Assembly (NCBI RefSeq): GCF_014621695.1
Contig: NZ_CP061281.1
Location: 1,984,001 to 2,048,000 of the forward strand
Length of the DNA: 64,000 nucleotides
Reading direction: 5' to 3'
Source: Streptomyces xanthii
GTDB taxonomy: Bacteria > Actinomycetota > Actinomycetes > Streptomycetales > Streptomycetaceae
Positions within the stretch are counted from its first letter, which is position 1. Each line of letters opens with the position of its first letter. The notes under the pieces were generated by a model. The model was not told where the DNA came from, did no database searches, and saw only the letters and a program-made list of their open reading frames with translations. Both the position numbers and the translations under genes were made by a program. Of the stretch, positions 1-64,000 are shown in pieces.

Positions 1-225
1 GTCGAGGCGGTCCCTGATGGACGTGAAGTCCGGCAGGATCAGGTCGATTCCGGGCTGCTCCTCCTCGGGGAAGAGCACTCCGCAGTCGACGATCAGCAGA
101 CGGCCGTCGAACTCGAAGACGGTCATGTTGCGGCCGATCTCGCCGAGGCCGCCGAGCGGGGTGACGCGCAGGCCGCCCTTCGGGAGCTTCGGCGGGGCGC
201 CGAGTTCAGGATGCGGATGACTCAA
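1..225 (-). CDS. rnj: Ribonuclease J (N-terminal part; gene runs off the left edge)
   Basis: Only the first 75 codons are in the window; the rest lies beyond base 1. The reading starts at a TTG (bases 225-223) preceded on the minus strand by GGTGAGGAG about 6 nt away. The protein begins MSHPHPELG, then a PKGGLRVTPLGGLGEIGRNM stretch and a DCGVLFPEEEQPGIDLILPD segment, which is the typical start of the metallo-beta-lactamase fold of RNase J. The enzyme is a 5'-3' exo/endoribonuclease in mRNA and rRNA processing. It lies downstream of dapA on the same strand, an arrangement also seen in Mycobacterium tuberculosis. Family call is confident; activity cannot be judged from this fragment. Confidence 0.9.
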   Translation of the reverse strand, partial: MSHPHPELGAPPKLPKGGLRVTPLGGLGEIGRNMTVFEFDGRLLIVDCGVLFPEEEQPGIDLILPDFTSIRDRLD

Positions 226-245
226 AAGACTCTCCTCACCACGCA

Positions 246-272
246 CGCCACGTACCTGTCGGGCACGTGGCG
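246..272 (-). terminator. Hairpin between dapA and rnj
   Basis: An 8-bp inverted repeat, CGCCACGT (246-253) and ACGTGGCG (265-272), with an 11-nt loop, lies in the 141-bp gap between dapA and rnj. It could attenuate dapA transcription or shape the rnj leader. No clear U-tract follows, so the role is uncertain. Confidence 0.35.
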
Positions 273-366
273 CGCGTGACGTTCGTGCAGTTAGCAGTTG
301 TCTTGGTAATTCTTCGGTCTTGCTCTTCTTGTGTTGTTCAGTTGTGAAGCTTTGCCAAGTCTGTTG

Positions 367-1266
367 TCAGAGCTGTACCCCGCCGGCGGCAAGATCGATC
401 TTGAGCTGGGCGGTCTCCTCGGCGGTCAGCTCGACGAGGGGGAGGCGCAGCGGTCCGGCCGGCAGGCCCTGGAGGTCGAGAGCGGCCTTCGTGGTGATGA
501 CGCCCTGCGTGCGGAACATGCCGGTGAAGACGGGGAGCAGCTTCTGGTGGATCTCCGTCGCCTTGTGTACGTCACCCGACAGGTACGCGTCGAGCATGGC
601 GCGCAGGTCGGGGGCGACGAGGTGGCCGACGACGGAGACGAAGCCGCAGGCGCCGACGGACAGGAGCGGCAGGTTGAGCATGTCGTCGCCGGAGTACCAG
701 GCAAGGCCGGAGCGGGCGATGGCCCAGCTGGCGCGGCCGAGGTCGCCCTTGGCGTCCTTGTTGGCGACGATGCGCGGGTGCTCGGCGAGGCGGACGATCG
801 TGTCCGTGTTGATCGGCACGCCGCTGCGGCCCGGGATGTCGTACAGCATCACGGGCAGTTCGGTCGCGTCGGCGATCGCCGTGAAGTGGCGGTACAGGCC
901 CTCCTGCGGGGGCTTGTTGTAGTACGGCGTGACCGTGAGGAGTCCGTGGGCGCCGGCCTGCTGGGCGGCGCGGGCGAGCTCGATGCTGTGGTGCGTGTCG
1001 TTCGTGCCGACGCCGGCGACGACGTGGGCGCGGTCACCGACCGCCTCGACCACGGCTCGTACGAGATCCGATTTCTCCGCGTCGCTGGTGGTCGGGGACT
1101 CGCCCGTGGTGCCGTTGACGATCAGGCCGTCGTTGCCTGCGTCCACCAGGTGGGCGGCGAGCCGCTGCGCGCCGTCGAGGTCGAGTGCGCCGTCCGCCGT
1201 GAAGGGCGTGACCATGGCGGTGAGGACCCTCCCGAAGGGGGTCTGCGGAGTCGAGGTCGGAGCCAT
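367..1266 (-). CDS. dapA: 4-hydroxy-tetrahydrodipicolinate synthase
   Basis: 299 aa, the usual length for DapA. It condenses pyruvate with aspartate semialdehyde, the first committed step to lysine and meso-diaminopimelate for peptidoglycan. Visible motifs are GTTGE near residues 52-56, the catalytic tyrosine in YDIPGR (about Y142) and the Schiff-base lysine in VANKDAKG (about K170). The ATG at 1266 is chosen; an in-frame GTG at 1275 would add MLP and a rare TTA leucine codon. Neither start has a clear Shine-Dalgarno, so the message may be leaderless. It sits upstream of rnj, with dapB of the same pathway about 1.9 kb away. Confidence 0.95.
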   Translation of the reverse strand: MAPTSTPQTPFGRVLTAMVTPFTADGALDLDGAQRLAAHLVDAGNDGLIVNGTTGESPTTSDAEKSDLVRAVVEAVGDRAHVVAGVGTNDTHHSIELARAAQQAGAHGLLTVTPYYNKPPQEGLYRHFTAIADATELPVMLYDIPGRSGVPINTDTIVRLAEHPRIVANKDAKGDLGRASWAIARSGLAWYSGDDMLNLPLLSVGACGFVSVVGHLVAPDLRAMLDAYLSGDVHKATEIHQKLLPVFTGMFRTQGVITTKAALDLQGLPAGPLRLPLVELTAEETAQLKIDLAAGGVQL

Positions 1267-1722
1267 GGGTAACACGCTACTCGCTGCTCAGCACCGGGTC
1301 CCCCCTCGGGGGCGGCGACAACTCACGACAAAGTGGGATCCCGGCACTGCCTGCTCGGGGGTTCAGGCAGTACCGGGTCCGTTTGATCAGGCTAGATGAA
1401 CTTTACGAAATGCCGCAATACGGACACTTCGCGCGGATGATCCGCACATCTGTACCGCTCGAGCTCACGGCGCGGAGCGGCGGGTTCCACCGGCGCATCC
1501 GCAGCCGATCCGCGGCCGATCTGCGGCGATCCACGGTGATCTCCGTTCATCCCCGGCGGTCTCTGGTGATCTCCGTGGATCTCAGGCGAAGAAGAGTGAA
1601 CTTCAGAGAAATCGGGGAAACAGGGCACCTTTCGGGGCGTTCGAGCGTCTGTGTAGGTGCACACCGTGCGTTCGACACCTTCGTTCGACCGTCCTTCGAC
1701 CTCCTGAGGAGAAGCACCGCCC
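1267..1722. other. Intergenic region without a supported gene
   Basis: About 450 bp between divergent dapA and the small membrane protein gene at 1723. Open frames here lack start signals and look like frame shadows. The stretch holds a phased 10-bp repeat array (1496-1587) and several TTCGAC copies near 1670-1700. In M. tuberculosis thyX lies on this side of dapA; no ThyX reading frame is visible here. Confidence 0.7.
1496..1587. repeat. Nine-unit 10/11-bp tandem repeat (GATC-phased)
   Basis: Units starting CATC or GATC (one GGTC) begin at 1496, 1507, 1518, 1528, 1538, 1548, 1558, 1568 and 1578. The first two spacings are 11 bp and all others are exactly 10 bp. A rough consensus is GATCTCCGGT; the longest identical piece is GGTGATCTCCGT at 1535-1546 and 1565-1576. 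The spacing matches one DNA turn, so the same face of the helix carries each copy. It lies between two divergent genes. Confidence 0.75.
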
Positions 1723-1962
1723 ATGTTTCGTCGGCGCGAGCCTGTTCCGTTCGCCTTCGTCGCTGAAGCCGACAAGTTCCGCAGCAACGTCACGCCGCCC
1801 GCGCGTGAACGCCTCACCTTCGGGCAGTTCGCCGGGCGCGCCCTGGTGGGGCTGACCGTCGTCGGCGGGCTCGTCGCCTCCCTGATGTTCGGCATGCCGG
1901 CCCTGTCGCAGGACCAGGCTCCGGGGCACACGCAGACGTCGGAGGCGTCGGACGGGCGCTGA
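1723..1962 (+). CDS. Small single-pass membrane protein, function unknown
   Basis: 79 aa, ATG start with GAGGAG about 11 nt upstream. The first 35 residues are polar with mixed charge. One hydrophobic helix (about residues 39-62, GRALVGLTVVGGLVASLMFG) is followed by a short polar tail. I do not recognise the family. It is transcribed away from dapA and toward the PH-like membrane protein gene at 2065, so the two may be co-expressed. Confidence 0.65.
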   Translation: MFRRREPVPFAFVAEADKFRSNVTPPARERLTFGQFAGRALVGLTVVGGLVASLMFGMPALSQDQAPGHTQTSEASDGR

Positions 1963-2064
1963 CACCGACGCTCGTACGGCCCCCTGAGGTGGAAGGCCGG
2001 AGCACGCGTAGGTAGCCTCACCGGGCACAGAGCCCATCCAGCGTGGAGCGAGTGAGGACCAGTC

Positions 2065-2622
2065 GTGCCCCTGCCCTTTCTGACGGCCGACCGTGCTTTC
2101 GAGGAGGCCGCGGCGGACACCGCGCTGCCCTTCGACGACCGGGACCAGTGGCGTCGCCCCTACCGACCGGGGCCGTACCGGGTGGCCGCTTCCGCCCTGT
2201 TGCTGCTGCTCGCCTCGTACGTGCTGGTCGCCGCGGTGATCATCGCCGCGGCCGGGGACGTCACGGCGGCCTCGCTCTGCGGCGCGCTCGCCGTGCTCAT
2301 CATCGCGGCGGCCCTGCGCCTGCTGCGCATGGGCACCTGGGTGAGCGCGCGCGGCGTGCGCCACGTCGCCTTCCTCCGCACCCAGACCGCCCCGTGGAAC
2401 GCGGTGGTGACCGTCCGTACGGTGCAGCAGCCGGTGCGCTGGCTCGGGCTGCCCCGCACGGTCCAGGGGCAGGCGCTGGTCCTCGTACGGCGGGACCGGC
2501 AGGGGGAGCAGGCGACGCTGCTGACGAGTCACAACGGTGACTTCCTGGGGCGCTCCACCGCGTTCGAGCGGGCCGCCGACAGTGTCGAGGTGTGGGCCGA
2601 GGAGTACCGGCCGCAGCGCTGA
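2065..2622 (+). CDS. PH-domain-like membrane protein, function unknown
   Basis: 185 aa from a GTG start, with GTGAGGA just upstream. Two adjacent hydrophobic helices (about residues 38-60 and 68-88) are followed by a soluble C-terminal part. That part has the alternating pattern typical of bacterial PH-like membrane proteins (GTWVSARGVRHVAFLRTQ, then a valine-rich core). The N-terminal segment is acidic and cytoplasmic in appearance. Followed by a strong bidirectional terminator. Confidence 0.7.
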   Translation: MPLPFLTADRAFEEAAADTALPFDDRDQWRRPYRPGPYRVAASALLLLLASYVLVAAVIIAAAGDVTAASLCGALAVLIIAAALRLLRMGTWVSARGVRHVAFLRTQTAPWNAVVTVRTVQQPVRWLGLPRTVQGQALVLVRRDRQGEQATLLTSHNGDFLGRSTAFERAADSVEVWAEEYRPQR

Positions 2623-2638
2623 CGGGCGCGCAGACATG

Positions 2639-2675
2639 CGAGAGGGGCCGCACCGGATCGGTGCGGCCCCTCTCG
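2639..2675. terminator. Bidirectional terminator between convergent genes
   Basis: A perfect 16-bp stem, 2639-2654 and 2660-2675, with a 5-nt GGATC loop. It lies between the plus-strand gene ending at 2622 and the minus-strand gene ending at 2683 and can serve both. Confidence 0.9.
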
Positions 2676-2682
2676 CGTGCGG

Positions 2683-3135
2683 TCAGGCCTCGACCGTGCG
2701 GCCCTCCTGGAGGGCGATCGCGCGCTGCATCGCCTTGCGGGCGCGCGGGGTGTCCCTCGCGTCCTTGTAGGCGACGGCCAGGCGGAACCAGCAGCGCCAG
2801 TCCCCCGGCGTGTCCTCCGTCTCGGCCTTGCGGCGGGCGAAGACCTCGTCGGCGGAGTCGCGGTCGATGCGGCCGTACTGGTCGCGCCGCAGCTCGTCGA
2901 CGGGCAGTCCGCCCTCCGCCTCCAGGAGTTCGGCCAGATGGTTGGCCTTCTGGACGAACCGGGTGTTCGCCCACAGGAACCACAGGCCGATCACCGGGAG
3001 GATCAGCACCGCGACGCCGAAGGTGATCGCCAGCGCGGTGCCCTGGCGGATGAGCATGACGCCGCGGTCGCCGGCCAGGACGAAGTAGACGACCAGGACA
3101 GCGGCCGTCACGGCATAGGTGATCTTCGCGCGCAT
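2683..3135 (-). CDS. TPR-like membrane protein
   Basis: 150 aa. Two hydrophobic helices occupy about residues 5-20 and 34-56. The cytoplasmic tail ends with a tetratricopeptide-like unit (WRCWFRLAVAYKDARDTPRA). It starts 9 bp downstream of the dapB stop codon on the same strand and is probably co-transcribed. The exact role is unknown; a scaffolding or membrane-associated role is only a guess from the repeat. Confidence 0.75.
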   Translation of the reverse strand: MRAKITYAVTAAVLVVYFVLAGDRGVMLIRQGTALAITFGVAVLILPVIGLWFLWANTRFVQKANHLAELLEAEGGLPVDELRRDQYGRIDRDSADEVFARRKAETEDTPGDWRCWFRLAVAYKDARDTPRARKAMQRAIALQEGRTVEA

Positions 3136-3144
3136 CGCCGTGGG

Positions 3145-5307
<2,163 letters not shown>

Positions 5308-5311
<4 letters not shown>

Positions 5312-7524
5312 TTGTCGGTGTCGTCCTTCGCGTCGTCGCCCTCTTCGCCCTCGATCACGGGGATCAGGGAGAGCTTGCCGCGGGAGTCGATCTCGGCGAT
5401 CTCGACCTGGACCTTCTGGCCCACACCGAGGACGTCCTCGACGTTCTCCACGCGCTTGCCGCCGGCGAGCTTGCGGATCTGCGAGATGTGCAGCAGGCCG
5501 TCCTTGCCCGGGAGCAGGGACACGAACGCGCCGAAGGTCGTCGTCTTCACGACGGTGCCCAGGTAGCGCTCGCCGACCTCCGGCATGGTCGGGTTGGCGA
5601 TGCCGTTGATCGTGGCGCGGGCGGCCTCGGCGGCCGGGCCGTCGGCGGCACCGATGTAGATGGTGCCGTCGTCCTCGATCGTGATGTCGGCGCCGGTGTC
5701 CTCCTGGATCTGGTTGATCATCTTGCCCTTGGGGCCGATGACCTCACCGATCTTGTCGACCGGGATCTTGACCGTGATGATCCGCGGCGCGTTCGGGGAC
5801 ATCTCGTCCGGGACGTCGATCGCTTCCATCATCACGTCGAGGATGTGGAGGCGGGCGTCCTTGGCCTGCTTGAGGGCGGCGGCCAGGACGGAGGCCGGGA
5901 TGCCGTCGAGCTTCGTGTCCAGCTGGAGGGCGGTCACGAACTCCTTGGTGCCGGCGACCTTGAAGTCCATGTCGCCGAAGGCGTCCTCCGCACCGAGGAT
6001 GTCGGTGAGGGTGACGTAGTGCGTCTTGCCGTCGATCTCCTGGGAGATCAGACCCATGGCGATACCGGCGACGGGGGCCTTCAGCGGCACACCGGCGTTC
6101 AGCATCGACATGGTGGAGGCGCAGACGGAGCCCATGGACGTCGAGCCGTTGGAGCCGAGGGCCTCGGACACCTGACGGATCGCGTAGGGGAACTCCTCGC
6201 GCGTCGGGAGCACCGGCACCAGGGCGCGCTCGGCGAGGGCGCCGTGGCCGATCTCGCGGCGCTTGGGGGAGCCGACGCGGCCCGTCTCACCGACGGAGTA
6301 CGGCGGGAAGTTGTAGTTGTGCATGTAGCGCTTGCGGGTCACCGGGGAGAGGGTGTCCAGCTGCTGCTCCATGCGCAGCATGTTCAGCGTGGTGACGCCC
6401 AGGATCTGGGTCTCGCCGCGCTCGAACAGGGCGGAGCCGTGCACGCGCGGGATGGCCTCGACCTCGGCGGCCAGGGTGCGGATGTCGGTGACACCGCGGC
6501 CGTCGATGCGCTTCTTCTCCTTGATGACGCGCTCGCGGACCAGGGACTTGGTCAGCGCGCGGTACGCGGCGGAGATCTCCTTCTCGCGGCCCTCGAACTC
6601 CGGGAGGAGCTTCTCGGCGGCCAGACCCTTGACGCGGTCCAGCTCGGCCTCGCGCTCCTGCTTGCCGGCGATGGTCAGCGCGGCGGAGAGCTCGGGCTTC
6701 ACGGCGGCGGTCAGGGCCTCGAGCACGTCGTCCTGGAAGTCCAGGAAGATCGGGAACTCGGCGGTCGGCTTCGCGGCCTTGGCGGCGAGGTCGGCCTGGG
6801 CCTTGCACAGCACCTTGATGAAGGGCTTGGCGGCCTCGAGACCGGCGGCGACGACCTCCTCGGTCGGCGCCTCGGCGCCGCCCTTGACCAGCTGGATGGT
6901 CTTCTCGGTGGCCTCGGCCTCGACCATCATGATCGCGACGTCGCCGTCCTCGAGGACGCGACCGGCGACGACCATGTCGAAGACGGCGTCCTCGAGCTCG
7001 GTGTGCGTCGGGAACGCGACCCACTGGCCGTTGATCAGCGCGACGCGGACGCCGCCGACCGGGCCGGAGAAGGGCAGACCGGCCAGCTGGGTGGACGCGG
7101 ACGCGGCGTTGATCGCGACGACGTCGTACAGGTGGTCGGGGTTGAGCGCCATGATCGTCGCGACGACCTGGATCTCGTTGCGCAGGCCCTTCTTGAAGGA
7201 GGGGCGCAGCGGGCGGTCGATGAGGCGGCAGGTGAGGACGGCGTCCTCGGAGGGCCGGCCCTCACGACGGAAGAAGCTGCCGGGGATCTTGCCGGCGGCG
7301 TACATCCGCTCCTCGACGTCCACCGTCAGGGGGAAGAAGTCGAGCTGGTCCTTGGGGTTCTTCGAGGCCGAGGTGGCCGAGAGGACCATCGTGTCGTCGT
7401 CGAGGTAGGCGACGGCGGAGCCGGCGGCCTGGCGGGCCAGACGGCCCGTCTCGAAGCGGATGGTGCGGGTGCCGAAGGAGCCGTTGTCAATGACGGCCTC
7501 GGCGTAGTGGGTCTCGTTCTCCAC
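5308..7524 (-). CDS. pnp: Polyribonucleotide nucleotidyltransferase / guanosine pentaphosphate synthetase I
   Basis: 738 aa from a GTG with GGAG 9 nt upstream. Domains in order are RNase PH 1, an all-helical linker, RNase PH 2, KH (about 578-628, with [10 protein letters not shown]) and S1 (about 646-721, with [15 protein letters not shown]). The enzyme degrades RNA phosphorolytically and adds 3' tails; in streptomycetes the protein is also known as GpsI. It follows rpsO, as in other bacteria, where the intergenic hairpin is an RNase III target. Confidence 0.97.
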
Positions 7525-7829
7525 TAGCGTTTTCTCCGTTGCTTTCGTCTGTATTCGTCTTTTGTCCCGTACTGCCCGTGTGGCAGGGGGACGAACGGAG
7601 CAGCGCGCCTTGGAGCGGGCCGGTCTTCGATCGAAGCACCCGGGGATCCTCTTGCGTCTCCGGGGGCCACTACCGAGGACCGGCGGCGGCGAGGGCTGCG
7701 CTGTTCCTCGTCTCGAGCACGCGTCACGCGTACTCGTACGTCACCAGACTACAAAGCCTGTGTGACAGTGCGCACGTACAGCAAAAGGGAGCGGCCCCCT
7801 CAATCGGGAACCGCTCCCCTTTCGGCGTC
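7525..7829 (-). other. rpsO-pnp intergenic region
   Basis: 305 bp holding the rpsO terminator/processing hairpin near its right end and the pnp leader. Streptomyces rpsO-pnp spacers are known to contain pnp promoters and an RNase III-processed stem. No gene is visible here. Confidence 0.6.
7783..7823 (-). terminator. Hairpin downstream of rpsO
   Basis: On the minus strand GAAAGGGGAGCGG pairs with CCGCTCCCTTTT across a loop of about 15 nt, followed by a short T-run. By position it is the attenuator or RNase III site between rpsO and pnp. Confidence 0.8.
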
Positions 7830-8117
7830 TTATCGGGCGCCGGCCGCACCGCGGCGGATGCCGAGGCGCTCGACCAGGACACGGAAGCGCGCGATGTCCT
7901 TCTTGGCCAGGTACTGCAGGAGGCGGCGACGCTGGCCGACCAGGATCAGCAGACCACGACGGGAGTGGTGGTCGTGCTTGTGCGTCTTGAGGTGCTCGGT
8001 CAGGTCCGAGATGCGGCGGGAGAGCATGGCCACCTGAACCTCGGGAGAGCCGGTGTCGCCCTCCTTCTGGCCGAACTCGGCGATGATCTGCTTCTTCGTA
8101 GCGTTGTCGAGAGCCAC
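7830..8117 (-). CDS. rpsO: 30S ribosomal protein S15
   Basis: 95 aa. The GTG at 8117 is preferred over longer readings because AGGAG lies 6 nt upstream and the product then begins [16 protein letters not shown]. Family signatures include [27 protein letters not shown] and [13 protein letters not shown]15 binds 16S rRNA early in 30S assembly. First gene of the rpsO-pnp unit. Confidence 0.97.
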
Positions 8118-8299
8118 GCTTACTCCTCGTAGAGTTTTCGTGCCGCCGAGTGCCCCTGGTCTACATCTCAGGGGAGCTTCCGTAACTCGGGAGGCGGGGA
8201 TCCGCTGGGCGCTGCTCCCAGCTGATGCCGGGGGCGCGTACACAAACGGCCGTCACACAGCGTACCAGCCGTCGGGTGCGCCCCCGACCGGGGTCCCTG

Positions 8300-9823
8300 C
8301 TAGCTGGTCATGGCCCGCGCCGACGCGTAGACGTCGAAGACGGCCAGGGCCAACGGGATCAGCGTGAGCAGGACGAACGTCTCGGCGATCTCCAGGAAGC
8401 GGCCCCAGAAGGGGGTGACTCCGCGACGCGGGGTGATCAGGCCGATCGAGGTCACCAGGGCGGTGGCCGCGCCGATCGCCGCGATGATCCACACGGTGCG
8501 GATGTCGAGGGCCGTGGTGTCGTTCTTGAAGATCGCGTCGCGCAGGTAGTCGACCGGCGGGTGCAGGGCGAGGCCGAGTCCCAGGAAGACGAGCGCGGCG
8601 AGACCGGCGGCGAGCGTGGCCCCGACCTGCGCCGTGTAGCGGAACAGGTGCGCGCGCATCAGCATGGCGACGCCCGTGGCGAGGGCGAGCAGCTGCCCCC
8701 AGACGTTGTTGGAGAAGCCGAGGACGATCGAGGAGCCCACGGAGACGAGGGCGCAGCCGCCGACGAGGCCGACGAGCAGCTCGTGGCCGCGGCGGGCCTG
8801 GGCGGCGACGCGCTCGGCGTCGACGGCCTCGTGGACGCCCGACGGGTCGGCGGTCGTGTCGTAGCCGGCGCGGCCCGGGTTCGGCGGTTCGAAGCCGATG
8901 GGCAGGCGGGCGAAGCGCATGGAGAGGCCGGGCAGGAACGCGAGGGCGCTCACGGAGAGCGGCGCGCCGATGGCGGCCGTCTCGATCGGCTTGAGGTGCG
9001 TGAGGATCGCGATGAAGGTGGTGATCAGGCCGATCAGCGAGGCGAAGACGAACGCCACGAAGGGCCCGTCACCGCCGGGCGAGACCAGGGTGAGCACCAC
9101 GGAGGCGACCAGGACCGCCGCGCAGGCGAGCAGGAACTGGAGCCTGCCGATGCCCTGCCCCTCGGAGAGCGGGAGCAGTCCGGAGCCCGCGACCGCGATG
9201 TTCGGCAGGGCGCCGAGACCGAGCGCGACGGCCGAGCCGCGGTCGTCGTAGACGCGGCCCCGTACGCACGCCAGGGTGATCAGCAGGACGCCGGCGACGG
9301 CGGCCAGGATGCCCTGGAGGCTGTGCATGTCGTGGCGGATCTCGGAGTTCCACGCGACGAAGGCCATGAGGGCGGGCAGGATGCCGCCGGCCACGAGGCC
9401 CGCCGCGCGGGTGAGGTCTCCGCTCCACAGGGTGCGGTCCTTGGTGACGGCGGAGGCGACGGCCTCGGACACGTCGTCGTAGACCGCGGGCGGCAGCGAC
9501 TCGGAGAACGGGCGCAGCGTCAGCAGCTCGCCGTCCAGGATGCGCTGCGCCGAGAAGGAGCGGGCGCTGTCGAGGACCGTGCCGTCGCGGCGTACGAGGT
9601 GGTAGCCGACGGGCGCCCCCTCGGCCGGGCTCTGCTGGGAGAGCCGCAGGATCTCGGGGTACAGGTCGGCGACCGGCACGTCGTCGGGCAGTGCCACGTC
9701 GATGCGGCTGTCGGGCGCCACGATCGTGACGCGGCAGAATCCGAGGCCCGTGCCCGCAGACGCGGGAGCTCCGGGACCCGCTGCGCCGGTCCGGCCGGCC
9801 GGCGCGGAGGCCGTCATGCTCAC
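8300..9823 (-). CDS. eccD: ESX/T7SS integral membrane protein EccD
   Basis: 507 aa from a GTG at 9823 (product MSMTASAP...) with AGGGGGA upstream; an ATG two codons later is possible. Residues about 25-110 form a ubiquitin-like cytoplasmic domain (FCRVTIVAPDSRIDVALPDD). The rest consists of about eleven hydrophobic segments. This is the EccD/YukD-type layout and length. EccD forms the membrane vestibule of the secretion machine. It is transcribed divergently from eccC. Confidence 0.92.
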   Translation of the reverse strand: MSMTASAPAGRTGAAGPGAPASAGTGLGFCRVTIVAPDSRIDVALPDDVPVADLYPEILRLSQQSPAEGAPVGYHLVRRDGTVLDSARSFSAQRILDGELLTLRPFSESLPPAVYDDVSEAVASAVTKDRTLWSGDLTRAAGLVAGGILPALMAFVAWNSEIRHDMHSLQGILAAVAGVLLITLACVRGRVYDDRGSAVALGLGALPNIAVAGSGLLPLSEGQGIGRLQFLLACAAVLVASVVLTLVSPGGDGPFVAFVFASLIGLITTFIAILTHLKPIETAAIGAPLSVSALAFLPGLSMRFARLPIGFEPPNPGRAGYDTTADPSGVHEAVDAERVAAQARRGHELLVGLVGGCALVSVGSSIVLGFSNNVWGQLLALATGVAMLMRAHLFRYTAQVGATLAAGLAALVFLGLGLALHPPVDYLRDAIFKNDTTALDIRTVWIIAAIGAATALVTSIGLITPRRGVTPFWGRFLEIAETFVLLTLIPLALAVFDVYASARAMTS

Positions 9824-10123
9824 CTGCTGTTCCCCCTTGTTCGCGAAGGCCTTCTGTAAAGATCCTGTGTACGTTGGCCTGTGTTGCGGCGCAGGGCCGG
9901 TCACACGGGCCGTTCCGCCCGGGCCGAGTGGGAACCACACGTTCCGAACCGCGTGCAATGCCCGATTTTCCTGGGCTCGTTCGCAACTGCTCACGCGTAC
10001 CTCCGGCACCCTACCGCCCGCCGTTGTCAGTGGTTGTCAGTAGGATCGCGAACCGCGATCGACGTCCGCCTGACACGGGGCGGCGGACGGAAAAGCTCGG
10101 TCCGGCAAGGGAATTGGTGCTAA
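9824..10123. promoter_or_regulatory. Divergent eccD/eccC promoter region
   Basis: 300 bp between the two start codons. It contains a direct repeat, GTTGTCAGT (10023-10031 and 10033-10041). This is followed at 10044-10060 by the palindrome GATCGCG-AAC-CGCGATC. The cluster is a good operator candidate for the secretion genes, though no promoter hexamer pair is convincing. Confidence 0.5.
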
Positions 10124-13100
10124 GTGAGCCACATCGTCGTCAAGCGCCCACCTCGGGCACTGCCGTCCGAGGTGCCCACGGAAGAGGTGGTGCTGCAGCC
10201 TCCGCCGGAGCTTCCGCGGGGGCAGCAGGAAGGCGCCCTGATGCAGATCCTGCCCATGCTGGGCATGGGCGGTTCGGTGGTGTTCTTCTTCAACCCCTCG
10301 TCACCGCCGTTCATGCGCATCATGGGCATGGTGATGGTGGCGTCGACCATCGCGATGGGCATCGCGATGCTGGTCCGCTACCGCAGGGGCAACCAGGGAC
10401 AGATGGCGGACATGCGCCGCGACTACCTGCGCTACCTGTCGCAGACGCGCCGTGACGCCCTCGGCACCGCCAGGAAGCAGCGCGACGCGCAGTACTACCT
10501 GCACCCTTCGCCGGAGCAACTGTGGGCGCTGGTCGCCGAGGGCAGCCGCGTCTGGGAGCGCCGCACCGGTGACGAGGACTTCGGACAGGTGCGCGTCGGG
10601 CTCGGCGCGCAGGGTCTGGCCACTCCCCTGGTGCCGCCGCAGACCGCGCCGGTCGACGAGCTGGAGCCGCTGACCGCCGGCGCCATGCAGCGTTTCCTGG
10701 CGACGCACAGCACGCTCGAGGACCTGCCGATGGCGGTCTCGCTGCGCGCCTTCTACCACGTGTCCGTGAGCGGCGAGCCGACGACCGTGCGCGGCACCGC
10801 GCGCGCCGTGGCCGCCTCCCTTGCCTCGCTGCACTCCCCCGAGGACCTCGTCGTCGCGGTCGCCGCGGGGCGCGAGACGGTCGGCGAGTGGGAGTGGGCC
10901 AAGTGGCTGCCGCACTCCCAGGTGCCGGGCCAGACGGACGGCGCGGGCAGCCGCCGCCTCATCACCACCGACCCGGTGGAGCTGGAGGAGCTGCTCACCC
11001 CGCGTCTGGAGGGCCGCCCGCGCTTCCACCCCGGTGGCGCCCCGGTCCCCGAGCAGCCGCACCTGGTGGTCGTCCTGGACGGTGTCTCCCTGCCGCCCAC
11101 CTCGATCCTGGCCTCCCCCGAGGGCCTGCAGGGTGTGACGGTCCTGGAGGTCGTCCCCGGCGACCTCAGCGCCGGCCGCGGCGACCTGTCGATCGTCGTG
11201 CACCCGAAGATGCTGCGCCTGGAGTCGGCGCACGGCATGGTCTACGAGGGCACGCCGGACGTCCTGTCGTACGCGGGCGCCGAGGCGCTCGCCCGCCAGC
11301 TGGCGCCGCTGCGCATGGCGACAGGCGGCGACAGCGACGACGAGCCGCTGCTGGCCAACCTGGAGTTCACCGATCTGATGAACCTGGGCGACGCCGCGAC
11401 CGTCGACACCAAGCGCACCTGGCGCCCGCGCTCGCAGGCCGAGCGGCTGCGCGTGCCGATCGGTGTCGGCGACGACGGCCGGCCCGTGATGCTCGACCTC
11501 AAGGAGGCTGCGCAGGAGGGCATGGGCCCGCACGGTCTGTGCGTCGGCGCCACCGGTTCCGGCAAGTCGGAGCTGCTGCGCACCCTGGTGCTCGGCCTCG
11601 CCGTCACCCACTCCTCCGAGACGCTGAACTTCGTCCTCGCGGACTTCAAGGGTGGTGCCACGTTCGCCGGCATGGCCCAGATGCCGCACGTCGCGGCCGT
11701 CATCACGAACCTGGCGGACGACCTGACGCTCGTCGACCGTATGGGTGACTCCATCCGCGGTGAGCTCAACCGCCGCCAGGAGATGCTCCGCGACGCGGGC
11801 AACTACGCGAACATCCACGACTACGAGAAGGCGCGCGCGGCCGGTGCCCCGCTGCAGCCGATCCCCTCGCTCGTCCTGGTGATCGACGAGTTCTCCGAAC
11901 TGCTCACGGCGAAGCCGGACTTCATCGAGATGTTCGTCCAGATCGGCCGCATCGGCCGTTCGCTGGGCGTGCACCTGCTGCTCGCCTCGCAGCGCCTGGA
12001 GGAGGGCCGGCTGCGCGGCCTGGAGACGTACCTGTCGTACCGCATCGGTCTGCGGACGTTCTCGGCGGCCGAGTCCCGTGCCGCGCTGGGTGTCCCGGAC
12101 GCGTACGAGCTGCCGAACGTGCCGGGTTCCGGCTTCCTGAAGTTCGGCACCGACGAGATGGTGCGCTTCAAGGCGGCCTACGTCTCGGGTGTGTACCGCA
12201 CGGGTTCCGCGCGGGTCGCCACACCCGGCGGGCCGCTTCCGGTGGACCGGCGCCCGGTGCTGTTCACGGCCGCGCAGGTGCCGGTGCAGTACGTGCAGCT
12301 GCCGCCGCAGCGCGAGGAGGAGGCGCAGGCCCCGCGCGACGAGAAGGACGACGCGCTGGCCGACACCGTGCTCGACGTGATCGTGCGCCGCCTCGAGGCG
12401 CAGGGTCCGGCCGCGCACCAGGTGTGGCTGCCGCCGCTGGACAGCCCGCCGTCGCTCGACTCGCTGCTGCCCGGCCTCGCGCCCGTGCAGGGCCGCGGGC
12501 TCACCCAGCCCGGGTACGAGGGCGCCGGCCGTCTGGTCATCCCCGTAGGCCTCGTCGACAAGCCGTACGAGCAGCGGCGCGACCCGCTGTGGGTGGACTT
12601 CGGCGGTGCGGCCGGTCACATGCAGATCCTGGGTGGTCCGCAGTCCGGCAAGTCGACGCTGCTGCGCTCCATCGTGGCGTCGTTCGCGCTGACGCACACG
12701 CCGCAGGAAGTCCAGTTCTACGGGCTCGACTTCGGTGGTGGCGGTCTCGCGGCCGTCGAGGGGCTGCCGCACGTGGGTGGTGTGGCCTCGCGTCTGGACC
12801 CCGAGAAGGTGCGCCGTACGGCGGCCGAGGTGTACGGCGTGCTGACGCGCCGCGAGGAGTACTTCCGTACGGCGGGCATCGCGTCGATCGCCGACTTCCG
12901 CGCGCGCCGCGCGCGGGGCGACATCTCGATGACCGACCAGCCGTGGGGCGACGTGTTCCTGCTGATCGACGGCTGGGGCAACTTCCGTTCGGACTACGAG
13001 GCGTTGGAGCCGCTGGTCCTGGACATGGCGGCGCGCGGTCTCGGTTACGGCATCCACGTGGTCGTGACGGCGTCGCGGTCCATGGAGGTCCGGGCGAACA

Positions 13101-14098
13101 TGAAGGACCACCTCATGAACCGCCTGGAGCTGCGGCTCGGCGACACGATGGACTCCGAGTTCGACCGCAAGGTCGCGGCCAACGTGCCGACGGGTGTCCC
13201 CGGTCGTGGTCAGACGCCGCAGAAGCAGCACTTCATGGCGGCGGTGCCGCGCATCGACGGTCTGTCCTCGGACACGGACCTGGCGGAGGCGACGAGCGCG
13301 CTCGCCGCCGAGGTGACCCGGCACTGGACGGCGCCGGGCGCACCCCCGGTACGGCTGCTGCCGCGCGAGTTCCCGGCGCGCCAGCTGCCGCCGGGCGACC
13401 GGTTCCCGGAGCGGGGCATCGCGTTCGGCCTCGACGAGGACAACCTCGAGCCGGTGTTCGTGGACTTCGAGCAGGACCCGTTCTTCCTGGTCTTCGGCGA
13501 GAGCGAGTCCGGCAAGTCGAACCTGCTGAAGCTGCTCATCCGGCAGCTGACGCAGCGCTACAGCGGCGACGTCTGCAAGCTGTTCGTCGTCGACAACCGG
13601 CGCTCGCTGCTCGATGTGACGCCGAAGTCGCACCTGGCCGAGTACATCCCGATGTCGAACCAGATGCAGCACCACATGGACGCGCTGGCCGACCTCATGC
13701 AGCGCCGGACGCCGACCGCGGACGTGACGGCGCAGCAGCTGCGCGACCGCAGCTGGTGGAGCGGTCCGACGGTCTACGTGGTGATCGACGACTACGACCT
13801 GGTGTCGACGTCGAGCGGCAACCCGCTGGCGGGCCTGACCGAGCTGCTGCCGTTCGCGCGCGACGTGGGCGTCCGCTTCATCATCGCCCGCTCGACGGCG
13901 GGCGCGGGCCGCGCCGGCTACGAGGCGTTCATGCAGCGCATCAAGGAGCTGGGCGCGCAGGGCGTGCTCCTGGCCGGTGACCCGGCGGAGGGCGATCTGC
14001 TCGGCGGTCTGCGGCCGCGGCCGATGCCGGCGGGCCGGGGCACGTTCGTGTCGCGCAAGCGGGGCAAGCCGTTGGTCCAGATCGGTCTGGAGGACTGA
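10124..14098 (+). CDS. eccC: ESX/T7SS ATPase EccC (FtsK/SpoIIIE type)
   Basis: 1324 aa from a GTG. Two hydrophobic segments (about residues 40-58 and 62-85) anchor it. Three FtsK/SpoIIIE-type ATPase modules follow, with P-loops GATGSGKSE (about 476), GGPQSGKST (about 837) and GESESGKSN (about 1125). The first module has a standard Walker B (LVLVIDEFSE). The second reads VFLLIDGWGN, without the catalytic glutamate, and the third VYVVIDDYDL. EccC drives export of WXG100 substrates. Single-chain, as in ESX systems with a fused EccCa/EccCb. A strong terminator follows. Confidence 0.96.
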   Translation: MSHIVVKRPPRALPSEVPTEEVVLQPPPELPRGQQEGALMQILPMLGMGGSVVFFFNPSSPPFMRIMGMVMVASTIAMGIAMLVRYRRGNQGQMADMRRDYLRYLSQTRRDALGTARKQRDAQYYLHPSPEQLWALVAEGSRVWERRTGDEDFGQVRVGLGAQGLATPLVPPQTAPVDELEPLTAGAMQRFLATHSTLEDLPMAVSLRAFYHVSVSGEPTTVRGTARAVAASLASLHSPEDLVVAVAAGRETVGEWEWAKWLPHSQVPGQTDGAGSRRLITTDPVELEELLTPRLEGRPRFHPGGAPVPEQPHLVVVLDGVSLPPTSILASPEGLQGVTVLEVVPGDLSAGRGDLSIVVHPKMLRLESAHGMVYEGTPDVLSYAGAEALARQLAPLRMATGGDSDDEPLLANLEFTDLMNLGDAATVDTKRTWRPRSQAERLRVPIGVGDDGRPVMLDLKEAAQEGMGPHGLCVGATGSGKSELLRTLVLGLAVTHSSETLNFVLADFKGGATFAGMAQMPHVAAVITNLADDLTLVDRMGDSIRGELNRRQEMLRDAGNYANIHDYEKARAAGAPLQPIPSLVLVIDEFSELLTAKPDFIEMFVQIGRIGRSLGVHLLLASQRLEEGRLRGLETYLSYRIGLRTFSAAESRAALGVPDAYELPNVPGSGFLKFGTDEMVRFKAAYVSGVYRTGSARVATPGGPLPVDRRPVLFTAAQVPVQYVQLPPQREEEAQAPRDEKDDALADTVLDVIVRRLEAQGPAAHQVWLPPLDSPPSLDSLLPGLAPVQGRGLTQPGYEGAGRLVIPVGLVDKPYEQRRDPLWVDFGGAAGHMQILGGPQSGKSTLLRSIVASFALTHTPQEVQFYGLDFGGGGLAAVEGLPHVGGVASRLDPEKVRRTAAEVYGVLTRREEYFRTAGIASIADFRARRARGDISMTDQPWGDVFLLIDGWGNFRSDYEALEPLVLDMAARGLGYGIHVVVTASRSMEVRANMKDHLMNRLELRLGDTMDSEFDRKVAANVPTGVPGRGQTPQKQHFMAAVPRIDGLSSDTDLAEATSALAAEVTRHWTAPGAPPVRLLPREFPARQLPPGDRFPERGIAFGLDEDNLEPVFVDFEQDPFFLVFGESESGKSNLLKLLIRQLTQRYSGDVCKLFVVDNRRSLLDVTPKSHLAEYIPMSNQMQHHMDALADLMQRRTPTADVTAQQLRDRSWWSGPTVYVVIDDYDLVSTSSGNPLAGLTELLPFARDVGVRFIIARSTAGAGRAGYEAFMQRIKELGAQGVLLAGDPAEGDLLGGLRPRPMPAGRGTFVSRKRGKPLVQIGLED

Positions 14099-14140
14099 GC
14101 CCGGGACCTGGGCCGGGCCCTCTGTAGCACGTGAGGTGGA

Positions 14141-14180
14141 GGGGCCGCAGGGAGATCTTCGTAGATCTCCCTGCGGCCCC
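14141..14180 (+). terminator. eccC terminator
   Basis: A perfect 18-bp stem (14141-14158 and 14163-14180) with a TCGT tetraloop, 42 bp after the eccC stop. Confidence 0.93.
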
Positions 14181-14268
14181 TTCGCCGTACCCGCCGCAAG
14201 TAGGCTGGCCACAGCTGCGGTTCATGGCGGGCCGCGGTGGTTCGGACGTCCGGAAGGGGCCGCTCACC

Positions 14269-14688
14269 ATGGCGGAGACACAGGACCAGCAGGCGGCGCG
14301 GGACGCTCGGCAGCCCGAGACGCGGCCTGATGCACGGCCCGAGGCACGGCGCGAGGAGCAGCCTGAGACGCCGGCGGGCGCGCCGAAGGAGACGCCCGTG
14401 GAGACGCCGGAGGAGATGAAGGCCCGCAAGGAGCGCGAGAAGGACGAGCTCTACGCCCTCGACATCTCCGGCGTGGAGTGGCACAGCGCGCCCGGCACGG
14501 AGCAGCACGAGGAGCGCGTGGAGATCGCGCATCTGCCGGGCGGGGCGGTGGCGATGCGGTCTTCGCTGGAGCCGGGGACGGTGTTGCGGTACACGGAGGC
14601 GGAGTGGACGGCGTTCGTGCTGGGGGCGCGGGACGGGGAGTTCGATCTGGAGCCGGCGCCGGGCCGGACGGGTCCGGCCGCCCCGTAG
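14269..14688 (+). CDS. DUF397 (BldB-type) small protein with an acidic extension
   Basis: 139 aa from the ATG at 14269, chosen because AAGGGG lies about 10 nt upstream and the start clears the eccC terminator; earlier in-frame starts fall inside the hairpin. Residues 1-65 are charged and rich in Glu, Pro and Arg. The C-terminal part (about 68-132) has the DUF397 pattern: DISGVEWHSA, LPGGAVAMRSS, then YTEAEWTAFVLGARDGEFD. DUF397-type proteins act in streptomycete development and include BldB-like regulators. In S. coelicolor bldB lies in the ESX region (from memory), so this may be its counterpart; orthology is unproven. Confidence 0.75.
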   Translation: MAETQDQQAARDARQPETRPDARPEARREEQPETPAGAPKETPVETPEEMKARKEREKDELYALDISGVEWHSAPGTEQHEERVEIAHLPGGAVAMRSSLEPGTVLRYTEAEWTAFVLGARDGEFDLEPAPGRTGPAAP

Positions 14689-14750
14689 TGACCGGCCTTC
14701 ACCCGCGCCCGGCTGCCCGCCACTGGACCTGAGGCCGGACTCGAGCCGGG

Positions 14751-16892
14751 TCAGAAGGCGCGCAGCACCACGATGTTGGTACCGCTCAGCACGAAGACCC
14801 GGTTCCCGGCGGCCGCGAGGTCCTTGGACTCGGTCTCGGGGAGGTCGAACCGCCAGGTGCGTCCGCCGCTTGACGCCTGCAGGGTGTTCAGGCTCAGCCC
14901 CGTCGTCTCCCCGTCCGTGACGTTGGTCTCCACGGACCAGACCCCGTTCCCCTGCGGCAACACAACCCGGCTCTCGTCGGACTGCCAGATGCGGCCGCGC
15001 CACACCACCTTGCCGGTGCGGGCGTCGACCCGTGTCGGGAACCACGCCTGGTTGGCGAAGAGCGCGCCGTCGCGCACCGTCGGCGGGCCCCAGGTCTTCC
15101 CGTCGGGGATGTTGCTGCCGACGGGTGTGCTCCAGATGGCCTCGCCGTCGCTGATCCTGCGGGCCTCCATGGTCTCGCCGTTGAGGTACAGCCGGTCGCC
15201 CTTGATGGCGGCGCCCACGGTCACGTCCACCTTCGTGCCCCGGCTCCACACCACATGCCCGTCCGCGGTGTCGAGCATGAGCACGCGTCCGTCCCCGAGC
15301 GCCGTCACGAAGCGTCCGCTGCCGGCGGCGCACCGGAGGGAGAGTCCGCTGCCGCTGTCCCGGAAGGCGGCCGGCGCTCGCATGCTCCAGCGCACTCTGC
15401 CGTCGGACTGCCCGATGCTGCGCAGCCGGCCGTTCTTGGCCACGTAGTAGAGGGCCTCGTCGTCGGCGGCGAGGAGGACGTCCGCCTCGGCCTCGGGGCA
15501 GGTCCACTTGGGGACGCCGGTCGACGCCACGTAGGTGCGTACGACTCCCTCGGCGTCGGCTGCGGCCACGAGCCGGTCCGCCAGTGACAGGAACTGCGTG
15601 CCCGCCCGGACCTCGGGGGCCGCCCAGCGCTGCTTGCCGGTCTTCACGTCGTACGCGACGATGCCGCCGCTCGCCGAGCCGAACACGACGACGTCACGGA
15701 TCGGGAGCACCCTCTGCGCGTTGACGTCGACGACCTCCGATGCGCTCCACAGTGCGGTCGGGCTCGGGTACCCGTACGGGCCGGACGCGCCGATCGACCT
15801 GTCGAGGGCCTGCACGGGCGTGGCCACGGCTGGGGGGATGTCGAAGGGGTCGTTCTTCGCCGGCTTGAGTGTCTTGGCCCCACGTCCCGACCACCACCAG
15901 GCACCGGCGCCGCCGGCCGCGACGACCGCGCCGCCCGAGGCAAGCCCGGTCAGCAGGCGGCGGCGCGACACCGGGGCCTTGATTCCGACGGACGTCGCTG
16001 CGGTCGTCCGGGTGGTCAACTGCTGTGCGGAGCGTTCGCGTTCCTTGATGGCGTCGGCGAACGGGCCGTGCCGCCAGGCCCGTTCGGCGCCCTTGGACGG
16101 GGCCATGGCCGCCGCGATCCGGTCGGGCGCAGGGCGCAGCGCCGGGTCCTTGGCGAGACAGGGGGCGACCAGGTCACGCAGCTGCGGCGACAGGCCGTCG
16201 AGCCGGGGCTCCTCGTGCACGACGGCGTACTGCACGGCCGCCACGTGCGCGCCTGTGAAGGCTCGCTGCCCGGTGGCCGCGTACACGAGGACCGCCCCCA
16301 GCGAGAAGACGTCCGCGGGTGGAGCGACCCGCTTGCCGAGCGCCTGTTCCGGCGCGCCGTACCCGGGAGTGACCGGCACCTGCCCGGTCGTGGTCAGGGT
16401 GAGCCCGTGCTCGGGGCGGGCGATACCGAAGTCGATGACGCGCGGGCCCGTGGAGGTGAGCACGATGTTCGGCGGCTTGAGGTCCCGGTGGATCAGGCCC
16501 GCCGCGTGGATGTCGGCCAGCGTACGGGCGAGGGACGCGGCCAGCGCCCGCACAGCGGGCTCGGGGAGGGGGCCGTGGCTGTCGACGGCCTGGTCGAGGG
16601 TGAGCCCGGCGAGGAACTCGGTGGCGATCCAGGGCCGGCCGCCCTCGGTCCACGCGCCGAGCACGGCGGCGACGCCTGGGCTGCGCACGGCCTGGGCCGC
16701 CTGGGCCTCTCGGACGAACCGCTGGGCCAGGTTCGTGTCATGGGCCAGCTCGGGGCGCAGCACCTTCACCGCGGAGAGTGTCCCGAGCGAGTCCTGGCCC
16801 ACGTAGACCTTGCCCATGCCGCCCTCGCCGAGCACGCCGGACAGCCGGTACGGGCCGAGGCGGAGGGGGTCACCGGTACCGAGAGGCTTCAT
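14751..16892 (-). CDS. Membrane Ser/Thr kinase with C-terminal beta-propeller (1)
   Basis: 713 aa. Residues about 13-265 are a PknB-type kinase: glycine loop LGEGGMGKVY, lysine in SAVKVL, HRDLKPPN, DFGIA and APEQ, so it should be active. A linker leads to SRRRLLTG (about 309-316) and one hydrophobic helix (GGAVVAAGGAGAWWW). The extracytoplasmic part (about 350-713) has PQQ-type propeller blades (KTGKQRWAAPEVRAG, DGRVRWSMRA). The SRRRLL motif just before the helix resembles a Tat signal. Probably senses envelope ligands; targets unknown. Same strand and layout as the next gene. Confidence 0.88.
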   Translation of the reverse strand: MKPLGTGDPLRLGPYRLSGVLGEGGMGKVYVGQDSLGTLSAVKVLRPELAHDTNLAQRFVREAQAAQAVRSPGVAAVLGAWTEGGRPWIATEFLAGLTLDQAVDSHGPLPEPAVRALAASLARTLADIHAAGLIHRDLKPPNIVLTSTGPRVIDFGIARPEHGLTLTTTGQVPVTPGYGAPEQALGKRVAPPADVFSLGAVLVYAATGQRAFTGAHVAAVQYAVVHEEPRLDGLSPQLRDLVAPCLAKDPALRPAPDRIAAAMAPSKGAERAWRHGPFADAIKERERSAQQLTTRTTAATSVGIKAPVSRRRLLTGLASGGAVVAAGGAGAWWWSGRGAKTLKPAKNDPFDIPPAVATPVQALDRSIGASGPYGYPSPTALWSASEVVDVNAQRVLPIRDVVVFGSASGGIVAYDVKTGKQRWAAPEVRAGTQFLSLADRLVAAADAEGVVRTYVASTGVPKWTCPEAEADVLLAADDEALYYVAKNGRLRSIGQSDGRVRWSMRAPAAFRDSGSGLSLRCAAGSGRFVTALGDGRVLMLDTADGHVVWSRGTKVDVTVGAAIKGDRLYLNGETMEARRISDGEAIWSTPVGSNIPDGKTWGPPTVRDGALFANQAWFPTRVDARTGKVVWRGRIWQSDESRVVLPQGNGVWSVETNVTDGETTGLSLNTLQASSGGRTWRFDLPETESKDLAAAGNRVFVLSGTNIVVLRAF

Positions 16893-16968
16893 GGGCGGTT
16901 CCTTCTGCCGGGGTGCGCTGCGGCCGTCCGGCGTGGAGTGGTCGGGGACTTCAATTGAGCGGAAGACG

Positions 16969-19161
16969 TCACTTCAGCGGGTAGGCGCTCAGCGCGCTCG
17001 CCCCCATCCCGAGCACGAGGTCGTCCTGCCGGTCGGCGTAGAAGGCCGTCGCGGTCGTCTTGAACGTGCGGACGACCCGGTGCGTCCTCAGGTCCACGGC
17101 GTACACGTGGACGCCGTTGCGGTAGTACGCCCACCGGTCACCCAGGACGGGGGCCCAGCCGAGGGACGGACTGCCGTCATCGGTGGACAGCTCGGTCCAG
17201 CCGGCTTTGCCGGAGGCCGCGTCGAGCGCCTTCAGCCCGGCGTCCTCCGCGACGGAGTACACGGCGCCCGAGCGGAACGCGGGCGGGCCGTACGCCTGAC
17301 CGGACGGTGTCGCCCAGTCCTGCTTCCCGTCGGTGAGCCGCAGTGCGCGCAAGCGCGGGCCACCGAGGTAGATCCGCCCGTCGCCGACCGCGAGGGGCGC
17401 CCGCAGGGCCGCGCGGGCGTCCTCGTCCGTGTCCCCGTACGGCTGCTCCCAGACGACCTGGCCGGTGCGGGTGCTGCGGACGACGACGTGGACCGTCCCG
17501 GGGCGGGTCTCCTGGAGGGTGACCAGGCTCCCTCCCGTCACCGTGGCCGAGGCGAAGTGCAGCGGCCTGCTCTCGTCCGGCCGCTCGGGCAGGGGCCGCG
17601 ACCACAGCTCCTCGCCCGACTTCACGTCGACGGCCCGCAGCGTGAAGACCTGATTCCTGCGGAAGCCGTAAGCCTGCTTGGTGGGCGGGCCCGCGCCGAC
17701 GGCGACGTAGGCCACCGTGCCGAAAACACCGAGGAGTTGATTGCCCGGGGTCTCGAAGTTCGTGCCGCGCAGATACGCCTTGGTGTTCCTGATGTAGTCC
17801 TGATCGAGGTCCCACACCGAGATGCCGGCCGGCGGGATCTTCGCAGCGGTCTCCCGTGCGATGTCGAGCCGGTATTCCGTGCCCTGGGACACGACCACCT
17901 GCCACGGGGTGCCGTCGGCGAGGAAGTCGTCCTTGCGCAGACCGTTCTTCGGGTTGACGACGTACGTCACCGCGCCCATGGCGACCCGGATCTCGCCCGC
18001 GACGGCGACCGGTGTCCCGATGCCGCTGCCCCAGGTGTCGCCGAAGTTCTGGCCCAGTTCCCAGACCGGATCGAGATTGCGGGTCTGCACCGGCCCCTTC
18101 GCGCCCTGGCCCGTACTGTCTTCCTTCCGGGAACGCCACCACGCGCCGCCTCCGGCAGCCGCCAGGGCCGCCGCGCCGCCGCCCGTCAGCAGTGCGCGTC
18201 GGGAGATCCCGGCGGCGCGCGGGGCGCCCGATTGAGGCCCGGGCACCGGTTCGGCGAGCGGCGCCGGCATCCGCTGCGGCACGATCTGCCACACCTCGGC
18301 CGCCCTGCGCCCGATCTCGGCGAGCAGCGTCTCGGGCAGCTGGTCCGCGAACTCACCACGCCCGTCGTGCAGTTGTGCGGCGAGCTGGTCGACGGTGGGC
18401 CGCAGGGCGGGATCCTTGCTGAGGCACTGCGCGAGTACGGGGACCAGCGCGTCCGGAACGCCGCCGAGATCGGGCTCGCCGTAGCGCACCCGGTACAGCA
18501 GGTCCGCGGCCTGGCCGCCGCCGAAGGGGCCGGTCCCCCTGGCGGCGTGCACGAGCACGCCGGCGAGCGCGAAGACGTCGCCCGCGGCGCCGTGCTCCTG
18601 ACCGCCGGCCTGCTCCGGGGACATGAAGGCGGGGGTGCCGACGGCGGAGCCGGTGCGGGTCAGGTGGTCGTCGCCGATGGCGCGAGCGATGCCGAAGTCG
18701 ATGACCTTCGGGCCGTACGCGGTGACGAGGATGTTGGACGGCTTGAGGTCCCGGTGGGCGACGTCCGACCGGTGCAGTGCGCCGAGCGCGCCGCACAGAG
18801 CGGCACCGAGAGCCCGCAACGCCCGCTCGGGCAGCGGCCCGCCCCGCTCGACGGCCTCGTCGAGGGGCGGGCCGAGCACGTATTCGGTGGCCAGCCACGG
18901 CGTTTCGGCGACGGGGTCGGCGTCGACGACCTCGGCGCCGAAGCGGCCGCCGATGACGCGCGCGGCATCGATCTCGAGCCGGAATCTGGTGCGGGCCGTC
19001 GGATCCGCGGCGATCCCCGGGTGCATCGTCTTGAGCGCGACGGTGGCGCCGCCCGCGCTTCGGGCGACGTAGACCGTGCCCATGCCGCCGCTGCCGAGAC
19101 GGGCGACGAGGCGGAACGGGCCGAGCGCCGCGGGGTCGTCGTGGGTGAGAGGTGTCGCCAT
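16969..19161 (-). CDS. Membrane Ser/Thr kinase with C-terminal beta-propeller (2)
   Basis: 730 aa, the same architecture as the gene at 14751-16892 but clearly diverged. Kinase motifs: LGSGGMGTVY, VALKTM, HRDLKPSN, DFGIARA and SPEQ. A Tat-like SRRALLTG (about 320-327) precedes a single hydrophobic helix. PQQ-type blades follow (SGEELWSRPLPER, RTGQVVWEQPYGD, SGKAGWTEL). Starts 24 bp downstream of the pseudokinase gene, so probably one transcript. Predicted to be an active kinase with an exported sensor domain. Confidence 0.88.
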   Translation of the reverse strand: MATPLTHDDPAALGPFRLVARLGSGGMGTVYVARSAGGATVALKTMHPGIAADPTARTRFRLEIDAARVIGGRFGAEVVDADPVAETPWLATEYVLGPPLDEAVERGGPLPERALRALGAALCGALGALHRSDVAHRDLKPSNILVTAYGPKVIDFGIARAIGDDHLTRTGSAVGTPAFMSPEQAGGQEHGAAGDVFALAGVLVHAARGTGPFGGGQAADLLYRVRYGEPDLGGVPDALVPVLAQCLSKDPALRPTVDQLAAQLHDGRGEFADQLPETLLAEIGRRAAEVWQIVPQRMPAPLAEPVPGPQSGAPRAAGISRRALLTGGGAAALAAAGGGAWWRSRKEDSTGQGAKGPVQTRNLDPVWELGQNFGDTWGSGIGTPVAVAGEIRVAMGAVTYVVNPKNGLRKDDFLADGTPWQVVVSQGTEYRLDIARETAAKIPPAGISVWDLDQDYIRNTKAYLRGTNFETPGNQLLGVFGTVAYVAVGAGPPTKQAYGFRRNQVFTLRAVDVKSGEELWSRPLPERPDESRPLHFASATVTGGSLVTLQETRPGTVHVVVRSTRTGQVVWEQPYGDTDEDARAALRAPLAVGDGRIYLGGPRLRALRLTDGKQDWATPSGQAYGPPAFRSGAVYSVAEDAGLKALDAASGKAGWTELSTDDGSPSLGWAPVLGDRWAYYRNGVHVYAVDLRTHRVVRTFKTTATAFYADRQDDLVLGMGASALSAYPLK

Positions 19162-19185
19162 GGGGGTGTCGGGTCCGTCGGTTCT

Positions 19186-20073
19186 TCAGCGGGTGAGTAC
19201 GTGTGCGGTCGCGGGGGTCTCGGCGCGGAGCACCGCGGCGGCCTGGTGGGCGAGGGCGGCGATGAGCCGGGCCGGCAGCCAGCCCGGGCCCAGCAGGGCG
19301 GCCGCCTGCTCCGGCACCCCGAACCCCGCGTCGCCTCCATGTCCCGGACCAGGCGCCAATTCCTGGACGACCTCGGCGAGTTGAGGGCGCTGCGCAGGGT
19401 CGCGCGAGAGACAGCGCGCGACGGTGGGCCGCAGCCAGGAAGGCAGTTCGTCGCGCTCGGGCATGGTGCTGCCCGTCGCGGCGTACGCGAGGGTCGCGCC
19501 CAGGGCGTACACGTCCCCGAGCGGCCTGGGCATGCCACCGCTCGCCTGCTCCGGCGCCAGCACGCTCGCGTCGACCCCCACCAGACCGCGCCGCTCCACC
19601 CCGTCCGGAGCGGCAGCCCGAACGGCGCCGAAGCCGGTGAGGCGGGGGCCGTCGTGGGCGAGGAGTACGGCGGCGGGCGACACCCCGGCGTGCGTGAGGC
19701 TCTGCCCGTGGATCACGGAGAGCGTCTCGGCGAGGGCGACGGCGAGGGCGCGGACGGTGCGCTCGGGGAGGGGGCCGCCGAGGACGCCCAGGGCGGTGGG
19801 CAGAGGCAGCACCGGCACGTAGGGGCTCGCGTGCCAGGCCCCCTGCCCCGGCCCGGCCAACTCGACCGCCGGCAACACCCAACTCCCCAGCAGGTACCGA
19901 GAGGCATCGGCTTCGGCCATGAAGCGGTGGGGGTCGGTGGTGGGGTGGGGGGTGCTGAGGATGACGGTGCGGGTGGCGTCGGGGGTGCGGGCGATGTGGC
20001 GGAGGGCGGGAGCGGTACGAGCACTCCGGGCGTCCAGGCTGGTCAGGGAGACGTATGGAAGCGCGCCGTACAT
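19186..20073 (-). CDS. Pseudokinase (kinase fold lacking catalytic residues)
   Basis: 295 aa. The C-lobe pattern of PknB-type kinases is clear: LAETLSVIH, APEQAS (about 173), GDVYALGATLAYAATG, RCLSRDPAQRP. The catalytic loop HRDLKPxN is replaced by HAGVSPAA (about 128-135), the magnesium DFG by GFG (147-149), and no clear glycine loop or VAIK lysine is seen. It has no membrane helix. It lies directly upstream of an active-looking kinase and could be its allosteric partner or a scaffold. The reading frame is intact, which argues against a decaying gene. Confidence 0.75.
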   Translation of the reverse strand: MYGALPYVSLTSLDARSARTAPALRHIARTPDATRTVILSTPHPTTDPHRFMAEADASRYLLGSWVLPAVELAGPGQGAWHASPYVPVLPLPTALGVLGGPLPERTVRALAVALAETLSVIHGQSLTHAGVSPAAVLLAHDGPRLTGFGAVRAAAPDGVERRGLVGVDASVLAPEQASGGMPRPLGDVYALGATLAYAATGSTMPERDELPSWLRPTVARCLSRDPAQRPQLAEVVQELAPGPGHGGDAGFGVPEQAAALLGPGWLPARLIAALAHQAAAVLRAETPATAHVLTR

Positions 20074-20207
20074 GTCCGATGATCCCCCTCCGACTCCCTG
20101 CCCTGCAGGGTATCGGGTGGTCGACGGGGTCGGCCGGGCAGTGCCGGAAGCCTGGTCAGCAGGACATCACCCGAGCCTGCCGGCATCACAGTCGGGGGCG
20201 ATACGCC

Positions 20208-21650
20208 CTAATCGGCTGCACTGACGGCATAGGCCAGCCATTGAGCGTCGGGCAGTGATCTCTTCCCGGTCCCCTTGAACTCCTGGTGCCCGATGATCAG
20301 GCGGCCATCCTGGACGGCGACCTCAGCCCCGTCCCCCTTCACTTCGGCCGGAATCGTGAAATAGAAGTATGGGCTCTGCTTTCCGGTCTTCGGATCGAGG
20401 CTGATCAGGGAGTTCGGAGCAAACGTATCCGTCCCGAATTTCATGGCGAGCAGCCGGTTACCGCTCATTCGAATCGGCGAAATCTGCTGGTCAGGCCCTG
20501 CATCGAATTTCACACCGGAGCGTCCGGTCTTCAAGTCGAATGCCACAACCCAGTTGGTGGTGTTACCGAGCTGCTCGCTGGCTTCACCGCTGGTCACGAA
20601 GACCTGACTCTTTGAGACCACTGCTCCATCACACCGGTCGACCCGATCAGGATTGCACTCGACCTTGTAGTGGTTCCCCTCCATGCGGATGTTCGTCAGC
20701 AGGGATCCCTGATCACTGAGGGAGAGAAGGTTCGTCACCGCAAAGTCGCCGGCTTCCACCGCCACGACGGCCGGATCGCTCGAGAGGAAGTAGGCGAATT
20801 TAACCCCTGGGGCGACCCTGTAGGTCCACTTGATCTTTCCGGTCCGCGGGTCGAGTTTGTGCACCAGGAAGTGGTCCTGCCGCTCCTTCTTTTCGAAGCA
20901 GTCCTGACGCAGAAGCAGCGCGCGCCCGCCGGAGAACCCGCCGTCCTTGCACTTCTCGGTTCGCTCCCGCTTCCACAGCGTCTGCCCGTTCGCCATGTCG
21001 AGCCCGGCGGAACCCCTGGACCATGAAGTGACAACGACGCCTCGCGTCATCGTCATTGTCGTGGCCTCCTCGAACACCCCCTGCGTGACGGGAATCTTGA
21101 CCTGCCAGAGCTTCTCTCCAGTGGCGACCCTGAACATCATCACTTGGTTGCACTGGTGATCGCCGGCCGGATCCGTGAACGCTATGGCGGCACGACCATC
21201 GTTGGTCATATCAGGAGATACGGCGCAGATATCGCCTTTGAGTTGAGTGGTCCACGCGTTGGAGCCGTCGTCGATGTTCACAGCGACCAGGCTCGAGGCC
21301 TTCCCCTTGGCCAGAATCTTGTCCGTGGCCCACATCCCGGGCGCGATGAGAGTTTTTCCGGGCGCCAGTTCCTGCTCGACCACCGCGCCTTCGACGTGCC
21401 CGGCGCCGCCCTGCTTGGGCAGCTTCTCGACGGTCTCCCGAAGGTCGTCGGGTGCACCGGACCCCCCGCCTTGGCTGGCGACTTTTGGGGCCGCCTTCTC
21501 CGAACTCGGCCACACCACCCATGCGACCAGCCCCAGCACCAGGGCGAGCACGACAGCCGAACCACCCAGGTACAGCGCCTTGCGTTTCGCACGCGCATCA
21601 GCGGCCTGTCTCGACTGCGTGAACGGCGAGGGCGGCGGCCCGAACGTCAT
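20208..21650 (-). CDS. Membrane-anchored PQQ-type beta-propeller protein
   Basis: 480 aa. A short cytoplasmic head (MTFGPPPSPF..., with an Ala/Arg/Lys stretch) leads to one helix (about 27-48, LGGSAVVLALVLGLVAWVVW). The exported remainder has PQQ-like blades (GEKLWQVKIP, NGQTLWKRER, TGKIKWTYRV). It resembles the extracytoplasmic halves of the two kinases but has no kinase. It follows the esxA terminator on the same strand. Possibly a sensor or scaffold near the secretion machine (inference). Confidence 0.8.
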   Translation of the reverse strand: MTFGPPPSPFTQSRQAADARAKRKALYLGGSAVVLALVLGLVAWVVWPSSEKAAPKVASQGGGSGAPDDLRETVEKLPKQGGAGHVEGAVVEQELAPGKTLIAPGMWATDKILAKGKASSLVAVNIDDGSNAWTTQLKGDICAVSPDMTNDGRAAIAFTDPAGDHQCNQVMMFRVATGEKLWQVKIPVTQGVFEEATTMTMTRGVVVTSWSRGSAGLDMANGQTLWKRERTEKCKDGGFSGGRALLLRQDCFEKKERQDHFLVHKLDPRTGKIKWTYRVAPGVKFAYFLSSDPAVVAVEAGDFAVTNLLSLSDQGSLLTNIRMEGNHYKVECNPDRVDRCDGAVVSKSQVFVTSGEASEQLGNTTNWVVAFDLKTGRSGVKFDAGPDQQISPIRMSGNRLLAMKFGTDTFAPNSLISLDPKTGKQSPYFYFTIPAEVKGDGAEVAVQDGRLIIGHQEFKGTGKRSLPDAQWLAYAVSAAD

Positions 21651-21737
21651 TCTCTTTACCTTTCGGTCTCAAACATCACGGATTGCCGGACGCTTCGCGG
21701 TCACGTCACGAGACACGCAAGCAGCACAACAACACAA

Positions 21738-21774
21738 TGCAGGGCGGACGCCTCCCGCGCGCGTCCGCCCTGCA
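21738..21774 (-). terminator. Terminator after esxA
   Basis: TGCAGGGCGGACGC (21738-21751) pairs perfectly with 21761-21774 over a 9-nt loop. It separates esxB-esxA from the beta-propeller gene and would let esxBA be expressed at a different level. Confidence 0.85.
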
Positions 21775-21800
21775 ATGAACTGCCTGTATTGCTCGGCTGC

Positions 21801-22100
21801 TTACTCGAAGTAGCTGGCAGCCTTCTTGTCGCCACCCATGTAGTCGCCACCGGACTGACCGACGACGTGACCGATCTGAGTCAGCGCCGTGTGGATGTCA
21901 TTGGCTTCCTTGTCCCACTTCTGCAGCTTGGTACCGAAGGTGCCCTGAGCCTCACCGGCCCAGTACTCGCGGCTCTTCACCACAAGCTGGCGCAGCTCTG
22001 CCAGGTCTGCCTCAAGAGCCTTCGCCTCGTTGCCGAGCTGCGTCGCCGCCTGGTCGAGTCCGTCGTAGGTTACGAGCAGCCCGTCACCGTTACCGGCCAT
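21801..22100 (-). CDS. esxA: WXG100 secretion substrate EsxA
   Basis: 99 aa, the standard WXG100 size. The helix-turn motif is WAG in SREYWAGEAQG (about 46-48). A C-terminal YMGGD fits the YxxxD/E type VII export signal. It lies 65 bp downstream of a second WXG100 gene, so the two should form the secreted heterodimer. In S. coelicolor EsxA/EsxB are secreted and affect sporulation (established). Which of the pair is called A or B is by convention. Confidence 0.9.
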   Translation of the reverse strand: MAGNGDGLLVTYDGLDQAATQLGNEAKALEADLAELRQLVVKSREYWAGEAQGTFGTKLQKWDKEANDIHTALTQIGHVVGQSGGDYMGGDKKAASYFE

Positions 22101-22165
22101 GTCCTTCTACCTCGTCTCGCTCGTGATGCTGTTTCGACGTGTTCCGATGCCGTGTGCTCCGCAGC

Positions 22166-22498
22166 TCAGTAGCTGCTGAGCGAAGAGGCGCCGTCCGTCA
22201 CGGAAATCTTGTCCACCGAAGCACGAACGTCGTCTTCGGTGGTGTCCTTGAGGTTGCGCGTCTTCGTCATCGCGTCGATGACATCGGCCAGGATCTTGCC
22301 GATGTTCTGCAGAGACTCGTTGATCTCGAACTGCTTCTTGTCGAAGGCAGCCTTACCGATGCCCTTCCACTGGCCCTCAAGGCCGTCAATGACGCCTTGC
22401 AGGTTGTGGACGCGCTTGCGGATGCCCTCGTACTTCTCAGACATCTGCTTCTGCAGTGAGATTACTTGCTGGTCTTCGAGCTTCTGCTGGTTGGCCAT
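22166..22498 (-). CDS. esxB: WXG100 secretion substrate EsxB
   Basis: 110 aa, ATG with AGGAG just upstream. The motif is WKG in LEGQWKGIGKAAF (about 44-46), between two amphipathic helices. No YxxxD is seen at the C-terminus, so export probably relies on the EsxA partner. First gene of the esxBA pair. Confidence 0.9.
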   Translation of the reverse strand: MANQQKLEDQQVISLQKQMSEKYEGIRKRVHNLQGVIDGLEGQWKGIGKAAFDKKQFEINESLQNIGKILADVIDAMTKTRNLKDTTEDDVRASVDKISVTDGASSLSSY

Positions 22499-22618
22499 GC
22501 CGCTCCTGCCCTTCTTGGTCTGGCGCTGCTTGCAATTGTTGTGGCCCAGGCCCGCTCGGGGCCCAGCCGTTCCCCCGTGGTCCGCCCAAGAAACGCAGGG
22601 ACCCCACGGTTGAAAGTC

Positions 22619-23908
22619 CTATTGACCGCGTCGCGCCCGGAGTACGGCGAAACCGCCGCCGCCGATCACGATGACTGCCGCGACCGCACCGAGCGCAATC
22701 CACAACGTGTTGTTGTCGCTTGAGGATTCCGCTTCCGATCCTGCCGCCTCCGCCGGGACTTCTGAAGCCTTCTGCGTGGGCTGTGACGAGCCTGATGCAG
22801 AAGCGGAGGGCTTGGCGCCGTTCGACTTCTCGGTGGTCTTTGCGGGGCCCCCGTTCTCCTTGGAGAGCGGGTCCGTGTCGGCCGGGCCGGGGTTGTAGTC
22901 CGGGTTCTCCAGAACCACCCGCGGGCGGATGATGCCGTAGCCCAGGTACTTGCTCGGGTCGCTCTTCTTCCACTTGCGGCCGGCCGTGTCGATCAGCGAA
23001 CGCAGGACCTGGTTCGCCGTCCAGTCGGGGTGAGCGGACCAGATCAGGGCGGCGGCACCGGAGGCGACGGCCGTCGCCGAACTGGTACCGCCGTCACGCA
23101 TGCAGTACGCCTTGAAAGACTCGTCACACCAGCCCGGGACGCTGATACCCGGAGCGGCCAGGTCTACGTAATTGCCGTACGAGGAAGTCTTCGAGACCGT
23201 GCCGCTCTGGTCGACGGAGCCCACGCCGACCGCGTACGGGTACGCGGCCGGGTAGTCGATGTGCCCCGACCGCACACCCTCGTTTCCGACGGCCACCATC
23301 ATCAGTTTGCCCTTGGAGGCCGCGTACTTGAGCGCCGCTTCAATGTCAGGGTCGATGAATTCCGAGCCGATGGACATGTTGAGGATCTTGGCGTCGGAGT
23401 CCGCAGCGGCACGGATCGCCACGGCCGGCTCCGCCGTCTTGGCCAGTTCGCCCTTGTCCTTGAGGTCCTTCATCTGAATCCGGTACGGAAGGATCTTCGC
23501 GTCGGGCGCGAGACCCTTCACGCCGCCGCCGGCACCCGTTCCGGCGATGAGCTCAGCCATCGAGGTGCCGTGGCCGCTGAAGTCCTGAGTCGCATGGTAC
23601 GACACCGACTTGGCGACCTCGCTCGTCAGCACCTGCCCCTTGAGGGACGAGGTCTGCGAGTTGACACCCGAGTCGATGACCGCGACCTTGACGCCCTTAC
23701 CTGTGCTGACCTTCCACATCTGATCGGTCTGCATCGCGTCCAGGTACCACTGCTTCGACTGAGCGTCGAACGCCGTCGCGTTGGGAGCGAACCCGACGCC
23801 CATGACAGCCAGCGCACCGACGACCGCCCCGACCGAACGCACACGTCTTACCCCGCGCGCCCGGCCCATCGGGGAACGGTCGGCTCGTCGGCTGATCCCT
23901 GACTTCAT
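22619..23908 (-). CDS. mycP: Mycosin-type subtilisin protease MycP (1)
   Basis: 429 aa. Signal sequence at the N-terminus (VGAVVGALAVMGVGFAPNATA). Subtilase triad: Asp about 79 (AVIDSG), His about 113 (GHGTSMAEL), Ser about 276 (GGTSSATA). A Ser/Pro/Ala-rich linker leads to a C-terminal membrane helix (WIALGAVAAVIVIGGGGFAVL) and basic tail, the mycosin layout. Mycosins are needed for ESX complex stability. It sits between the esxBA genes and two ESX-substrate-like genes on the same strand. Confidence 0.92.
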   Translation of the reverse strand: MKSGISRRADRSPMGRARGVRRVRSVGAVVGALAVMGVGFAPNATAFDAQSKQWYLDAMQTDQMWKVSTGKGVKVAVIDSGVNSQTSSLKGQVLTSEVAKSVSYHATQDFSGHGTSMAELIAGTGAGGGVKGLAPDAKILPYRIQMKDLKDKGELAKTAEPAVAIRAAADSDAKILNMSIGSEFIDPDIEAALKYAASKGKLMMVAVGNEGVRSGHIDYPAAYPYAVGVGSVDQSGTVSKTSSYGNYVDLAAPGISVPGWCDESFKAYCMRDGGTSSATAVASGAAALIWSAHPDWTANQVLRSLIDTAGRKWKKSDPSKYLGYGIIRPRVVLENPDYNPGPADTDPLSKENGGPAKTTEKSNGAKPSASASGSSQPTQKASEVPAEAAGSEAESSSDNNTLWIALGAVAAVIVIGGGGFAVLRARRGQ

Positions 23909-23935
23909 GCTGCTGGCTGTCCTCGTCGCTCGGCT

Positions 23936-25681
23936 TCAGTTGACGACCGGCGGCACATCGCGCCGGTCGGCGGGCAGGTGGGTGTTCGGGTCCTCGACCA
24001 CGTAGTCGGGCCGCTCGGACGTCTCGGTCTCTTCTTCCTTGGGCTTGCGGTTCTTGCCGGCGCCGCCGACCAGGCCCGCACCACCGCGAGTGGCCGCGGC
24101 GTTGCGACCGGCGCCGCCACGTGCGGGGCCGCTGGCCGTCGAGCCCTGAGCACCGAAGACGCCCCGCTGTCCGACACGACCGGCCGTCGAGCGGCCGTTT
24201 GTACCGGCACCCTCCGTGCCGATCACCGAACCGCGCGGAATCCGCGAACCGCCCTGGTTCGTGGTGCCCGCGCGACCCGTCGGGGTCTGGCGACCGCCCA
24301 CGACGCCGGTGGAACGGCCGACTCCCTTGCCGCCACCAGTACCCGGTGCCGTCGGCTTGTTGGTGGGACGCGCGGTCCCGCCGGTGATCGCGCGGCCGGA
24401 CGGCGGCGTGCCCTTGCCCGGGGCGCCCGCGGAGCGACCCGTCGAGGTCGAGCGCCCCATCTCGGTGCTACCGCCGCCACGCCCCATGGAGCGCTGCTGG
24501 GACGTGCCCGCGGGTCCGCTGGTGCGGCCCTGACCCGTTCGGCTCTGGCCAGGTCCCTGACTCGTCAGGGGGTTGCGCGTAGCGCCCGGGCCGGTGGTGC
24601 GGCCGGTCGCGGTGGGCGGGAACTGCGGGACGTAACCGGGTCCCGAAGGGCCGGTGGGTGTCGGCGCGTTGGGAATGTTCGTGGGACCGGTCGTCGTCGG
24701 AGGCGGCGTGTTGGTGGTCGGCCTCGGCAGCGTGTCGACGCTGTCGATCTCCGTGCCCACGGGACGGTCCGGGACGGTGATGCTGCCGTCCACGTCACCC
24801 GGAGGCACGGTCGGCTTGACGGTCCCGTCGCTCCGAGGCGGCGTCGCCGTCAGGTCGTCCGGCACCCGACGCGTCCCACCGGTCTGGTCGCCGACGGAAC
24901 CGGAGTCGCCGGTCCTGCCGCCACCGTCGTCGCTCCAGCGACGACCGATCGTCGGCTGCGGCTTCGGCACACCCACGTTCGGCATCGTCTCAAGCTTCGG
25001 CGGCGACTCCTGCAGCGTCTGGAGCTGCTCCGTCGACACCGCGTAGTACGAGGACAGGCGATTCATCTGGTTGATCGCCTCTTGGCGGTGCTTCTCGACC
25101 TTGACCGCCGCCGCGTACTTGTCGTTGCTGTCCACCTGCTTGGCAGCCGGGTAGTCGGACGGCTTCATCTTCTGCTCGTCCGCCGGGCGTTCGTCACGGG
25201 GCGGCATGGCGCCCCGGACAGAGGACAGGCCCATCGAGGCGGCCGAGAGCTGGTCACCCGCGGTGCCCGCGTACTTGCCGAGGTCCTCGGCGTACGTCAC
25301 GAGCTTCGCGCCCCACTTGCGGAAGCTGTCGCCGGACTCACCGACCCAGTGGACCTTGGTGATGTGGCCGTCGAGCTCGGACGCGGCCTTCTTGATCGCG
25401 TCGCGTGCGTCCCACAGTGCCGATCCGGAGGTCTCGAGGTCCTCCGGGTTGGTCGCATCGACCATGTCGAGCATCTGGTTCAGCGTGATGTCGGAGCGCT
25501 CGAAGTTGGACTTCCGGCCGTCGAGCGCCTGCCCGACAGGTGTCACGTCGATGACGGAGCGGAAGATCCCGTTGATCCAGTGGCCGCCCTTGTTGTTGTC
25601 CTCGACGTCGTGCGCGAAGTCGGTGAAGGTGTTCTGCTGAGACACCCGCTCGCGGTCTGCGTCGTGCTTGTGGTCCGTCAT
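23936..25681 (-). CDS. Large ESX-substrate-like protein with Gly/Thr/Arg-rich tail
   Basis: 581 aa. Residues 1-240 are helical with a WXG turn (HWVGESGDSFRKWG, about 110-123) and resemble EspB/PPE-type substrates. From about 250 on the chain is low-complexity and rich in Pro, Gly, Thr, Ser and Arg, with recurring GRSTG, TGRT and GRAG-type pieces. It is likely disordered and exposed once exported. It starts 2 bp after the stop of the next small gene and precedes mycP, so all three are probably one operon. Function unknown. Confidence 0.75.
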   Translation of the reverse strand: MTDHKHDADRERVSQQNTFTDFAHDVEDNNKGGHWINGIFRSVIDVTPVGQALDGRKSNFERSDITLNQMLDMVDATNPEDLETSGSALWDARDAIKKAASELDGHITKVHWVGESGDSFRKWGAKLVTYAEDLGKYAGTAGDQLSAASMGLSSVRGAMPPRDERPADEQKMKPSDYPAAKQVDSNDKYAAAVKVEKHRQEAINQMNRLSSYYAVSTEQLQTLQESPPKLETMPNVGVPKPQPTIGRRWSDDGGGRTGDSGSVGDQTGGTRRVPDDLTATPPRSDGTVKPTVPPGDVDGSITVPDRPVGTEIDSVDTLPRPTTNTPPPTTTGPTNIPNAPTPTGPSGPGYVPQFPPTATGRTTGPGATRNPLTSQGPGQSRTGQGRTSGPAGTSQQRSMGRGGGSTEMGRSTSTGRSAGAPGKGTPPSGRAITGGTARPTNKPTAPGTGGGKGVGRSTGVVGGRQTPTGRAGTTNQGGSRIPRGSVIGTEGAGTNGRSTAGRVGQRGVFGAQGSTASGPARGGAGRNAAATRGGAGLVGGAGKNRKPKEEETETSERPDYVVEDPNTHLPADRRDVPPVVN

Positions 25682-25683
25682 GG

Positions 25684-26145
25684 TCAGAACCCACCGCCCT
25701 TCGTCGCGTCGTTGGTGCGCTTCGTGCCCTCTCGCTGCGCTTCCTGGGTCCGCTGGAGCTGGTCGACCTCGGTCTGGATCGCCCAGAAGCGCCGCCGCTG
25801 GTCCTCTTCCAGGTTGTCGAAGCCCCGGTGGGCGCCCTGCACGGCGATGCCGATCGCCTCGATCTGCAGGTTGAGCGTCTTGGAGAGCGTGACAAGCTCG
25901 CGGTGCACCGCGTGGTACTGCTTGAACAGGTCCTCGGCCTCAGGGAAGGCGAGCGCGCCCTCGTTGTGCAGCGACGACTTGTTGATCGTCTGCGCGCCCA
26001 CCTTGTTCGGGTTGCCGGCGGATGCGTCCAGGTCACTGAGCACCGTGTTGACGCGCTTCTGGAACGTCGTCAGTGCTTCGCTCGTGACCTCAAGGTTCGC
26101 CGCCCTCGTCGCTGAGGGCCCTCCCACCATGTCTGCTGGAAGCAC
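25684..26145 (-). CDS. Small helical ESX-associated protein
   Basis: 153 aa from a GTG; GGAGG 8 nt upstream supports this start over the ATG at 26130. Predicted almost entirely helical with heptad-like spacing, and no signal peptide or membrane segment. It is tightly coupled (2-bp gap) to the large substrate-like gene, as PE genes are to PPE genes, and may be its dimer partner (inference). First gene of a leftward operon. Confidence 0.65.
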   Translation of the reverse strand: MLPADMVGGPSATRAANLEVTSEALTTFQKRVNTVLSDLDASAGNPNKVGAQTINKSSLHNEGALAFPEAEDLFKQYHAVHRELVTLSKTLNLQIEAIGIAVQGAHRGFDNLEEDQRRRFWAIQTEVDQLQRTQEAQREGTKRTNDATKGGGF

Positions 26146-26688
26146 GACGCCTTCCTCCCCGTTTCCCCGTAGGCCGTCTCCGTCGAGACAGGCCGTCCAC
26201 CCTGAACTGCTTCACCGCGCGATGGCAAAGTTGGTCACGCCATACAACGCCTTGACCACTGTAGTCACCCGGCACTTCCACTCCAACCGAGCTTCTGCGA
26301 TAACTCCGTCACGAGACTGCATCAAGAGCTCCTACTTTCCGGGCCAATTCGGACAACTCTGCTCGCGTGAAGCAACACTCACCCACGACAGGTGCGCAGT
26401 TCCGGGGCCGATCGGGCCCTACCCCGGGGCCCTCGTTCGACGTATCAGTGGGAATGTGGCCAATCTCGTACGGATGAATTCAGACACCCGACAGAACCCA
26501 CCCCGAACTCTTCACGAAGTGGCCACAAATGCCATGAGTGCGTCCGCACACGCGGCACCTGCAAACTCTGGCGCCGGAAATCCGGTCGGAACGGTCGGCG
26601 GCCTGCGCGTACGCTGCGGGCCGGCCGTGAGGGCCGGCGGTACGGGCTGGCCGGCCAGCGAGCACCGTTCCTACGCCATGGAGGCACC
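26146..26688. promoter_or_regulatory. Divergent intergenic region
   Basis: 543 bp between the ESX-type operon reading left and the phosphotransferase gene reading right. The left half is less GC-rich than its surroundings. A 14-bp palindrome GCTGGCCGGCCAGC (26646-26659) lies 30 bp before the phosphotransferase start. No gene is supported here. Confidence 0.5.
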
Positions 26689-27738
26689 GTGACACGAGAC
26701 CAGCCGCCGTTCGGGGAAGCGCTGCGGGCAGAGCTGGGGGTGCCGGTGGAGAGCGTGGTGCTGGAGAGCAGTCCGCGGTCGCGGGTGTGGCGGGTCGAGC
26801 TCGAGTCCGGGGTGCCGGTCGTGGTCAAGCAGCTCATCGCCGGGCCGGAGGCGGCGGATCGGTACGCGCGTGAGGTGGCGGCACTGCAGATCGCCGGGCG
26901 GGCTCAAGTGGCCGTAGCGCCGAAGGCATTGGGTGTCCAACCCGGCCAGTTGGTCGTGGTGTTGGAGCATCTTGAGCATCGGCCGCCCGCCGAGGACTGG
27001 ATCGTGGGGTACGCGGAGTCCCTGGCCCATCTGCATGCCACCGCGCGCGCCTCGGACGCCGGCGGCTCCCTGCCACGGTGGTCGGCCCCCGGTGAGGCGG
27101 ACGTCGCCGCCTTTCTGCGGCTGGCCGGGGCGCTCGAGGTCCCGGCCGGCGACGAGGTCGCCGTCGAGCTCCGTGCCCTCGTCGAGCGGCTTGAGGAGGC
27201 TCCGGGGACGGCGCTTCTGCATGGCGACCCCTGCCCCGGCAACGACCTCCACACCCCCGACGGGGTCCGGTTCATCGACTTCGAACAGGCCTCGCTGGGC
27301 AGCGGGTTGATGGAGCTGGCCTATCTGCGGATCGGGTTTCCGACGTGCTGGTGCGTGACGCGGGCGTCGGACGCGCTGTTGGCGCGGGCGGAGTCGGCGT
27401 ACCTGTCGGCCTGGCGCGACGCCACCGGTACCGATCCGGCCGAGGACGTCGAGGCGGCGCTGGTCGACGCGTGTGCCGGGTGGGTCCTGCGGGGTGACGC
27501 GCTGGTGCAGCGGGCGGAGCGCGGGGTGACCGACCAGTTGGCTCGGGTGGTGGAGGAGGACTGGGAGTGGGGGACGGTGACGGCTCGCCGGCGGCTCGCT
27601 CATCGGCTGGGGGTCGTTGCGGAATCGGCTTGCGGGCAGGGGCCGTTGAAGCGAACGGCTGAGCTCTGTGGGCGCATGCGCGCCGCCGCGCTCACCCGCT
27701 GGCCCGACCTCGCCCCTGTGCCCGTTCGGCGCCCCTGA
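26689..27738 (+). CDS. Aminoglycoside phosphotransferase-fold kinase
   Basis: 349 aa from a GTG with GGAGG 4 nt upstream. Kinase-like fold: VVVKQL lysine, catalytic loop LLHGDPCPGNDL (HGD about 178-180, Asn about 185) and metal-binding IDFE (about 196). The family phosphorylates small molecules such as aminoglycosides, choline or sugars; the substrate cannot be told. It lies between T7SS genes but points away from them. Its 3' end overlaps the convergent gene by 47 bp. Confidence 0.8.
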   Translation: MTRDQPPFGEALRAELGVPVESVVLESSPRSRVWRVELESGVPVVVKQLIAGPEAADRYAREVAALQIAGRAQVAVAPKALGVQPGQLVVVLEHLEHRPPAEDWIVGYAESLAHLHATARASDAGGSLPRWSAPGEADVAAFLRLAGALEVPAGDEVAVELRALVERLEEAPGTALLHGDPCPGNDLHTPDGVRFIDFEQASLGSGLMELAYLRIGFPTCWCVTRASDALLARAESAYLSAWRDATGTDPAEDVEAALVDACAGWVLRGDALVQRAERGVTDQLARVVEEDWEWGTVTARRRLAHRLGVVAESACGQGPLKRTAELCGRMRAAALTRWPDLAPVPVRRP

Positions 27739-28099
27739 GGACGTACCGGCCGCCCGCGGCCCGCTCCCGTTCGATCTCGTCCCGCAGGTCGGCGAGGTGG
27801 CGCCGGGCCGCGGCCTGCTGCTCGGAGCGTTCGTCCGGCGAGAGCAGCTCGTACTCGCGCAAGCCTCGCGTCATGCGCTCGCCGAGCGCCTCCGCGTAGG
27901 CCGGGATCCGTGCGGCCTCCCGCAACCCGACACGGCCGCGGAGTACTTCACGCGCCATCTCGCGGAGGGGATCGTCGGGCGCCCTCTCGTCGGCAAGGCG
28001 CTGGAGGGAGGCGCGCAGGGCGCGGGCTCGGGCCTGGTCGCCGCCGGTGAGATCCATAAGATCCCGGTCCTGGACGACATCGCGGTGATCTTTGTTCAT
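27692..28099 (-). CDS. Cassette 1 gene A: small charged helical protein
   Basis: 135 aa. ATG at 28099 chosen by similarity to the second copy. The chain is highly charged and helical: DLTGGDQARARALRASLQRL, MAREVLRGRVGLREAARIP, LSPDERSEQQAAARRHLADL. The protein at 29758-30120 shares most of this. No signal or membrane helix. It is the last gene of the leftward C-B-A trio and may bind or chaperone the gene B product (inference). Family not recognised. Confidence 0.65.
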   Translation of the reverse strand: MNKDHRDVVQDRDLMDLTGGDQARARALRASLQRLADERAPDDPLREMAREVLRGRVGLREAARIPAYAEALGERMTRGLREYELLSPDERSEQQAAARRHLADLRDEIERERAAGGRYVLRGAERAQGRGRASG

Positions 28100-28131
28100 T
28101 GCACGTGGCCCTTCAGGAGGAGCCGGCGGAG

Positions 28132-28878
28132 TCACACCGTCGCGGCTGGATGGTCGTACTGCCCGAGCTTGTCGAAGGTGACGAACAGCCCGTAGATCGC
28201 CGCACCGATGCCTTCCACGATGCCGACACCGCCGTTCAGCATCATTTGAACGGCCGCGATGCGCTTGGTGGCGAGGCCCCACTTGCTGAGCATGTCGGTG
28301 ATCTCCAGGGCCGCCAGGCCGTAGCCCAGGAGCGCGCCGGCGCCCGACCACGACAGTGCGGTCCCGGCGGCCATTTCCACCGCCGCGATCAGCAGGCCGT
28401 CGATGATGCCCCCGAGGTACCCCTTGACGGCCTCGAAGGCGGAGTACGCGGCGTGGGTGAGGCGGTCGTACTCGGCGTGGAGCTTCCCGAACTCTTCCTT
28501 CAGTTCGTCGAGCCTGCCGGCCAGCTTGGAGAAGTAGAGGCAGGCGCCGTCCGCGGCCCTTCCGTCCCAGGTCCGGTCGAGTGTCGCGTTCCCCGCCGTG
28601 ATGTTCTGCGACAACGCGCCGGACGCCTGGCCCAACTGGTCCCATACGTCGGCGCACTTGGCGAACCCTTCCCAGTCTCCGGCGATGCTCTCCAGCACCT
28701 CGTCCAGGGGGTTGAAGCCGAACACCGCGTTGTACGCCTCGGTGACCCAGTAGGTCGGGCTGACCAGGTCACCGCAATCGTTGAAGAGGTCCAGACCCCA
28801 CCCTTGCGAGAACTCCTCTGGTTCCGCCGGAGGCCTGAGCGAAGCCGTCGGCTCAGTGACGTCCGAGAATGCAGCCAT
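28132..28878 (-). CDS. Cassette 1 gene B: WXG-like protein with hydrophobic C-terminal half
   Basis: 248 aa. Conserved head FSQGWGLDLFNDCGDLVSPT and YWVTEAYNAVFG. A WDG turn lies in LDRTWDGRAADG. The second half (about 150-240) has several hydrophobic Gly-rich helices (YLGGIIDGLLIAAVEMAAG, GALLGYGLAALEITDML). Close paralogue at 30146-30892. It looks like the N-terminal domain of large T7SS effectors without a separate toxin domain; the hydrophobic part could insert into membranes (inference). Tightly linked to genes A and C. Confidence 0.7.
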   Translation of the reverse strand: MAAFSDVTEPTASLRPPAEPEEFSQGWGLDLFNDCGDLVSPTYWVTEAYNAVFGFNPLDEVLESIAGDWEGFAKCADVWDQLGQASGALSQNITAGNATLDRTWDGRAADGACLYFSKLAGRLDELKEEFGKLHAEYDRLTHAAYSAFEAVKGYLGGIIDGLLIAAVEMAAGTALSWSGAGALLGYGLAALEITDMLSKWGLATKRIAAVQMMLNGGVGIVEGIGAAIYGLFVTFDKLGQYDHPAATV

Positions 28879-28888
28879 CTTCGCGCCC

Positions 28889-29212
28889 TCAGCTCACCGG
28901 TCGTTTGACCCGCGGATACGTCGCATCGAGGTTCGCCGCCACCCGCCTGTCGGTCTTCTCGTAATAGACGGCGCTGCGCCGCAGTTCGGCCGCGGCTCCC
29001 TTGAGGATCAGGACGAGCTGGTCCATGGCCGATGTGACGTCGGTGACCGCCTTGGCATGTGCCCGGGTGACGTGGTTCAGGATCCCCACGTCAGATGTCC
29101 CGACGCGGGTGAATCGCTCGCAGTGGCGCTTGAACTCCACGGCGTCGTCATGGGCTCGCCCCACCTGCCTGGCGTACCCCTCAAGTTCCGAGGGCGTCAC
29201 TCGCAGTGTCAT
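28889..29212 (-). CDS. Cassette 1 gene C: ESX/EspC-like small substrate
   Basis: 107 aa from the ATG at 29212. Starts MTLRVTPSELEGYARQVGR, then a helical body. Near the C-terminus it carries YYEKTD, which contains YEKTD and matches the YxxxD type VII export signal. Paralogue at 30946-31266 with YIKTD. First gene of the leftward trio; probably exported with, or targeting, the gene B product. Confidence 0.72.
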   Translation of the reverse strand: MTLRVTPSELEGYARQVGRAHDDAVEFKRHCERFTRVGTSDVGILNHVTRAHAKAVTDVTSAMDQLVLILKGAAAELRRSAVYYEKTDRRVAANLDATYPRVKRPVS

Positions 29213-29375
29213 TGCTCCGGCCTCTCCTGCGTCGATGTGTACACAGGTAACGGCAGGCCAACTCGCAGGACACGCATGACAGTTCAGCCATTCATGCGGA
29301 GTTGCGGGCTCGTTGTTGACCATGCCGGGAGCGCGGAGGCGGGGCATGGCCACACCGGGCGGTAACGTTCCGTGA

Positions 29376-29732
29376 ATGAAGCATTACGGAGACCGAGAGC
29401 CTCAGGACAGCGGCGTTCGGCTGGGAGATCGCAGCGAGGAGCTGGCCGCGCTCAACGACCGCAGCCGCGGGCTCACCACCACCCTCGTCTGGCTGCTCGC
29501 CTTCATGATCGGTGCGAGCTGTCTGGCGCTCCTCGGGGTGACGATGGTTGGCACCGCAGCTCGGGTCACACCGTGGCAGGTTGGCGCCTCCGTCCTCGGG
29601 CTCGTCGCGGACGGGGGCGTCGTGATCCTGCTCGTACGGTCCCGGCGGCGTGAGAGCTGGCTGCTGCTGCTCGGGGCGGGCGGGCTCGGCCTGGCGTGTT
29701 CGGCCGTGATGGCGTTCGCCGGGACCCTTTAG
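29376..29732 (+). CDS. Cassette 1 gene D: divergent small polytopic membrane protein
   Basis: 118 aa. Polar head of about 32 residues ending ELAALNDRSR, then three to four hydrophobic segments (LVWLLAFMIGASCLALLG, VGASVLGLVADGGVVILLV, WLLLLGAGGLGLACSAVMAF). No clear Shine-Dalgarno; possibly leaderless. It diverges from genes C-B-A. The copy at 31515-31895 has the same layout with lower identity. A role as immunity or receptor protein for the cassette is a hypothesis only. Confidence 0.65.
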   Translation: MKHYGDREPQDSGVRLGDRSEELAALNDRSRGLTTTLVWLLAFMIGASCLALLGVTMVGTAARVTPWQVGASVLGLVADGGVVILLVRSRRRESWLLLLGAGGLGLACSAVMAFAGTL

Positions 29733-29757
29733 CTCCGCGCCACCGCCATGGGCGGGC

Positions 29758-30120
29758 TCAGCGCCTGCGGTCCCGGCGTTCCTGTTCGATCTCCGCCCTC
29801 TGCTCCGCCAGATACGCCCGCGCCGCCGCCTCCTGTTCGCGGCGTTCCTGGGGGGAGAGGCGTTCGTAGGCGCGGAAGCCCTGGGCCGTGCGGTCGCCGA
29901 GGGCCTCGGAGTAGGCGGGGACGCGGGCCGCTTCGCGGAGGCCGATGCGGCCGCTGAGCACCTCGCGGGCCATGTCGCGCAGGGGGTCGCCGGGGGCCAG
30001 GCCCTCGGCGAGCCTCTGGAGGGATTTGCGCAGCGAGCGGGCCCGGGCCTGGTCGCCGCGGGTGATGTCCATCAGGTCCGCGTCGCCGATCCGGCGCTCC
30101 TCGCGGTCGTCTGCGGGCAC
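29758..30120 (-). CDS. Cassette 2 gene A: small charged helical protein
   Basis: 120 aa from the GTG at 30120, with AAGGAG 9 nt upstream. Shares DLMDI-RGDQARARSLRKSLQRL, DMAREVLSGRIGLREAARVP and LSPQERREQEAAARAYLAEQ with cassette 1. Starts 26 bp after gene B of the second copy. Ends 26 bp from the convergent gene D of copy 1. Family not recognised. Confidence 0.65.
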   Translation of the reverse strand: MPADDREERRIGDADLMDITRGDQARARSLRKSLQRLAEGLAPGDPLRDMAREVLSGRIGLREAARVPAYSEALGDRTAQGFRAYERLSPQERREQEAAARAYLAEQRAEIEQERRDRRR

Positions 30121-30145
30121 GGGTGCAACTCCTTGCGGATGAGCG

Positions 30146-30892
30146 TCAGATCGAGGGTTCCGGGTGGTCGTACGCGCCGACCTCCGGGAAGGTGGACAGG
30201 GAGCCGTAGAGGGTGGCGGCGATCGTCTCGATGACGCCGACGGCTCCGTTGACGATGGCCTGGGCGTTGCCGAAGGCCTCCGTGGCCTTGGCCCACAGGC
30301 GCAGCATGTTGGCGACCTCCAGGGCGGCGAGGCCGTAGCCGACCGCCGCGCCGATGCCCGTCCACGACAGCAGCGTGCCCGCCGAGATCTCGATCGCCGT
30401 GATGAGCAGGCCGTCGATGATGCCGCCCAGGAAGCCCTTGATGGCCTCCGCGGTGGAGTACGCGGCGTGCGACAGGTGGTCGTACTCGGTCTTGAGCTTG
30501 TCGAACTGGTCCTTGACCTCGTCGAGTTTGCCCGCGAGTTCGAAGAAGTACTTGTAGGCGGCGTCGCCGGCCCGGCCGTCCCAGGTGATGTCGAGCGTCT
30601 TGTTGCCCGCCTCGACGTTGTCGGAGACCGCGGCGACGGCCTTGCCGAACTGGTCCCAGACGTCACCGCACTTGGCGAAGGACTCCCAGTCGCCCGCGAA
30701 CCACTGCACGACCTCGTCGAGGGGGTTGTAGCCGAAGACCGCGTTGTACGCCTCGGTCACCCAGTACGTGGGGCTCATGAGGTCGGCGCAGTCGTTGAAG
30801 GTGTCGAGGATCGGGCCCTGGGAGAACTCCTCCGGCGCCTTCGGTGCGTGCAGCAGTGACGTCGGTTCCTTGACGTCCGTGAAATCAGACAT
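30146..30892 (-). CDS. Cassette 2 gene B: WXG-like protein with hydrophobic C-terminal half
   Basis: 248 aa, identical in length to its cassette 1 paralogue. Shares EFSQGPILDTFNDCADLMSP, YWVTEAYNAVFGYNPLDEV and a WDG turn (LDITWDGRAGDA). The hydrophobic region includes FLGGIIDGLLITAIEISAG and GYGLAALEVANMLRLW. Conservation of the hydrophobic half between copies suggests it is functional rather than incidental. Confidence 0.7.
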   Translation of the reverse strand: MSDFTDVKEPTSLLHAPKAPEEFSQGPILDTFNDCADLMSPTYWVTEAYNAVFGYNPLDEVVQWFAGDWESFAKCGDVWDQFGKAVAAVSDNVEAGNKTLDITWDGRAGDAAYKYFFELAGKLDEVKDQFDKLKTEYDHLSHAAYSTAEAIKGFLGGIIDGLLITAIEISAGTLLSWTGIGAAVGYGLAALEVANMLRLWAKATEAFGNAQAIVNGAVGVIETIAATLYGSLSTFPEVGAYDHPEPSI

Positions 30893-30945
30893 GGGGATTG
30901 CCCCTCGGCTTTCTCTTCGACCTGTACCGACAGCCCGTACGCGGC

Positions 30946-31266
30946 CTACTTGGGGCGCTTCACCAGCGGGTACGTGGCGTCGGCCTTCGCGGCGACCGAC
31001 CGGTCCGTCTTGATGTAGTACGTCGCGGACCTGCCGAGCTCGCCGTCGGCCGCCTTGAGGATGCTCTGCAGCTTGTCGAAGGCCGAGTTCACCTGCTGCA
31101 CCGTGGCCGTGTGCGTCGTCAGGACGAGGTTGATGAGGCCCTCGTTCGAGGCCCCGACGGTGGTGTGACGGCCGCAGTGGTTCTTGAACGCCACCGCGTC
31201 CTCCGCCGCGCGGCCGAGCTGCCGCGCGTAGCCCTCGAGATCCGAAGGCGTGACCTTCAGGTTCAT
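30946..31266 (-). CDS. Cassette 2 gene C: ESX/EspC-like small substrate
   Basis: 106 aa. Begins MNLKVTPSDLEGYARQLGR and carries YIKTD (YxxxD export motif) near the C-terminus, then ATYPLVKRPK. Same order and spacing as cassette 1: gene B starts 53 bp further on. Confidence 0.72.
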   Translation of the reverse strand: MNLKVTPSDLEGYARQLGRAAEDAVAFKNHCGRHTTVGASNEGLINLVLTTHTATVQQVNSAFDKLQSILKAADGELGRSATYYIKTDRSVAAKADATYPLVKRPK

Positions 31267-31514
31267 GTGCACCTCATCCTCGTCCCCCACCGGGGTGCCG
31301 CCATGCGGAGACGCAGGCTACCCCAGCCCCTGATCGATCCCCAGTTTGCGCAAGCGAGCGAGCACACAAGCTTCACAGAGGAGTGCGGAGCGGATTTCAG
31401 CTTGAGTCGTATGGGGTGTTTTCGGCCAGGCTGGGGGGTGGCCGGAGTGGCCGTTCCGTTATGTGATCTTGCGGGTCCGTTCGCACCCCGCAGGGACTGG
31501 GTAGGGTGCGCGTC

Positions 31515-31895
31515 GTGACGAACGACAAGCACGGGAACACGAATTTCAGCCGGGCCGGTACGCGGCTGCCGGGCGACCCGGCGGCGCCCGGGTCGGCGGA
31601 ATCGCTGGCTCAGGTTGACGATCGCAACTGGCGCATCACGTTTCTGCTGACCGCCACGATCGCTGTGCTGGTCGCCGTCCGCGCGCTGATGGTCGTCGGA
31701 CTGACAGTGTCGGGCGTCGGGGCCGGTTACCCGGCGCCGGTCGTCGTGGCGTCGATCGCCGTACTCGTCGTGGTGGCGGTCACCGCCTGGCTGCTCGTAC
31801 GGGCGCGCAGAGCCCGCCGCTGGGCGCCGCTCGCGACCGCGCTGGGCGTCTGCCTGGCCGGGCTGATCGCGATCGCCGTGGCCGGACGCCTCTGA
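31515..31895 (+). CDS. Cassette 2 gene D: divergent small polytopic membrane protein
   Basis: 126 aa from a GTG with AGGG about 9 nt upstream; a GTG three codons earlier is possible. Polar head ending SLAQVDDRNW, then about three hydrophobic segments (ITFLLTATIAVLVAVRALMV, PVVVASIAVLVVVAVTAWLL, ATALGVCLAGLIAIAVAG). It matches the layout and position of gene D of cassette 1, but sequence similarity is low outside the layout. Confidence 0.6.
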   Translation: MTNDKHGNTNFSRAGTRLPGDPAAPGSAESLAQVDDRNWRITFLLTATIAVLVAVRALMVVGLTVSGVGAGYPAPVVVASIAVLVVVAVTAWLLVRARRARRWAPLATALGVCLAGLIAIAVAGRL

Positions 31896-31947
31896 CGCTG
31901 GACCTCCACGGAAGCCGGTGACGGGCACCAGTGACGGACCGGGCGCC

Positions 31948-31967
31948 TTCGCATGAATTCGCATGAA
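31948..31967. repeat. Tandem 10-bp repeat TTCGCATGAA x2
   Basis: Two perfect adjacent copies, 53 bp after the end of cassette 2 gene D and about 180 bp before the gene at 32147. Possibly an operator for that gene. Confidence 0.5.
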
Positions 31968-32146
31968 ATCGGGTGCCCGACCGGAACCGTCACGGATCCT
32001 TCACGAGCTGTCCGCATCCGCAGGACGGGCGAGCTGTGACGATCGCTCGCGGGCCCTGTGCACGCCGGGGCCAGTTGCTAGCTTGACTGCCGAAGCGGAG
32101 CGCCCGAGGGGCGCCGTCAGCGGGAGACGTACGGGGAGGCCGGCTC

Positions 32147-32632
32147 ATGGCATGGGACGAGTGGGAGCAGCTGAAGGCGGACGCGGCCGGGCGGCAGACG
32201 ACGGGGATGCGGTTGAACCGTGCCGACGGGGAGCCGCCGATGCCGTCGCAGACCGGTGATCTCCAGGTCAAGAACGGGGACCTGGCGAAGATCGGGTCGC
32301 ACGCGCACACCCTCTACAACCAGCTGTGGGACAAGGCCCGCGTCGCCGTGCCGACCAGCGACACGGCGGCCGGTGACCTGAGCGGGCAGGGGTTCGCGCT
32401 CGGCGGCGGGCTCAAGCACGTCTCCGACCGCTGGGACGAGCAGCTGAAGTCGCTGATGGACGCGTGCGCGCAGATCTCGAACCACATGCAGACCACGAAG
32501 AAGGTCCACGCGGGCGACGACCACTACATCTGGCGGCAGATGAGCAGCATCGCCTCCCTGGACGCCGGGTTCGACGAGCGGGTCGGCGAGCCGGGCGAGA
32601 AGAACCCGGTCTACGACACGAAGAAGAAGTGA
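32147..32632 (+). CDS. Helical T7SS-associated protein
   Basis: 161 aa, ATG with GGGGAGG 7 nt upstream. Contains KNGDLAKIGSHAHTLYNQLW and a long amphipathic region (VSDRWDEQLKSLMDACAQIS), the pattern of WXG100-like antiparallel helices. No signal peptide. It directly precedes the large effector-like gene at 32790, so it may be its partner or adaptor (inference). Confidence 0.65.
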   Translation: MAWDEWEQLKADAAGRQTTGMRLNRADGEPPMPSQTGDLQVKNGDLAKIGSHAHTLYNQLWDKARVAVPTSDTAAGDLSGQGFALGGGLKHVSDRWDEQLKSLMDACAQISNHMQTTKKVHAGDDHYIWRQMSSIASLDAGFDERVGEPGEKNPVYDTKKK

Positions 32633-32789
32633 CGGCCGCGTCGGCAGAACCGGGTGGGGCCGTCGTGTCGTCCGATGGTCCGAGGTCCTCGTGAACGAGG
32701 GCCGGCGGCGGGGCCGCGGGGCGGCGGCGCCCTCCCCTCGTCATCAGCGCTACGGGACGTAACAGAAGTAGAGGAAGAGACGGTCGGTC

Positions 32790-35072
32790 ATGGATCTCGA
32801 CGCACTGCGCTTCGCCAACTTCACGTCGCTCGACGAAGCGGTGGCCGACTGGAAGCTGCTCGTGCAGCATCTCGTGGACCTCAAGAAGGACGCGGAGGAC
32901 GGGCTGCACAAGGCGGCGAACCAGGCCAACTGGGCCGGGGTGAACGCCCAGGTGTCCAAGGAGTTCATCGGCAAGACGGCCGGTGAGTTCGCGGACGCGC
33001 ACACGCAGGCGACGACCGTCCACAACATCCTGAGCGACACCCGTGACGAGCTCAAGCAGCACAAGAAGGACCTCGAGGCCGCGATCGACCGCGGACTGAA
33101 GAAGAACCTGACCGTCATGGACACGGGTGGCGGCGGATTCACCGTCACCATGAACATCCATCCGGACCGCGCCGCGAAGGGGACCACGGTCCCCGAGCAC
33201 AGCGAGAGCGACGTCACCGCTCTGCGTGACGAGGTGCAGGGCATCCTGCAGAAGGCCACCGACAGCGACGCCTCGGCGGCCAAGGTGCTGAAGGCCGTCG
33301 CGGACACCGCGCGGATGGGCTTCAGCGACGCCTCGTACAAGGACCGTGACGAGGCCGCGGACGCGATCGAGACCGCCGAGGACCTGGCCGCGATCGCGGG
33401 GAAGAAGCCCGAGGACCTCACGCCCGCGGACTTCGACAAGATCAACGCGGGTCTGTCGAAGTACAAGGACGACCCACTGTTCGCCGAGCGGTTCGCGACG
33501 CAGCTCGGCCCGAAGAAGACGCTGGAGTTCTGGGAGGGCATCAGCGACCCGCAGGTGAACATGGAGGTCGGCAGCGAGCGCCTGGACCAGCTCGGTGACC
33601 TCCAGCGGAACCTGAGCATGACGCTCGCCACCGCGACGCGGAGCGACACGGCGGCCATGGCCGGCTGGAAGAGCGACATGATCAGGCTGGGCGACCAGAC
33701 GATCGGCCCCAACGGACTCGGCCCCGACGGTTTCCAGGTCATGAGCAACCTGATGCGGGCGGGCGACTACGACGACGACTTCCTCAAGAGCTACGGCACC
33801 AAGCTCATGGAGACCGAGCGCAAGCTCACAGGCGACGGCGAGCACGACAACCTGAAGTGGCGCCCGGGCTTCAGCACGCCCTGGCTCAACCGCATGGGCG
33901 AGGACAGCGGCGCCGATCCGCTCACCGGCTTCCTCAAGGGACTGTCCAACTCCCCCGACGCGGCCACGGACTTCTTCAACGAGGAGTACCTGCCGAAGGA
34001 CGGCGACGACCGCAAGGAGCCCGTCGACAACTTCAAGTACCTCTTCGAGGACCGCAAGTGGCCCGAGGAGCAGAACCTGGACGGCGACGACCTGCACACG
34101 GGCCAGAACAACCTGGCGCTGGCGCTGGAGGCGGCGACGACCGGGCACCCGGCGGGCGAGCTGCCCACGGCGGACACCCCGGCGCACACGGCCGACCAGG
34201 CCAGGCTCATGCGCGAGCTGGTCGACTCGGTCTCCGAGGATCCGGACCGGCTCAAGGACAACGGCTACATGTCCGACAGCTTCGGCCAGATCGGCGCCGA
34301 GTACCTGCCGGACATCCACCGCGCGATGGCCGACGGCCCCGCCGTCGCGGGCGACGACTCCGGCTGGGACAAGCTGTACCCGCTGGCGGGCGAGGACGCG
34401 AAGCTCGACCACAACGCCGTGGCCCGCTTCCTGGTGACGACCAGTCAGAACCCGGAGGGGTACGCGGCGTTGAACGTCGGCGAGAAGGCGTACACGGCCA
34501 GCCTCATGGACTACCACCTCAACCCGGACCTGCCCGAGGACCAGCGCTACCCGCACGACGCCAAGGACACGATCACCAGCCTGTCGCGCAAGTCCGGTGA
34601 GTTCAACGGGCTTCTCGCGCAGGGGCGTCAGGAGGCCGTGCTCGGCCCGGCCGGCGAGAAGGACGGCGACTTCGACCACGCGGTCAGCCAGAAGAAGAAC
34701 GTCATCTCGGGCATCGTGGGCACCGGCGTCGGCATCGGGACGAGCTTCATCGCCTCGCCGGTCGTCGGCGCGGCCGCCGGAGGCGCGGCGGGCACCGTCA
34801 CCTCGGTCGTCATGGAGGCCTTCTTCAAGGACGACGAGGGGCACTACCGCTCCGAGGCCGGACACGACGTCGCCACGCGGTGGGAGACCATCAAGGACTC
34901 GGCCACGAACGCGAACTACGCGGCGGCGAACGAGGCGGCCAAGGCGCACCACGCGAACTACACCGACCAGATCGACACGTGGGTGAGCGAGGGCACCGCG
35001 ACCGGCTTCAACGACGCGAACACCGACATCCACGCCATGGCCAAGGACCTCGACACCGAGATCCCCAGCTGA
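32790..35072 (+). CDS. Large effector-like protein with WXG100-like head
   Basis: 760 aa. Residues 1-110 look like an extended WXG100 domain: MDLDALRFANFTSLDEAVAD, then NWAGVNAQVSKEF (WAG turn). A long charged middle (about 150-620) has no motif I recognise. A Gly/Ala-rich hydrophobic segment (about 637-680, SGIVGTGVGIGTSFIASP, GAAAGGAAGTVTSV) precedes a polar tail. Streptomycetes carry many such WXG-headed proteins beside ESX loci. Probably exported; activity unknown. Follows its likely partner gene by 157 bp. Confidence 0.75.
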   Translation: MDLDALRFANFTSLDEAVADWKLLVQHLVDLKKDAEDGLHKAANQANWAGVNAQVSKEFIGKTAGEFADAHTQATTVHNILSDTRDELKQHKKDLEAAIDRGLKKNLTVMDTGGGGFTVTMNIHPDRAAKGTTVPEHSESDVTALRDEVQGILQKATDSDASAAKVLKAVADTARMGFSDASYKDRDEAADAIETAEDLAAIAGKKPEDLTPADFDKINAGLSKYKDDPLFAERFATQLGPKKTLEFWEGISDPQVNMEVGSERLDQLGDLQRNLSMTLATATRSDTAAMAGWKSDMIRLGDQTIGPNGLGPDGFQVMSNLMRAGDYDDDFLKSYGTKLMETERKLTGDGEHDNLKWRPGFSTPWLNRMGEDSGADPLTGFLKGLSNSPDAATDFFNEEYLPKDGDDRKEPVDNFKYLFEDRKWPEEQNLDGDDLHTGQNNLALALEAATTGHPAGELPTADTPAHTADQARLMRELVDSVSEDPDRLKDNGYMSDSFGQIGAEYLPDIHRAMADGPAVAGDDSGWDKLYPLAGEDAKLDHNAVARFLVTTSQNPEGYAALNVGEKAYTASLMDYHLNPDLPEDQRYPHDAKDTITSLSRKSGEFNGLLAQGRQEAVLGPAGEKDGDFDHAVSQKKNVISGIVGTGVGIGTSFIASPVVGAAAGGAAGTVTSVVMEAFFKDDEGHYRSEAGHDVATRWETIKDSATNANYAAANEAAKAHHANYTDQIDTWVSEGTATGFNDANTDIHAMAKDLDTEIPS

Positions 35073-35089
35073 CCCCAGTCGTCTCCCGG

Positions 35090-35656
35090 ATGATGGACAG
35101 ACACATGCACACCTTTCCGTTCGGTGGCCTCCGCGCGGCCGCACTCGTCGTCGGAGCGGCGCTGCTCGGTGCCTCGGCCGTCAGATGCTCGTCGTCCGAG
35201 CCCGAGCCCGAGCGCGTGTACGCGGTGCCGGCGGACCTGTGCGGGACACCGGTCTCCGGCAGCGCGCTGACACCTCTGCTGCCTGCCGGCGAGAAGGCCG
35301 CGCAGGAGCCGTCGGAGGCGGTCGGCGTAAAGCGGTGCCGGCTGACGGTCGACGGCGAGGTGGCGCTGTCCACGTCCGTGGAGAAGCGCGCGGCCGACGT
35401 GTCGGCCCAGGACGTGGCCCAGTCCGCGCAGGGCGTCGACCCCACGGACGCGGCCGCGGACGGCGGCCGCTACGTGTACGGGAAGACGGGTGCGGTCGGC
35501 CGCGTGGAGTGTCCGGCGTCCTCGTCCGGGGAGGCGGACCGGGCGATCTGGGTGACGGCGCGCGTCGCCCAGGAGGCCGGCCCCGAGGACCTGCTCGCCT
35601 TCGTCAAGGCCTACGCCGCGTCGGTGGCCCGCACCGACGCCTGCGCGAAGCTGTAG
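35090..35656 (+). CDS. Exported protein, possible lipoprotein
   Basis: 188 aa; alternative ATGs at 35093 and 35105. N-terminal signal sequence (LRAAALVVGAALLGASAVRC). The cysteine after SAVR is a poor lipobox (Arg before Cys), so it may instead be cleaved by signal peptidase I. The rest is a small soluble domain with several cysteines and no recognised motif. Starts 17 bp after the effector-like gene and is probably co-transcribed. Confidence 0.65.
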   Translation: MMDRHMHTFPFGGLRAAALVVGAALLGASAVRCSSSEPEPERVYAVPADLCGTPVSGSALTPLLPAGEKAAQEPSEAVGVKRCRLTVDGEVALSTSVEKRAADVSAQDVAQSAQGVDPTDAAADGGRYVYGKTGAVGRVECPASSSGEADRAIWVTARVAQEAGPEDLLAFVKAYAASVARTDACAKL

Positions 35657-35665
35657 GCCGGGGTC

Positions 35666-35695
35666 CGCCCCCGGAAGACTCCTGGTCCGGGGGCG
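35666..35695. terminator. Bidirectional terminator
   Basis: CGCCCCCGGA (35666-35675) and TCCGGGGGCG (35686-35695) form a perfect 10-bp stem with a 10-nt loop between the convergent genes ending at 35656 and 35696. Confidence 0.85.
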
Positions 35696-35914
35696 TCAGT
35701 GCGCCGCGAGCCTCAGCATGTCGATGCCCTGCCAGATGCCCAGCCCCGCCATCACCAGCAGGCAGACGCGGCCCACCACGACGCTCGACGTCGTGAGTTC
35801 CTCGCCCGACGGGTAGGTGCGGCTGCGCAGCGCGCGCCACCGGTCGGCCGGCACACAGGCCATCAGGATCAGCAGCGCGGCCAGGACGAACAGGGTGACC
35901 GCCATGCCGGTCAC
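35696..35914 (-). CDS. Small two-helix membrane protein coupled to mycP
   Basis: 72 aa from a GTG that overlaps the mycosin stop (GTGA). Two hydrophobic segments (MAVTLFVLAALLILMACVP and SVVVGRVCLLVMAGLGIW) flank a short basic loop. The tight overlap suggests a small accessory of the secretion complex; family not recognised. Confidence 0.65.
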   Translation of the reverse strand: MTGMAVTLFVLAALLILMACVPADRWRALRSRTYPSGEELTTSSVVVGRVCLLVMAGLGIWQGIDMLRLAAH

Positions 35915-37194
35915 GAGCCCGCCCCCGTACCCGTGTCCGTCCGTGCCTTGCGGCGCCGTGCGTCCCGTACCGCCACCGCCGTGCCGCCCAGGCCCGCCAC
36001 CGCGATCAGGCCGCCGACGAGGACGTACGTGGCCAGGCGGGCGTTGCGCTCGTCCGCGGTCTCCGTGAGAGGGACCGGGAGGATCTCCGGGGGCTTGGCG
36101 TCGATGGCGTCCGGGTCCGCGTGCGGGGCCTGGATCGGGTTCTTCGGGTCCGCGATCTCGGTGACCGCGCGGACCGGGTCGACGACGCCCCAGCCGACGA
36201 GCCGGTCACGGCCGTTGATGGAACGCTCGGCGGTCTGCTCGATCTGGGCGACGACCTCCTGGGCCGTCCAGTCCTTGTGGTGCTGCTTGATCAGGGCCGC
36301 GACCGCCGCGACGTACGGCGCCGAGAAACTCGTGCCGTTGTCGGAGCAGTGGCCGCCCAGGGGGACCGTGGAGATCATGTCGACGCCCGGCGCGGCCACG
36401 CCGACGTCGTCGTTCGACTGCGAGAAGGCGGCGCGCTCGTTGTTGCGGTCCGACGCGGCGACCGCGAGGACGCCCTTGTACGAGGCCGGGTAGGTCTTCT
36501 TCACGTTGCCGCCGAGGCCGTCGTTGCCCGCGGAGGCGACGACCACGATGTTCTTCCGCAGGGCGGCGTTGACCGCGGTCTCCAGGGTGGAGCCGGGCTC
36601 CAGGGCCTTCTCCGTGTCCTGGGAGATGTTGATGACGTCGGCACGCTGGCGGATCGCGTGGTTGATCGCGTCCGCCAGGTCGTCGGAGTTGCCGTGGCCC
36701 TCGGCGTCGTTCTGCTTGATCGGGATGATCGTCGCTTCCGGGGCGAGGCCCACGAAGCCCGTGCCGCTCGCCTTGCGCGCGGCGATGATGCCGGCGACGC
36801 GGGTGCCGTGCCCGACGGTGTCGGTGGTGCCCTTCGCGTTGCCGCGGCCCTCGATCTTCTTGCCCTTGTCGTCCTTCGGCGGCAGGTAGTTGCCGCCCGA
36901 GGCCACGTCCACGGCGCTCTTCAGCTGCGGGTTCTTGACGTCCACGCCCGTGTCGATGACCGCGACGCGCACACCCTTGCCGGTGGCGCTCTGCCACAGG
37001 TCGTCGAGGTTGACGCGCTGCAGCGCCCACGGCCGGCCCGCGTACTTCTTGCCGCCGAACGTGCACTGTCCGCTGTCCGCCGCCGCCGGGGCCGCCGGCA
37101 GGGCGAGCACGGCCATCGACGCGGTCAGCGCGGTGGCCGCGGACAGGGCGGCCGGCCGCGCGGTGCGGCGGGCCCAGTTGCTGGTGATCGCCAT
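35911..37194 (-). CDS. mycP: Mycosin-type subtilisin protease MycP (2)
   Basis: 427 aa. Signal sequence (ALTASMAVLALPAAPAAA). Triad: Asp about 81 (AVIDTG), His about 129 (VGHGTRVAGI), Ser about 289 (NGTSFSAP). A C-terminal helix (YVLVGGLIAVAGLGGTAVAV) and basic tail anchor it. Pairs with eccB 49 bp upstream; mycosin-core coupling is typical of ESX loci. It differs from the other mycosin in this window at many positions, so the two are not a recent duplication. Confidence 0.93.
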   Translation of the reverse strand: MAITSNWARRTARPAALSAATALTASMAVLALPAAPAAADSGQCTFGGKKYAGRPWALQRVNLDDLWQSATGKGVRVAVIDTGVDVKNPQLKSAVDVASGGNYLPPKDDKGKKIEGRGNAKGTTDTVGHGTRVAGIIAARKASGTGFVGLAPEATIIPIKQNDAEGHGNSDDLADAINHAIRQRADVINISQDTEKALEPGSTLETAVNAALRKNIVVVASAGNDGLGGNVKKTYPASYKGVLAVAASDRNNERAAFSQSNDDVGVAAPGVDMISTVPLGGHCSDNGTSFSAPYVAAVAALIKQHHKDWTAQEVVAQIEQTAERSINGRDRLVGWGVVDPVRAVTEIADPKNPIQAPHADPDAIDAKPPEILPVPLTETADERNARLATYVLVGGLIAVAGLGGTAVAVRDARRRKARTDTGTGAGS

Positions 37195-37243
37195 GGTTCG
37201 GGCTTCCCCTCCTGCTCTCGTCCTGCTCTCGTCCGCCGGTCCG

Positions 37244-38773
37244 CTACGAGCCCTGCGGCTGCCGTGCGGCGGCCTGCGAGAGGCGCGGTCCGGTGGGCAG
37301 GAAGGACGACCAGGTGGAGGGGATCGGGGCCGGGTCCACGTTGTCGTAGCCGAGGAGCTTGCGCGCGATCTCCGCCTCCTGCTGCTCCGCCTTGCGCTGC
37401 TTCTCCGTCGTGCCGATGCCCTTGTCGTCGGTGGCGCTGTCCGCGTTCGACTGCAGGGCGTAGCGCAGTCCGGTGTCGGTGACGAGGAAGACGCCGCCCG
37501 CCTTGGTCTCGGTGCCCTGGAACTGGCGGAAGATCTGGCCGGAGCCGGGCGTGACGTACGCGCTGGAGGAACCGGTGGGCAGGTCGGCGGGGAAGTCCGT
37601 GCCGGCCCATGTCGACAGGCTGGTGTTGCCGCCCTTGACCGAACGCAGCGTGTTGCACACCGTGTTGCGGCCGCTGGTGGCGCTCGCGCCGTTGTTGACC
37701 GTCTTCGCGCCCCGCGTCGGCCACTTGGCGCCCTCGCCCTCGAAGGGGACGCTGCCGGTGACGGCGGCGGGGTTGACCTGGGCGGCCTTTCCGGTCGAGT
37801 TCACATTGACCAACTGCTGGCTGTTGAGCAGGAGTTGAGCGGTGAACTCGGAGATCGCGGCCACCTTGCCCCGGAGCACGACGTAGTACTGCATCCGCGT
37901 GCCGTCCAGGGCCCGCAGAACGGTGCCGACCTTGTCGTACTGGGCGTTGCCGCTGCCGGCCACCGCGTTCGCGGTCTGGCCGACGGTGCCGGGCACGGTC
38001 GGGATCGAGATCGGCGAGCCCTGGTGCGTCGTGCGCAGCCACTCGGTGGAGACGCGCTGCGGGGCGCGGCCCTGGGTGTCGAGCGCGGTGAGCAGGCCCT
38101 CCTGCGCCGGGTTCGTGATCTTGTACGAGGTGCCGCGGGCGTCGACGACGTACTGCGCCTTGGTGACCGCGTCGGTGACGTACATGAGCTGGCCGCCGGA
38201 GAGCTTGTCGCGGCCCTCCGACTTGCCCCACTCCTTCTTCGCGAGGACGAACGCGGCCTTCTGGATGGCGCGACCGCCGTCGCTGGGGCGCTCGCACACC
38301 ATCCAGCGCTTGCCGGCCTCGGCCTCGGAGCTGGAGGGCAGGCGGTCGGGGGCGTACGGGATGCCGAGCGTGGCGCCGTGCGGGGGCTTGCCGCTGTCGA
38401 GGACCTTCTCGTCGACGGTCACGACGTCGTCCGTGTAGTCCTTGAGGAGCAGCTTGGCCGACGCCGTGTTCAGGACGGGGTGCAGCTGCTTCTGGCCGTC
38501 GGTCTTGAGGACCACGTAGCGCGTCGTCGAGTCGCTCGCCACGATCACGTTCTTCTGGGTGGCGTCCCACTCCTTGGGGGCCGCGGGGCTGAACATCCCG
38601 ATGCCGCCGAAGACCGCGAGGACCACGACACCGACGATGGTGCCGGGCAGCACCGCGCGCAGCGGGCGCGGGGCGCCTTCCTCGGAGCCCGTCGGAGAGG
38701 GCTGCAGGAAGGACGCGAGCGTGCGCCGCTTCGCGAAGGTGTAGGCGTTGAGTTCGTCCCGCCGTGATGCCAT
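37244..38773 (-). CDS. eccB: ESX/T7SS core protein EccB
   Basis: 509 aa, normal EccB length. Cytoplasmic head MASRRDELNAYTFAKRRTLA, one membrane helix (about 45-65, LPGTIVGVVVLAVFGGIGMF) and a large periplasmic domain with several cysteines. EccB sits at the periplasmic side of the complex. Same strand as mycP(2), divergent from eccE. Confidence 0.95.
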   Translation of the reverse strand: MASRRDELNAYTFAKRRTLASFLQPSPTGSEEGAPRPLRAVLPGTIVGVVVLAVFGGIGMFSPAAPKEWDATQKNVIVASDSTTRYVVLKTDGQKQLHPVLNTASAKLLLKDYTDDVVTVDEKVLDSGKPPHGATLGIPYAPDRLPSSSEAEAGKRWMVCERPSDGGRAIQKAAFVLAKKEWGKSEGRDKLSGGQLMYVTDAVTKAQYVVDARGTSYKITNPAQEGLLTALDTQGRAPQRVSTEWLRTTHQGSPISIPTVPGTVGQTANAVAGSGNAQYDKVGTVLRALDGTRMQYYVVLRGKVAAISEFTAQLLLNSQQLVNVNSTGKAAQVNPAAVTGSVPFEGEGAKWPTRGAKTVNNGASATSGRNTVCNTLRSVKGGNTSLSTWAGTDFPADLPTGSSSAYVTPGSGQIFRQFQGTETKAGGVFLVTDTGLRYALQSNADSATDDKGIGTTEKQRKAEQQEAEIARKLLGYDNVDPAPIPSTWSSFLPTGPRLSQAAARQPQGS

Positions 38774-39010
38774 CTGTGTCCGCTCTCTCCCCGTGCGGAG
38801 CCGTGGGGGCGAGTTCCCCCGGTCTTCCCCGTCTTCGGTCGACGTGATCGCCTGCGGTACGTGCCGCGGCGGTCAGACCCGGCCCCTACTATGCCTGTTG
38901 CGCCGGTGCGCGTGTGGCACGGGTAGGGTGCTGAGGCCTTCTGGCAAGGACTGTGGAACCTTCGAGGGGCCTTTGCGCATGGGATTTCGGGAGAGTTCGG
39001 GGGGTTTGGA
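38774..39010. promoter_or_regulatory. Divergent eccB/eccE promoter region
   Basis: 237 bp between the two starts. A TACTAT (38887-38892) could be a -10 box for eccE, but no fitting -35 is seen. Confidence 0.35.
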
Positions 39011-40408
39011 GTGATGGCTTCCGCAACGCGGGCTCGATCGCGGTCGCAATCGAGGTCACGATCGGGTGACCGTTCGCGGCAGGGTTCCCCACAGGGGTCC
39101 CCCACTCCTTCACAGGCACCACACATTCCGGAGCGGCGCGGACGCGGTGCGCGGTCCGGCGGCGCTCCGTACCGAGGTGCCGTCTCCCCGCATCTGAAGT
39201 CACGCTCGGGCCGCGGCGGCTCGTTCGGCGTGCAGCGGCTCGTGATGATCGAGCTGGCCGCCGCGCTGGTCGTGTGCGGCTGGGTGATCGGCACGGTCGC
39301 GCTGATCGCGACGGGCGCGGTCGCCGCCCTGCTCCTGCTGCTGGCGCTCGTACGCCGCCGGGGGCGCTCCCTGCCGGAGTGGCTGGGCACGATCCTCGCC
39401 CTGCGCGCCCGTAAGCGGCGCGCGGCGGGCGTGCCGGTGCCGCCGGGCACGGAGCCGGGCCTCGCGCCCGCCGTGGAGTGCGACCCGAGTCTGCGCACGT
39501 ACAGCTACAACCGGGGCGACGACCGGGACCAGCGTCCCGTCGGCATGGTCGGTGACGGCGGCTTCCTGACCGCGGTGCTCCAGGTCGAGTCGGACGCCAC
39601 CGCGCTGCGCGCCGAGCGCAGCCGGCGCCCGCTGCCGGTGGCCCTGGTGCGGGACGCGCTGGAGGTCGACGGCATCCGACTGGAGTCGGCGCAGATCGTG
39701 CTGCACACCCAGCCGGCGCCCGCGCTGCACCTGCCGCAGCAGTCCGTCGCGGTGAGCAACTACGCGCCGCTGCAGGCCCAGACGGGCTCGCCGGCGGTGC
39801 GCATCACCTGGATCGCTTTGAAGCTCGACCCCGAGCTGTGCCCGGAGGCCGTCGCGGCCCGCGGGGGCGGCGTGGTCGGCGCACAGAAGAGCCTCGCGCG
39901 CGTGGCCGAGCACCTGTCGAGCCGGCTCACCGGCGCCGGGTTCCGGGCCGGTGAGCTCACCGAGGAGGAGCTGGTCGCCGCGGTCGCCACGTCCGCGTGC
40001 GCCAACCCGATGGTGACCGCGCAGGCCGGCCGCAGCGAGGCGCCGCAGCGCCGCACCGAGGAGTCCGGCCGCAGCTGGCGCTGCGACAACCGCCGGCACA
40101 CGACGTACTGGGTCCGCCGCTGGCCCCAACTGGGCGGCGGGGGCACGACGTTGCCCCAGCTCGTGGCCCAGCTGACCACGGTGCCCGCGCTGGCGACGAC
40201 GTTCAGCCTGACGCTCGCCCCCGGCGACCAGCAGGACGTGACCCTCACCGGCCACCTGCGCATCACCGGCCGCAGCGACAGTGAACTGACCACCGCGCGC
40301 CGGGACTTGGAGCGGGCCGCGCGCAGTGTGCGCGCGAACCTGGTCCGCCTGGACCGCGAGCAACTGCCCGGCGTTCTCGCCACTCTGCCGCTCGGAGGTG
40401 CCCGCTGA
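39011..40408 (+). CDS. eccE: ESX/T7SS membrane protein EccE
   Basis: 465 aa. Start is uncertain: GTG at 39011 overlaps GGAG, and ATG at 39014 is adjacent. The first 70 residues are Arg/Ser-rich. Two hydrophobic helices (about 78-115, LVMIELAAALVVCGWVIGTV, LIATGAVAALLLLLALV) precede a soluble domain, the EccE layout. Low sequence conservation is normal for this component. Overlaps the next start by 1 bp. Confidence 0.85.
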   Translation: MMASATRARSRSQSRSRSGDRSRQGSPQGSPTPSQAPHIPERRGRGARSGGAPYRGAVSPHLKSRSGRGGSFGVQRLVMIELAAALVVCGWVIGTVALIATGAVAALLLLLALVRRRGRSLPEWLGTILALRARKRRAAGVPVPPGTEPGLAPAVECDPSLRTYSYNRGDDRDQRPVGMVGDGGFLTAVLQVESDATALRAERSRRPLPVALVRDALEVDGIRLESAQIVLHTQPAPALHLPQQSVAVSNYAPLQAQTGSPAVRITWIALKLDPELCPEAVAARGGGVVGAQKSLARVAEHLSSRLTGAGFRAGELTEEELVAAVATSACANPMVTAQAGRSEAPQRRTEESGRSWRCDNRRHTTYWVRRWPQLGGGGTTLPQLVAQLTTVPALATTFSLTLAPGDQQDVTLTGHLRITGRSDSELTTARRDLERAARSVRANLVRLDREQLPGVLATLPLGGAR

Positions 40409-41145
40409 TGGCCCTGACCAGCCACACCCCCGACCTCGGCGAGCGGCTGCGCACCGGTTTCGGCCTGCTCGGCCCGCGTCACCAGCGGCACTCGCTGCCG
40501 CCGGAGCACCTCGACACCCTGTCGCTGCCCATCGGCGACGACGGCGTGGTCGTCGGCGTGGACGCCGAGGGTCAGCCGGCCGTCATGGGCATCAACCGCC
40601 CGACGCCCTACGACATCGTGCTCATCGGCGGCCTGTGGACGGCGCAGGTGCTCGCGCTGCGGGCCGCCGCGACCGGCGCGCGGGTCGCCGTGGAGACGGG
40701 CCGCGCCCAGCACTGGGCGCAGCTCGTGCAGGCGGTCGGCGGCGGCCAGTCCGGCATGACCGTGCACGAGGTGGGCCGGGTTCCTCCGCAGGGCGCGTCG
40801 GCTGGCGGCCCGGTGCTGGTGATCCGCGACTGCGGCATGCGTCCGCCGCGCGGCCGGGTCGCCTCGGCGCCCTGGCAGTCCGTCCTGACGCTGCTGCCGT
40901 ATCTGAGCCCGGTCGCGCCGCGGCTCATGCGGCAGGCGCGACTCGTGGGCGTGCAGCGGGTGTCCCCGGACGAAGCGGCGGAGATCGGGCGTGTGATGGG
41001 GCTGCCGCGCGGCGAGTACGAGTCGCTGCCGACCCTCGCCGACGGCGTGACGCTGTGGTGCACGGACCGGGACCGGCAGTACGTGATGACGCAGGCGACC
41101 GACGCCGAGACCGGATTGTTGGGAACCGCACGCCGGATGGACTGA
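40408..41145 (+). CDS. Conserved T7SS-locus accessory protein, unknown function
   Basis: 245 aa, translationally coupled to eccE (TGATG). No signal peptide or membrane helix. It opens with a proline/arginine-rich head, then a compact domain (VVVGVDAEGQPAVMGINRP, YDIVLIGGLWTAQVLALRAA). I do not recognise the family. Coupling to eccE implies a role in assembly or regulation of the apparatus. Confidence 0.7.
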   Translation: MALTSHTPDLGERLRTGFGLLGPRHQRHSLPPEHLDTLSLPIGDDGVVVGVDAEGQPAVMGINRPTPYDIVLIGGLWTAQVLALRAAATGARVAVETGRAQHWAQLVQAVGGGQSGMTVHEVGRVPPQGASAGGPVLVIRDCGMRPPRGRVASAPWQSVLTLLPYLSPVAPRLMRQARLVGVQRVSPDEAAEIGRVMGLPRGEYESLPTLADGVTLWCTDRDRQYVMTQATDAETGLLGTARRMD

Positions 41146-41421
41146 GTCCGTCCCGTTCGTGGCGATTTGCCGCGCCTGTGCGGGCGTTCCCGCCGGGCGC
41201 GGCCGTCACGTGACCGGGCGCACGGCCCCGACGGGTGGGGCGGGCCTGCCGTGCACGCGCCATTCGTGATTAGGCTGGGACCGGACGTACGCGTACGCCC
41301 TTGTGCGGGGCGCGGGTACGTCAGGGGGCTGGGACCCAGGGGTGAGCCCGGCGGATCGGCGAAGGACAACGGTCTCCCCCATGCACGAACACGAGGGTGC
41401 TCGACCACACCAGGAGGCATT

Positions 41422-44367
41422 GTGAACAGCGATCGGGACGATTACCGCGGGGGCTGGGACTCGCCCGCCGATGATCAGTCCGACGCGGAGTCCAGTGTCG
41501 AGATGACGGGCGAGTTCACCATCGACTACGCCCCTCCGGCCTGGTACACGCAGAACGCGTCGGGTGCTGGCACGCCCGAGCCCGTCACGCCCGCGGCTCC
41601 GGTGCCGCCGCCGCCCGCTCCGACCCCGCCCCCGGCTGCCGCCCCCGTGGCCCCGGAGGCCGGTTCCGGCGCGGGGAACGGGGATCTGGAGAGCGGCGCC
41701 ACGATGCGGTTCTCCGCCGCCGCGCTGAAGCGGGAGTTCGAGGAGCTGGCCGCGCTCGGCGAGGACAGGTCCGGCGCCGGCGCGGCCGCCGCGCCCGCCG
41801 CCGCCCCCTCCGAGGGTGCGGCCGACAGCGAGTCGCCCCGCTCGTGGACCGATGTCCACCGGGTGGACGGCATGGGCGGTGCGGACGGATCGGTCGGTGC
41901 GGGTGATGCGACCGGGGCTGCGGGTGCCGGTGGTTCGGAGGTGCCCGAGGCCGTGTCCGGGCCCGAGTCCGACGTGCCCGACGCGCCGCTTTCCGGTGCC
42001 GCCGACTCCTCGGCTTCCAGTGACACCACCGACTCCTCCGGCTCTTCCGGCTCCTCCGACTCCTCCGGCTCCTCCGACGACGGGGACTTCCCGCTGGCCG
42101 CCGCTGCCGGTGGCCCGGTCGGCGAGGCCGCCGACGACGCCCCCGAGTCCGGCGAAGTGGAGGCCTCCGCTCCTGAGGTGCCCGAGACGCCCGAGGTCAC
42201 CGACGCCCCCGCCGCACCGGAAGCAGCCCCGGAAGCCGCCCCCGCCCAGGCGGACGGCGACGTCGCGGAGCAGCCCGGTCCCGCCGCCTGGACTCCCCCG
42301 CCCGCGCCGGAAGGCGGCGTACCTCCGCTGCCGCCCACCTTCCAGCCGGCCGAGCCGAGCGCCCCGGCCCCGGCCCAGCAGTGGGCCGACCCGACGCAGG
42401 CGGCCCCGCCGGCCCCGCAGCAGCCCGCCGCGCCCCAGGGCTGGCCGGCCCAGCAGCCCCCGGCGGCCCCCGCCCCGGCCCAGCCGCAGCCTCAGGCTCA
42501 GCCGCCGGCCCAGCCCCAGGGCGGCTACGGCTTCCCGCAGCCGCAGCCGGCCCCGTCCGCCCCCCTGCCCGACGCCAACTCCCCTGCGCCGCAGGGTGGT
42601 TACGGCTTCCCGCAGCAGCAGCCCCCGGCCCCGCCGCAGGCGCAGCCCCAGCCGCCCGCGCAGCCCCAGCCCGGCATGCCCAACCCGCCTGCCCCGCAGG
42701 GTGGTTACGGCTTCCCGCAGCAGCAGCCCCAGCCGCAGCCCGGCCAGCCCCTGCCCCCGCAGCAGCAGGGCGCTCCGGTGCCGCCGCAGCAGCCGGGCGC
42801 GGGCTACGGCTTCCCCCCGCCGCAGGCCGCCGTGCCGCCGCAGGCGCCCGTACCGCCGCAGGCCGCTCAGCCGCAGCCGCCGGCCCAGCCCTACCCGGGT
42901 CAGCCGCAGCCGGGCCAGCAGGGGCAGCCGCAGCCTGGTCAGCCCAGCGCCCCGCACCCGGGCCAGCCGCAGCCGCCCGCCGGCACGGACCCGCGCACGG
43001 GTGCCGCCTGGCCTCAGCCCGTGCAGCACGACCAGCGTCAGCCGACGAACGTGGGCGGTGCCCCGCTCGGTTACACGGCGGCGGTCGAGCTGTCCGCCGA
43101 CCGGCTGCTCAACAACAAGAAGCAGAAGGCGAAGAGCACCCGCCCCGGCGGCGGCAACTCGCGCTTCAAGCTGGGCGGCAAGAAGGAGGAGGCCGAGCGG
43201 CAGCGGAAGCTGGACCTGATCCGCACCCCGGTGCTCTCCTGCTACCGGATCGCGGTCATCAGCCTCAAGGGCGGCGTCGGCAAGACGACGACGACCACCG
43301 CGCTCGGCTCGACGCTCGCCACGGAGCGCCAGGACAAGATCCTCGCGATCGACGCCAACCCGGACGCGGGCACCCTCGGCCGCCGCGTGCGGCGCGAGAC
43401 CGGCGCCACGATCCGTGACCTGGTGCAGGCGATCCCGCATCTGCAGTCGTACATGGACATCCGGCGGTTCACCTCGCAGGCCCCGTCGGGCCTGGAGATC
43501 ATCGCCAACGACGTGGACCCGGCGGTCTCGACGACGTTCAACGACGAGGACTACCGGCGCGCGATCGACGTGCTCGGCAAGCAGTACCCGATCATCCTGA
43601 CGGACTCGGGCACCGGCCTGCTGTACTCCGCGATGCGCGGTGTGCTCGACCTCGCCGACCAGCTCATCATCATCTCGACCCCGTCGGTCGACGGCGCCTC
43701 CAGCGCGAGCACCACGCTCGACTGGCTCTCCGCGCACGGTTACGCGGACCTGGTCTCGCGCTCGATCACGGTCATCTCGGGTGTCCGCGAGACGGGCAAG
43801 ATGATCAAGGTGGAGGACATCGTCAGCCACTTCGAGACGCGCTGCCGCGGGGTCGTCGTGGTGCCGTTCGACGAGCACCTGGCGGCCGGCGCCGAGGTCG
43901 ACCTCGACATGATGCGGCCCAAGGTCCGCGAGGCGTACTTCAACCTCTCGGCGATGGTCGCGGAGGACTTCGTCCGGGCCCAGCAGCAGCAGGGCCTGTG
44001 GACGCAGGCCGACGGTCAGCAGCCGCCCACGATGGCACCGCCGATGCCGGGTCAGCAGCAGCCGTACCCGGGCCAGCAGCCGTACCCCGGCCAGCAGCCG
44101 CCGCAGGCCCCGTACCCGCAGCAGGGTGGTGTCCCGCCGCAGGCCCCGCCGCCGGGCCAGCCGGGCTACCCGGCCCAGCCCGGACAGCCGGCCCAGCCGG
44201 GTCAGCCCGGTCCGATGGCCCATCCGGGGCAACCGGGACAGCCGGGTCAGCCCGGTCAGCCCGGCCCGCAGCCCGGCTGGGGCGCCCCGCCGCCCCCGCA
44301 GCAGGCCCAGGCCGGACAGCCCGGCCCGCCCCCGGGATGGCAGCAGCCGCAGCCGCCTCAGCAGTGA
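41422..44367 (+). CDS. Proline-rich MinD/ParA-type ATPase (EspI-like)
   Basis: 981 aa from a GTG with AGGAGG 4 nt upstream. About 590 residues of low-complexity Pro/Ala/Gln/Ser sequence contain several GGYGFPQ units. The deviant Walker A KGGVGKTT (about 616-623) starts a MinD/ParA-like domain of about 250 residues. A Pro/Gln/Gly tail ends the chain. This matches EspI of mycobacterial ESX-1: proline-rich arm plus P-loop ATPase. Role by analogy is regulation of secretion. Confidence 0.85.
42522..42830 (+). repeat. GGYGFPQ repeat block in the EspI-like gene
   Basis: Four copies of a (G)GYGFP unit (near 42522, 42597, 42706 and 42800), separated by PQ-rich spacers. The DNA is near-identical between copies at the core. 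Confidence 0.7.
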
Positions 44368-44378
44368 CAACGTGTCAG

Positions 44379-44412
44379 AAGGCCCGCACCGCCCGCCGGT
44401 GCGGGCCTTTTG
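44379..44412 (+). terminator. Terminator after the EspI-like gene
   Basis: AAGGCCCGCACC pairs with GGTGCGGGCCTT over a 7-nt loop, followed by TT. Confidence 0.9.
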
Positions 44413-44544
44413 CACACCCGGGTGCGCACCGCGCCGAAAGTGACCGCCACGCCCTGGCCTGCATCGCATCAGAGGTCTCGACCAATGTGCCAAAAATGCA
44501 GGTCAACTCGTTATTTCCGCAGGCCACATGGGGTTCACCTGCCG

Positions 44545-44574
44545 TTGACGTTTCTCGACAGCCGCTGGTACACA
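44545..44574 (+). promoter_or_regulatory. Possible promoter of the peptide transporter operon
   Basis: TTGACG (44545-44550), an 18-bp spacer and TACACA (44569-44574), about 60 bp before the start codon, in a stretch with lower GC than average. Confidence 0.4.
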
Positions 44575-44632
44575 CACTTCATTCGATCTGGAAAGTCCCT
44601 GCTGTGCGAGCGATGCGCGAGGTCACCGACCG

Positions 44633-46531
44633 ATGAACAAACAGGCTCAGCAAGTCCGGCACGACCACCACGACAGAACGATCGCCCGCCCCTCCCGGCG
44701 CGGCGTACGGGTGCTCCTGGCAGCCGGTGCCGCGGCGTTCACCCTGACGGCCGGCCTGGCCACCCCGCTCAACCCCGCGCCGCAGGAGGCGCAGGCGAAG
44801 GCGGACGGCGGGAAGAAGACCCTCACGGTGGCGCTCGCGCAGAGCGTCGACTCGCTGAGCCCGTTCCTGGCGACGCGCCTGGTGAGCACCAGCGTCCACC
44901 GGCTGATGTACGAGTACCTCACCAACTACGACCCGAAGGACAACCACGTCGTCCCGGGCTTCGCCACCAAGTGGGAGTCCTCGCCGGACAAGCTGACGTG
45001 GACGTACACGATCCGCGACGACTCGAAGTGGTCGGACGGCGAGAAGGCCACCGCCAAGGACGCGGCGTTCACCTTCAACAAGATGATGACGGACGACGCG
45101 GCGGCCACCGCCAACGGCTCGTTCGTCACCAACTTCAAGAAGGTCACGGCCCCCAGTGACACCCAGCTGGTCATCGAGCTGAAGAAGCCGCAGGCGACGA
45201 TGACCTCGCTCGACGTCCCGATCGTGCCGGAGCACGTGTGGAAGGACGTCAAGGACTACTCGAAGTTCAACAACGACCAGAAGTTCCCGATCGTCGGCAA
45301 CGGCCCGTTCGTCCTCACGGACTACAAGACGGACCAGTACGTGAAGCTGAAGGTCAACAAGGACTTCTGGCGGAAGTCGAAGACGCCGCAGTTCGACGAG
45401 ATCGTCTTCAAGACCTACAAGGACCAGGACGCCGCGGTCGCCGCGCTGCGCAAGGGCGAGGTCTCCTTCGTCGCCGGCTCCCCCGCCCTGACGCCCGCTC
45501 AGGCGGCCTCGCTCAAGGGCGAGAAGAACATCAAGGTGAACGAGGGTCCCGGCCGCCGCTTCTACGCGATCGCCGTGAACCCGGGCGCGCGCACCAAGGA
45601 CGGCAAGAAGTTCGGCGACGGAAACAAGGCGCTGCTCGACCAGAAGGTCCGCCAGGCGCTGTTCCGCTCCGTCGACACCAAGACGATCGTCGACAAGGTC
45701 TTCCAGGGGCACGCCGTGCAGGGCGCGGGCTACATCCCGCCGCGCTTCAACGACTACTTCTGGCAGCCGTCGGACGGTCAGAAGCTGTCGTACGACCCCG
45801 AGGCGGCGGGCAAGCTGCTCGACGACGCGGGCTATCCGCTCAAGGACGGCAAGCGGGTCGGCAAGGACGGCAAGCCGCTGAACTTCCGCATCCTGTGTCA
45901 CGCCACCGACCCGAACGACAAGGCGGTCGGCAAGTACCTGAAGGAGTGGTGGGGCGCGATCGGCATCGGCCTGAAGGTCGACTGCCTCGACGACGTGTCC
46001 GTGCCCTGGTACGCGGGTGAGTACGACCTCGCCTTCGACGGCTGGTCGGTGAACCCGGACCCGGACTTCGTGCTCGGCATCCACACGTGTGCGGCGCTGC
46101 CCGCGAAGGCCAAGGAGAGCGCGGCCACCGACAACTTCATCTGCGACAAGAAGTTCGACGACCTGTACGGACAGCAGCTCGCCGAGTACGACGCGGCGAA
46201 GCGCGCGGACGTCGTCAAGGACATGCAGTCCTGGCTGTACGACTCCGGGTACATGAACGTGATGGCGTACCCGAACGCGGTGGAGGCGTACCGCACGGAC
46301 CAGATCAAGTCGATCACGACGATGCCCACGGCCGCGGGCAACATCTACGGCCAGGACGGGTACTGGAGCTGGTGGTCGGCGGAGCCGGCGAGCGCCTCCG
46401 ACAGCTCGGACTCGGGCTCGTCGAGCTCGACCGGGGTCGTGATCGGGATCGTGATCGCCGCACTCCTCGTCATCGGCGGCGGCGTGTTCTTCGCGATGCG
46501 GCGCCGGTCCACGGCGGACGATCGGGAGTAG
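44633..46531 (+). CDS. Peptide ABC transporter substrate-binding protein with C-terminal anchor
   Basis: 632 aa. Signal sequence (RRGVRVLLAAGAAAFTLTAG) without a lipobox cysteine. Family 5 solute-binding body: SVDSLSPFLATRLV, then VVPGFATKWESSPD, KSKTPQFDEIVFK. A Ser-rich linker (about 580-598) leads to one C-terminal helix (VVIGIVIAALLVIGGGVFF) and RRR tail. So it is tethered at the C-terminus, unlike the usual lipid-anchored binding proteins. First gene of a five-gene operon; probably binds oligo- or dipeptides. Confidence 0.92.
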   Translation: MNKQAQQVRHDHHDRTIARPSRRGVRVLLAAGAAAFTLTAGLATPLNPAPQEAQAKADGGKKTLTVALAQSVDSLSPFLATRLVSTSVHRLMYEYLTNYDPKDNHVVPGFATKWESSPDKLTWTYTIRDDSKWSDGEKATAKDAAFTFNKMMTDDAAATANGSFVTNFKKVTAPSDTQLVIELKKPQATMTSLDVPIVPEHVWKDVKDYSKFNNDQKFPIVGNGPFVLTDYKTDQYVKLKVNKDFWRKSKTPQFDEIVFKTYKDQDAAVAALRKGEVSFVAGSPALTPAQAASLKGEKNIKVNEGPGRRFYAIAVNPGARTKDGKKFGDGNKALLDQKVRQALFRSVDTKTIVDKVFQGHAVQGAGYIPPRFNDYFWQPSDGQKLSYDPEAAGKLLDDAGYPLKDGKRVGKDGKPLNFRILCHATDPNDKAVGKYLKEWWGAIGIGLKVDCLDDVSVPWYAGEYDLAFDGWSVNPDPDFVLGIHTCAALPAKAKESAATDNFICDKKFDDLYGQQLAEYDAAKRADVVKDMQSWLYDSGYMNVMAYPNAVEAYRTDQIKSITTMPTAAGNIYGQDGYWSWWSAEPASASDSSDSGSSSSTGVVIGIVIAALLVIGGGVFFAMRRRSTADDRE

Positions 46532-46605
46532 TACCGCCCGAGGCCCCGCATCCCGCACACGCGCGCGGCCGACGCCCGCACGACCAACGAGAGTTCGCAT
46601 GAACC

Positions 46606-47694
46606 ATGACAGCTGACAGCACTCCGGCGCTCGTGCAGGGCGCGGGCGGCCCCGGCGACGACCCCACCGCACCGGTGGGGTCGTCGCCGGCCGCCCGCGG
46701 CCCGCGGGCCCGCGACACCAAGGCGTATCTGCGGTACGCGGCGACGAAGATCCTCGGCGCCGCCGTCTCCCTCTTCGCCGTCCTCGTCACCAGCTTCTTC
46801 CTCTTCCGGCTCATCCCGAGCGACCCGGTCAAGCAGATGACGGGCGGCCGCAAGGTCTCGGCGGAGCAACTGGAGAACCTGCGCCACCAGTTCGGCCTCG
46901 ACCAGCCGATGTGGAAGCAGTTCACCTCGTACATCGGCGACGCGCTCACCGGTGACTTCGGAACCTCGTTCCAGTACCACGTCCCCGTCATCGACAAGAT
47001 CACCGCGGCGCTCCCGGCGACGCTGCTGCTGACAGGCACGGCGTACGTTTTGTACTCGGCGCTCGGCATCTGGCTGGGCACCCGCACGGCGTGGCGCAAC
47101 GGGTCGCGCAGCGACCGCTTCAACACGGCGTTCGCGCTGACCCTCTACTCGGTCCCGGCGTTCTGGCTGGGCCTGCTCCTCATCATCGTCTTCGCCGTGG
47201 GCGTCGGGCCGGTCCCCGGCCTGTTCCCGACCGGCGGCCTCGAATCGGGCGGCGAGAGCGGCTTCGCGTACGTCGTCGACGTCGCGCACCATCTGGTCCT
47301 GCCGGTGATCACGCTGGTCGCGGTCGGCTACGCGCAGACACTGCTCGTGATGCGCTCCTCGCTGCTGGACGAGATGGGCAGCGACTATCTGACGACGGCC
47401 CGCGCCAAGGGTCTGCGTGACGACGTGGTGCGCCGCAAGCACGCCGTGCCGAACGCGCTGCTGCCGACGTTCACGCTGATGTTCGTGAACCTGGGGCACG
47501 TGGTCGCCGGGCAGATCCTCGTCGAGACGGTGTTCTCCTGGCCGGGTCTGGGCGGCCTGTTCTACTCGGCCCTGTCCGTGCCCGATCTCCCTCTGGTCCA
47601 GGGCCTGTTCTTCGTCTTCGCGACCGCGGTGATCCTCGCGAACACGCTGGCCGACATCCTCTATCCGCTGCTCGACCCGAGGGTGGGCCGATGA
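46606..47694 (+). CDS. Peptide ABC transporter permease (DppB-type)
   Basis: 362 aa with about six hydrophobic segments. The N-terminal 45 residues are a Pro/Gly-rich cytoplasmic head. The EAA-like loop reads YLTTARAKGLRDDVVRRKHA. Overlaps the next permease by 4 bp. Confidence 0.93.
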   Translation: MTADSTPALVQGAGGPGDDPTAPVGSSPAARGPRARDTKAYLRYAATKILGAAVSLFAVLVTSFFLFRLIPSDPVKQMTGGRKVSAEQLENLRHQFGLDQPMWKQFTSYIGDALTGDFGTSFQYHVPVIDKITAALPATLLLTGTAYVLYSALGIWLGTRTAWRNGSRSDRFNTAFALTLYSVPAFWLGLLLIIVFAVGVGPVPGLFPTGGLESGGESGFAYVVDVAHHLVLPVITLVAVGYAQTLLVMRSSLLDEMGSDYLTTARAKGLRDDVVRRKHAVPNALLPTFTLMFVNLGHVVAGQILVETVFSWPGLGGLFYSALSVPDLPLVQGLFFVFATAVILANTLADILYPLLDPRVGR

Positions 47695-48623
47695 CGACCG
47701 AGACCGCGCCCGCCGAGGGCGTGCAGAAGACCACGAGCGCGCGCTCGCTCGCGCGCGCCCGCAAGCGTCAGTCGCTGGCCCGCTTCTGGCGCTCGTACCG
47801 CTCCCACAAGGGCGGTCTGTGGGGCCTGGGCCTGCTCGTGCTGATCGCGCTGATCGCCGTGTTCGCGCCCGTGCTCGTCGGCGCGGACGCGCAGAGCGTG
47901 ACGAACGCGCCGGGCGGGCCGCTGGAGGGCCCGAGCGGGGAGTTCCCGCTCGGCACCGACCAGTTCGGGCGCAGTGTGCTCGCGCTCCTGGTGTACGGGG
48001 CGCGGGTGTCGCTCACCGTGGGGCTGCTCGCGGCGTTCCTGTGCGTGGCGATCGGCACCCTCATCGGGATCGTCGCCGGGCACTTCCGCGGCTGGTACGC
48101 GACGGTCCTGATGCGGATCACCGACTGGTTCCTGGTGATGCCGACGCTGGTCCTCGCGATCGCGCTCGCGACGGTGATGGACCGCTCGATGTGGACGGTG
48201 ATCATCGCGATCGGCGTCACGACCTGGCCGACCACCGCCCGCCTCGTGCGCGCGCAGACGCTCGCGGTGGAGTCCCGCCCCTACATCGAGCGGGCCCGGG
48301 CGCTGGGCGGCGGCCACGGGCACGTCATGACCCGGCACGTGCTGCCGAACGTGATGCCGCTCGTCCTCGCCCAGACCACGATGATCATCTCCTCGGCGAT
48401 CCTCACCGAGGCGACCCTCGCGTTCCTCGGCCTGTCCGACCCGACGGTCACGTCCTGGGGCGGCATGCTGCAGGACGCCCGCGAGGCCGGCGCGGTCAGC
48501 GCGGGCGACTGGTGGTACCTGGCCCCGCCCGGCATCGCCATCGCCGTCGTCGCGCTGTCGTTCACGCTGTGCGGCCGCGCGGTCGAGTCCGTCCTCAACC
48601 CGAAGCTGGGGGTGCGGTCATGA
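47691..48623 (+). CDS. Peptide ABC transporter permease (DppC-type)
   Basis: 310 aa. About six membrane helices, with EAA-loop ERARALGGGHGHVMTRHV. Partner of the preceding permease; 4-bp overlaps on both sides indicate one coupled operon. Confidence 0.93.
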   Translation: MTTETAPAEGVQKTTSARSLARARKRQSLARFWRSYRSHKGGLWGLGLLVLIALIAVFAPVLVGADAQSVTNAPGGPLEGPSGEFPLGTDQFGRSVLALLVYGARVSLTVGLLAAFLCVAIGTLIGIVAGHFRGWYATVLMRITDWFLVMPTLVLAIALATVMDRSMWTVIIAIGVTTWPTTARLVRAQTLAVESRPYIERARALGGGHGHVMTRHVLPNVMPLVLAQTTMIISSAILTEATLAFLGLSDPTVTSWGGMLQDAREAGAVSAGDWWYLAPPGIAIAVVALSFTLCGRAVESVLNPKLGVRS

Positions 48624-49633
48624 CACTGCTTCAGGTGAAGGACCTCGCGGTGACGTACGCGGGCGGCGCCCAGGCCGTGCGCGGGGTGAACCTGTCCGTG
48701 GAGGCCGGCCAGAAGCTCGGCATCGCGGGCGAGTCCGGCTGCGGCAAGTCGACGCTCGCGCTCGCGCTGCTGCGGCTGCTGCCCGCGGGCACGAAGGTGT
48801 CGGGCGAGATCCTGCTCGACGGCGAGGACGTCCTCGCGATGAAGTGGGGCCAGGTCCGCGCCGTGCGCTGGGCGGGCGCCTCGATCGTGTTCCAGGGCGC
48901 GATGCACTCGCTGAACGCCGTGCACCGCATCGGCGACCAGATCGCCGAGCCGATCCTGCTGCACAAGAAGGCGACACCGGCGGGTGCGAGGAAGAAGGTC
49001 GCCGAGCTGCTCGAGCACGTGGGGCTCCCGGCGGCCCGCGCCGACGCCTATCCGCACGAGCTGTCCGGCGGGCAGCGCCAGCGCGTGATGATCGCCATGG
49101 CGCTCGCCTGCGATCCGGCGCTGATCATCGCCGACGAGCCGACGACCGCCCTGGACGTGATGATCCAGGCCCAGATCCTGCGCCTGATCGAGCAGTTGGT
49201 CGCCGAGCAGGACCTCGGCCTCGTCATGATCAGCCACGACCTCGCGGTCCTCTCCGACACCTGCGACCGGCTCGCCGTGATGTACGCGGGCCGCGTCGTC
49301 GAGGAGGGCCCGGCGGACCAGGTGTACGAGAACGCGGTGCACCCCTACGGAAAGGCCCTGTCGGCGGCGTTCCCGACGATCGGCGACCCGGCGTCCCGGT
49401 TCGCGCCGCGCGGGCTGCCCGGCGACCCGCCGGACCCGTCGGCGCTGCCGTCCGGCTGCACGTTCCATCCGCGCTGCCCGGTGGCGCTGGAGGTGTGCGC
49501 GACGCAGGACCAGGAGCTGCTGGACGCGGGGTCCGGCCGGCGGGCGGCGTGTGTACATGTCGGCTCGGGGACGGGGGCCGACACCGGCCCCGGTCCGGGC
49601 GAGTCGGTCGAGGCGAGGAGCACCACGGCATGA
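48620..49633 (+). CDS. Peptide ABC transporter ATP-binding protein (DppD-type)
   Basis: 337 aa. Walker [10 protein letters not shown], signature LSGGQRQR, Walker [14 protein letters not shown]-terminal FHPRCP motif typical of oligo/dipeptide importers. Starts in a 4-bp overlap with the permease. Confidence 0.95.
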
Positions 49634-50634
49634 AGGAGCAGGTCACGCAGGGCACGCGGCCCCTGCTGAGCGCCGAGCAGCTGCGGCTGACGTTCCCGGG
49701 GCGCCGCGGGGCGCCGCCGGCGCGGGCCGTGGACGGGGTCGACCTGGACATCGCGCCCGGGGAGATCGTCGCCCTGGTCGGCGAGTCCGGCTGCGGCAAG
49801 ACGAGCCTCGCGCGCACGCTGCTGGGCCTGGAGAAGCCGACGGCCGGTGCGGTCACCTTCGCCGGGAAGCCGCTCGACTACGCGTCCCGCGCGCTGAAGG
49901 CGTACCGCAAGCGGGTGCAGCTGGTTCTCCAGGACCCGAGCGGCTCGCTCAATCCGCGGCACACGGTGTACGACGCCGTCGCGGAGGGCCTGCGGATCCA
50001 CGGGTACGCCGGGGACGAGCGGGCGGCCGTGTCGGACGCGCTGTCCCGGGCGGGGCTGCGGCCCCCTGAGCGGTTCTTCCTGCGCTACCCGCACGAGCTG
50101 TCCGGCGGGCAGCGCCAGCGTGTCGTCATCGCGGGCGCGCTCGTCCTCGAACCCGAACTCATCGTGGCCGACGAGCCGGTGGCCTCGCTGGACGCGTCCG
50201 TACGGGGCGAGATCCTGGCGCTGCTGCTGCGGCTGCGCGACGAACTGGGGCTCTCGGCGCTGGTCGTCACGCACGATCTGGGGCTGGCCTGGAACATCGC
50301 GGACCGGGTGGCCGTGATGTATCTGGGCCGGATCGTGGAGACGGGTCCGGTGGAGGATGTCCTGACGGCTCCTCAGCACCCGTACACGCAGGCCCTGTTG
50401 TCGGTGCTCCCGGAGGCGCCCGGGGATCCGGTGGTGCTGACCGGGGAGCCGCCGGACCCGTCCCGGGTGCCCGGGGGGTGCCGGTTCCATGTGCGGTGCC
50501 AGGTGCTGGCCCGTGGCTCCGCCGAGGAGGCCGGGGTGGCCGAAGCGTGCCGCTCCGAGGATCTGCCGGTGCTTTCCGGCGGCGCCGCGACTCAGGTGGC
50601 CTGTCACTGGGCGGCGGCGCGGGCTGCGCAGTAG
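49630..50634 (+). CDS. Peptide ABC transporter ATP-binding protein (DppF-type)
   Basis: 334 aa. Walker [10 protein letters not shown], signature LSGGQRQR, Walker B LIVADEPVASLD. C-terminal FHVRCQ. Heterodimer partner of the preceding ATPase; last gene of the operon. Confidence 0.95.
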   Translation: MKEQVTQGTRPLLSAEQLRLTFPGRRGAPPARAVDGVDLDIAPGEIVALVGESGCGKTSLARTLLGLEKPTAGAVTFAGKPLDYASRALKAYRKRVQLVLQDPSGSLNPRHTVYDAVAEGLRIHGYAGDERAAVSDALSRAGLRPPERFFLRYPHELSGGQRQRVVIAGALVLEPELIVADEPVASLDASVRGEILALLLRLRDELGLSALVVTHDLGLAWNIADRVAVMYLGRIVETGPVEDVLTAPQHPYTQALLSVLPEAPGDPVVLTGEPPDPSRVPGGCRFHVRCQVLARGSAEEAGVAEACRSEDLPVLSGGAATQVACHWAAARAAQ

Positions 50635-50680
50635 CGTCTGCCGGGTTCTCTGATCGGGCGTCTGCCGGTCCGTCGTGGCT

Positions 50681-50777
50681 GGTCGCGCAGTTCCCCGCGC
50701 CCCTAGGAGGCTGCGCCTCCTCGGGGAGATGCCACCCGAAGGGTGCGCATCTCAGGGGCGCGGGGAACTGCGCGACC
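50681..50777. repeat. Cloverleaf-forming repeat element
   Basis: A perfect 24-bp outer inverted repeat (50681-50704 and 50754-50777, GGTCGCGCAGTTCCCCGCGC...) encloses two hairpins. The first is 50705-50721 (AGGAGG/CCTCCT, 5-nt loop). The second is 50726-50753 (GAGATGC...GCATCTC, with CACCC-GAA-GGGTG and one bulge). The outer sequence resembles a repeat scattered widely in streptomycete genomes. It may also terminate both flanking operons. Confidence 0.8.
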
Positions 50778-50818
50778 GACCCCCACCGGGGCCGCGGCCG
50801 CCGGCGAACGGCTGGGCC

Positions 50819-51301
50819 CTATTCCAGCGGCGACTTCATGCCCGGCTGGTAGTCGCCGGCAGGCTGTCGCGTCATCACGTTCAGACGGTTGAACGCGTTG
50901 ATGCCCGCGATGAGGCAGACGAGCGCGCCGAGCTGTTCCTCGTCGTAGTGCTTGGCGGCACGCTCCCAGACCTCGTCCGGCACCCCCGTGGCGGCGTCCG
51001 CCAGGCGCGTGCCCTCCTCGGCGAGTTCGAGGGCCGCCCGCTCAGCCTCGGTGAAGACCTTCGCCTCGCGCCACGCCGCGACGAGGCTGAGCCGGACCGG
51101 CGTCTCGCCCGCCGCCACGGCCTCCTTGACGTGCATGTCGAGGCAGCCCGAGCAGCCGTTGATCTGGCTGGCGCGGATCTTCACCAGTTCCTGCGTCGCG
51201 ACGGGCAGGCCGGAACCGGTCAGCGGCTGGTGCGCGGCGACGAGGCGCTTGAGGAATCCGACGGCGGACTGGCTGGCGAAGATGTTCAGACGGGGTTCCA
51301 T
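50819..51301 (-). CDS. AhpD-like carboxymuconolactone decarboxylase family protein
   Basis: 160 aa. The AhpD core is NGCSGCLDMHVKEA with the CxxC pair at about 50 and 53 and a histidine at 57. The family includes peroxidase partners that reduce peroxides through the CxxC; the substrate is unknown. It lies between the repeat element and ribF. Confidence 0.88.
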   Translation of the reverse strand: MEPRLNIFASQSAVGFLKRLVAAHQPLTGSGLPVATQELVKIRASQINGCSGCLDMHVKEAVAAGETPVRLSLVAAWREAKVFTEAERAALELAEEGTRLADAATGVPDEVWERAAKHYDEEQLGALVCLIAGINAFNRLNVMTRQPAGDYQPGMKSPLE

Positions 51302-51406
51302 GGCGAGCTCCCTGCTTGGATTCCGTAGTCCTGGATGGTGCGTTCACCAACAGGACGGATCGCAGGGGCCCGTCTGTGACATCCCCGGGCCGGAACGGGG
51401 TGTGAC

Positions 51407-52366
51407 CTACGCCTCGTTCGCCTCGTAGGCCGCGATGAGGTCACGCGACCGCTTCACGTCGTCGGCGATGGCCTCGACGAGCTGCTCCAGGGAGTCGAAC
51501 TTCGACATGCCGCGCACGAAGGCGAGGAAGTCGACGGCGACGTGCAGCCCGTACAGGTCGAGCCCCTCGCGGTCGATGGCGTAGGCCTCCACGGTCCGCT
51601 CGACCGCGTCGAACTGCGGGTTCGTGCCGACCGAGATCGCGGCGGGCATGGCCTCGCCCTCGACGTGCAGCCAGCCCGCGTAGACGCCGTCGGCGGGGAT
51701 CGCGGTGTGCGGGAGGGTCTCCACGTTGGCCGTCGGGAAGCCCAGTTCGCGGCCGCGCTGCGCGCCGCGCACGACGACGCCCTCGACGCGGTGGGGGCGG
51801 CCCAGGATCTCGCGGGCACCCTCGACGTCGCCCTCGGCGACGAGCCGGCGGGTCAGCGTCGAGGAGAACGGCTGACCGCCGCCCGCCGTGCCGCTGACGA
51901 ACAGGTCGACGAGCTCGACGGCGAAGTCGTAGGTGCGGCCCTGCTCGGCGAGGAACGCGACGTCACCGGCGGCCTTGTGGCCGAAGCGGAAGTTGGGGCC
52001 CTCGACGACGACCCGGGCGTGCAGCCGGTCGACGAGCACCTTCGCGACGAAGTCGGCGGGCGACAGCTTCGAGAACTCGGTGGTGAACGGGAGGATCAGC
52101 ACCGCGTCCACGCCCAGCTCGGCCATCAGCTCGGCCCTGCGGTGGTGCGCGGCGAGCAGCGGCGGGTGCGAGCCGGGGCGCACGACCTCGCTGGGGTGCG
52201 GGTCGAAGGTGACGACGACGGCCGGGACGCCCAGCTCACGGGCGCGCTCCACGGCACGGCCGATGATCAACTGGTGTCCGCGGTGCACCCCGTCGTAGGA
52301 ACCGATGGTGACGACGCTGCGCCCCCAGTCCTGGGGGATGTCCTCCAAGCCACGCCAGCGCTGCAC
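51407..52366 (-). CDS. ribF: Bifunctional riboflavin kinase / FAD synthetase
   Basis: 319 aa from the GTG at 52366, which has GAGGAG 8 nt upstream; a longer frame exists but lacks signals. N-terminal nucleotidyl-transferase motifs: GSYDGVHRGHQLII, FDPHPSEV, EGPNFRFGHK. The C-terminal kinase has GRELGFPTAN. Makes FMN and FAD. Sits in the conserved truB-ribF neighbourhood, here interrupted by a 3.4-kb gene. Confidence 0.95.
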   Translation of the reverse strand: MQRWRGLEDIPQDWGRSVVTIGSYDGVHRGHQLIIGRAVERARELGVPAVVVTFDPHPSEVVRPGSHPPLLAAHHRRAELMAELGVDAVLILPFTTEFSKLSPADFVAKVLVDRLHARVVVEGPNFRFGHKAAGDVAFLAEQGRTYDFAVELVDLFVSGTAGGGQPFSSTLTRRLVAEGDVEGAREILGRPHRVEGVVVRGAQRGRELGFPTANVETLPHTAIPADGVYAGWLHVEGEAMPAAISVGTNPQFDAVERTVEAYAIDREGLDLYGLHVAVDFLAFVRGMSKFDSLEQLVEAIADDVKRSRDLIAAYEANEA

Positions 52367-52497
52367 GGTGATTGCTCCTCGCAAACCTGTGTACGACGGT
52401 TCCGTCTGTCTGTGCTTCGTGCGTCTCCTACCGAACACGCAGGTCTAAGAGTGCCATGTCGCCCGGCCGCGCCACTCATCGGGCGGGTCGTCCGGGC

Positions 52498-55400
52498 TCA
52501 GGCGGGCACCTTCGCCCCGGCCACGCTCTCGATGGTGCGGCGGGCGCTGGGCCCGACGAGGGCGGCCCAGTCGGCCGGCTCGGCGGAGAGCCAGCGGGCG
52601 GTGAGGGCGGCGAAGCCGGGGACGGCCCCGGCCAGCTCGACCAGGCCCCGGTCGAAGCGGGCGGCGCCCTCGGGGGTGCGGACGAGCAGGGTGCCGGTGC
52701 GGTGCACGAGGTCGCGGGTGCGGGCCTGGCCGCGCCGCACGGCGCCCCGCGCGGCCGCGTCGAGGACGGCGGCGAGCACGTCCGGGTCCTGCTCCCGCCC
52801 GAGCAGGACGTCGAGCAGCTCCCCGCGCAGGCCGCGCGAGGCGGCGGTGCCGGGCGCGGCGAGGACGGGGGCGAGCGCGGCCCGTACGGCGGGCGTCGGG
52901 GCGCGCAGCAGGTCCAGGGCGAGCGGCAGCAGGACGGAGCGCCCGGTGGGGCCGCGCTCCAGGCACCGGTCCACGAACGCGGCCGCGTGCCGGGCGGCGC
53001 CCTCGGGGTGCGCGGCGGCCAGCGCTCCCACGAGCGCGGCGGCGCGGCGGGCCAGGGCGGGCGTCGTGACGTCGGCGAGGGTGCGTACGAGGTCGCCCGC
53101 GCCGGGGCCGAGCCCGTCGAGCCGGGACTCGAACGCGGCGAGGACGGGCTCGGGGTGGGTCTCCAGGGCCGGGGCGAGCGCGGACGCGGGCAGTTGCGGG
53201 TCCCCCGCGGCGAACCGGCGCAGGGCCCGGGCGAGGTACTGGGGCCGGGAGTGCGGGTCGCGGACGAGGAGGGCGAGCGCGGCGCCGTGCAGCGTGTCCT
53301 CGCCGGGGCGGGCCAGCAGGGCCAGCGCCGCGTAGCGCAGCAGTCCGCGGTCGGCGTCGCTGGTGGCCCGGGACTGGACGCGCAGCCCGTAGGCGAGGGC
53401 GGCGACGTGCCGGTCGAGCCGCTCGTCGTGCGCCCAGCGGTCGACGGCCCGGCACAGGGCGGAGGGCTCCTCGTCGGCGAGCACGGTGAGCAGTTCGTCG
53501 GCGCGGGGGTGCGGGCAGTCGACGAGGGCCTCGGTGAGGTCGTCGACGGCGCGGTGGCGGTGGGTGTGGAGCAGGGCCTGGGCGGCGGTCGCGACGGTGG
53601 CGTCGGGCAGCGCGGGCAGGGCCCGCTCGTCGTCGAACCAGGTGGTGAGCTGCCGCTGCGCGGCGGCGGGCGCGGCGGCCAGGAGCTCGGCGACGGTGTC
53701 CAGGTAGCGGTGCCCCTCCCCGGGCGAGGGGTCGTGCACGACGAGCCGCCGCAGCAGCGCGAAGCGGGCGCCGTCCGACACCGGGACCCGCGCCCAGAAC
53801 CAGGGCCCGAAGGCCCCGCGGTCGGCGAGCTCGCACAGGACGGGCAGATGCGCCTCGGCGTCCGGAACGCGCAGCAGCACCTCCGCGACCAGATGCCCGG
53901 CCCACCACTGCGCTTCCTCGTCGGCGGCCCGGCCCTCCCCTCGCTCGCCGCCCGGCAGCCAGGCGGTCAACTCCTCGAGCCGCTCCCCCAGTTCGGCGGA
54001 ACCCCGCTGCCGCCCGAGCAGCAGAAGGGCCCGCACCACAGGGCCCGCCCGGTGCCGCGGCACGGGCACCGCGGAGCCGCCCCGCCGCCGGAACACGAGG
54101 GCCTCCAGCGCCCCGTCCAGATCCAGGTGCATGCCCTGGATCCAGTCGGCCACCTCCTCGTGCGCGAAGCGGTATCCGCTCCCGGCCGGCACCAAAACTC
54201 CCTCGGTGAGCACGGCGGACGCCCACCCGCTCACCCCGTGCCGCGCGCCCCAGGGGAACAGCTCCTCGAACGCGGCCCGGTCCAGCTCCCCCTGCCCCGG
54301 CCCCAGACAGCTCCGCGCCGCCTCGTGCAGCTGACCGCAGACCCGCGCCGCGAGCCGCCGCACGGCCGCGCCCCGCAGGCCGGCGGGCGCGGCGAGCCGT
54401 ACCGCCACGCGCAGGCACATCAGGTCCAGGTACGCCCCGAAGATCTCGTCCCGGTCCGGCTGCCCGGGCACCTCCCCGGGCAGCGCCGCCCGCACGTCCC
54501 GCAGCAGCCGCAGCGCCAGCGGGTGCCGGGCGTCCGCCGGGTGCAGGGCGCCTTCGGGGATCCCGAACCGCTCCCGGGCCCGCTCGTCGTCCAGGTCCCC
54601 GATCCGGACGCAGGCGGGCAGCCTCCCGGCCCGCCCGTGCAGCGCCCCGGGGCCGAAGAGCCGGCCGGCCTGCTCCCAGTACTCGCCGCGGCAGGCCACG
54701 ACGAGCCGGACGCCGGACGCGGCGAGCCAGCGCTCGGTGCCGTGGGACCAGGCGGCGAGCCGGTGGGCGAGCACGGGCGGCATCTCCTCGGGCCCGTCGA
54801 GCACCAGCATCAGGGGGCGTCCGGCGTCGGCGGCGATCCGGGCGACGCGCGCGGGCGAGAGGTCTCCGAGGTCGCCGGGCTCCACCTCACGGGTGGCGGC
54901 GACGATCCGGCCCGCGCGCTCCAGGGCGCGTCCGACGGCCTGCGCGACGGAGGTGTCGCCGCCGCCCAGATCGGCGCCGCGCAGCCAGAGCGTGGGCGCG
55001 GCGCCCGCTCCGGCGCCCCGGCGTGCGGCGAGGGCCGCGAGCTCGGTGGTGCGTCCGCTGCCGGGGTCGCCGACGAGTGCGAGCAGCCGTGCGGGTCCGG
55101 CGCCGAACGCGGCCAGTTCCCGTACGACGTCCGGCCGCTCGACCGGGTCGGGGGCGCCGTCGGCCGCGGGCCCCTCGCTGCCCACGGAGACGGCGGCGAG
55201 CTGCAGCACGCCCGCGACGTTCAGCTCGTCCCCGTAGGCGGCGACCGTGACCGCGTTGCGGGCCAGGAGGGCTGCGAGGGGGCCGTGCGGGTCCGTCTCC
55301 GCGGCGGTGCGCAGCGGGACGGCGAGACCGGCGGCGCGGTGGCCGGTGCTCAGGGCGGTGCCGAGGACGGCGACGACGGCGCCCGTGACGGCGTCCAGGA

Positions 55401-55848
55401 CGGGTCCGCCCGCGCCTCCGCCGCCCGGTGCCAGAGCGTCCGCGCCGGCGGTGCCGACGGCGAGCTCCATGGTCTCGGCGAGCGTGTGGGAGCGGTCGCA
55501 GGCCTGGTAGGTGGCGGGGCCGTGGCCGAGCACCCGGGCCTCGCGCCAGCCGCCGGCCGGGATGCGTACGTAGGCCCCGATGGGCAGGGGGCCGCCGGCG
55601 GCCACGGGCAGCGGCGGGACCCCGAGTCCTTCGGTGCGCACGAGGGCGAGGCCGAGGTGCGGGAGGGCGTGGACCGCCTCGGGGCCCACGACGCAGGTGG
55701 CGCCGCCGGGCGCGTGCAGCACAAGGCGGCCGAGCCCGTCCACCGCTTCGTGACCGGTGACCACGGTCCCCTGGTCGTCCACGGCGAAGCCCGCTCCGCG
55801 CGGGCGCCCGGCCAGATCACAGATCCGAACCAGCGGCGGATCGACCAT
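52498..55848 (-). CDS. STAND-type NTPase with a degenerate trypsin-like N-terminal domain
   Basis: About 1116 aa. ATG at 55848 is preferred (GGGAGG 9 nt upstream); a GTG at 55878 adds ten residues. N-terminal trypsin fold (about 1-190): His is kept (VVTGHEAVDG), but the Asp position reads LGLALV and the Ser motif reads GAGGPV instead of GNSGGP, so the protease looks dead. A P-loop follows (GDPGSGRTT, about 261-269; Lys replaced by Arg), Walker B LMLVLDGPEE (about 346-355), then long alpha-helical repeats. The layout recalls STAND/NACHT signalling or defence ATPases. Function unknown. Inserted between truB and ribF. Confidence 0.75.
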   Translation of the reverse strand: MVDPPLVRICDLAGRPRGAGFAVDDQGTVVTGHEAVDGLGRLVLHAPGGATCVVGPEAVHALPHLGLALVRTEGLGVPPLPVAAGGPLPIGAYVRIPAGGWREARVLGHGPATYQACDRSHTLAETMELAVGTAGADALAPGGGGAGGPVLDAVTGAVVAVLGTALSTGHRAAGLAVPLRTAAETDPHGPLAALLARNAVTVAAYGDELNVAGVLQLAAVSVGSEGPAADGAPDPVERPDVVRELAAFGAGPARLLALVGDPGSGRTTELAALAARRGAGAGAAPTLWLRGADLGGGDTSVAQAVGRALERAGRIVAATREVEPGDLGDLSPARVARIAADAGRPLMLVLDGPEEMPPVLAHRLAAWSHGTERWLAASGVRLVVACRGEYWEQAGRLFGPGALHGRAGRLPACVRIGDLDDERARERFGIPEGALHPADARHPLALRLLRDVRAALPGEVPGQPDRDEIFGAYLDLMCLRVAVRLAAPAGLRGAAVRRLAARVCGQLHEAARSCLGPGQGELDRAAFEELFPWGARHGVSGWASAVLTEGVLVPAGSGYRFAHEEVADWIQGMHLDLDGALEALVFRRRGGSAVPVPRHRAGPVVRALLLLGRQRGSAELGERLEELTAWLPGGERGEGRAADEEAQWWAGHLVAEVLLRVPDAEAHLPVLCELADRGAFGPWFWARVPVSDGARFALLRRLVVHDPSPGEGHRYLDTVAELLAAAPAAAQRQLTTWFDDERALPALPDATVATAAQALLHTHRHRAVDDLTEALVDCPHPRADELLTVLADEEPSALCRAVDRWAHDERLDRHVAALAYGLRVQSRATSDADRGLLRYAALALLARPGEDTLHGAALALLVRDPHSRPQYLARALRRFAAGDPQLPASALAPALETHPEPVLAAFESRLDGLGPGAGDLVRTLADVTTPALARRAAALVGALAAAHPEGAARHAAAFVDRCLERGPTGRSVLLPLALDLLRAPTPAVRAALAPVLAAPGTAASRGLRGELLDVLLGREQDPDVLAAVLDAAARGAVRRGQARTRDLVHRTGTLLVRTPEGAARFDRGLVELAGAVPGFAALTARWLSAEPADWAALVGPSARRTIESVAGAKVPA

Positions 55849-56029
55849 GCCGCTGAACCTCCCGCCGCTCTCCGCCACCCCCCGTCCCCTCGACGGTAGG
55901 CGCGCGGTGATCAGCAGGACAGCGCGCGAGGCGAACGCGCCCCCCTGCGCTCCCCTGATTCACTCCGAGCGCCCGCTCGATGGGGTGAACTCGTACGGCT
56001 CGGCGGACAGACCTGATGGAGGGGAACGT

Positions 56030-56068
56030 GGAGCGGCGGGCACCCGGGGTCCGGATGCCCGCCGCTCC
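56030..56068 (-). terminator. Terminator after truB
   Basis: GGAGCGGCGGGCA (56030-56042) and TGCCCGCCGCTCC (56056-56068) form a perfect 13-bp stem with a 13-nt loop in the gap downstream of truB. Confidence 0.8.
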
Positions 56069-56098
56069 ATCGGCGTCCGCCGTCCGGCGGGAAAGCCG

Positions 56099-57004
56099 TC
56101 AGCCGAAGACGGCCAGGCTCTTCGCCTTGCCCTTGGACTCCTCGACGAGGGCCAGGAAGGTGCCGTCCGCGCCGAAGACGCCGACGGGACCGGCGCCCGC
56201 GTACTCGGCGGGCATCTCGAGCCGTACCCCGTTCAGGAGCAGCTTGGCGCGGCGCGCGTCGACCTCCCAGCGCGGGAACGCGGCGCTCGCGGCGTCCGCC
56301 ACCGGCATCACGGCGAAGGACTCCTGGAGCTGGTCCAGGGTCTTGGCGCCGTCGAGCTTGTAGGGCCCGACGCGGGTGCGGCGCAGGGCGGTCAGATGGC
56401 CGCCGACCCCGAGGTCCGCGCCGAGGTCGCGGGCGAGGGCCCGGATGTAGGTGCCGGACGAGCAGACGACGGACACCACGAGGTCGAGCACCGGGGTCCC
56501 GTCCTCGGCGACGGCGTCCCGCATGTCGTAGACCTGGAAGGAGGAGACGGTGACCGGCCGGGCCGGGATCTCGAAGTCCTCGCCCTCACGGGCGCGCTTG
56601 TACGAGCGCACGCCGTTGATCTTGATGGCGCTGACCTTGGACGGCACCTGCATGATGGCGCCGGTCAGCTTGGCGACGCCCGCGTCGACGGCGTCGCGCC
56701 GCACTCCGGAGGCGTCGGTGGAGGAGGTGATGTCGCCCTCGGCGTCGTCGGTGAGCGTGTTCTGCCCGAGCCGGATCGTGCCGAGGTACTCCTTCTCGGT
56801 CAGCGCGAGGTGACCGAGGAGCTTGGTGGCGCGCTCGACGCCGAGCACGAGGACGCCCGTCGCCATCGGGTCGAGGGTGCCCGCGTGGCCGACGCGGCGG
56901 GTCCTGGCGATCCCGCGCATCTTGGCCACGACGTCGTGCGAGGTGAAGCCCGACGGCTTGTCGACGATGACCAGGCCGTCGGGCGGAGGGGTGCGGTCGG
57001 ACAT
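56099..57004 (-). CDS. truB: tRNA pseudouridine55 synthase
   Basis: 301 aa. Motifs KPSGFTSHDVV and VGHAGTLDPMATGVL, catalytic Asp about 45. Modifies U55 of tRNAs. Two bp after rbfA, clearly co-transcribed. Confidence 0.96.
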   Translation of the reverse strand: MSDRTPPPDGLVIVDKPSGFTSHDVVAKMRGIARTRRVGHAGTLDPMATGVLVLGVERATKLLGHLALTEKEYLGTIRLGQNTLTDDAEGDITSSTDASGVRRDAVDAGVAKLTGAIMQVPSKVSAIKINGVRSYKRAREGEDFEIPARPVTVSSFQVYDMRDAVAEDGTPVLDLVVSVVCSSGTYIRALARDLGADLGVGGHLTALRRTRVGPYKLDGAKTLDQLQESFAVMPVADAASAAFPRWEVDARRAKLLLNGVRLEMPAEYAGAGPVGVFGADGTFLALVEESKGKAKSLAVFG

Positions 57005-57006
57005 GC

Positions 57007-57465
57007 TCAGGCGTCGCCGTCCGTCTCGTCCTCGGCGGCGTCGTCTTCCGGCTTCTTGTACGGGTCGGCGTCGCCCGCGAAGGCGGCGCCGGCGGACGCC
57101 TGGCGCACCTGGGCGTCCGAGGCCCGCGCCTTGTCGAGGAGGTCCTCGATGGTGCGGGCGTTGTCCGGCAGGGCGTCCGCGACGAAGGTGAGGGTCGGCG
57201 TGAACTTCACGCCGGCCGCGGCACCCACCGCGGAACGCAGGATTCCCTTGGCGCTCTCCAGACCGGCCGCCGCCTCGGCCCGCTCCTCGTCGTCCCCGTA
57301 CACCGTGTAGAAGACGGTGGCCTCCCGCAGGTCACCCGTGACGCGGGTGTCCGTGATGGTGACGTGGGTGCCGAGCCGCGGGTCCTTGATCCCGCGCTGC
57401 AGCTTCTGGGCCACCACCTCTCGGATGAGGTCCGCCAGCCTCTTGGCGCGCGCGTTGTCGGCCAC
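57007..57465 (-). CDS. rbfA: Ribosome-binding factor A
   Basis: 152 aa. MADNARAKRLADLIREVVAQ, then LGTHVTITDTRVTGDLREAT; KH-like fold plus an acidic tail. 30S maturation factor. Confidence 0.95.
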   Translation of the reverse strand: MADNARAKRLADLIREVVAQKLQRGIKDPRLGTHVTITDTRVTGDLREATVFYTVYGDDEERAEAAAGLESAKGILRSAVGAAAGVKFTPTLTFVADALPDNARTIEDLLDKARASDAQVRQASAGAAFAGDADPYKKPEDDAAEDETDGDA

Positions 57466-57501
57466 TGGTCCGTCTCCTTAGTAACTGTCTTGCTTCTTGC
57501 T

Positions 57502-57795
57502 TCAGTCTTCGTCGCTGTGGAGCCTGCGTCGAACCGAGAGCAGTTCCACCTCGGGCCGGGCCGCCACCAGCCGCTCGCAGCGGTCCAGTACGTCGCTGAG
57601 GTGTCCCGTGTCCCCGGAGACCAGCGCGAGCCCGATCTCGGCCCTGCGATGGAGGTCCTGGTTGCCCGTCTCCGCCGCGCTCACCGCGTACTTGCGCTGG
57701 AGCTCGGCCACGATGGGGCGAACGAGGGAGCGTTTCTCCTTCAGCGAGTGGACGTCGCCGAGGAGCAGATCGAAGGACAGAGTCCCCACATACAT
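57502..57795 (-). CDS. DUF503 protein (YlxP-like)
   Basis: 97 aa from the ATG at 57795 (MYVGTLSFDLLLGDVHSLKE), which matches family starts better than the longer frame. Typical KEKRSLVRPIVAELQRKYAV motif. Conserved between infB and rbfA in many bacteria; role unclear, probably ribosome-related. Confidence 0.9.
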   Translation of the reverse strand: MYVGTLSFDLLLGDVHSLKEKRSLVRPIVAELQRKYAVSAAETGNQDLHRRAEIGLALVSGDTGHLSDVLDRCERLVAARPEVELLSVRRRLHSDED

Positions 57796-57876
57796 GTGTG
57801 TCCGGATGTCCCGCCGGTTCGGGTTCGTAAAGGCGCCACAGCTGACGCCGATACGGGAACCGTACACGCAACGGCC

Positions 57877-57915
57877 GGGGCCGATCGACGGAAATAAGTC
57901 CCGCCGACCGGCCCC
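57877..57915 (-). terminator. Hairpin after infB
   Basis: A 15-bp stem with two G-U pairs on the minus strand (57901-57915 and 57877-57891), 9-nt loop containing TTATTT, 18 bp after infB. Likely partial terminator inside the operon. Confidence 0.7.
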
Positions 57916-57933
57916 AGTCGGTTACCGCGTGGA

Positions 57934-60900
57934 TCAGACGCGCGGCTTCTCGCGCATCTCGTACGTCGCGATGACGTCGTCGACCTTGATGTCGTTGAAG
58001 TTGCCGAGGTTGATACCGCCCTCGAACCCTTCGCGGATCTCGGTGACGTCGTCCTTGAAGCGACGCAGACCGGAGATGTTGAGGTTCTCCGCGATGACCT
58101 TGCCATCGCGCAGCAGGCGCGCCTTGGTGTTGCGCTTGACCTCTCCGGACCGGACGAGCACACCGGCGATGTTGCCCAGCTTGGACGACTTGAAGACCTC
58201 GCGGATCTCCGCCGTGCCGAGCTCGACCTCCTCGTACTCCGGCTTGAGCATGCCCTTGAGGGCCGCCTCGATCTCCTCGATGGCCTGGTAGATCACCGAG
58301 TAGTACCGGACGTCGACACCCTCGCGCTCCGCCATCTGCTGCGCACGGCCGGCTGCCCGGACGTTGAAGCCGATGACGATGGCGTCGGAGCCGGTCGCCA
58401 GGTTGATGTCGGACTCGGTGACCGCACCCACACCGCGGTGCAGGACACGGATGTCGACCTCTTCACCGACGTCGAGCTGGAGCAGCGAGGACTCGAGAGC
58501 CTCCACCGAACCGGACGCGTCGCCCTTGATGATGAGGTTGAGCTCCTGCACCAGACCGGCCTTGAGGGCCTCGTCCAGGTTCTCCAGGGAGAACCGGACG
58601 CCGCGGCGCGCGAAGTTGGCGTTGCGCTCGCGAGCGGCACGCTTCTCGGCGATCTGACGGGCCGTACGGTCCTCGTCGACCACCAGGAAGTTGTCGCCGG
58701 CACCCGGCACGTTGGTGAGACCGAGCACGAGGACGGGGGTCGAGGGACCCGCTTCCTCCACGTTGTTGCCGTTGTCGTCGAGCATCGCCCGGACGCGGCC
58801 GTACGCGTCGCCGACCACCATGGTGTCGCCGATGCGCAGCGTGCCTCGCTGGACGAGGACGGTCGACACCGCACCACGACCGCGGTCGAGGTGGGACTCG
58901 ATCGCAATACCCTGCGCGTCCTGCTCCGGGTTGGCCCGCAGGTCGAGCGAGGCGTCCGCGGTCAGGACCACGGCCTCGAGCAGGGAGTCGATGTTCAGAC
59001 CCTGCTTGGCGGAGATGTCGACGAACATGGTGTCGCCGCCGTACTCCTCGGCCACCAGGCCGTACTCGGTCAGCTGACCGCGCACCTTGGTCGGGTCGGC
59101 ACCCTCGACGTCGATCTTGTTGACCGCGACGACGATCGGGACCTCGGCGGCCTTGGCGTGGTTGAGCGCCTCGACCGTCTGGGGCATGACGCCGTCGTTG
59201 GCCGCGACCACGAGGATCGCGATGTCGGTCGACTTCGCACCACGGGCACGCATGGCGGTGAACGCCTCGTGACCCGGGGTGTCGATGAAGGTGATCCGAC
59301 GCTCTTCGTCGTTGACCTCGGTCGTGACCTGGTACGCACCGATGTGCTGCGTGATACCGCCGGCCTCGCCCGCGACGACGTTCGTCTTGCGGATGGTGTC
59401 GAGCAGTCGGGTCTTACCGTGGTCGACGTGACCCATGACGGTGACGACCGGCGGACGGGACATGAGCATGTCCTCGCCGCCCTCGTCCTCGCCGAACTCG
59501 ATGTCGAAGGACTCGAGCAGCTCGCGGTCCTCCTCCTCCGGGCTGACGACCTCGAGGACGTAGTTCATCTCGCCCGCGAGCAGCTGGAGGGTCTCGTCGG
59601 AGACGGACTGCGTGGCAGTGACCATCTCGCCGAGGTTCATCATCACGGCGACGAGCGAGGCCGGGTTGGCGCCGATCTTCTCCGCGAAGTCGGTCAGCGA
59701 GGCACCGCGCGACAGGCGGACGGTCTGTCCGTTGCCGCGAGGCAGCATGACGCCGCCCACCGACGGGGCCTGCATGGCCTCGTACTCCTGGCGCCTCTGA
59801 CGCTTCGACTTGCGACCACGACGGGCGGGCCCGCCGGGACGGCCGAACGCACCCTGCGTGCCACCACGGCCACCCGGACCACCGGGACGACCGCCGAAGC
59901 CGGGACGGCCACCGCCGCCACCGCCGGGACGGCCGGCGAAGCCGCCGCCACCGCCACCGGGACCACCGGGACGACCCGCGAAGCCGCCGCCACCGCCACC
60001 GGGACGGCCGGCGAAGCCGCCGCCACCGGGACGACCGCCGCCGCCACCCGGACGACCGCCGCCACCCGGACCGCGGCCACCGGGGCCACCGCCGGGACGC
60101 GGGCCCGCTGCGGGGCGCTGCGGCATCATGCCGGGGTTCGGACGGTTACCACCGGGGCCGCCGCCGGGACGCGGACCGGCCGCGCCGCCCTGCGGACGGG
60201 GCATGCCGCCCGGGGTCGGACGGGCGCCGCCCTGACCCTGCGGACGGGGACCGCCCTGACCCGCACCCTGGGGGCGCGGACCGCCCGGGGCACCGGGGCC
60301 GCCGGGACGCGGGGCGCCGCCGGGACGGGGCGCCTGCGGGCGCGCCATGCCGGTGGAGCCGCCGGACGTGAAGGGGTTGTTGCCCGGACGCGGGCCCGCG
60401 GGACGGGCACCACCGGGACGGGGCGCACCCTGGCCGCCGGGACGCGGGGCGCCCTGACGGTCGCCGCGCTGACCCTGACCACCCTGGGCACCCTGACCGG
60501 GGGCCGGACGGCCACCGGGCTTCGGGGCACCGGGACGGGCACCCGGACGCGCACCACCGGCGGCCGGGGCGGCGGGAGCCGCGGGGGGCGCGGGGGGCGC
60601 CGTGAACTCGGGCGCGGCCGGAGCCGGCGTGGCCGGCTTGGGGGCCGGCTTCGGACCCGGCCGCGGACCCGGCGCGGGGGCCGAGGCGGCGGGCTTCTCC
60701 GCGGCGGCCGGCTTGGGGGCCGGCGGGCGCGGCGCGGCAGGCTTCGCGGCCTGCGCGGGGGAAGGGGTGGGACGCGGCGCCGCGGGCTTCGCGGGCGCGG
60801 CCTTGCGTGCGGCGGGCTTGCCGCCGCCATTGCCCTGCTGGAGGGCATCAGTCAACTTGCGCACGACCGGCGCCTCGATCGTCGAGGACGCCGAACGGAC

Positions 60901-60990
60901 GAATTCACCGAGTTCCTGGAGCTTGGCCATGACGACCTTGCTCTCCACACCGAACTCCTTGGCGAGTTCGTATACCCGGACCTTAGCCAC
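57934..60990 (-). CDS. infB: Translation initiation factor IF-2
   Basis: 1018 aa from a GTG ([16 protein letters not shown]) with AAAAGGAG just upstream. The long N-terminal half is Ala/Pro, then Gly-rich with repeated [10 protein letters not shown] units (about 310-380). The G domain begins [12 protein letters not shown] (about 518) with DTPGHEAF and NKID. Beta-barrel and C-terminal initiator-tRNA domains complete it. The long disordered head is normal for streptomycetes. Confidence 0.97.
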
Positions 60991-61040
60991 TTCGCTCCTT
61001 TTAGGTCCGGGTTACGCCGGACCGTCGCTACTTCATGGGC

Positions 61041-61073
61041 GTACTCATCGCGTGCTCATCGAGTGCTCATCGC
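61041..61073. repeat. Three 11-bp tandem repeats in the infB leader
   Basis: GTACTCATCGC, GTGCTCATCGA and GTGCTCATCGC lie head to tail about 50 bp upstream of the infB start, in the ylxR-infB gap. Confidence 0.6.
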
Positions 61074-61136
61074 AATCTCGACCTACTTCCAACTCGCGGG
61101 GTACCAGGGCCGCGCGGAGGTTCCGCGCGGCGCTTC

Positions 61137-61415
61137 TTACGGTGTTGCCCGTCCGACCCGGTGGCTCAGCGCCTCCGTGTCGAACGGTCCAGGGGCCTTG
61201 AACGCCCGCTGGAAGGCCCGACGGCGGACCGCCTGGTCGAAACAGACCTGGGCGGGGTGCAGATACGCACCCCGGCCGGGCAGCGTACCGCGATCATCGG
61301 GGACGCACGCGCCCTCGACGACCACGATCCGCAGCAGATCGCTCTTGGCCGCTCGCTCGCGGCAACCCACGCAGGTTCGCTCAGGGCATGCGCCGACGTG
61401 CGTCCGGCCAGACAC
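61137..61415 (-). CDS. ylxR: YlxR (DUF448) RNA-binding protein
   Basis: 92 aa from a GTG. Signature PERTCVGCRERAAKSDLLRI and GRGAYLHP. Conserved between nusA and infB; thought to bind RNA or act as a nucleoid-linked regulator. Confidence 0.92.
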   Translation of the reverse strand: MSGRTHVGACPERTCVGCRERAAKSDLLRIVVVEGACVPDDRGTLPGRGAYLHPAQVCFDQAVRRRAFQRAFKAPGPFDTEALSHRVGRATP

Positions 61416-61516
61416 GATTAAGTCTACCTCCCCGTACCGACCTCACCCCTTTGGGGGAAAAATCGAACGGCTGTCTCGTTACATTCTGTCGTGATCCAAG
61501 CGCACAGCGCCCGGAT

Positions 61517-62515
61517 TTATTCCCCGGCGCCCGGTGCGGGCTGCTCGGTGTCCGGCCGGATGTCGATGCGCCAGCCGGTCAGCCGGGCCGCGAGCCGGGC
61601 GTTCTGGCCCTCCTTGCCGATGGCGAGGGAGAGCTGGTAGTCGGGCACCGTCACCCGGGCCGAGCGGGCGCCCAGGTCCACGATCTCGACCTTCGAGACG
61701 CGGGCCGGGGACAGCGCGTTGGCCACCATGTCGGCCGGGTCGTCGGACCAGTCGACGATGTCGATCTTCTCGCCGTTGAGCTCGCCCATGACATTGCGCA
61801 CACGGCCGCCCATGGGGCCGATGCAGGCGCCCTTGGCGTTGAGCCCGCTGCGGGTGGAGCGGACGGCGATCTTCGTACGGTGGCCGGCCTCGCGGGCGAT
61901 GGCGGCGATCTCGACGGACCCGTCGGCGATCTCCGGCACCTCGAGCGCGAAGAGCTTCTTGACCAGGTTCGGGTGCGTGCGCGACAGCGTCACGGACGGA
62001 CCGCGCACCCCCTTGGCGACCCGGACGACGTAGCTGCGCAGGCGCATGCCGTGCGGGTACTCCTCGCCCGGCACCTGCTCCTGCACCGGCAGGATGGCTT
62101 CGAGCTTGCCGATGTCGACCAGCACGTTCTTCGGGTCGCGGCCCTGCTGGACGACGCCCATCACGATGTCGCCCTCGCGGCCGGCGTACTCGCCGAGCGT
62201 CGCGTCGTCCTCGGCGTCGCGCAGCCGCTGCAGGATGACCTGCTTGGCGGTCGTGGCGGCGATACGACCGAAGTCCGAGGGCGTGTCGTCGAACTCGCGC
62301 GGCTCCTGACCCTCTTCCAGGTCGTCCGCGTCCTCCTTCGCCCAGACCGTCACGTGTCCGCTCTCGCGGTCGAGCTTCACGCGCGCGTGGCGGCGGCTTC
62401 CCTCGGTGCGGTGATAGGCGATGAGGAGGGCCGATTCGATCGCCTCGACCAGCAGATCGAAGGAGATCTCCTTCTCCCGGACCAGACCCCGCAGGGCACT
62501 CATGTCGATGTCCAC
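61517..62515 (-). CDS. nusA: Transcription termination/antitermination factor NusA
   Basis: 332 aa from the GTG at 62515 with GAGGAGG 7 nt upstream. N-terminal RNA-polymerase-binding domain, S1 (about 110-180) and two KH domains ([38 protein letters not shown]). Two bp after rimP. Confidence 0.96.
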
Positions 62516-62517
62516 GG

Positions 62518-63027
62518 CTACGCCTCCTCTTCGTTCTTGTCTTCGTTCGCGTTCTTGCGGTTGAACTCGACCTGGACCCGCGCCTTGGCGATGTCCGTGA
62601 AGCCGAGCCTGCGGGCGGTGGCCTTGCGGCCCTTCACGCCCGGGACCTCCAGGTCGAGACCCTCGTCGTCCACCTGGAGGATGCGCGCGGTCACTTCGCC
62701 GCCGTCGGTCAGCGTGAACTTCACGAGGCGGTCCGTCGCGCGGACGTAGTGGCGGTGCTCGGTGAGCGCGCGCTCGGCGCCGGGCGTGCCGACCTCGAGC
62801 TCGTACTCTCCGTCGCCCATCACATCGGTCTCGTCGAGCTTCGCCGAGAGCGCGCGGCTCACATCGGCGACGGCGTCCAGATCGGCGCCTTCCTCGGAGT
62901 CCACGACGACGCGCAGCACCCGCTTGCGTCCGACCGAGGCCACTTCGATCTCTTCGAGATCGAGCCCCTGTGAGCTGACGAGCGGTTCCAGTAGTTCCCG
63001 CAGCCTCTCGTTCTGGGTGGTGCTCAT
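62518..63027 (-). CDS. rimP: Ribosome maturation factor RimP
   Basis: 169 aa, ATG with GAGGAG 9 nt upstream. LREL...[16 protein letters not shown], then [18 protein letters not shown]. First gene of the rimP-nusA-ylxR-infB operon. Acidic/Asn-rich tail. Confidence 0.94.
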
Positions 63028-63226
63028 CCGGGTGACTCCTCGGCCGCGTGTGCTGTTGTGGTCGCTGACAATCCTTGCGCGTCAGGTCAAAGGGTATCCG
63101 GTCCAGGGGGGTGTTGCCGTCCACCGGGCGGGGGCCGAAGGTACGGTGATCTTCGCGTCACCCATCGCTCATACTGCCGAATCGTTTCCGGAGCTCTTTC
63201 CGGTCTTCCCGCCGAGGACGTCCGCC

Positions 63227-63730
63227 GTGCCGCACATCCCCCAGGTCCCGCCCGGGCCACGCCGTAGGACTCTGCTCGCCTCGCTGGCCGGGGCGAGCGC
63301 CCTGCTGACCGCGTGCTCGGGCGGCGGTGACGGCACTGAGGGCGGCAGCGGCGCGCCGTCCGTCTCGCAGGAGCGGCGGATGCGGACGCAGGCGGCGCGG
63401 GACAGCGCGGACCTGCTCGGCCGCTACGACGACGCCCTCACCGCCCGCCCCGGGCTCGCGGGGCGGCTCGGGCCGCTGCGGGCCGAGACCGAGCGGCACG
63501 TGCAGGCGTTCGGCGGGGCGGCCGTGCCGAGCCGGATGGCGGGCGCGCCCGCGCCGACGGCGAGCCCGGTCGCCGAGAAGGACGTCCTCAAGGCGCTCGC
63601 GGCGGCCGAGCGCGAGCTGTCGGACCGGCGTCTGGCCGCGCTCGTGGACGCCCCGGCCGAGCTCGCTCGGCTGCTCGCCTCGGTGGCGGCGGCCGGCGCC
63701 GCGCACGCGTACCTGCTGACGGAAGGCTGA
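63227..63730 (+). CDS. Putative Tat-exported lipoprotein
   Basis: 167 aa from a GTG with GAGGA 8 nt upstream. Head GPRRRTLLASLAGASALLTAC combines a twin-arginine-like motif with a good lipobox (LTAC). The mature part is helical and Ala/Arg-rich; family not recognised. Divergent from rimP, 5 bp before a ferritin-like gene, likely co-transcribed and possibly co-functional. Confidence 0.75.
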   Translation: MPHIPQVPPGPRRRTLLASLAGASALLTACSGGGDGTEGGSGAPSVSQERRMRTQAARDSADLLGRYDDALTARPGLAGRLGPLRAETERHVQAFGGAAVPSRMAGAPAPTASPVAEKDVLKALAAAERELSDRRLAALVDAPAELARLLASVAAAGAAHAYLLTEG

Positions 63731-63735
63731 CCGGC

Positions 63736-64000
63736 ATGGCGGAGAACGACGGGCTGCTCGCGGCGGTGCAGGCCGCGCTGCGCGCCGAGCACGCGGCGGT
63801 GTACGGGTACGGGGTGGTCGGCGGCCGGATCCGCGAGGGCCGGCGCTCCGAGGCCCGCGCCGCGTACGACGTGCATCGGGCGCGCAGGGACGAACTGCGG
63901 CGCACGGTACGGGACTTGGGCGCGAAGCCGGAGGAGTCCGCCGGGGCGTACGCGCTGCCGTTCCCGGTGCCGGACTCGGCCGCCGCGGCCCGCCTGGCCG
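63736..64000 (+). CDS. Ferritin-like (DUF4439) protein, truncated at the window edge
   Basis: The first 88 codons are in the window. ENDGLLAAVQAALRAEHAAV and YGYGVVGGRI give the EHxxVYGY metal-site-like pattern of DUF4439 ferritin-like proteins. Continues past 64000. Confidence 0.8.
   Translation, partial: MAENDGLLAAVQAALRAEHAAVYGYGVVGGRIREGRRSEARAAYDVHRARRDELRRTVRDLGAKPEESAGAYALPFPVPDSAAAARLA

What the first reader, a model, noticed from the sequence alone, without database searches (positions are those of the whole stretch)
27692..31895. Tandem duplicated four-gene cassette inside the T7SS region
Two copies of the same four-gene block sit back to back: C (ESX/EspC-like, 107/106 aa), B (WXG-like, 248 aa in both), A (charged helical, 135/120 aa) on the minus strand, and D (small polytopic membrane protein) diverging. 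Genes A, B and C are clearly paralogous in sequence; D matches in position and topology. Seen directly: order, spacing, lengths, shared motifs. Inference: a mobile or selected module that works with the ESX machine, perhaps effector plus targeting partners plus protection.
Basis: partly seen in the sequence, partly recalled or inferred. Interest (0 to 1): 0.74.

Follow-up and report, generated by a model that had tools for sequence, protein, structure and literature searches.

The report
Tandem type VII secretion substrate cassettes
Two old copies of a four-gene unit sit side by side in a Streptomyces type VII secretion locus; the unit is an accessory package that most likely encodes a two-part secreted protein, its helper and a small membrane partner, whose activity is still unknown.

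Summary
The tandem cassette is real. A, B and C are 62-70% identical between copies; the diverging D genes are homologous too, at 32-36%. The copies are old (dS 0.7-1.1), and D evolves fastest (dN/dS 0.80 against 0.29-0.38). A relative's ESX locus has 529 bp where the window has 6 kb (cassettes plus an APH gene), so presence is variable; gain or loss is not decided. B occurs in 16 of 150 Streptomyces genomes; 20 of 21 B places have A beside them. Of 28 B places, 13 lie within 40 kb of EccB or EccC, 11 of them between the two, far above chance; 15 do not. C and B are naturally fused in some Streptomyces and Micromonospora; C carries YxxxD, B carries WxG, and a fusion is predicted to fold most like EspB, the single-chain PE-PPE substrate of ESX-1, although no PE, PPE or EspB sequence model matched. 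Best explanation: an accessory ESX substrate cassette with exported pair C+B, cytoplasmic partner A (also beside other WXG100_2 proteins) and membrane partner D, perhaps protective. Export, killing and immunity are inferred. One relative has lost most of C-B but keeps D.

The parts
27692..28099 (-). A1, 135 aa, soluble charged helical protein; cytoplasmic partner (inferred)
   Evidence: 69.5% identical to A2 over 105 aa; family alignment; AlphaFold model of A2 pLDDT 90, no PDB match of note
28132..28878 (-). B1, 248 aa, WXG100_2/PPE-like protein with WxG at residue 104 and a hydrophobic hairpin tip at 155-194
28889..29212 (-). C1, 107 aa, EspC/PE-like hairpin with a YxxxD motif
   Evidence: PF10824 27.7 bits against a cut-off of 23.5; YxxxD
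29376..29732 (+). D1, 118 aa, small polytopic membrane protein diverging from C1
   Evidence: 3 hydrophobic segments by a simple hydropathy count; homologous to D2
29758..30120 (-). A2, 120 aa
30146..30892 (-). B2, 248 aa, WxG at residue 104, hydrophobic tip 154-193
   Evidence: PF25547 25.8 bits, just under the cut-off of 27
30946..31266 (-). C2, 106 aa (114 aa from an upstream GTG), YxxxD
   Evidence: PF10824 21.8 bits, below the cut-off of 23.5
31506..31895 (+). D2, 129 aa, small polytopic membrane protein diverging from C2
26146..32146 (.). Segment present in the window and absent from the matching ESX locus of relative G016, which has 529 bp there; holds the APH-family gene 26740-27738 (+) and both cassettes

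Best explanation
Each cassette is an accessory type VII (ESX) substrate unit. C (hairpin with YxxxD) and B (helical protein with WxG) pair like a PE-PPE dimer, in effect an EspB split into two genes, and are exported by the host's ESX machine. A stays in the cytoplasm and binds B or the C-B pair before export, as a targeting factor and shield of B's hydrophobic hairpin tip. D sits in the membrane and works with, or protects against, the exported pair. Shown here: the gene unit, the old tandem duplication, variable presence, frequent residence inside ESX loci, natural C-B fusions, export-signal motifs, a predicted EspB-like fold, co-variation of the genes. Inferred: export, A binding B, D's role, and any toxic activity (my estimate for a membrane-active antibacterial effector with D as immunity is about 0.3).
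Confidence: 0.64

Rival explanations
1. Non-toxic EspB/PE-PPE-like surface or secretion accessory: exported C-B builds a structure at the cell surface, with D as its membrane anchor or adaptor and A as chaperone; no antagonism.
For: Closest fold is EspB, which forms heptamers proposed to be channels (PMC9811218, passages). B has no separate toxin domain and keeps a C-terminal Y[DEN] in 38 of 38 database proteins. 11 of 28 places lie between EccB and EccC. Streptomyces ESX has been linked to development (PMC8401907, passages).
Against: Patchy distribution (16 of 150), residence also at unlinked sites (15 of 28), and the fast-changing membrane partner look more like a conflict module than a developmental one.
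Confidence: 0.25
2. Membrane-active antibacterial effector with two layers of protection, like S. aureus EsxX (soluble ExiAB in the cytoplasm, polytopic ExiCD in the membrane): B's hydrophobic hairpin inserts in membranes, A shields it before export, D gives immunity. This is the strong form of the best explanation.
For: Hydrophobic 40-residue tip, mean hydropathy 1.36, about 3 charged residues, over 62 B proteins; small polytopic gene near 30 of 44 B genes against 11% of 164 controls; D outlives a deleted C-B in G085; EsxX precedent (PMC12744356, abstract and passages); alpha-pore-forming toxins among Foldseek rows.
Against: A strict glycine zipper is not conserved: 44 of 79 against 28.3 expected by shuffling. 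The same domain occurs in toxins with their own warheads. G085 is a single case.
Confidence: 0.3
3. Warhead-less remnant: B is the translocation domain of a WXG100_2 polymorphic toxin that lost its C-terminal toxin.
For: B shares PF25547 weakly with Gln_amidase and RHS toxins of Streptomyces.
Against: Length (244-252 aa in the 24 aligned rows) and C-terminus are conserved; dN/dS between the copies is 0.38; most of the fusions shown keep a similar end.
Confidence: 0.07

Closest known systems
EspB of mycobacterial ESX-1 (single-chain PE-PPE substrate, with chaperone EspK)
   Different: No sequence-family match; C and B are separate genes in 26 of 44 distinct B genes; the tip is hydrophobic over about 40 residues; A is 70-195 aa in the gene calls and matched no chaperone fold in the searches run here; a membrane gene D is added.
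LXG toxins with Lap1/Lap2 partners (Firmicutes T7SSb)
   Same: Substrate plus small partners, one carrying an FxxxD motif likened to YxxxD/E (PMC9600955, abstract).
   Different: No LXG domain match, no C-terminal toxin domain, and no WXG100 fold detected for A.
EsxX/ExiAB/ExiCD, TelE/TipE, TspA/TsaI membrane-depolarising T7SSb toxins
   Same: Hydrophobic glycine-rich segment; for EsxX a soluble partner and polytopic membrane proteins, for TspA a polytopic membrane protein (PMC12744356, PMC10434224, PMC9484751; passages).
   Different: The glycine zipper is not conserved here; the segment is an internal hairpin, not the C-terminus; toxicity untested.
Actinobacterial WXG100_2 (PF25547) stand-alone and polymorphic-toxin proteins
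   Same: Shared domain (P0012 27.1 bits against 27); a small YxxxD/E gene and an A-family gene beside several of them.
   Different: B begins with a different N-terminal stretch, and the profile comparison with the other stand-alone family is weak (hhalign probability 24).

Membership tests
T7SS/ESX substrate | Bipartite export signal: YxxxD/E after a helical hairpin in one partner, WxG in the other | tested here: met
   C alone 22 of 22, fusions 17 of 18; WxG 38 of 38 database B, 22 of 24 B from loci, 16 of 18 fusions
T7SS/ESX substrate | Exported in an EccC-dependent way | not testable with these tools
   no secretome data
T7SS/ESX substrate | Genes linked to an ESX locus more often than chance | tested here: met
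   13 of 28 B places (11 of 23 genomes) within 40 kb of EccB or EccC, 11 between them; rough chance 7e-14, places not independent
T7SS/ESX substrate | Host genome carries an ESX system more often than expected | tested here: inconclusive
   16 of 16 B+ and 28 of 28 A+ have EccB, but 136 of 150 genomes do (p 0.19 and 0.048)
EspC family (PF10824) | Pfam gathering score | tested here: inconclusive
   C1 27.7 bits passes 23.5; C2 21.8 does not
WXG100_2 (PF25547) | Pfam gathering score | tested here: inconclusive
   B2 25.8 and B1 17.4 below 27; relative P0012 27.1 above it
PE/PPE or EspB family | Match to PE, PPE or EspB sequence models | tested here: not met
   none listed at E <= 1 for B or C
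PE/PPE or EspB family | PE-PPE fold with WxG/YxxxD end and helical tip | tested here: inconclusive
LXG toxin operon | LXG domain and C-terminal toxin domain | tested here: not met
   no LXG or toxin model in Pfam for B1 or B2 at E <= 1; NCBIfam lists only a far sub-threshold xenorhabdolysin score for B2, 12.8 against 125 bits
Glycine-zipper depolarising toxin | Conserved (G/A/S)xxxGxxxG or GxxxGxxx(G/S/T) motif | tested here: not met
   44 of 79 B proteins, 28.3 expected after shuffling
EspG/EspK-type chaperone (for A) | Shared fold | tested here: inconclusive
Membrane immunity protein (for D) | Protects against the cognate effector | not testable with these tools
   only position, topology, fast divergence and one case of retention

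The most novel reading that the evidence does not exclude
An accessory actinobacterial module, often carried inside ESX loci, in which a split, EspB-like PE-PPE pair is itself a membrane-active antibacterial weapon: the helical tip that chaperones hold in PE-PPE proteins has become a long hydrophobic inserting hairpin, A holds it before export, and D protects the producer. This would make PE-PPE-type proteins weapons between bacteria outside mycobacteria.
Probability: 0.28. Interest if true: 0.75.

Novelty: new variant of a known kind. Interest (0 to 1): 0.5.

Why it matters
As far as I recall, little is known of what Streptomyces exports through its ESX system beyond EsxA/EsxB. If the model holds, it gives a defined, small, clonable substrate unit with natural one-gene and two-gene versions, a candidate general partner protein (A) shared with other WXG100_2 substrates, and a link between PE-PPE architecture and bacteria without a mycomembrane. 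It would make the question of what actinobacterial T7SS does between bacteria directly testable in harmless laboratory strains.

Tried and rejected
A wrong turn, mended at the end: from stretches of about 10 kb on each side I had concluded that only 1 of 39 B loci lies near Ecc genes. Searching whole genomes for EccB and EccC and measuring distances showed that 13 of 28 B places sit in or beside large ESX loci, mostly 14-24 kb from the nearer of the two genes. The ESX link is therefore stronger than one search suggests, and I raised the confidence of the best explanation from 0.60 to 0.64 for that reason and trimmed the remnant rival from 0.08 to 0.07.

Plasmid and phage carriage: B2 has no tblastn match at E 1e-5 in 72,556 plasmid or 50,697 phage records, so no known vehicle. 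Known defence systems: no PADLOC match for A-D. Recent duplication: rejected, since dS is 0.7-1.1 and B2 is closer to another genome's B (82%) than to B1 (62%). Whether the two copies are sisters is unresolved: in the tree both fall in one starred clade of 10 rows, with a long B1 branch; C1 and C2 are each other's nearest in the 15-cassette set, while A1 and B1 are marginally nearer to L013. Insertion against deletion at the G016 site: not decided. D as an EccD relative: NCBIfam EccD 22.9 bits (cut-off 94.95) for D2 only; judged a hydrophobicity effect. A as DnaB-binding or sigma-like: scores below cut-off or insignificant. Profile against solved sequences: only marginal WXG100 (ESAT-6-like) hits for C-B (E 0.005-0.017) mixed with unrelated helical proteins, and one hit at E 1.3 for A. 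B against the other stand-alone WXG100_2 family: hhalign probability 24, not shown homologous beyond the shared Pfam domain.

Limits of the counts: genes in fetched loci come from a simple caller of mine that misses or truncates some genes; A genes at L048 and L050 seen were missed, so 37 of 44 is a lower bound. Four loci fetched twice were dropped before counting. The gene-gene correlations do not remove shared ancestry, several D entries there were chosen by position, and a few A, B and C entries are truncated. The genome-contig scan was pattern-limited (20 loci). The chance estimate is rough.

Papers: PMC9811218, PMC10434224, PMC12744356, PMC11217815, PMC8401907 and PMC9484751 were seen as passages (PMC12744356 also as abstract and outline); PMC9600955 as abstract and outline; others only as search listings. 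I found no paper describing this cassette in the listings of nine searches of an open-access library that lacks most subscription journals.
Full report
WHAT IS THERE. The window is part of a Streptomyces-type chromosome (G000, 8.35 Mb; the window is G000:C1:1984001-2048000) and holds an ESX locus with EccD 8300-9721, EccC 10124-14098, EccB 37244-38773, EccE 39230-40408, two subtilases 22619-23908 and 35911-37194, and two WXG100 proteins at 21801-22498. Inside it are two head-to-tail copies of A-B-C (minus strand) and D (plus strand), with a 2014-2015 bp period. All four genes are homologous between copies. The copies are old: dS is 0.91 (A), 0.73 (B), 1.13 (C) and 0.94 (D), and dN/dS is 0.29, 0.38, 0.32 and 0.80. 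D is therefore the fast-changing member.

IT IS ACCESSORY. In relative G016 the ESX locus has largely the same order, but only 529 bp separate the homologues of 25684-26145 and 32147-32632, where the window has 6,001 bp with the APH-family gene and both cassettes; nucleotide similarity resumes at window 32146. Whether the window gained or G016 lost the segment is not decided. In 150 genomes of the genus, B occurs in 16 (E <= 1e-10), A in 28 (E <= 1e-5) and EccB in 136. In 392 genomes, close B relatives (E <= 1e-60) occur in 10, and only the window's genome has two at that threshold. In a phylum-wide sample A was found in 3 of 396 genomes, the window's own included.

WHERE IT LIVES. Taking the 28 B places (23 genomes), 13 places in 11 genomes lie within 40 kb of EccB or EccC, and 11 lie between those two genes on one contig; the nearest distances run from 6.4 to 23.6 kb. 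A generous chance estimate is about 1e-13, though relatives are not independent. The other 15 places are elsewhere: the third locus of the window's own genome is 283 kb from EccB, and the copies of G243 and G090 are far from it. Named examples away from ESX include a site beside a ribosomal-protein operon in S. prunicolor and S. xylophagus (L012, L013). My earlier count within about 10 kb on each side (1 of 39 loci) missed most of the linked cases because these ESX loci are large.

IT IS A UNIT. 20 of 21 B places have A within 1.5 kb (read by eye; the exception is G090:C1:3898918). Among 44 distinct B genes in fetched loci, C is fused in 18 and fused or adjacent in 39, A is near 37, and a small polytopic membrane gene is near 30, against 11% of 164 control genes from the same loci. 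Two layouts recur: D diverging from C-B-A, as in the window, and A then a C-B fusion then a small membrane protein; in L075 and L076 A lies on the other strand. Micromonospora has membrane gene, C-B fusion, A. Pairwise identities of A, B and C across 15 cassettes correlate at r 0.82-0.89, and with D at 0.56-0.64 over 13 cassettes; none of 2,000 permutations reached these values. This shows that they are inherited together, not what they do.

A HAS WIDER USE. A-family genes also lie directly beside another WXG100_2 protein, with its own small YxxxD/E gene in several loci, and beside or near EccC in several genomes. Relatives of that WXG100_2 protein include long proteins with a glutamine-deamidase toxin or RHS repeats. 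This suggests that A serves WXG100_2-type substrates generally. It also argues against reading B's hydrophobic hairpin as a warhead by itself, since the same Pfam domain occurs in proteins that carry separate warheads.

A NATURAL DELETION. In G085 (L063) the C-B gene has lost its C part and most of B in frame, leaving A joined to the last part of B, while D is intact and 82 of 91 residues match D of G113, which has the full unit at the matching place. P0071 is an A protein that begins with B-like residues (seen in the alignment). Keeping D after losing the effector is what an immunity gene would do, but one case is weak.

MECHANISM. Most likely C and B are exported together as a split PE-PPE-like pair, A targets and shields them inside the cell, and D acts in the membrane. 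The boldest version makes C-B a membrane-active weapon and D its immunity protein, as with EsxX and its soluble and membrane protectors (PMC12744356). A strict glycine zipper is not conserved, and toxicity and export are untested. I put the general model at 0.64 and the weapon version at about 0.3.

VERDICT. The reading as a unit tied to the ESX machine is supported; movement by a mobile element and an effector-plus-protection role are not shown. New variant of a known kind.

Noticed in passing
L010:6915-9627 (G000:C1 about 2304.9-2307.6 kb): A third, unlinked relative of the cassette in the same genome: A, two C-B fusions in tandem (the first lacks the hydrophobic tip and YxxxD) and a 71-aa membrane protein.
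   Followed up: partly
window 26740-27738: APH-family phosphotransferase gene inside the segment that G016 lacks; its 3' end overlaps A1 convergently.
   Followed up: no
window 32147-35656: A 161-aa WXG-like gene, a 760-aa protein without Pfam match of note (weak PADLOC LeoB-like scores) and a 183-aa protein; homologues of these lie beside the S. prunicolor cassette at another chromosomal site (L012).
   Followed up: no
window 22619-23908 and 35911-37194: Two subtilase (mycosin-like) genes in one ESX locus.
   Followed up: no
window 14751-21650: Serine/threonine kinase genes with PQQ beta-propeller repeats, followed by a shorter kinase-like gene (19186-20073) and a PQQ-repeat protein.
   Followed up: no
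L063:8695-9526: In-frame natural deletion joining A to the end of B with D kept intact.
   Followed up: partly
G007:C1:7736427-7792629: Another ESX locus with two B places about 15.5 kb apart, both between EccC and EccB, and further A-family genes: multiple but not adjacent copies.
   Followed up: partly
L079-L097, L061, L062, L064: Diverged A-family genes in other Streptomyces islands, several with EccC-type genes, a P-loop protein and repeated small genes.
   Followed up: partly
L078:14576-18580: 1334-aa WXG100_2 protein with a glutamine-deamidase toxin domain, in the same 20-kb stretch as two A-family genes.
   Followed up: no
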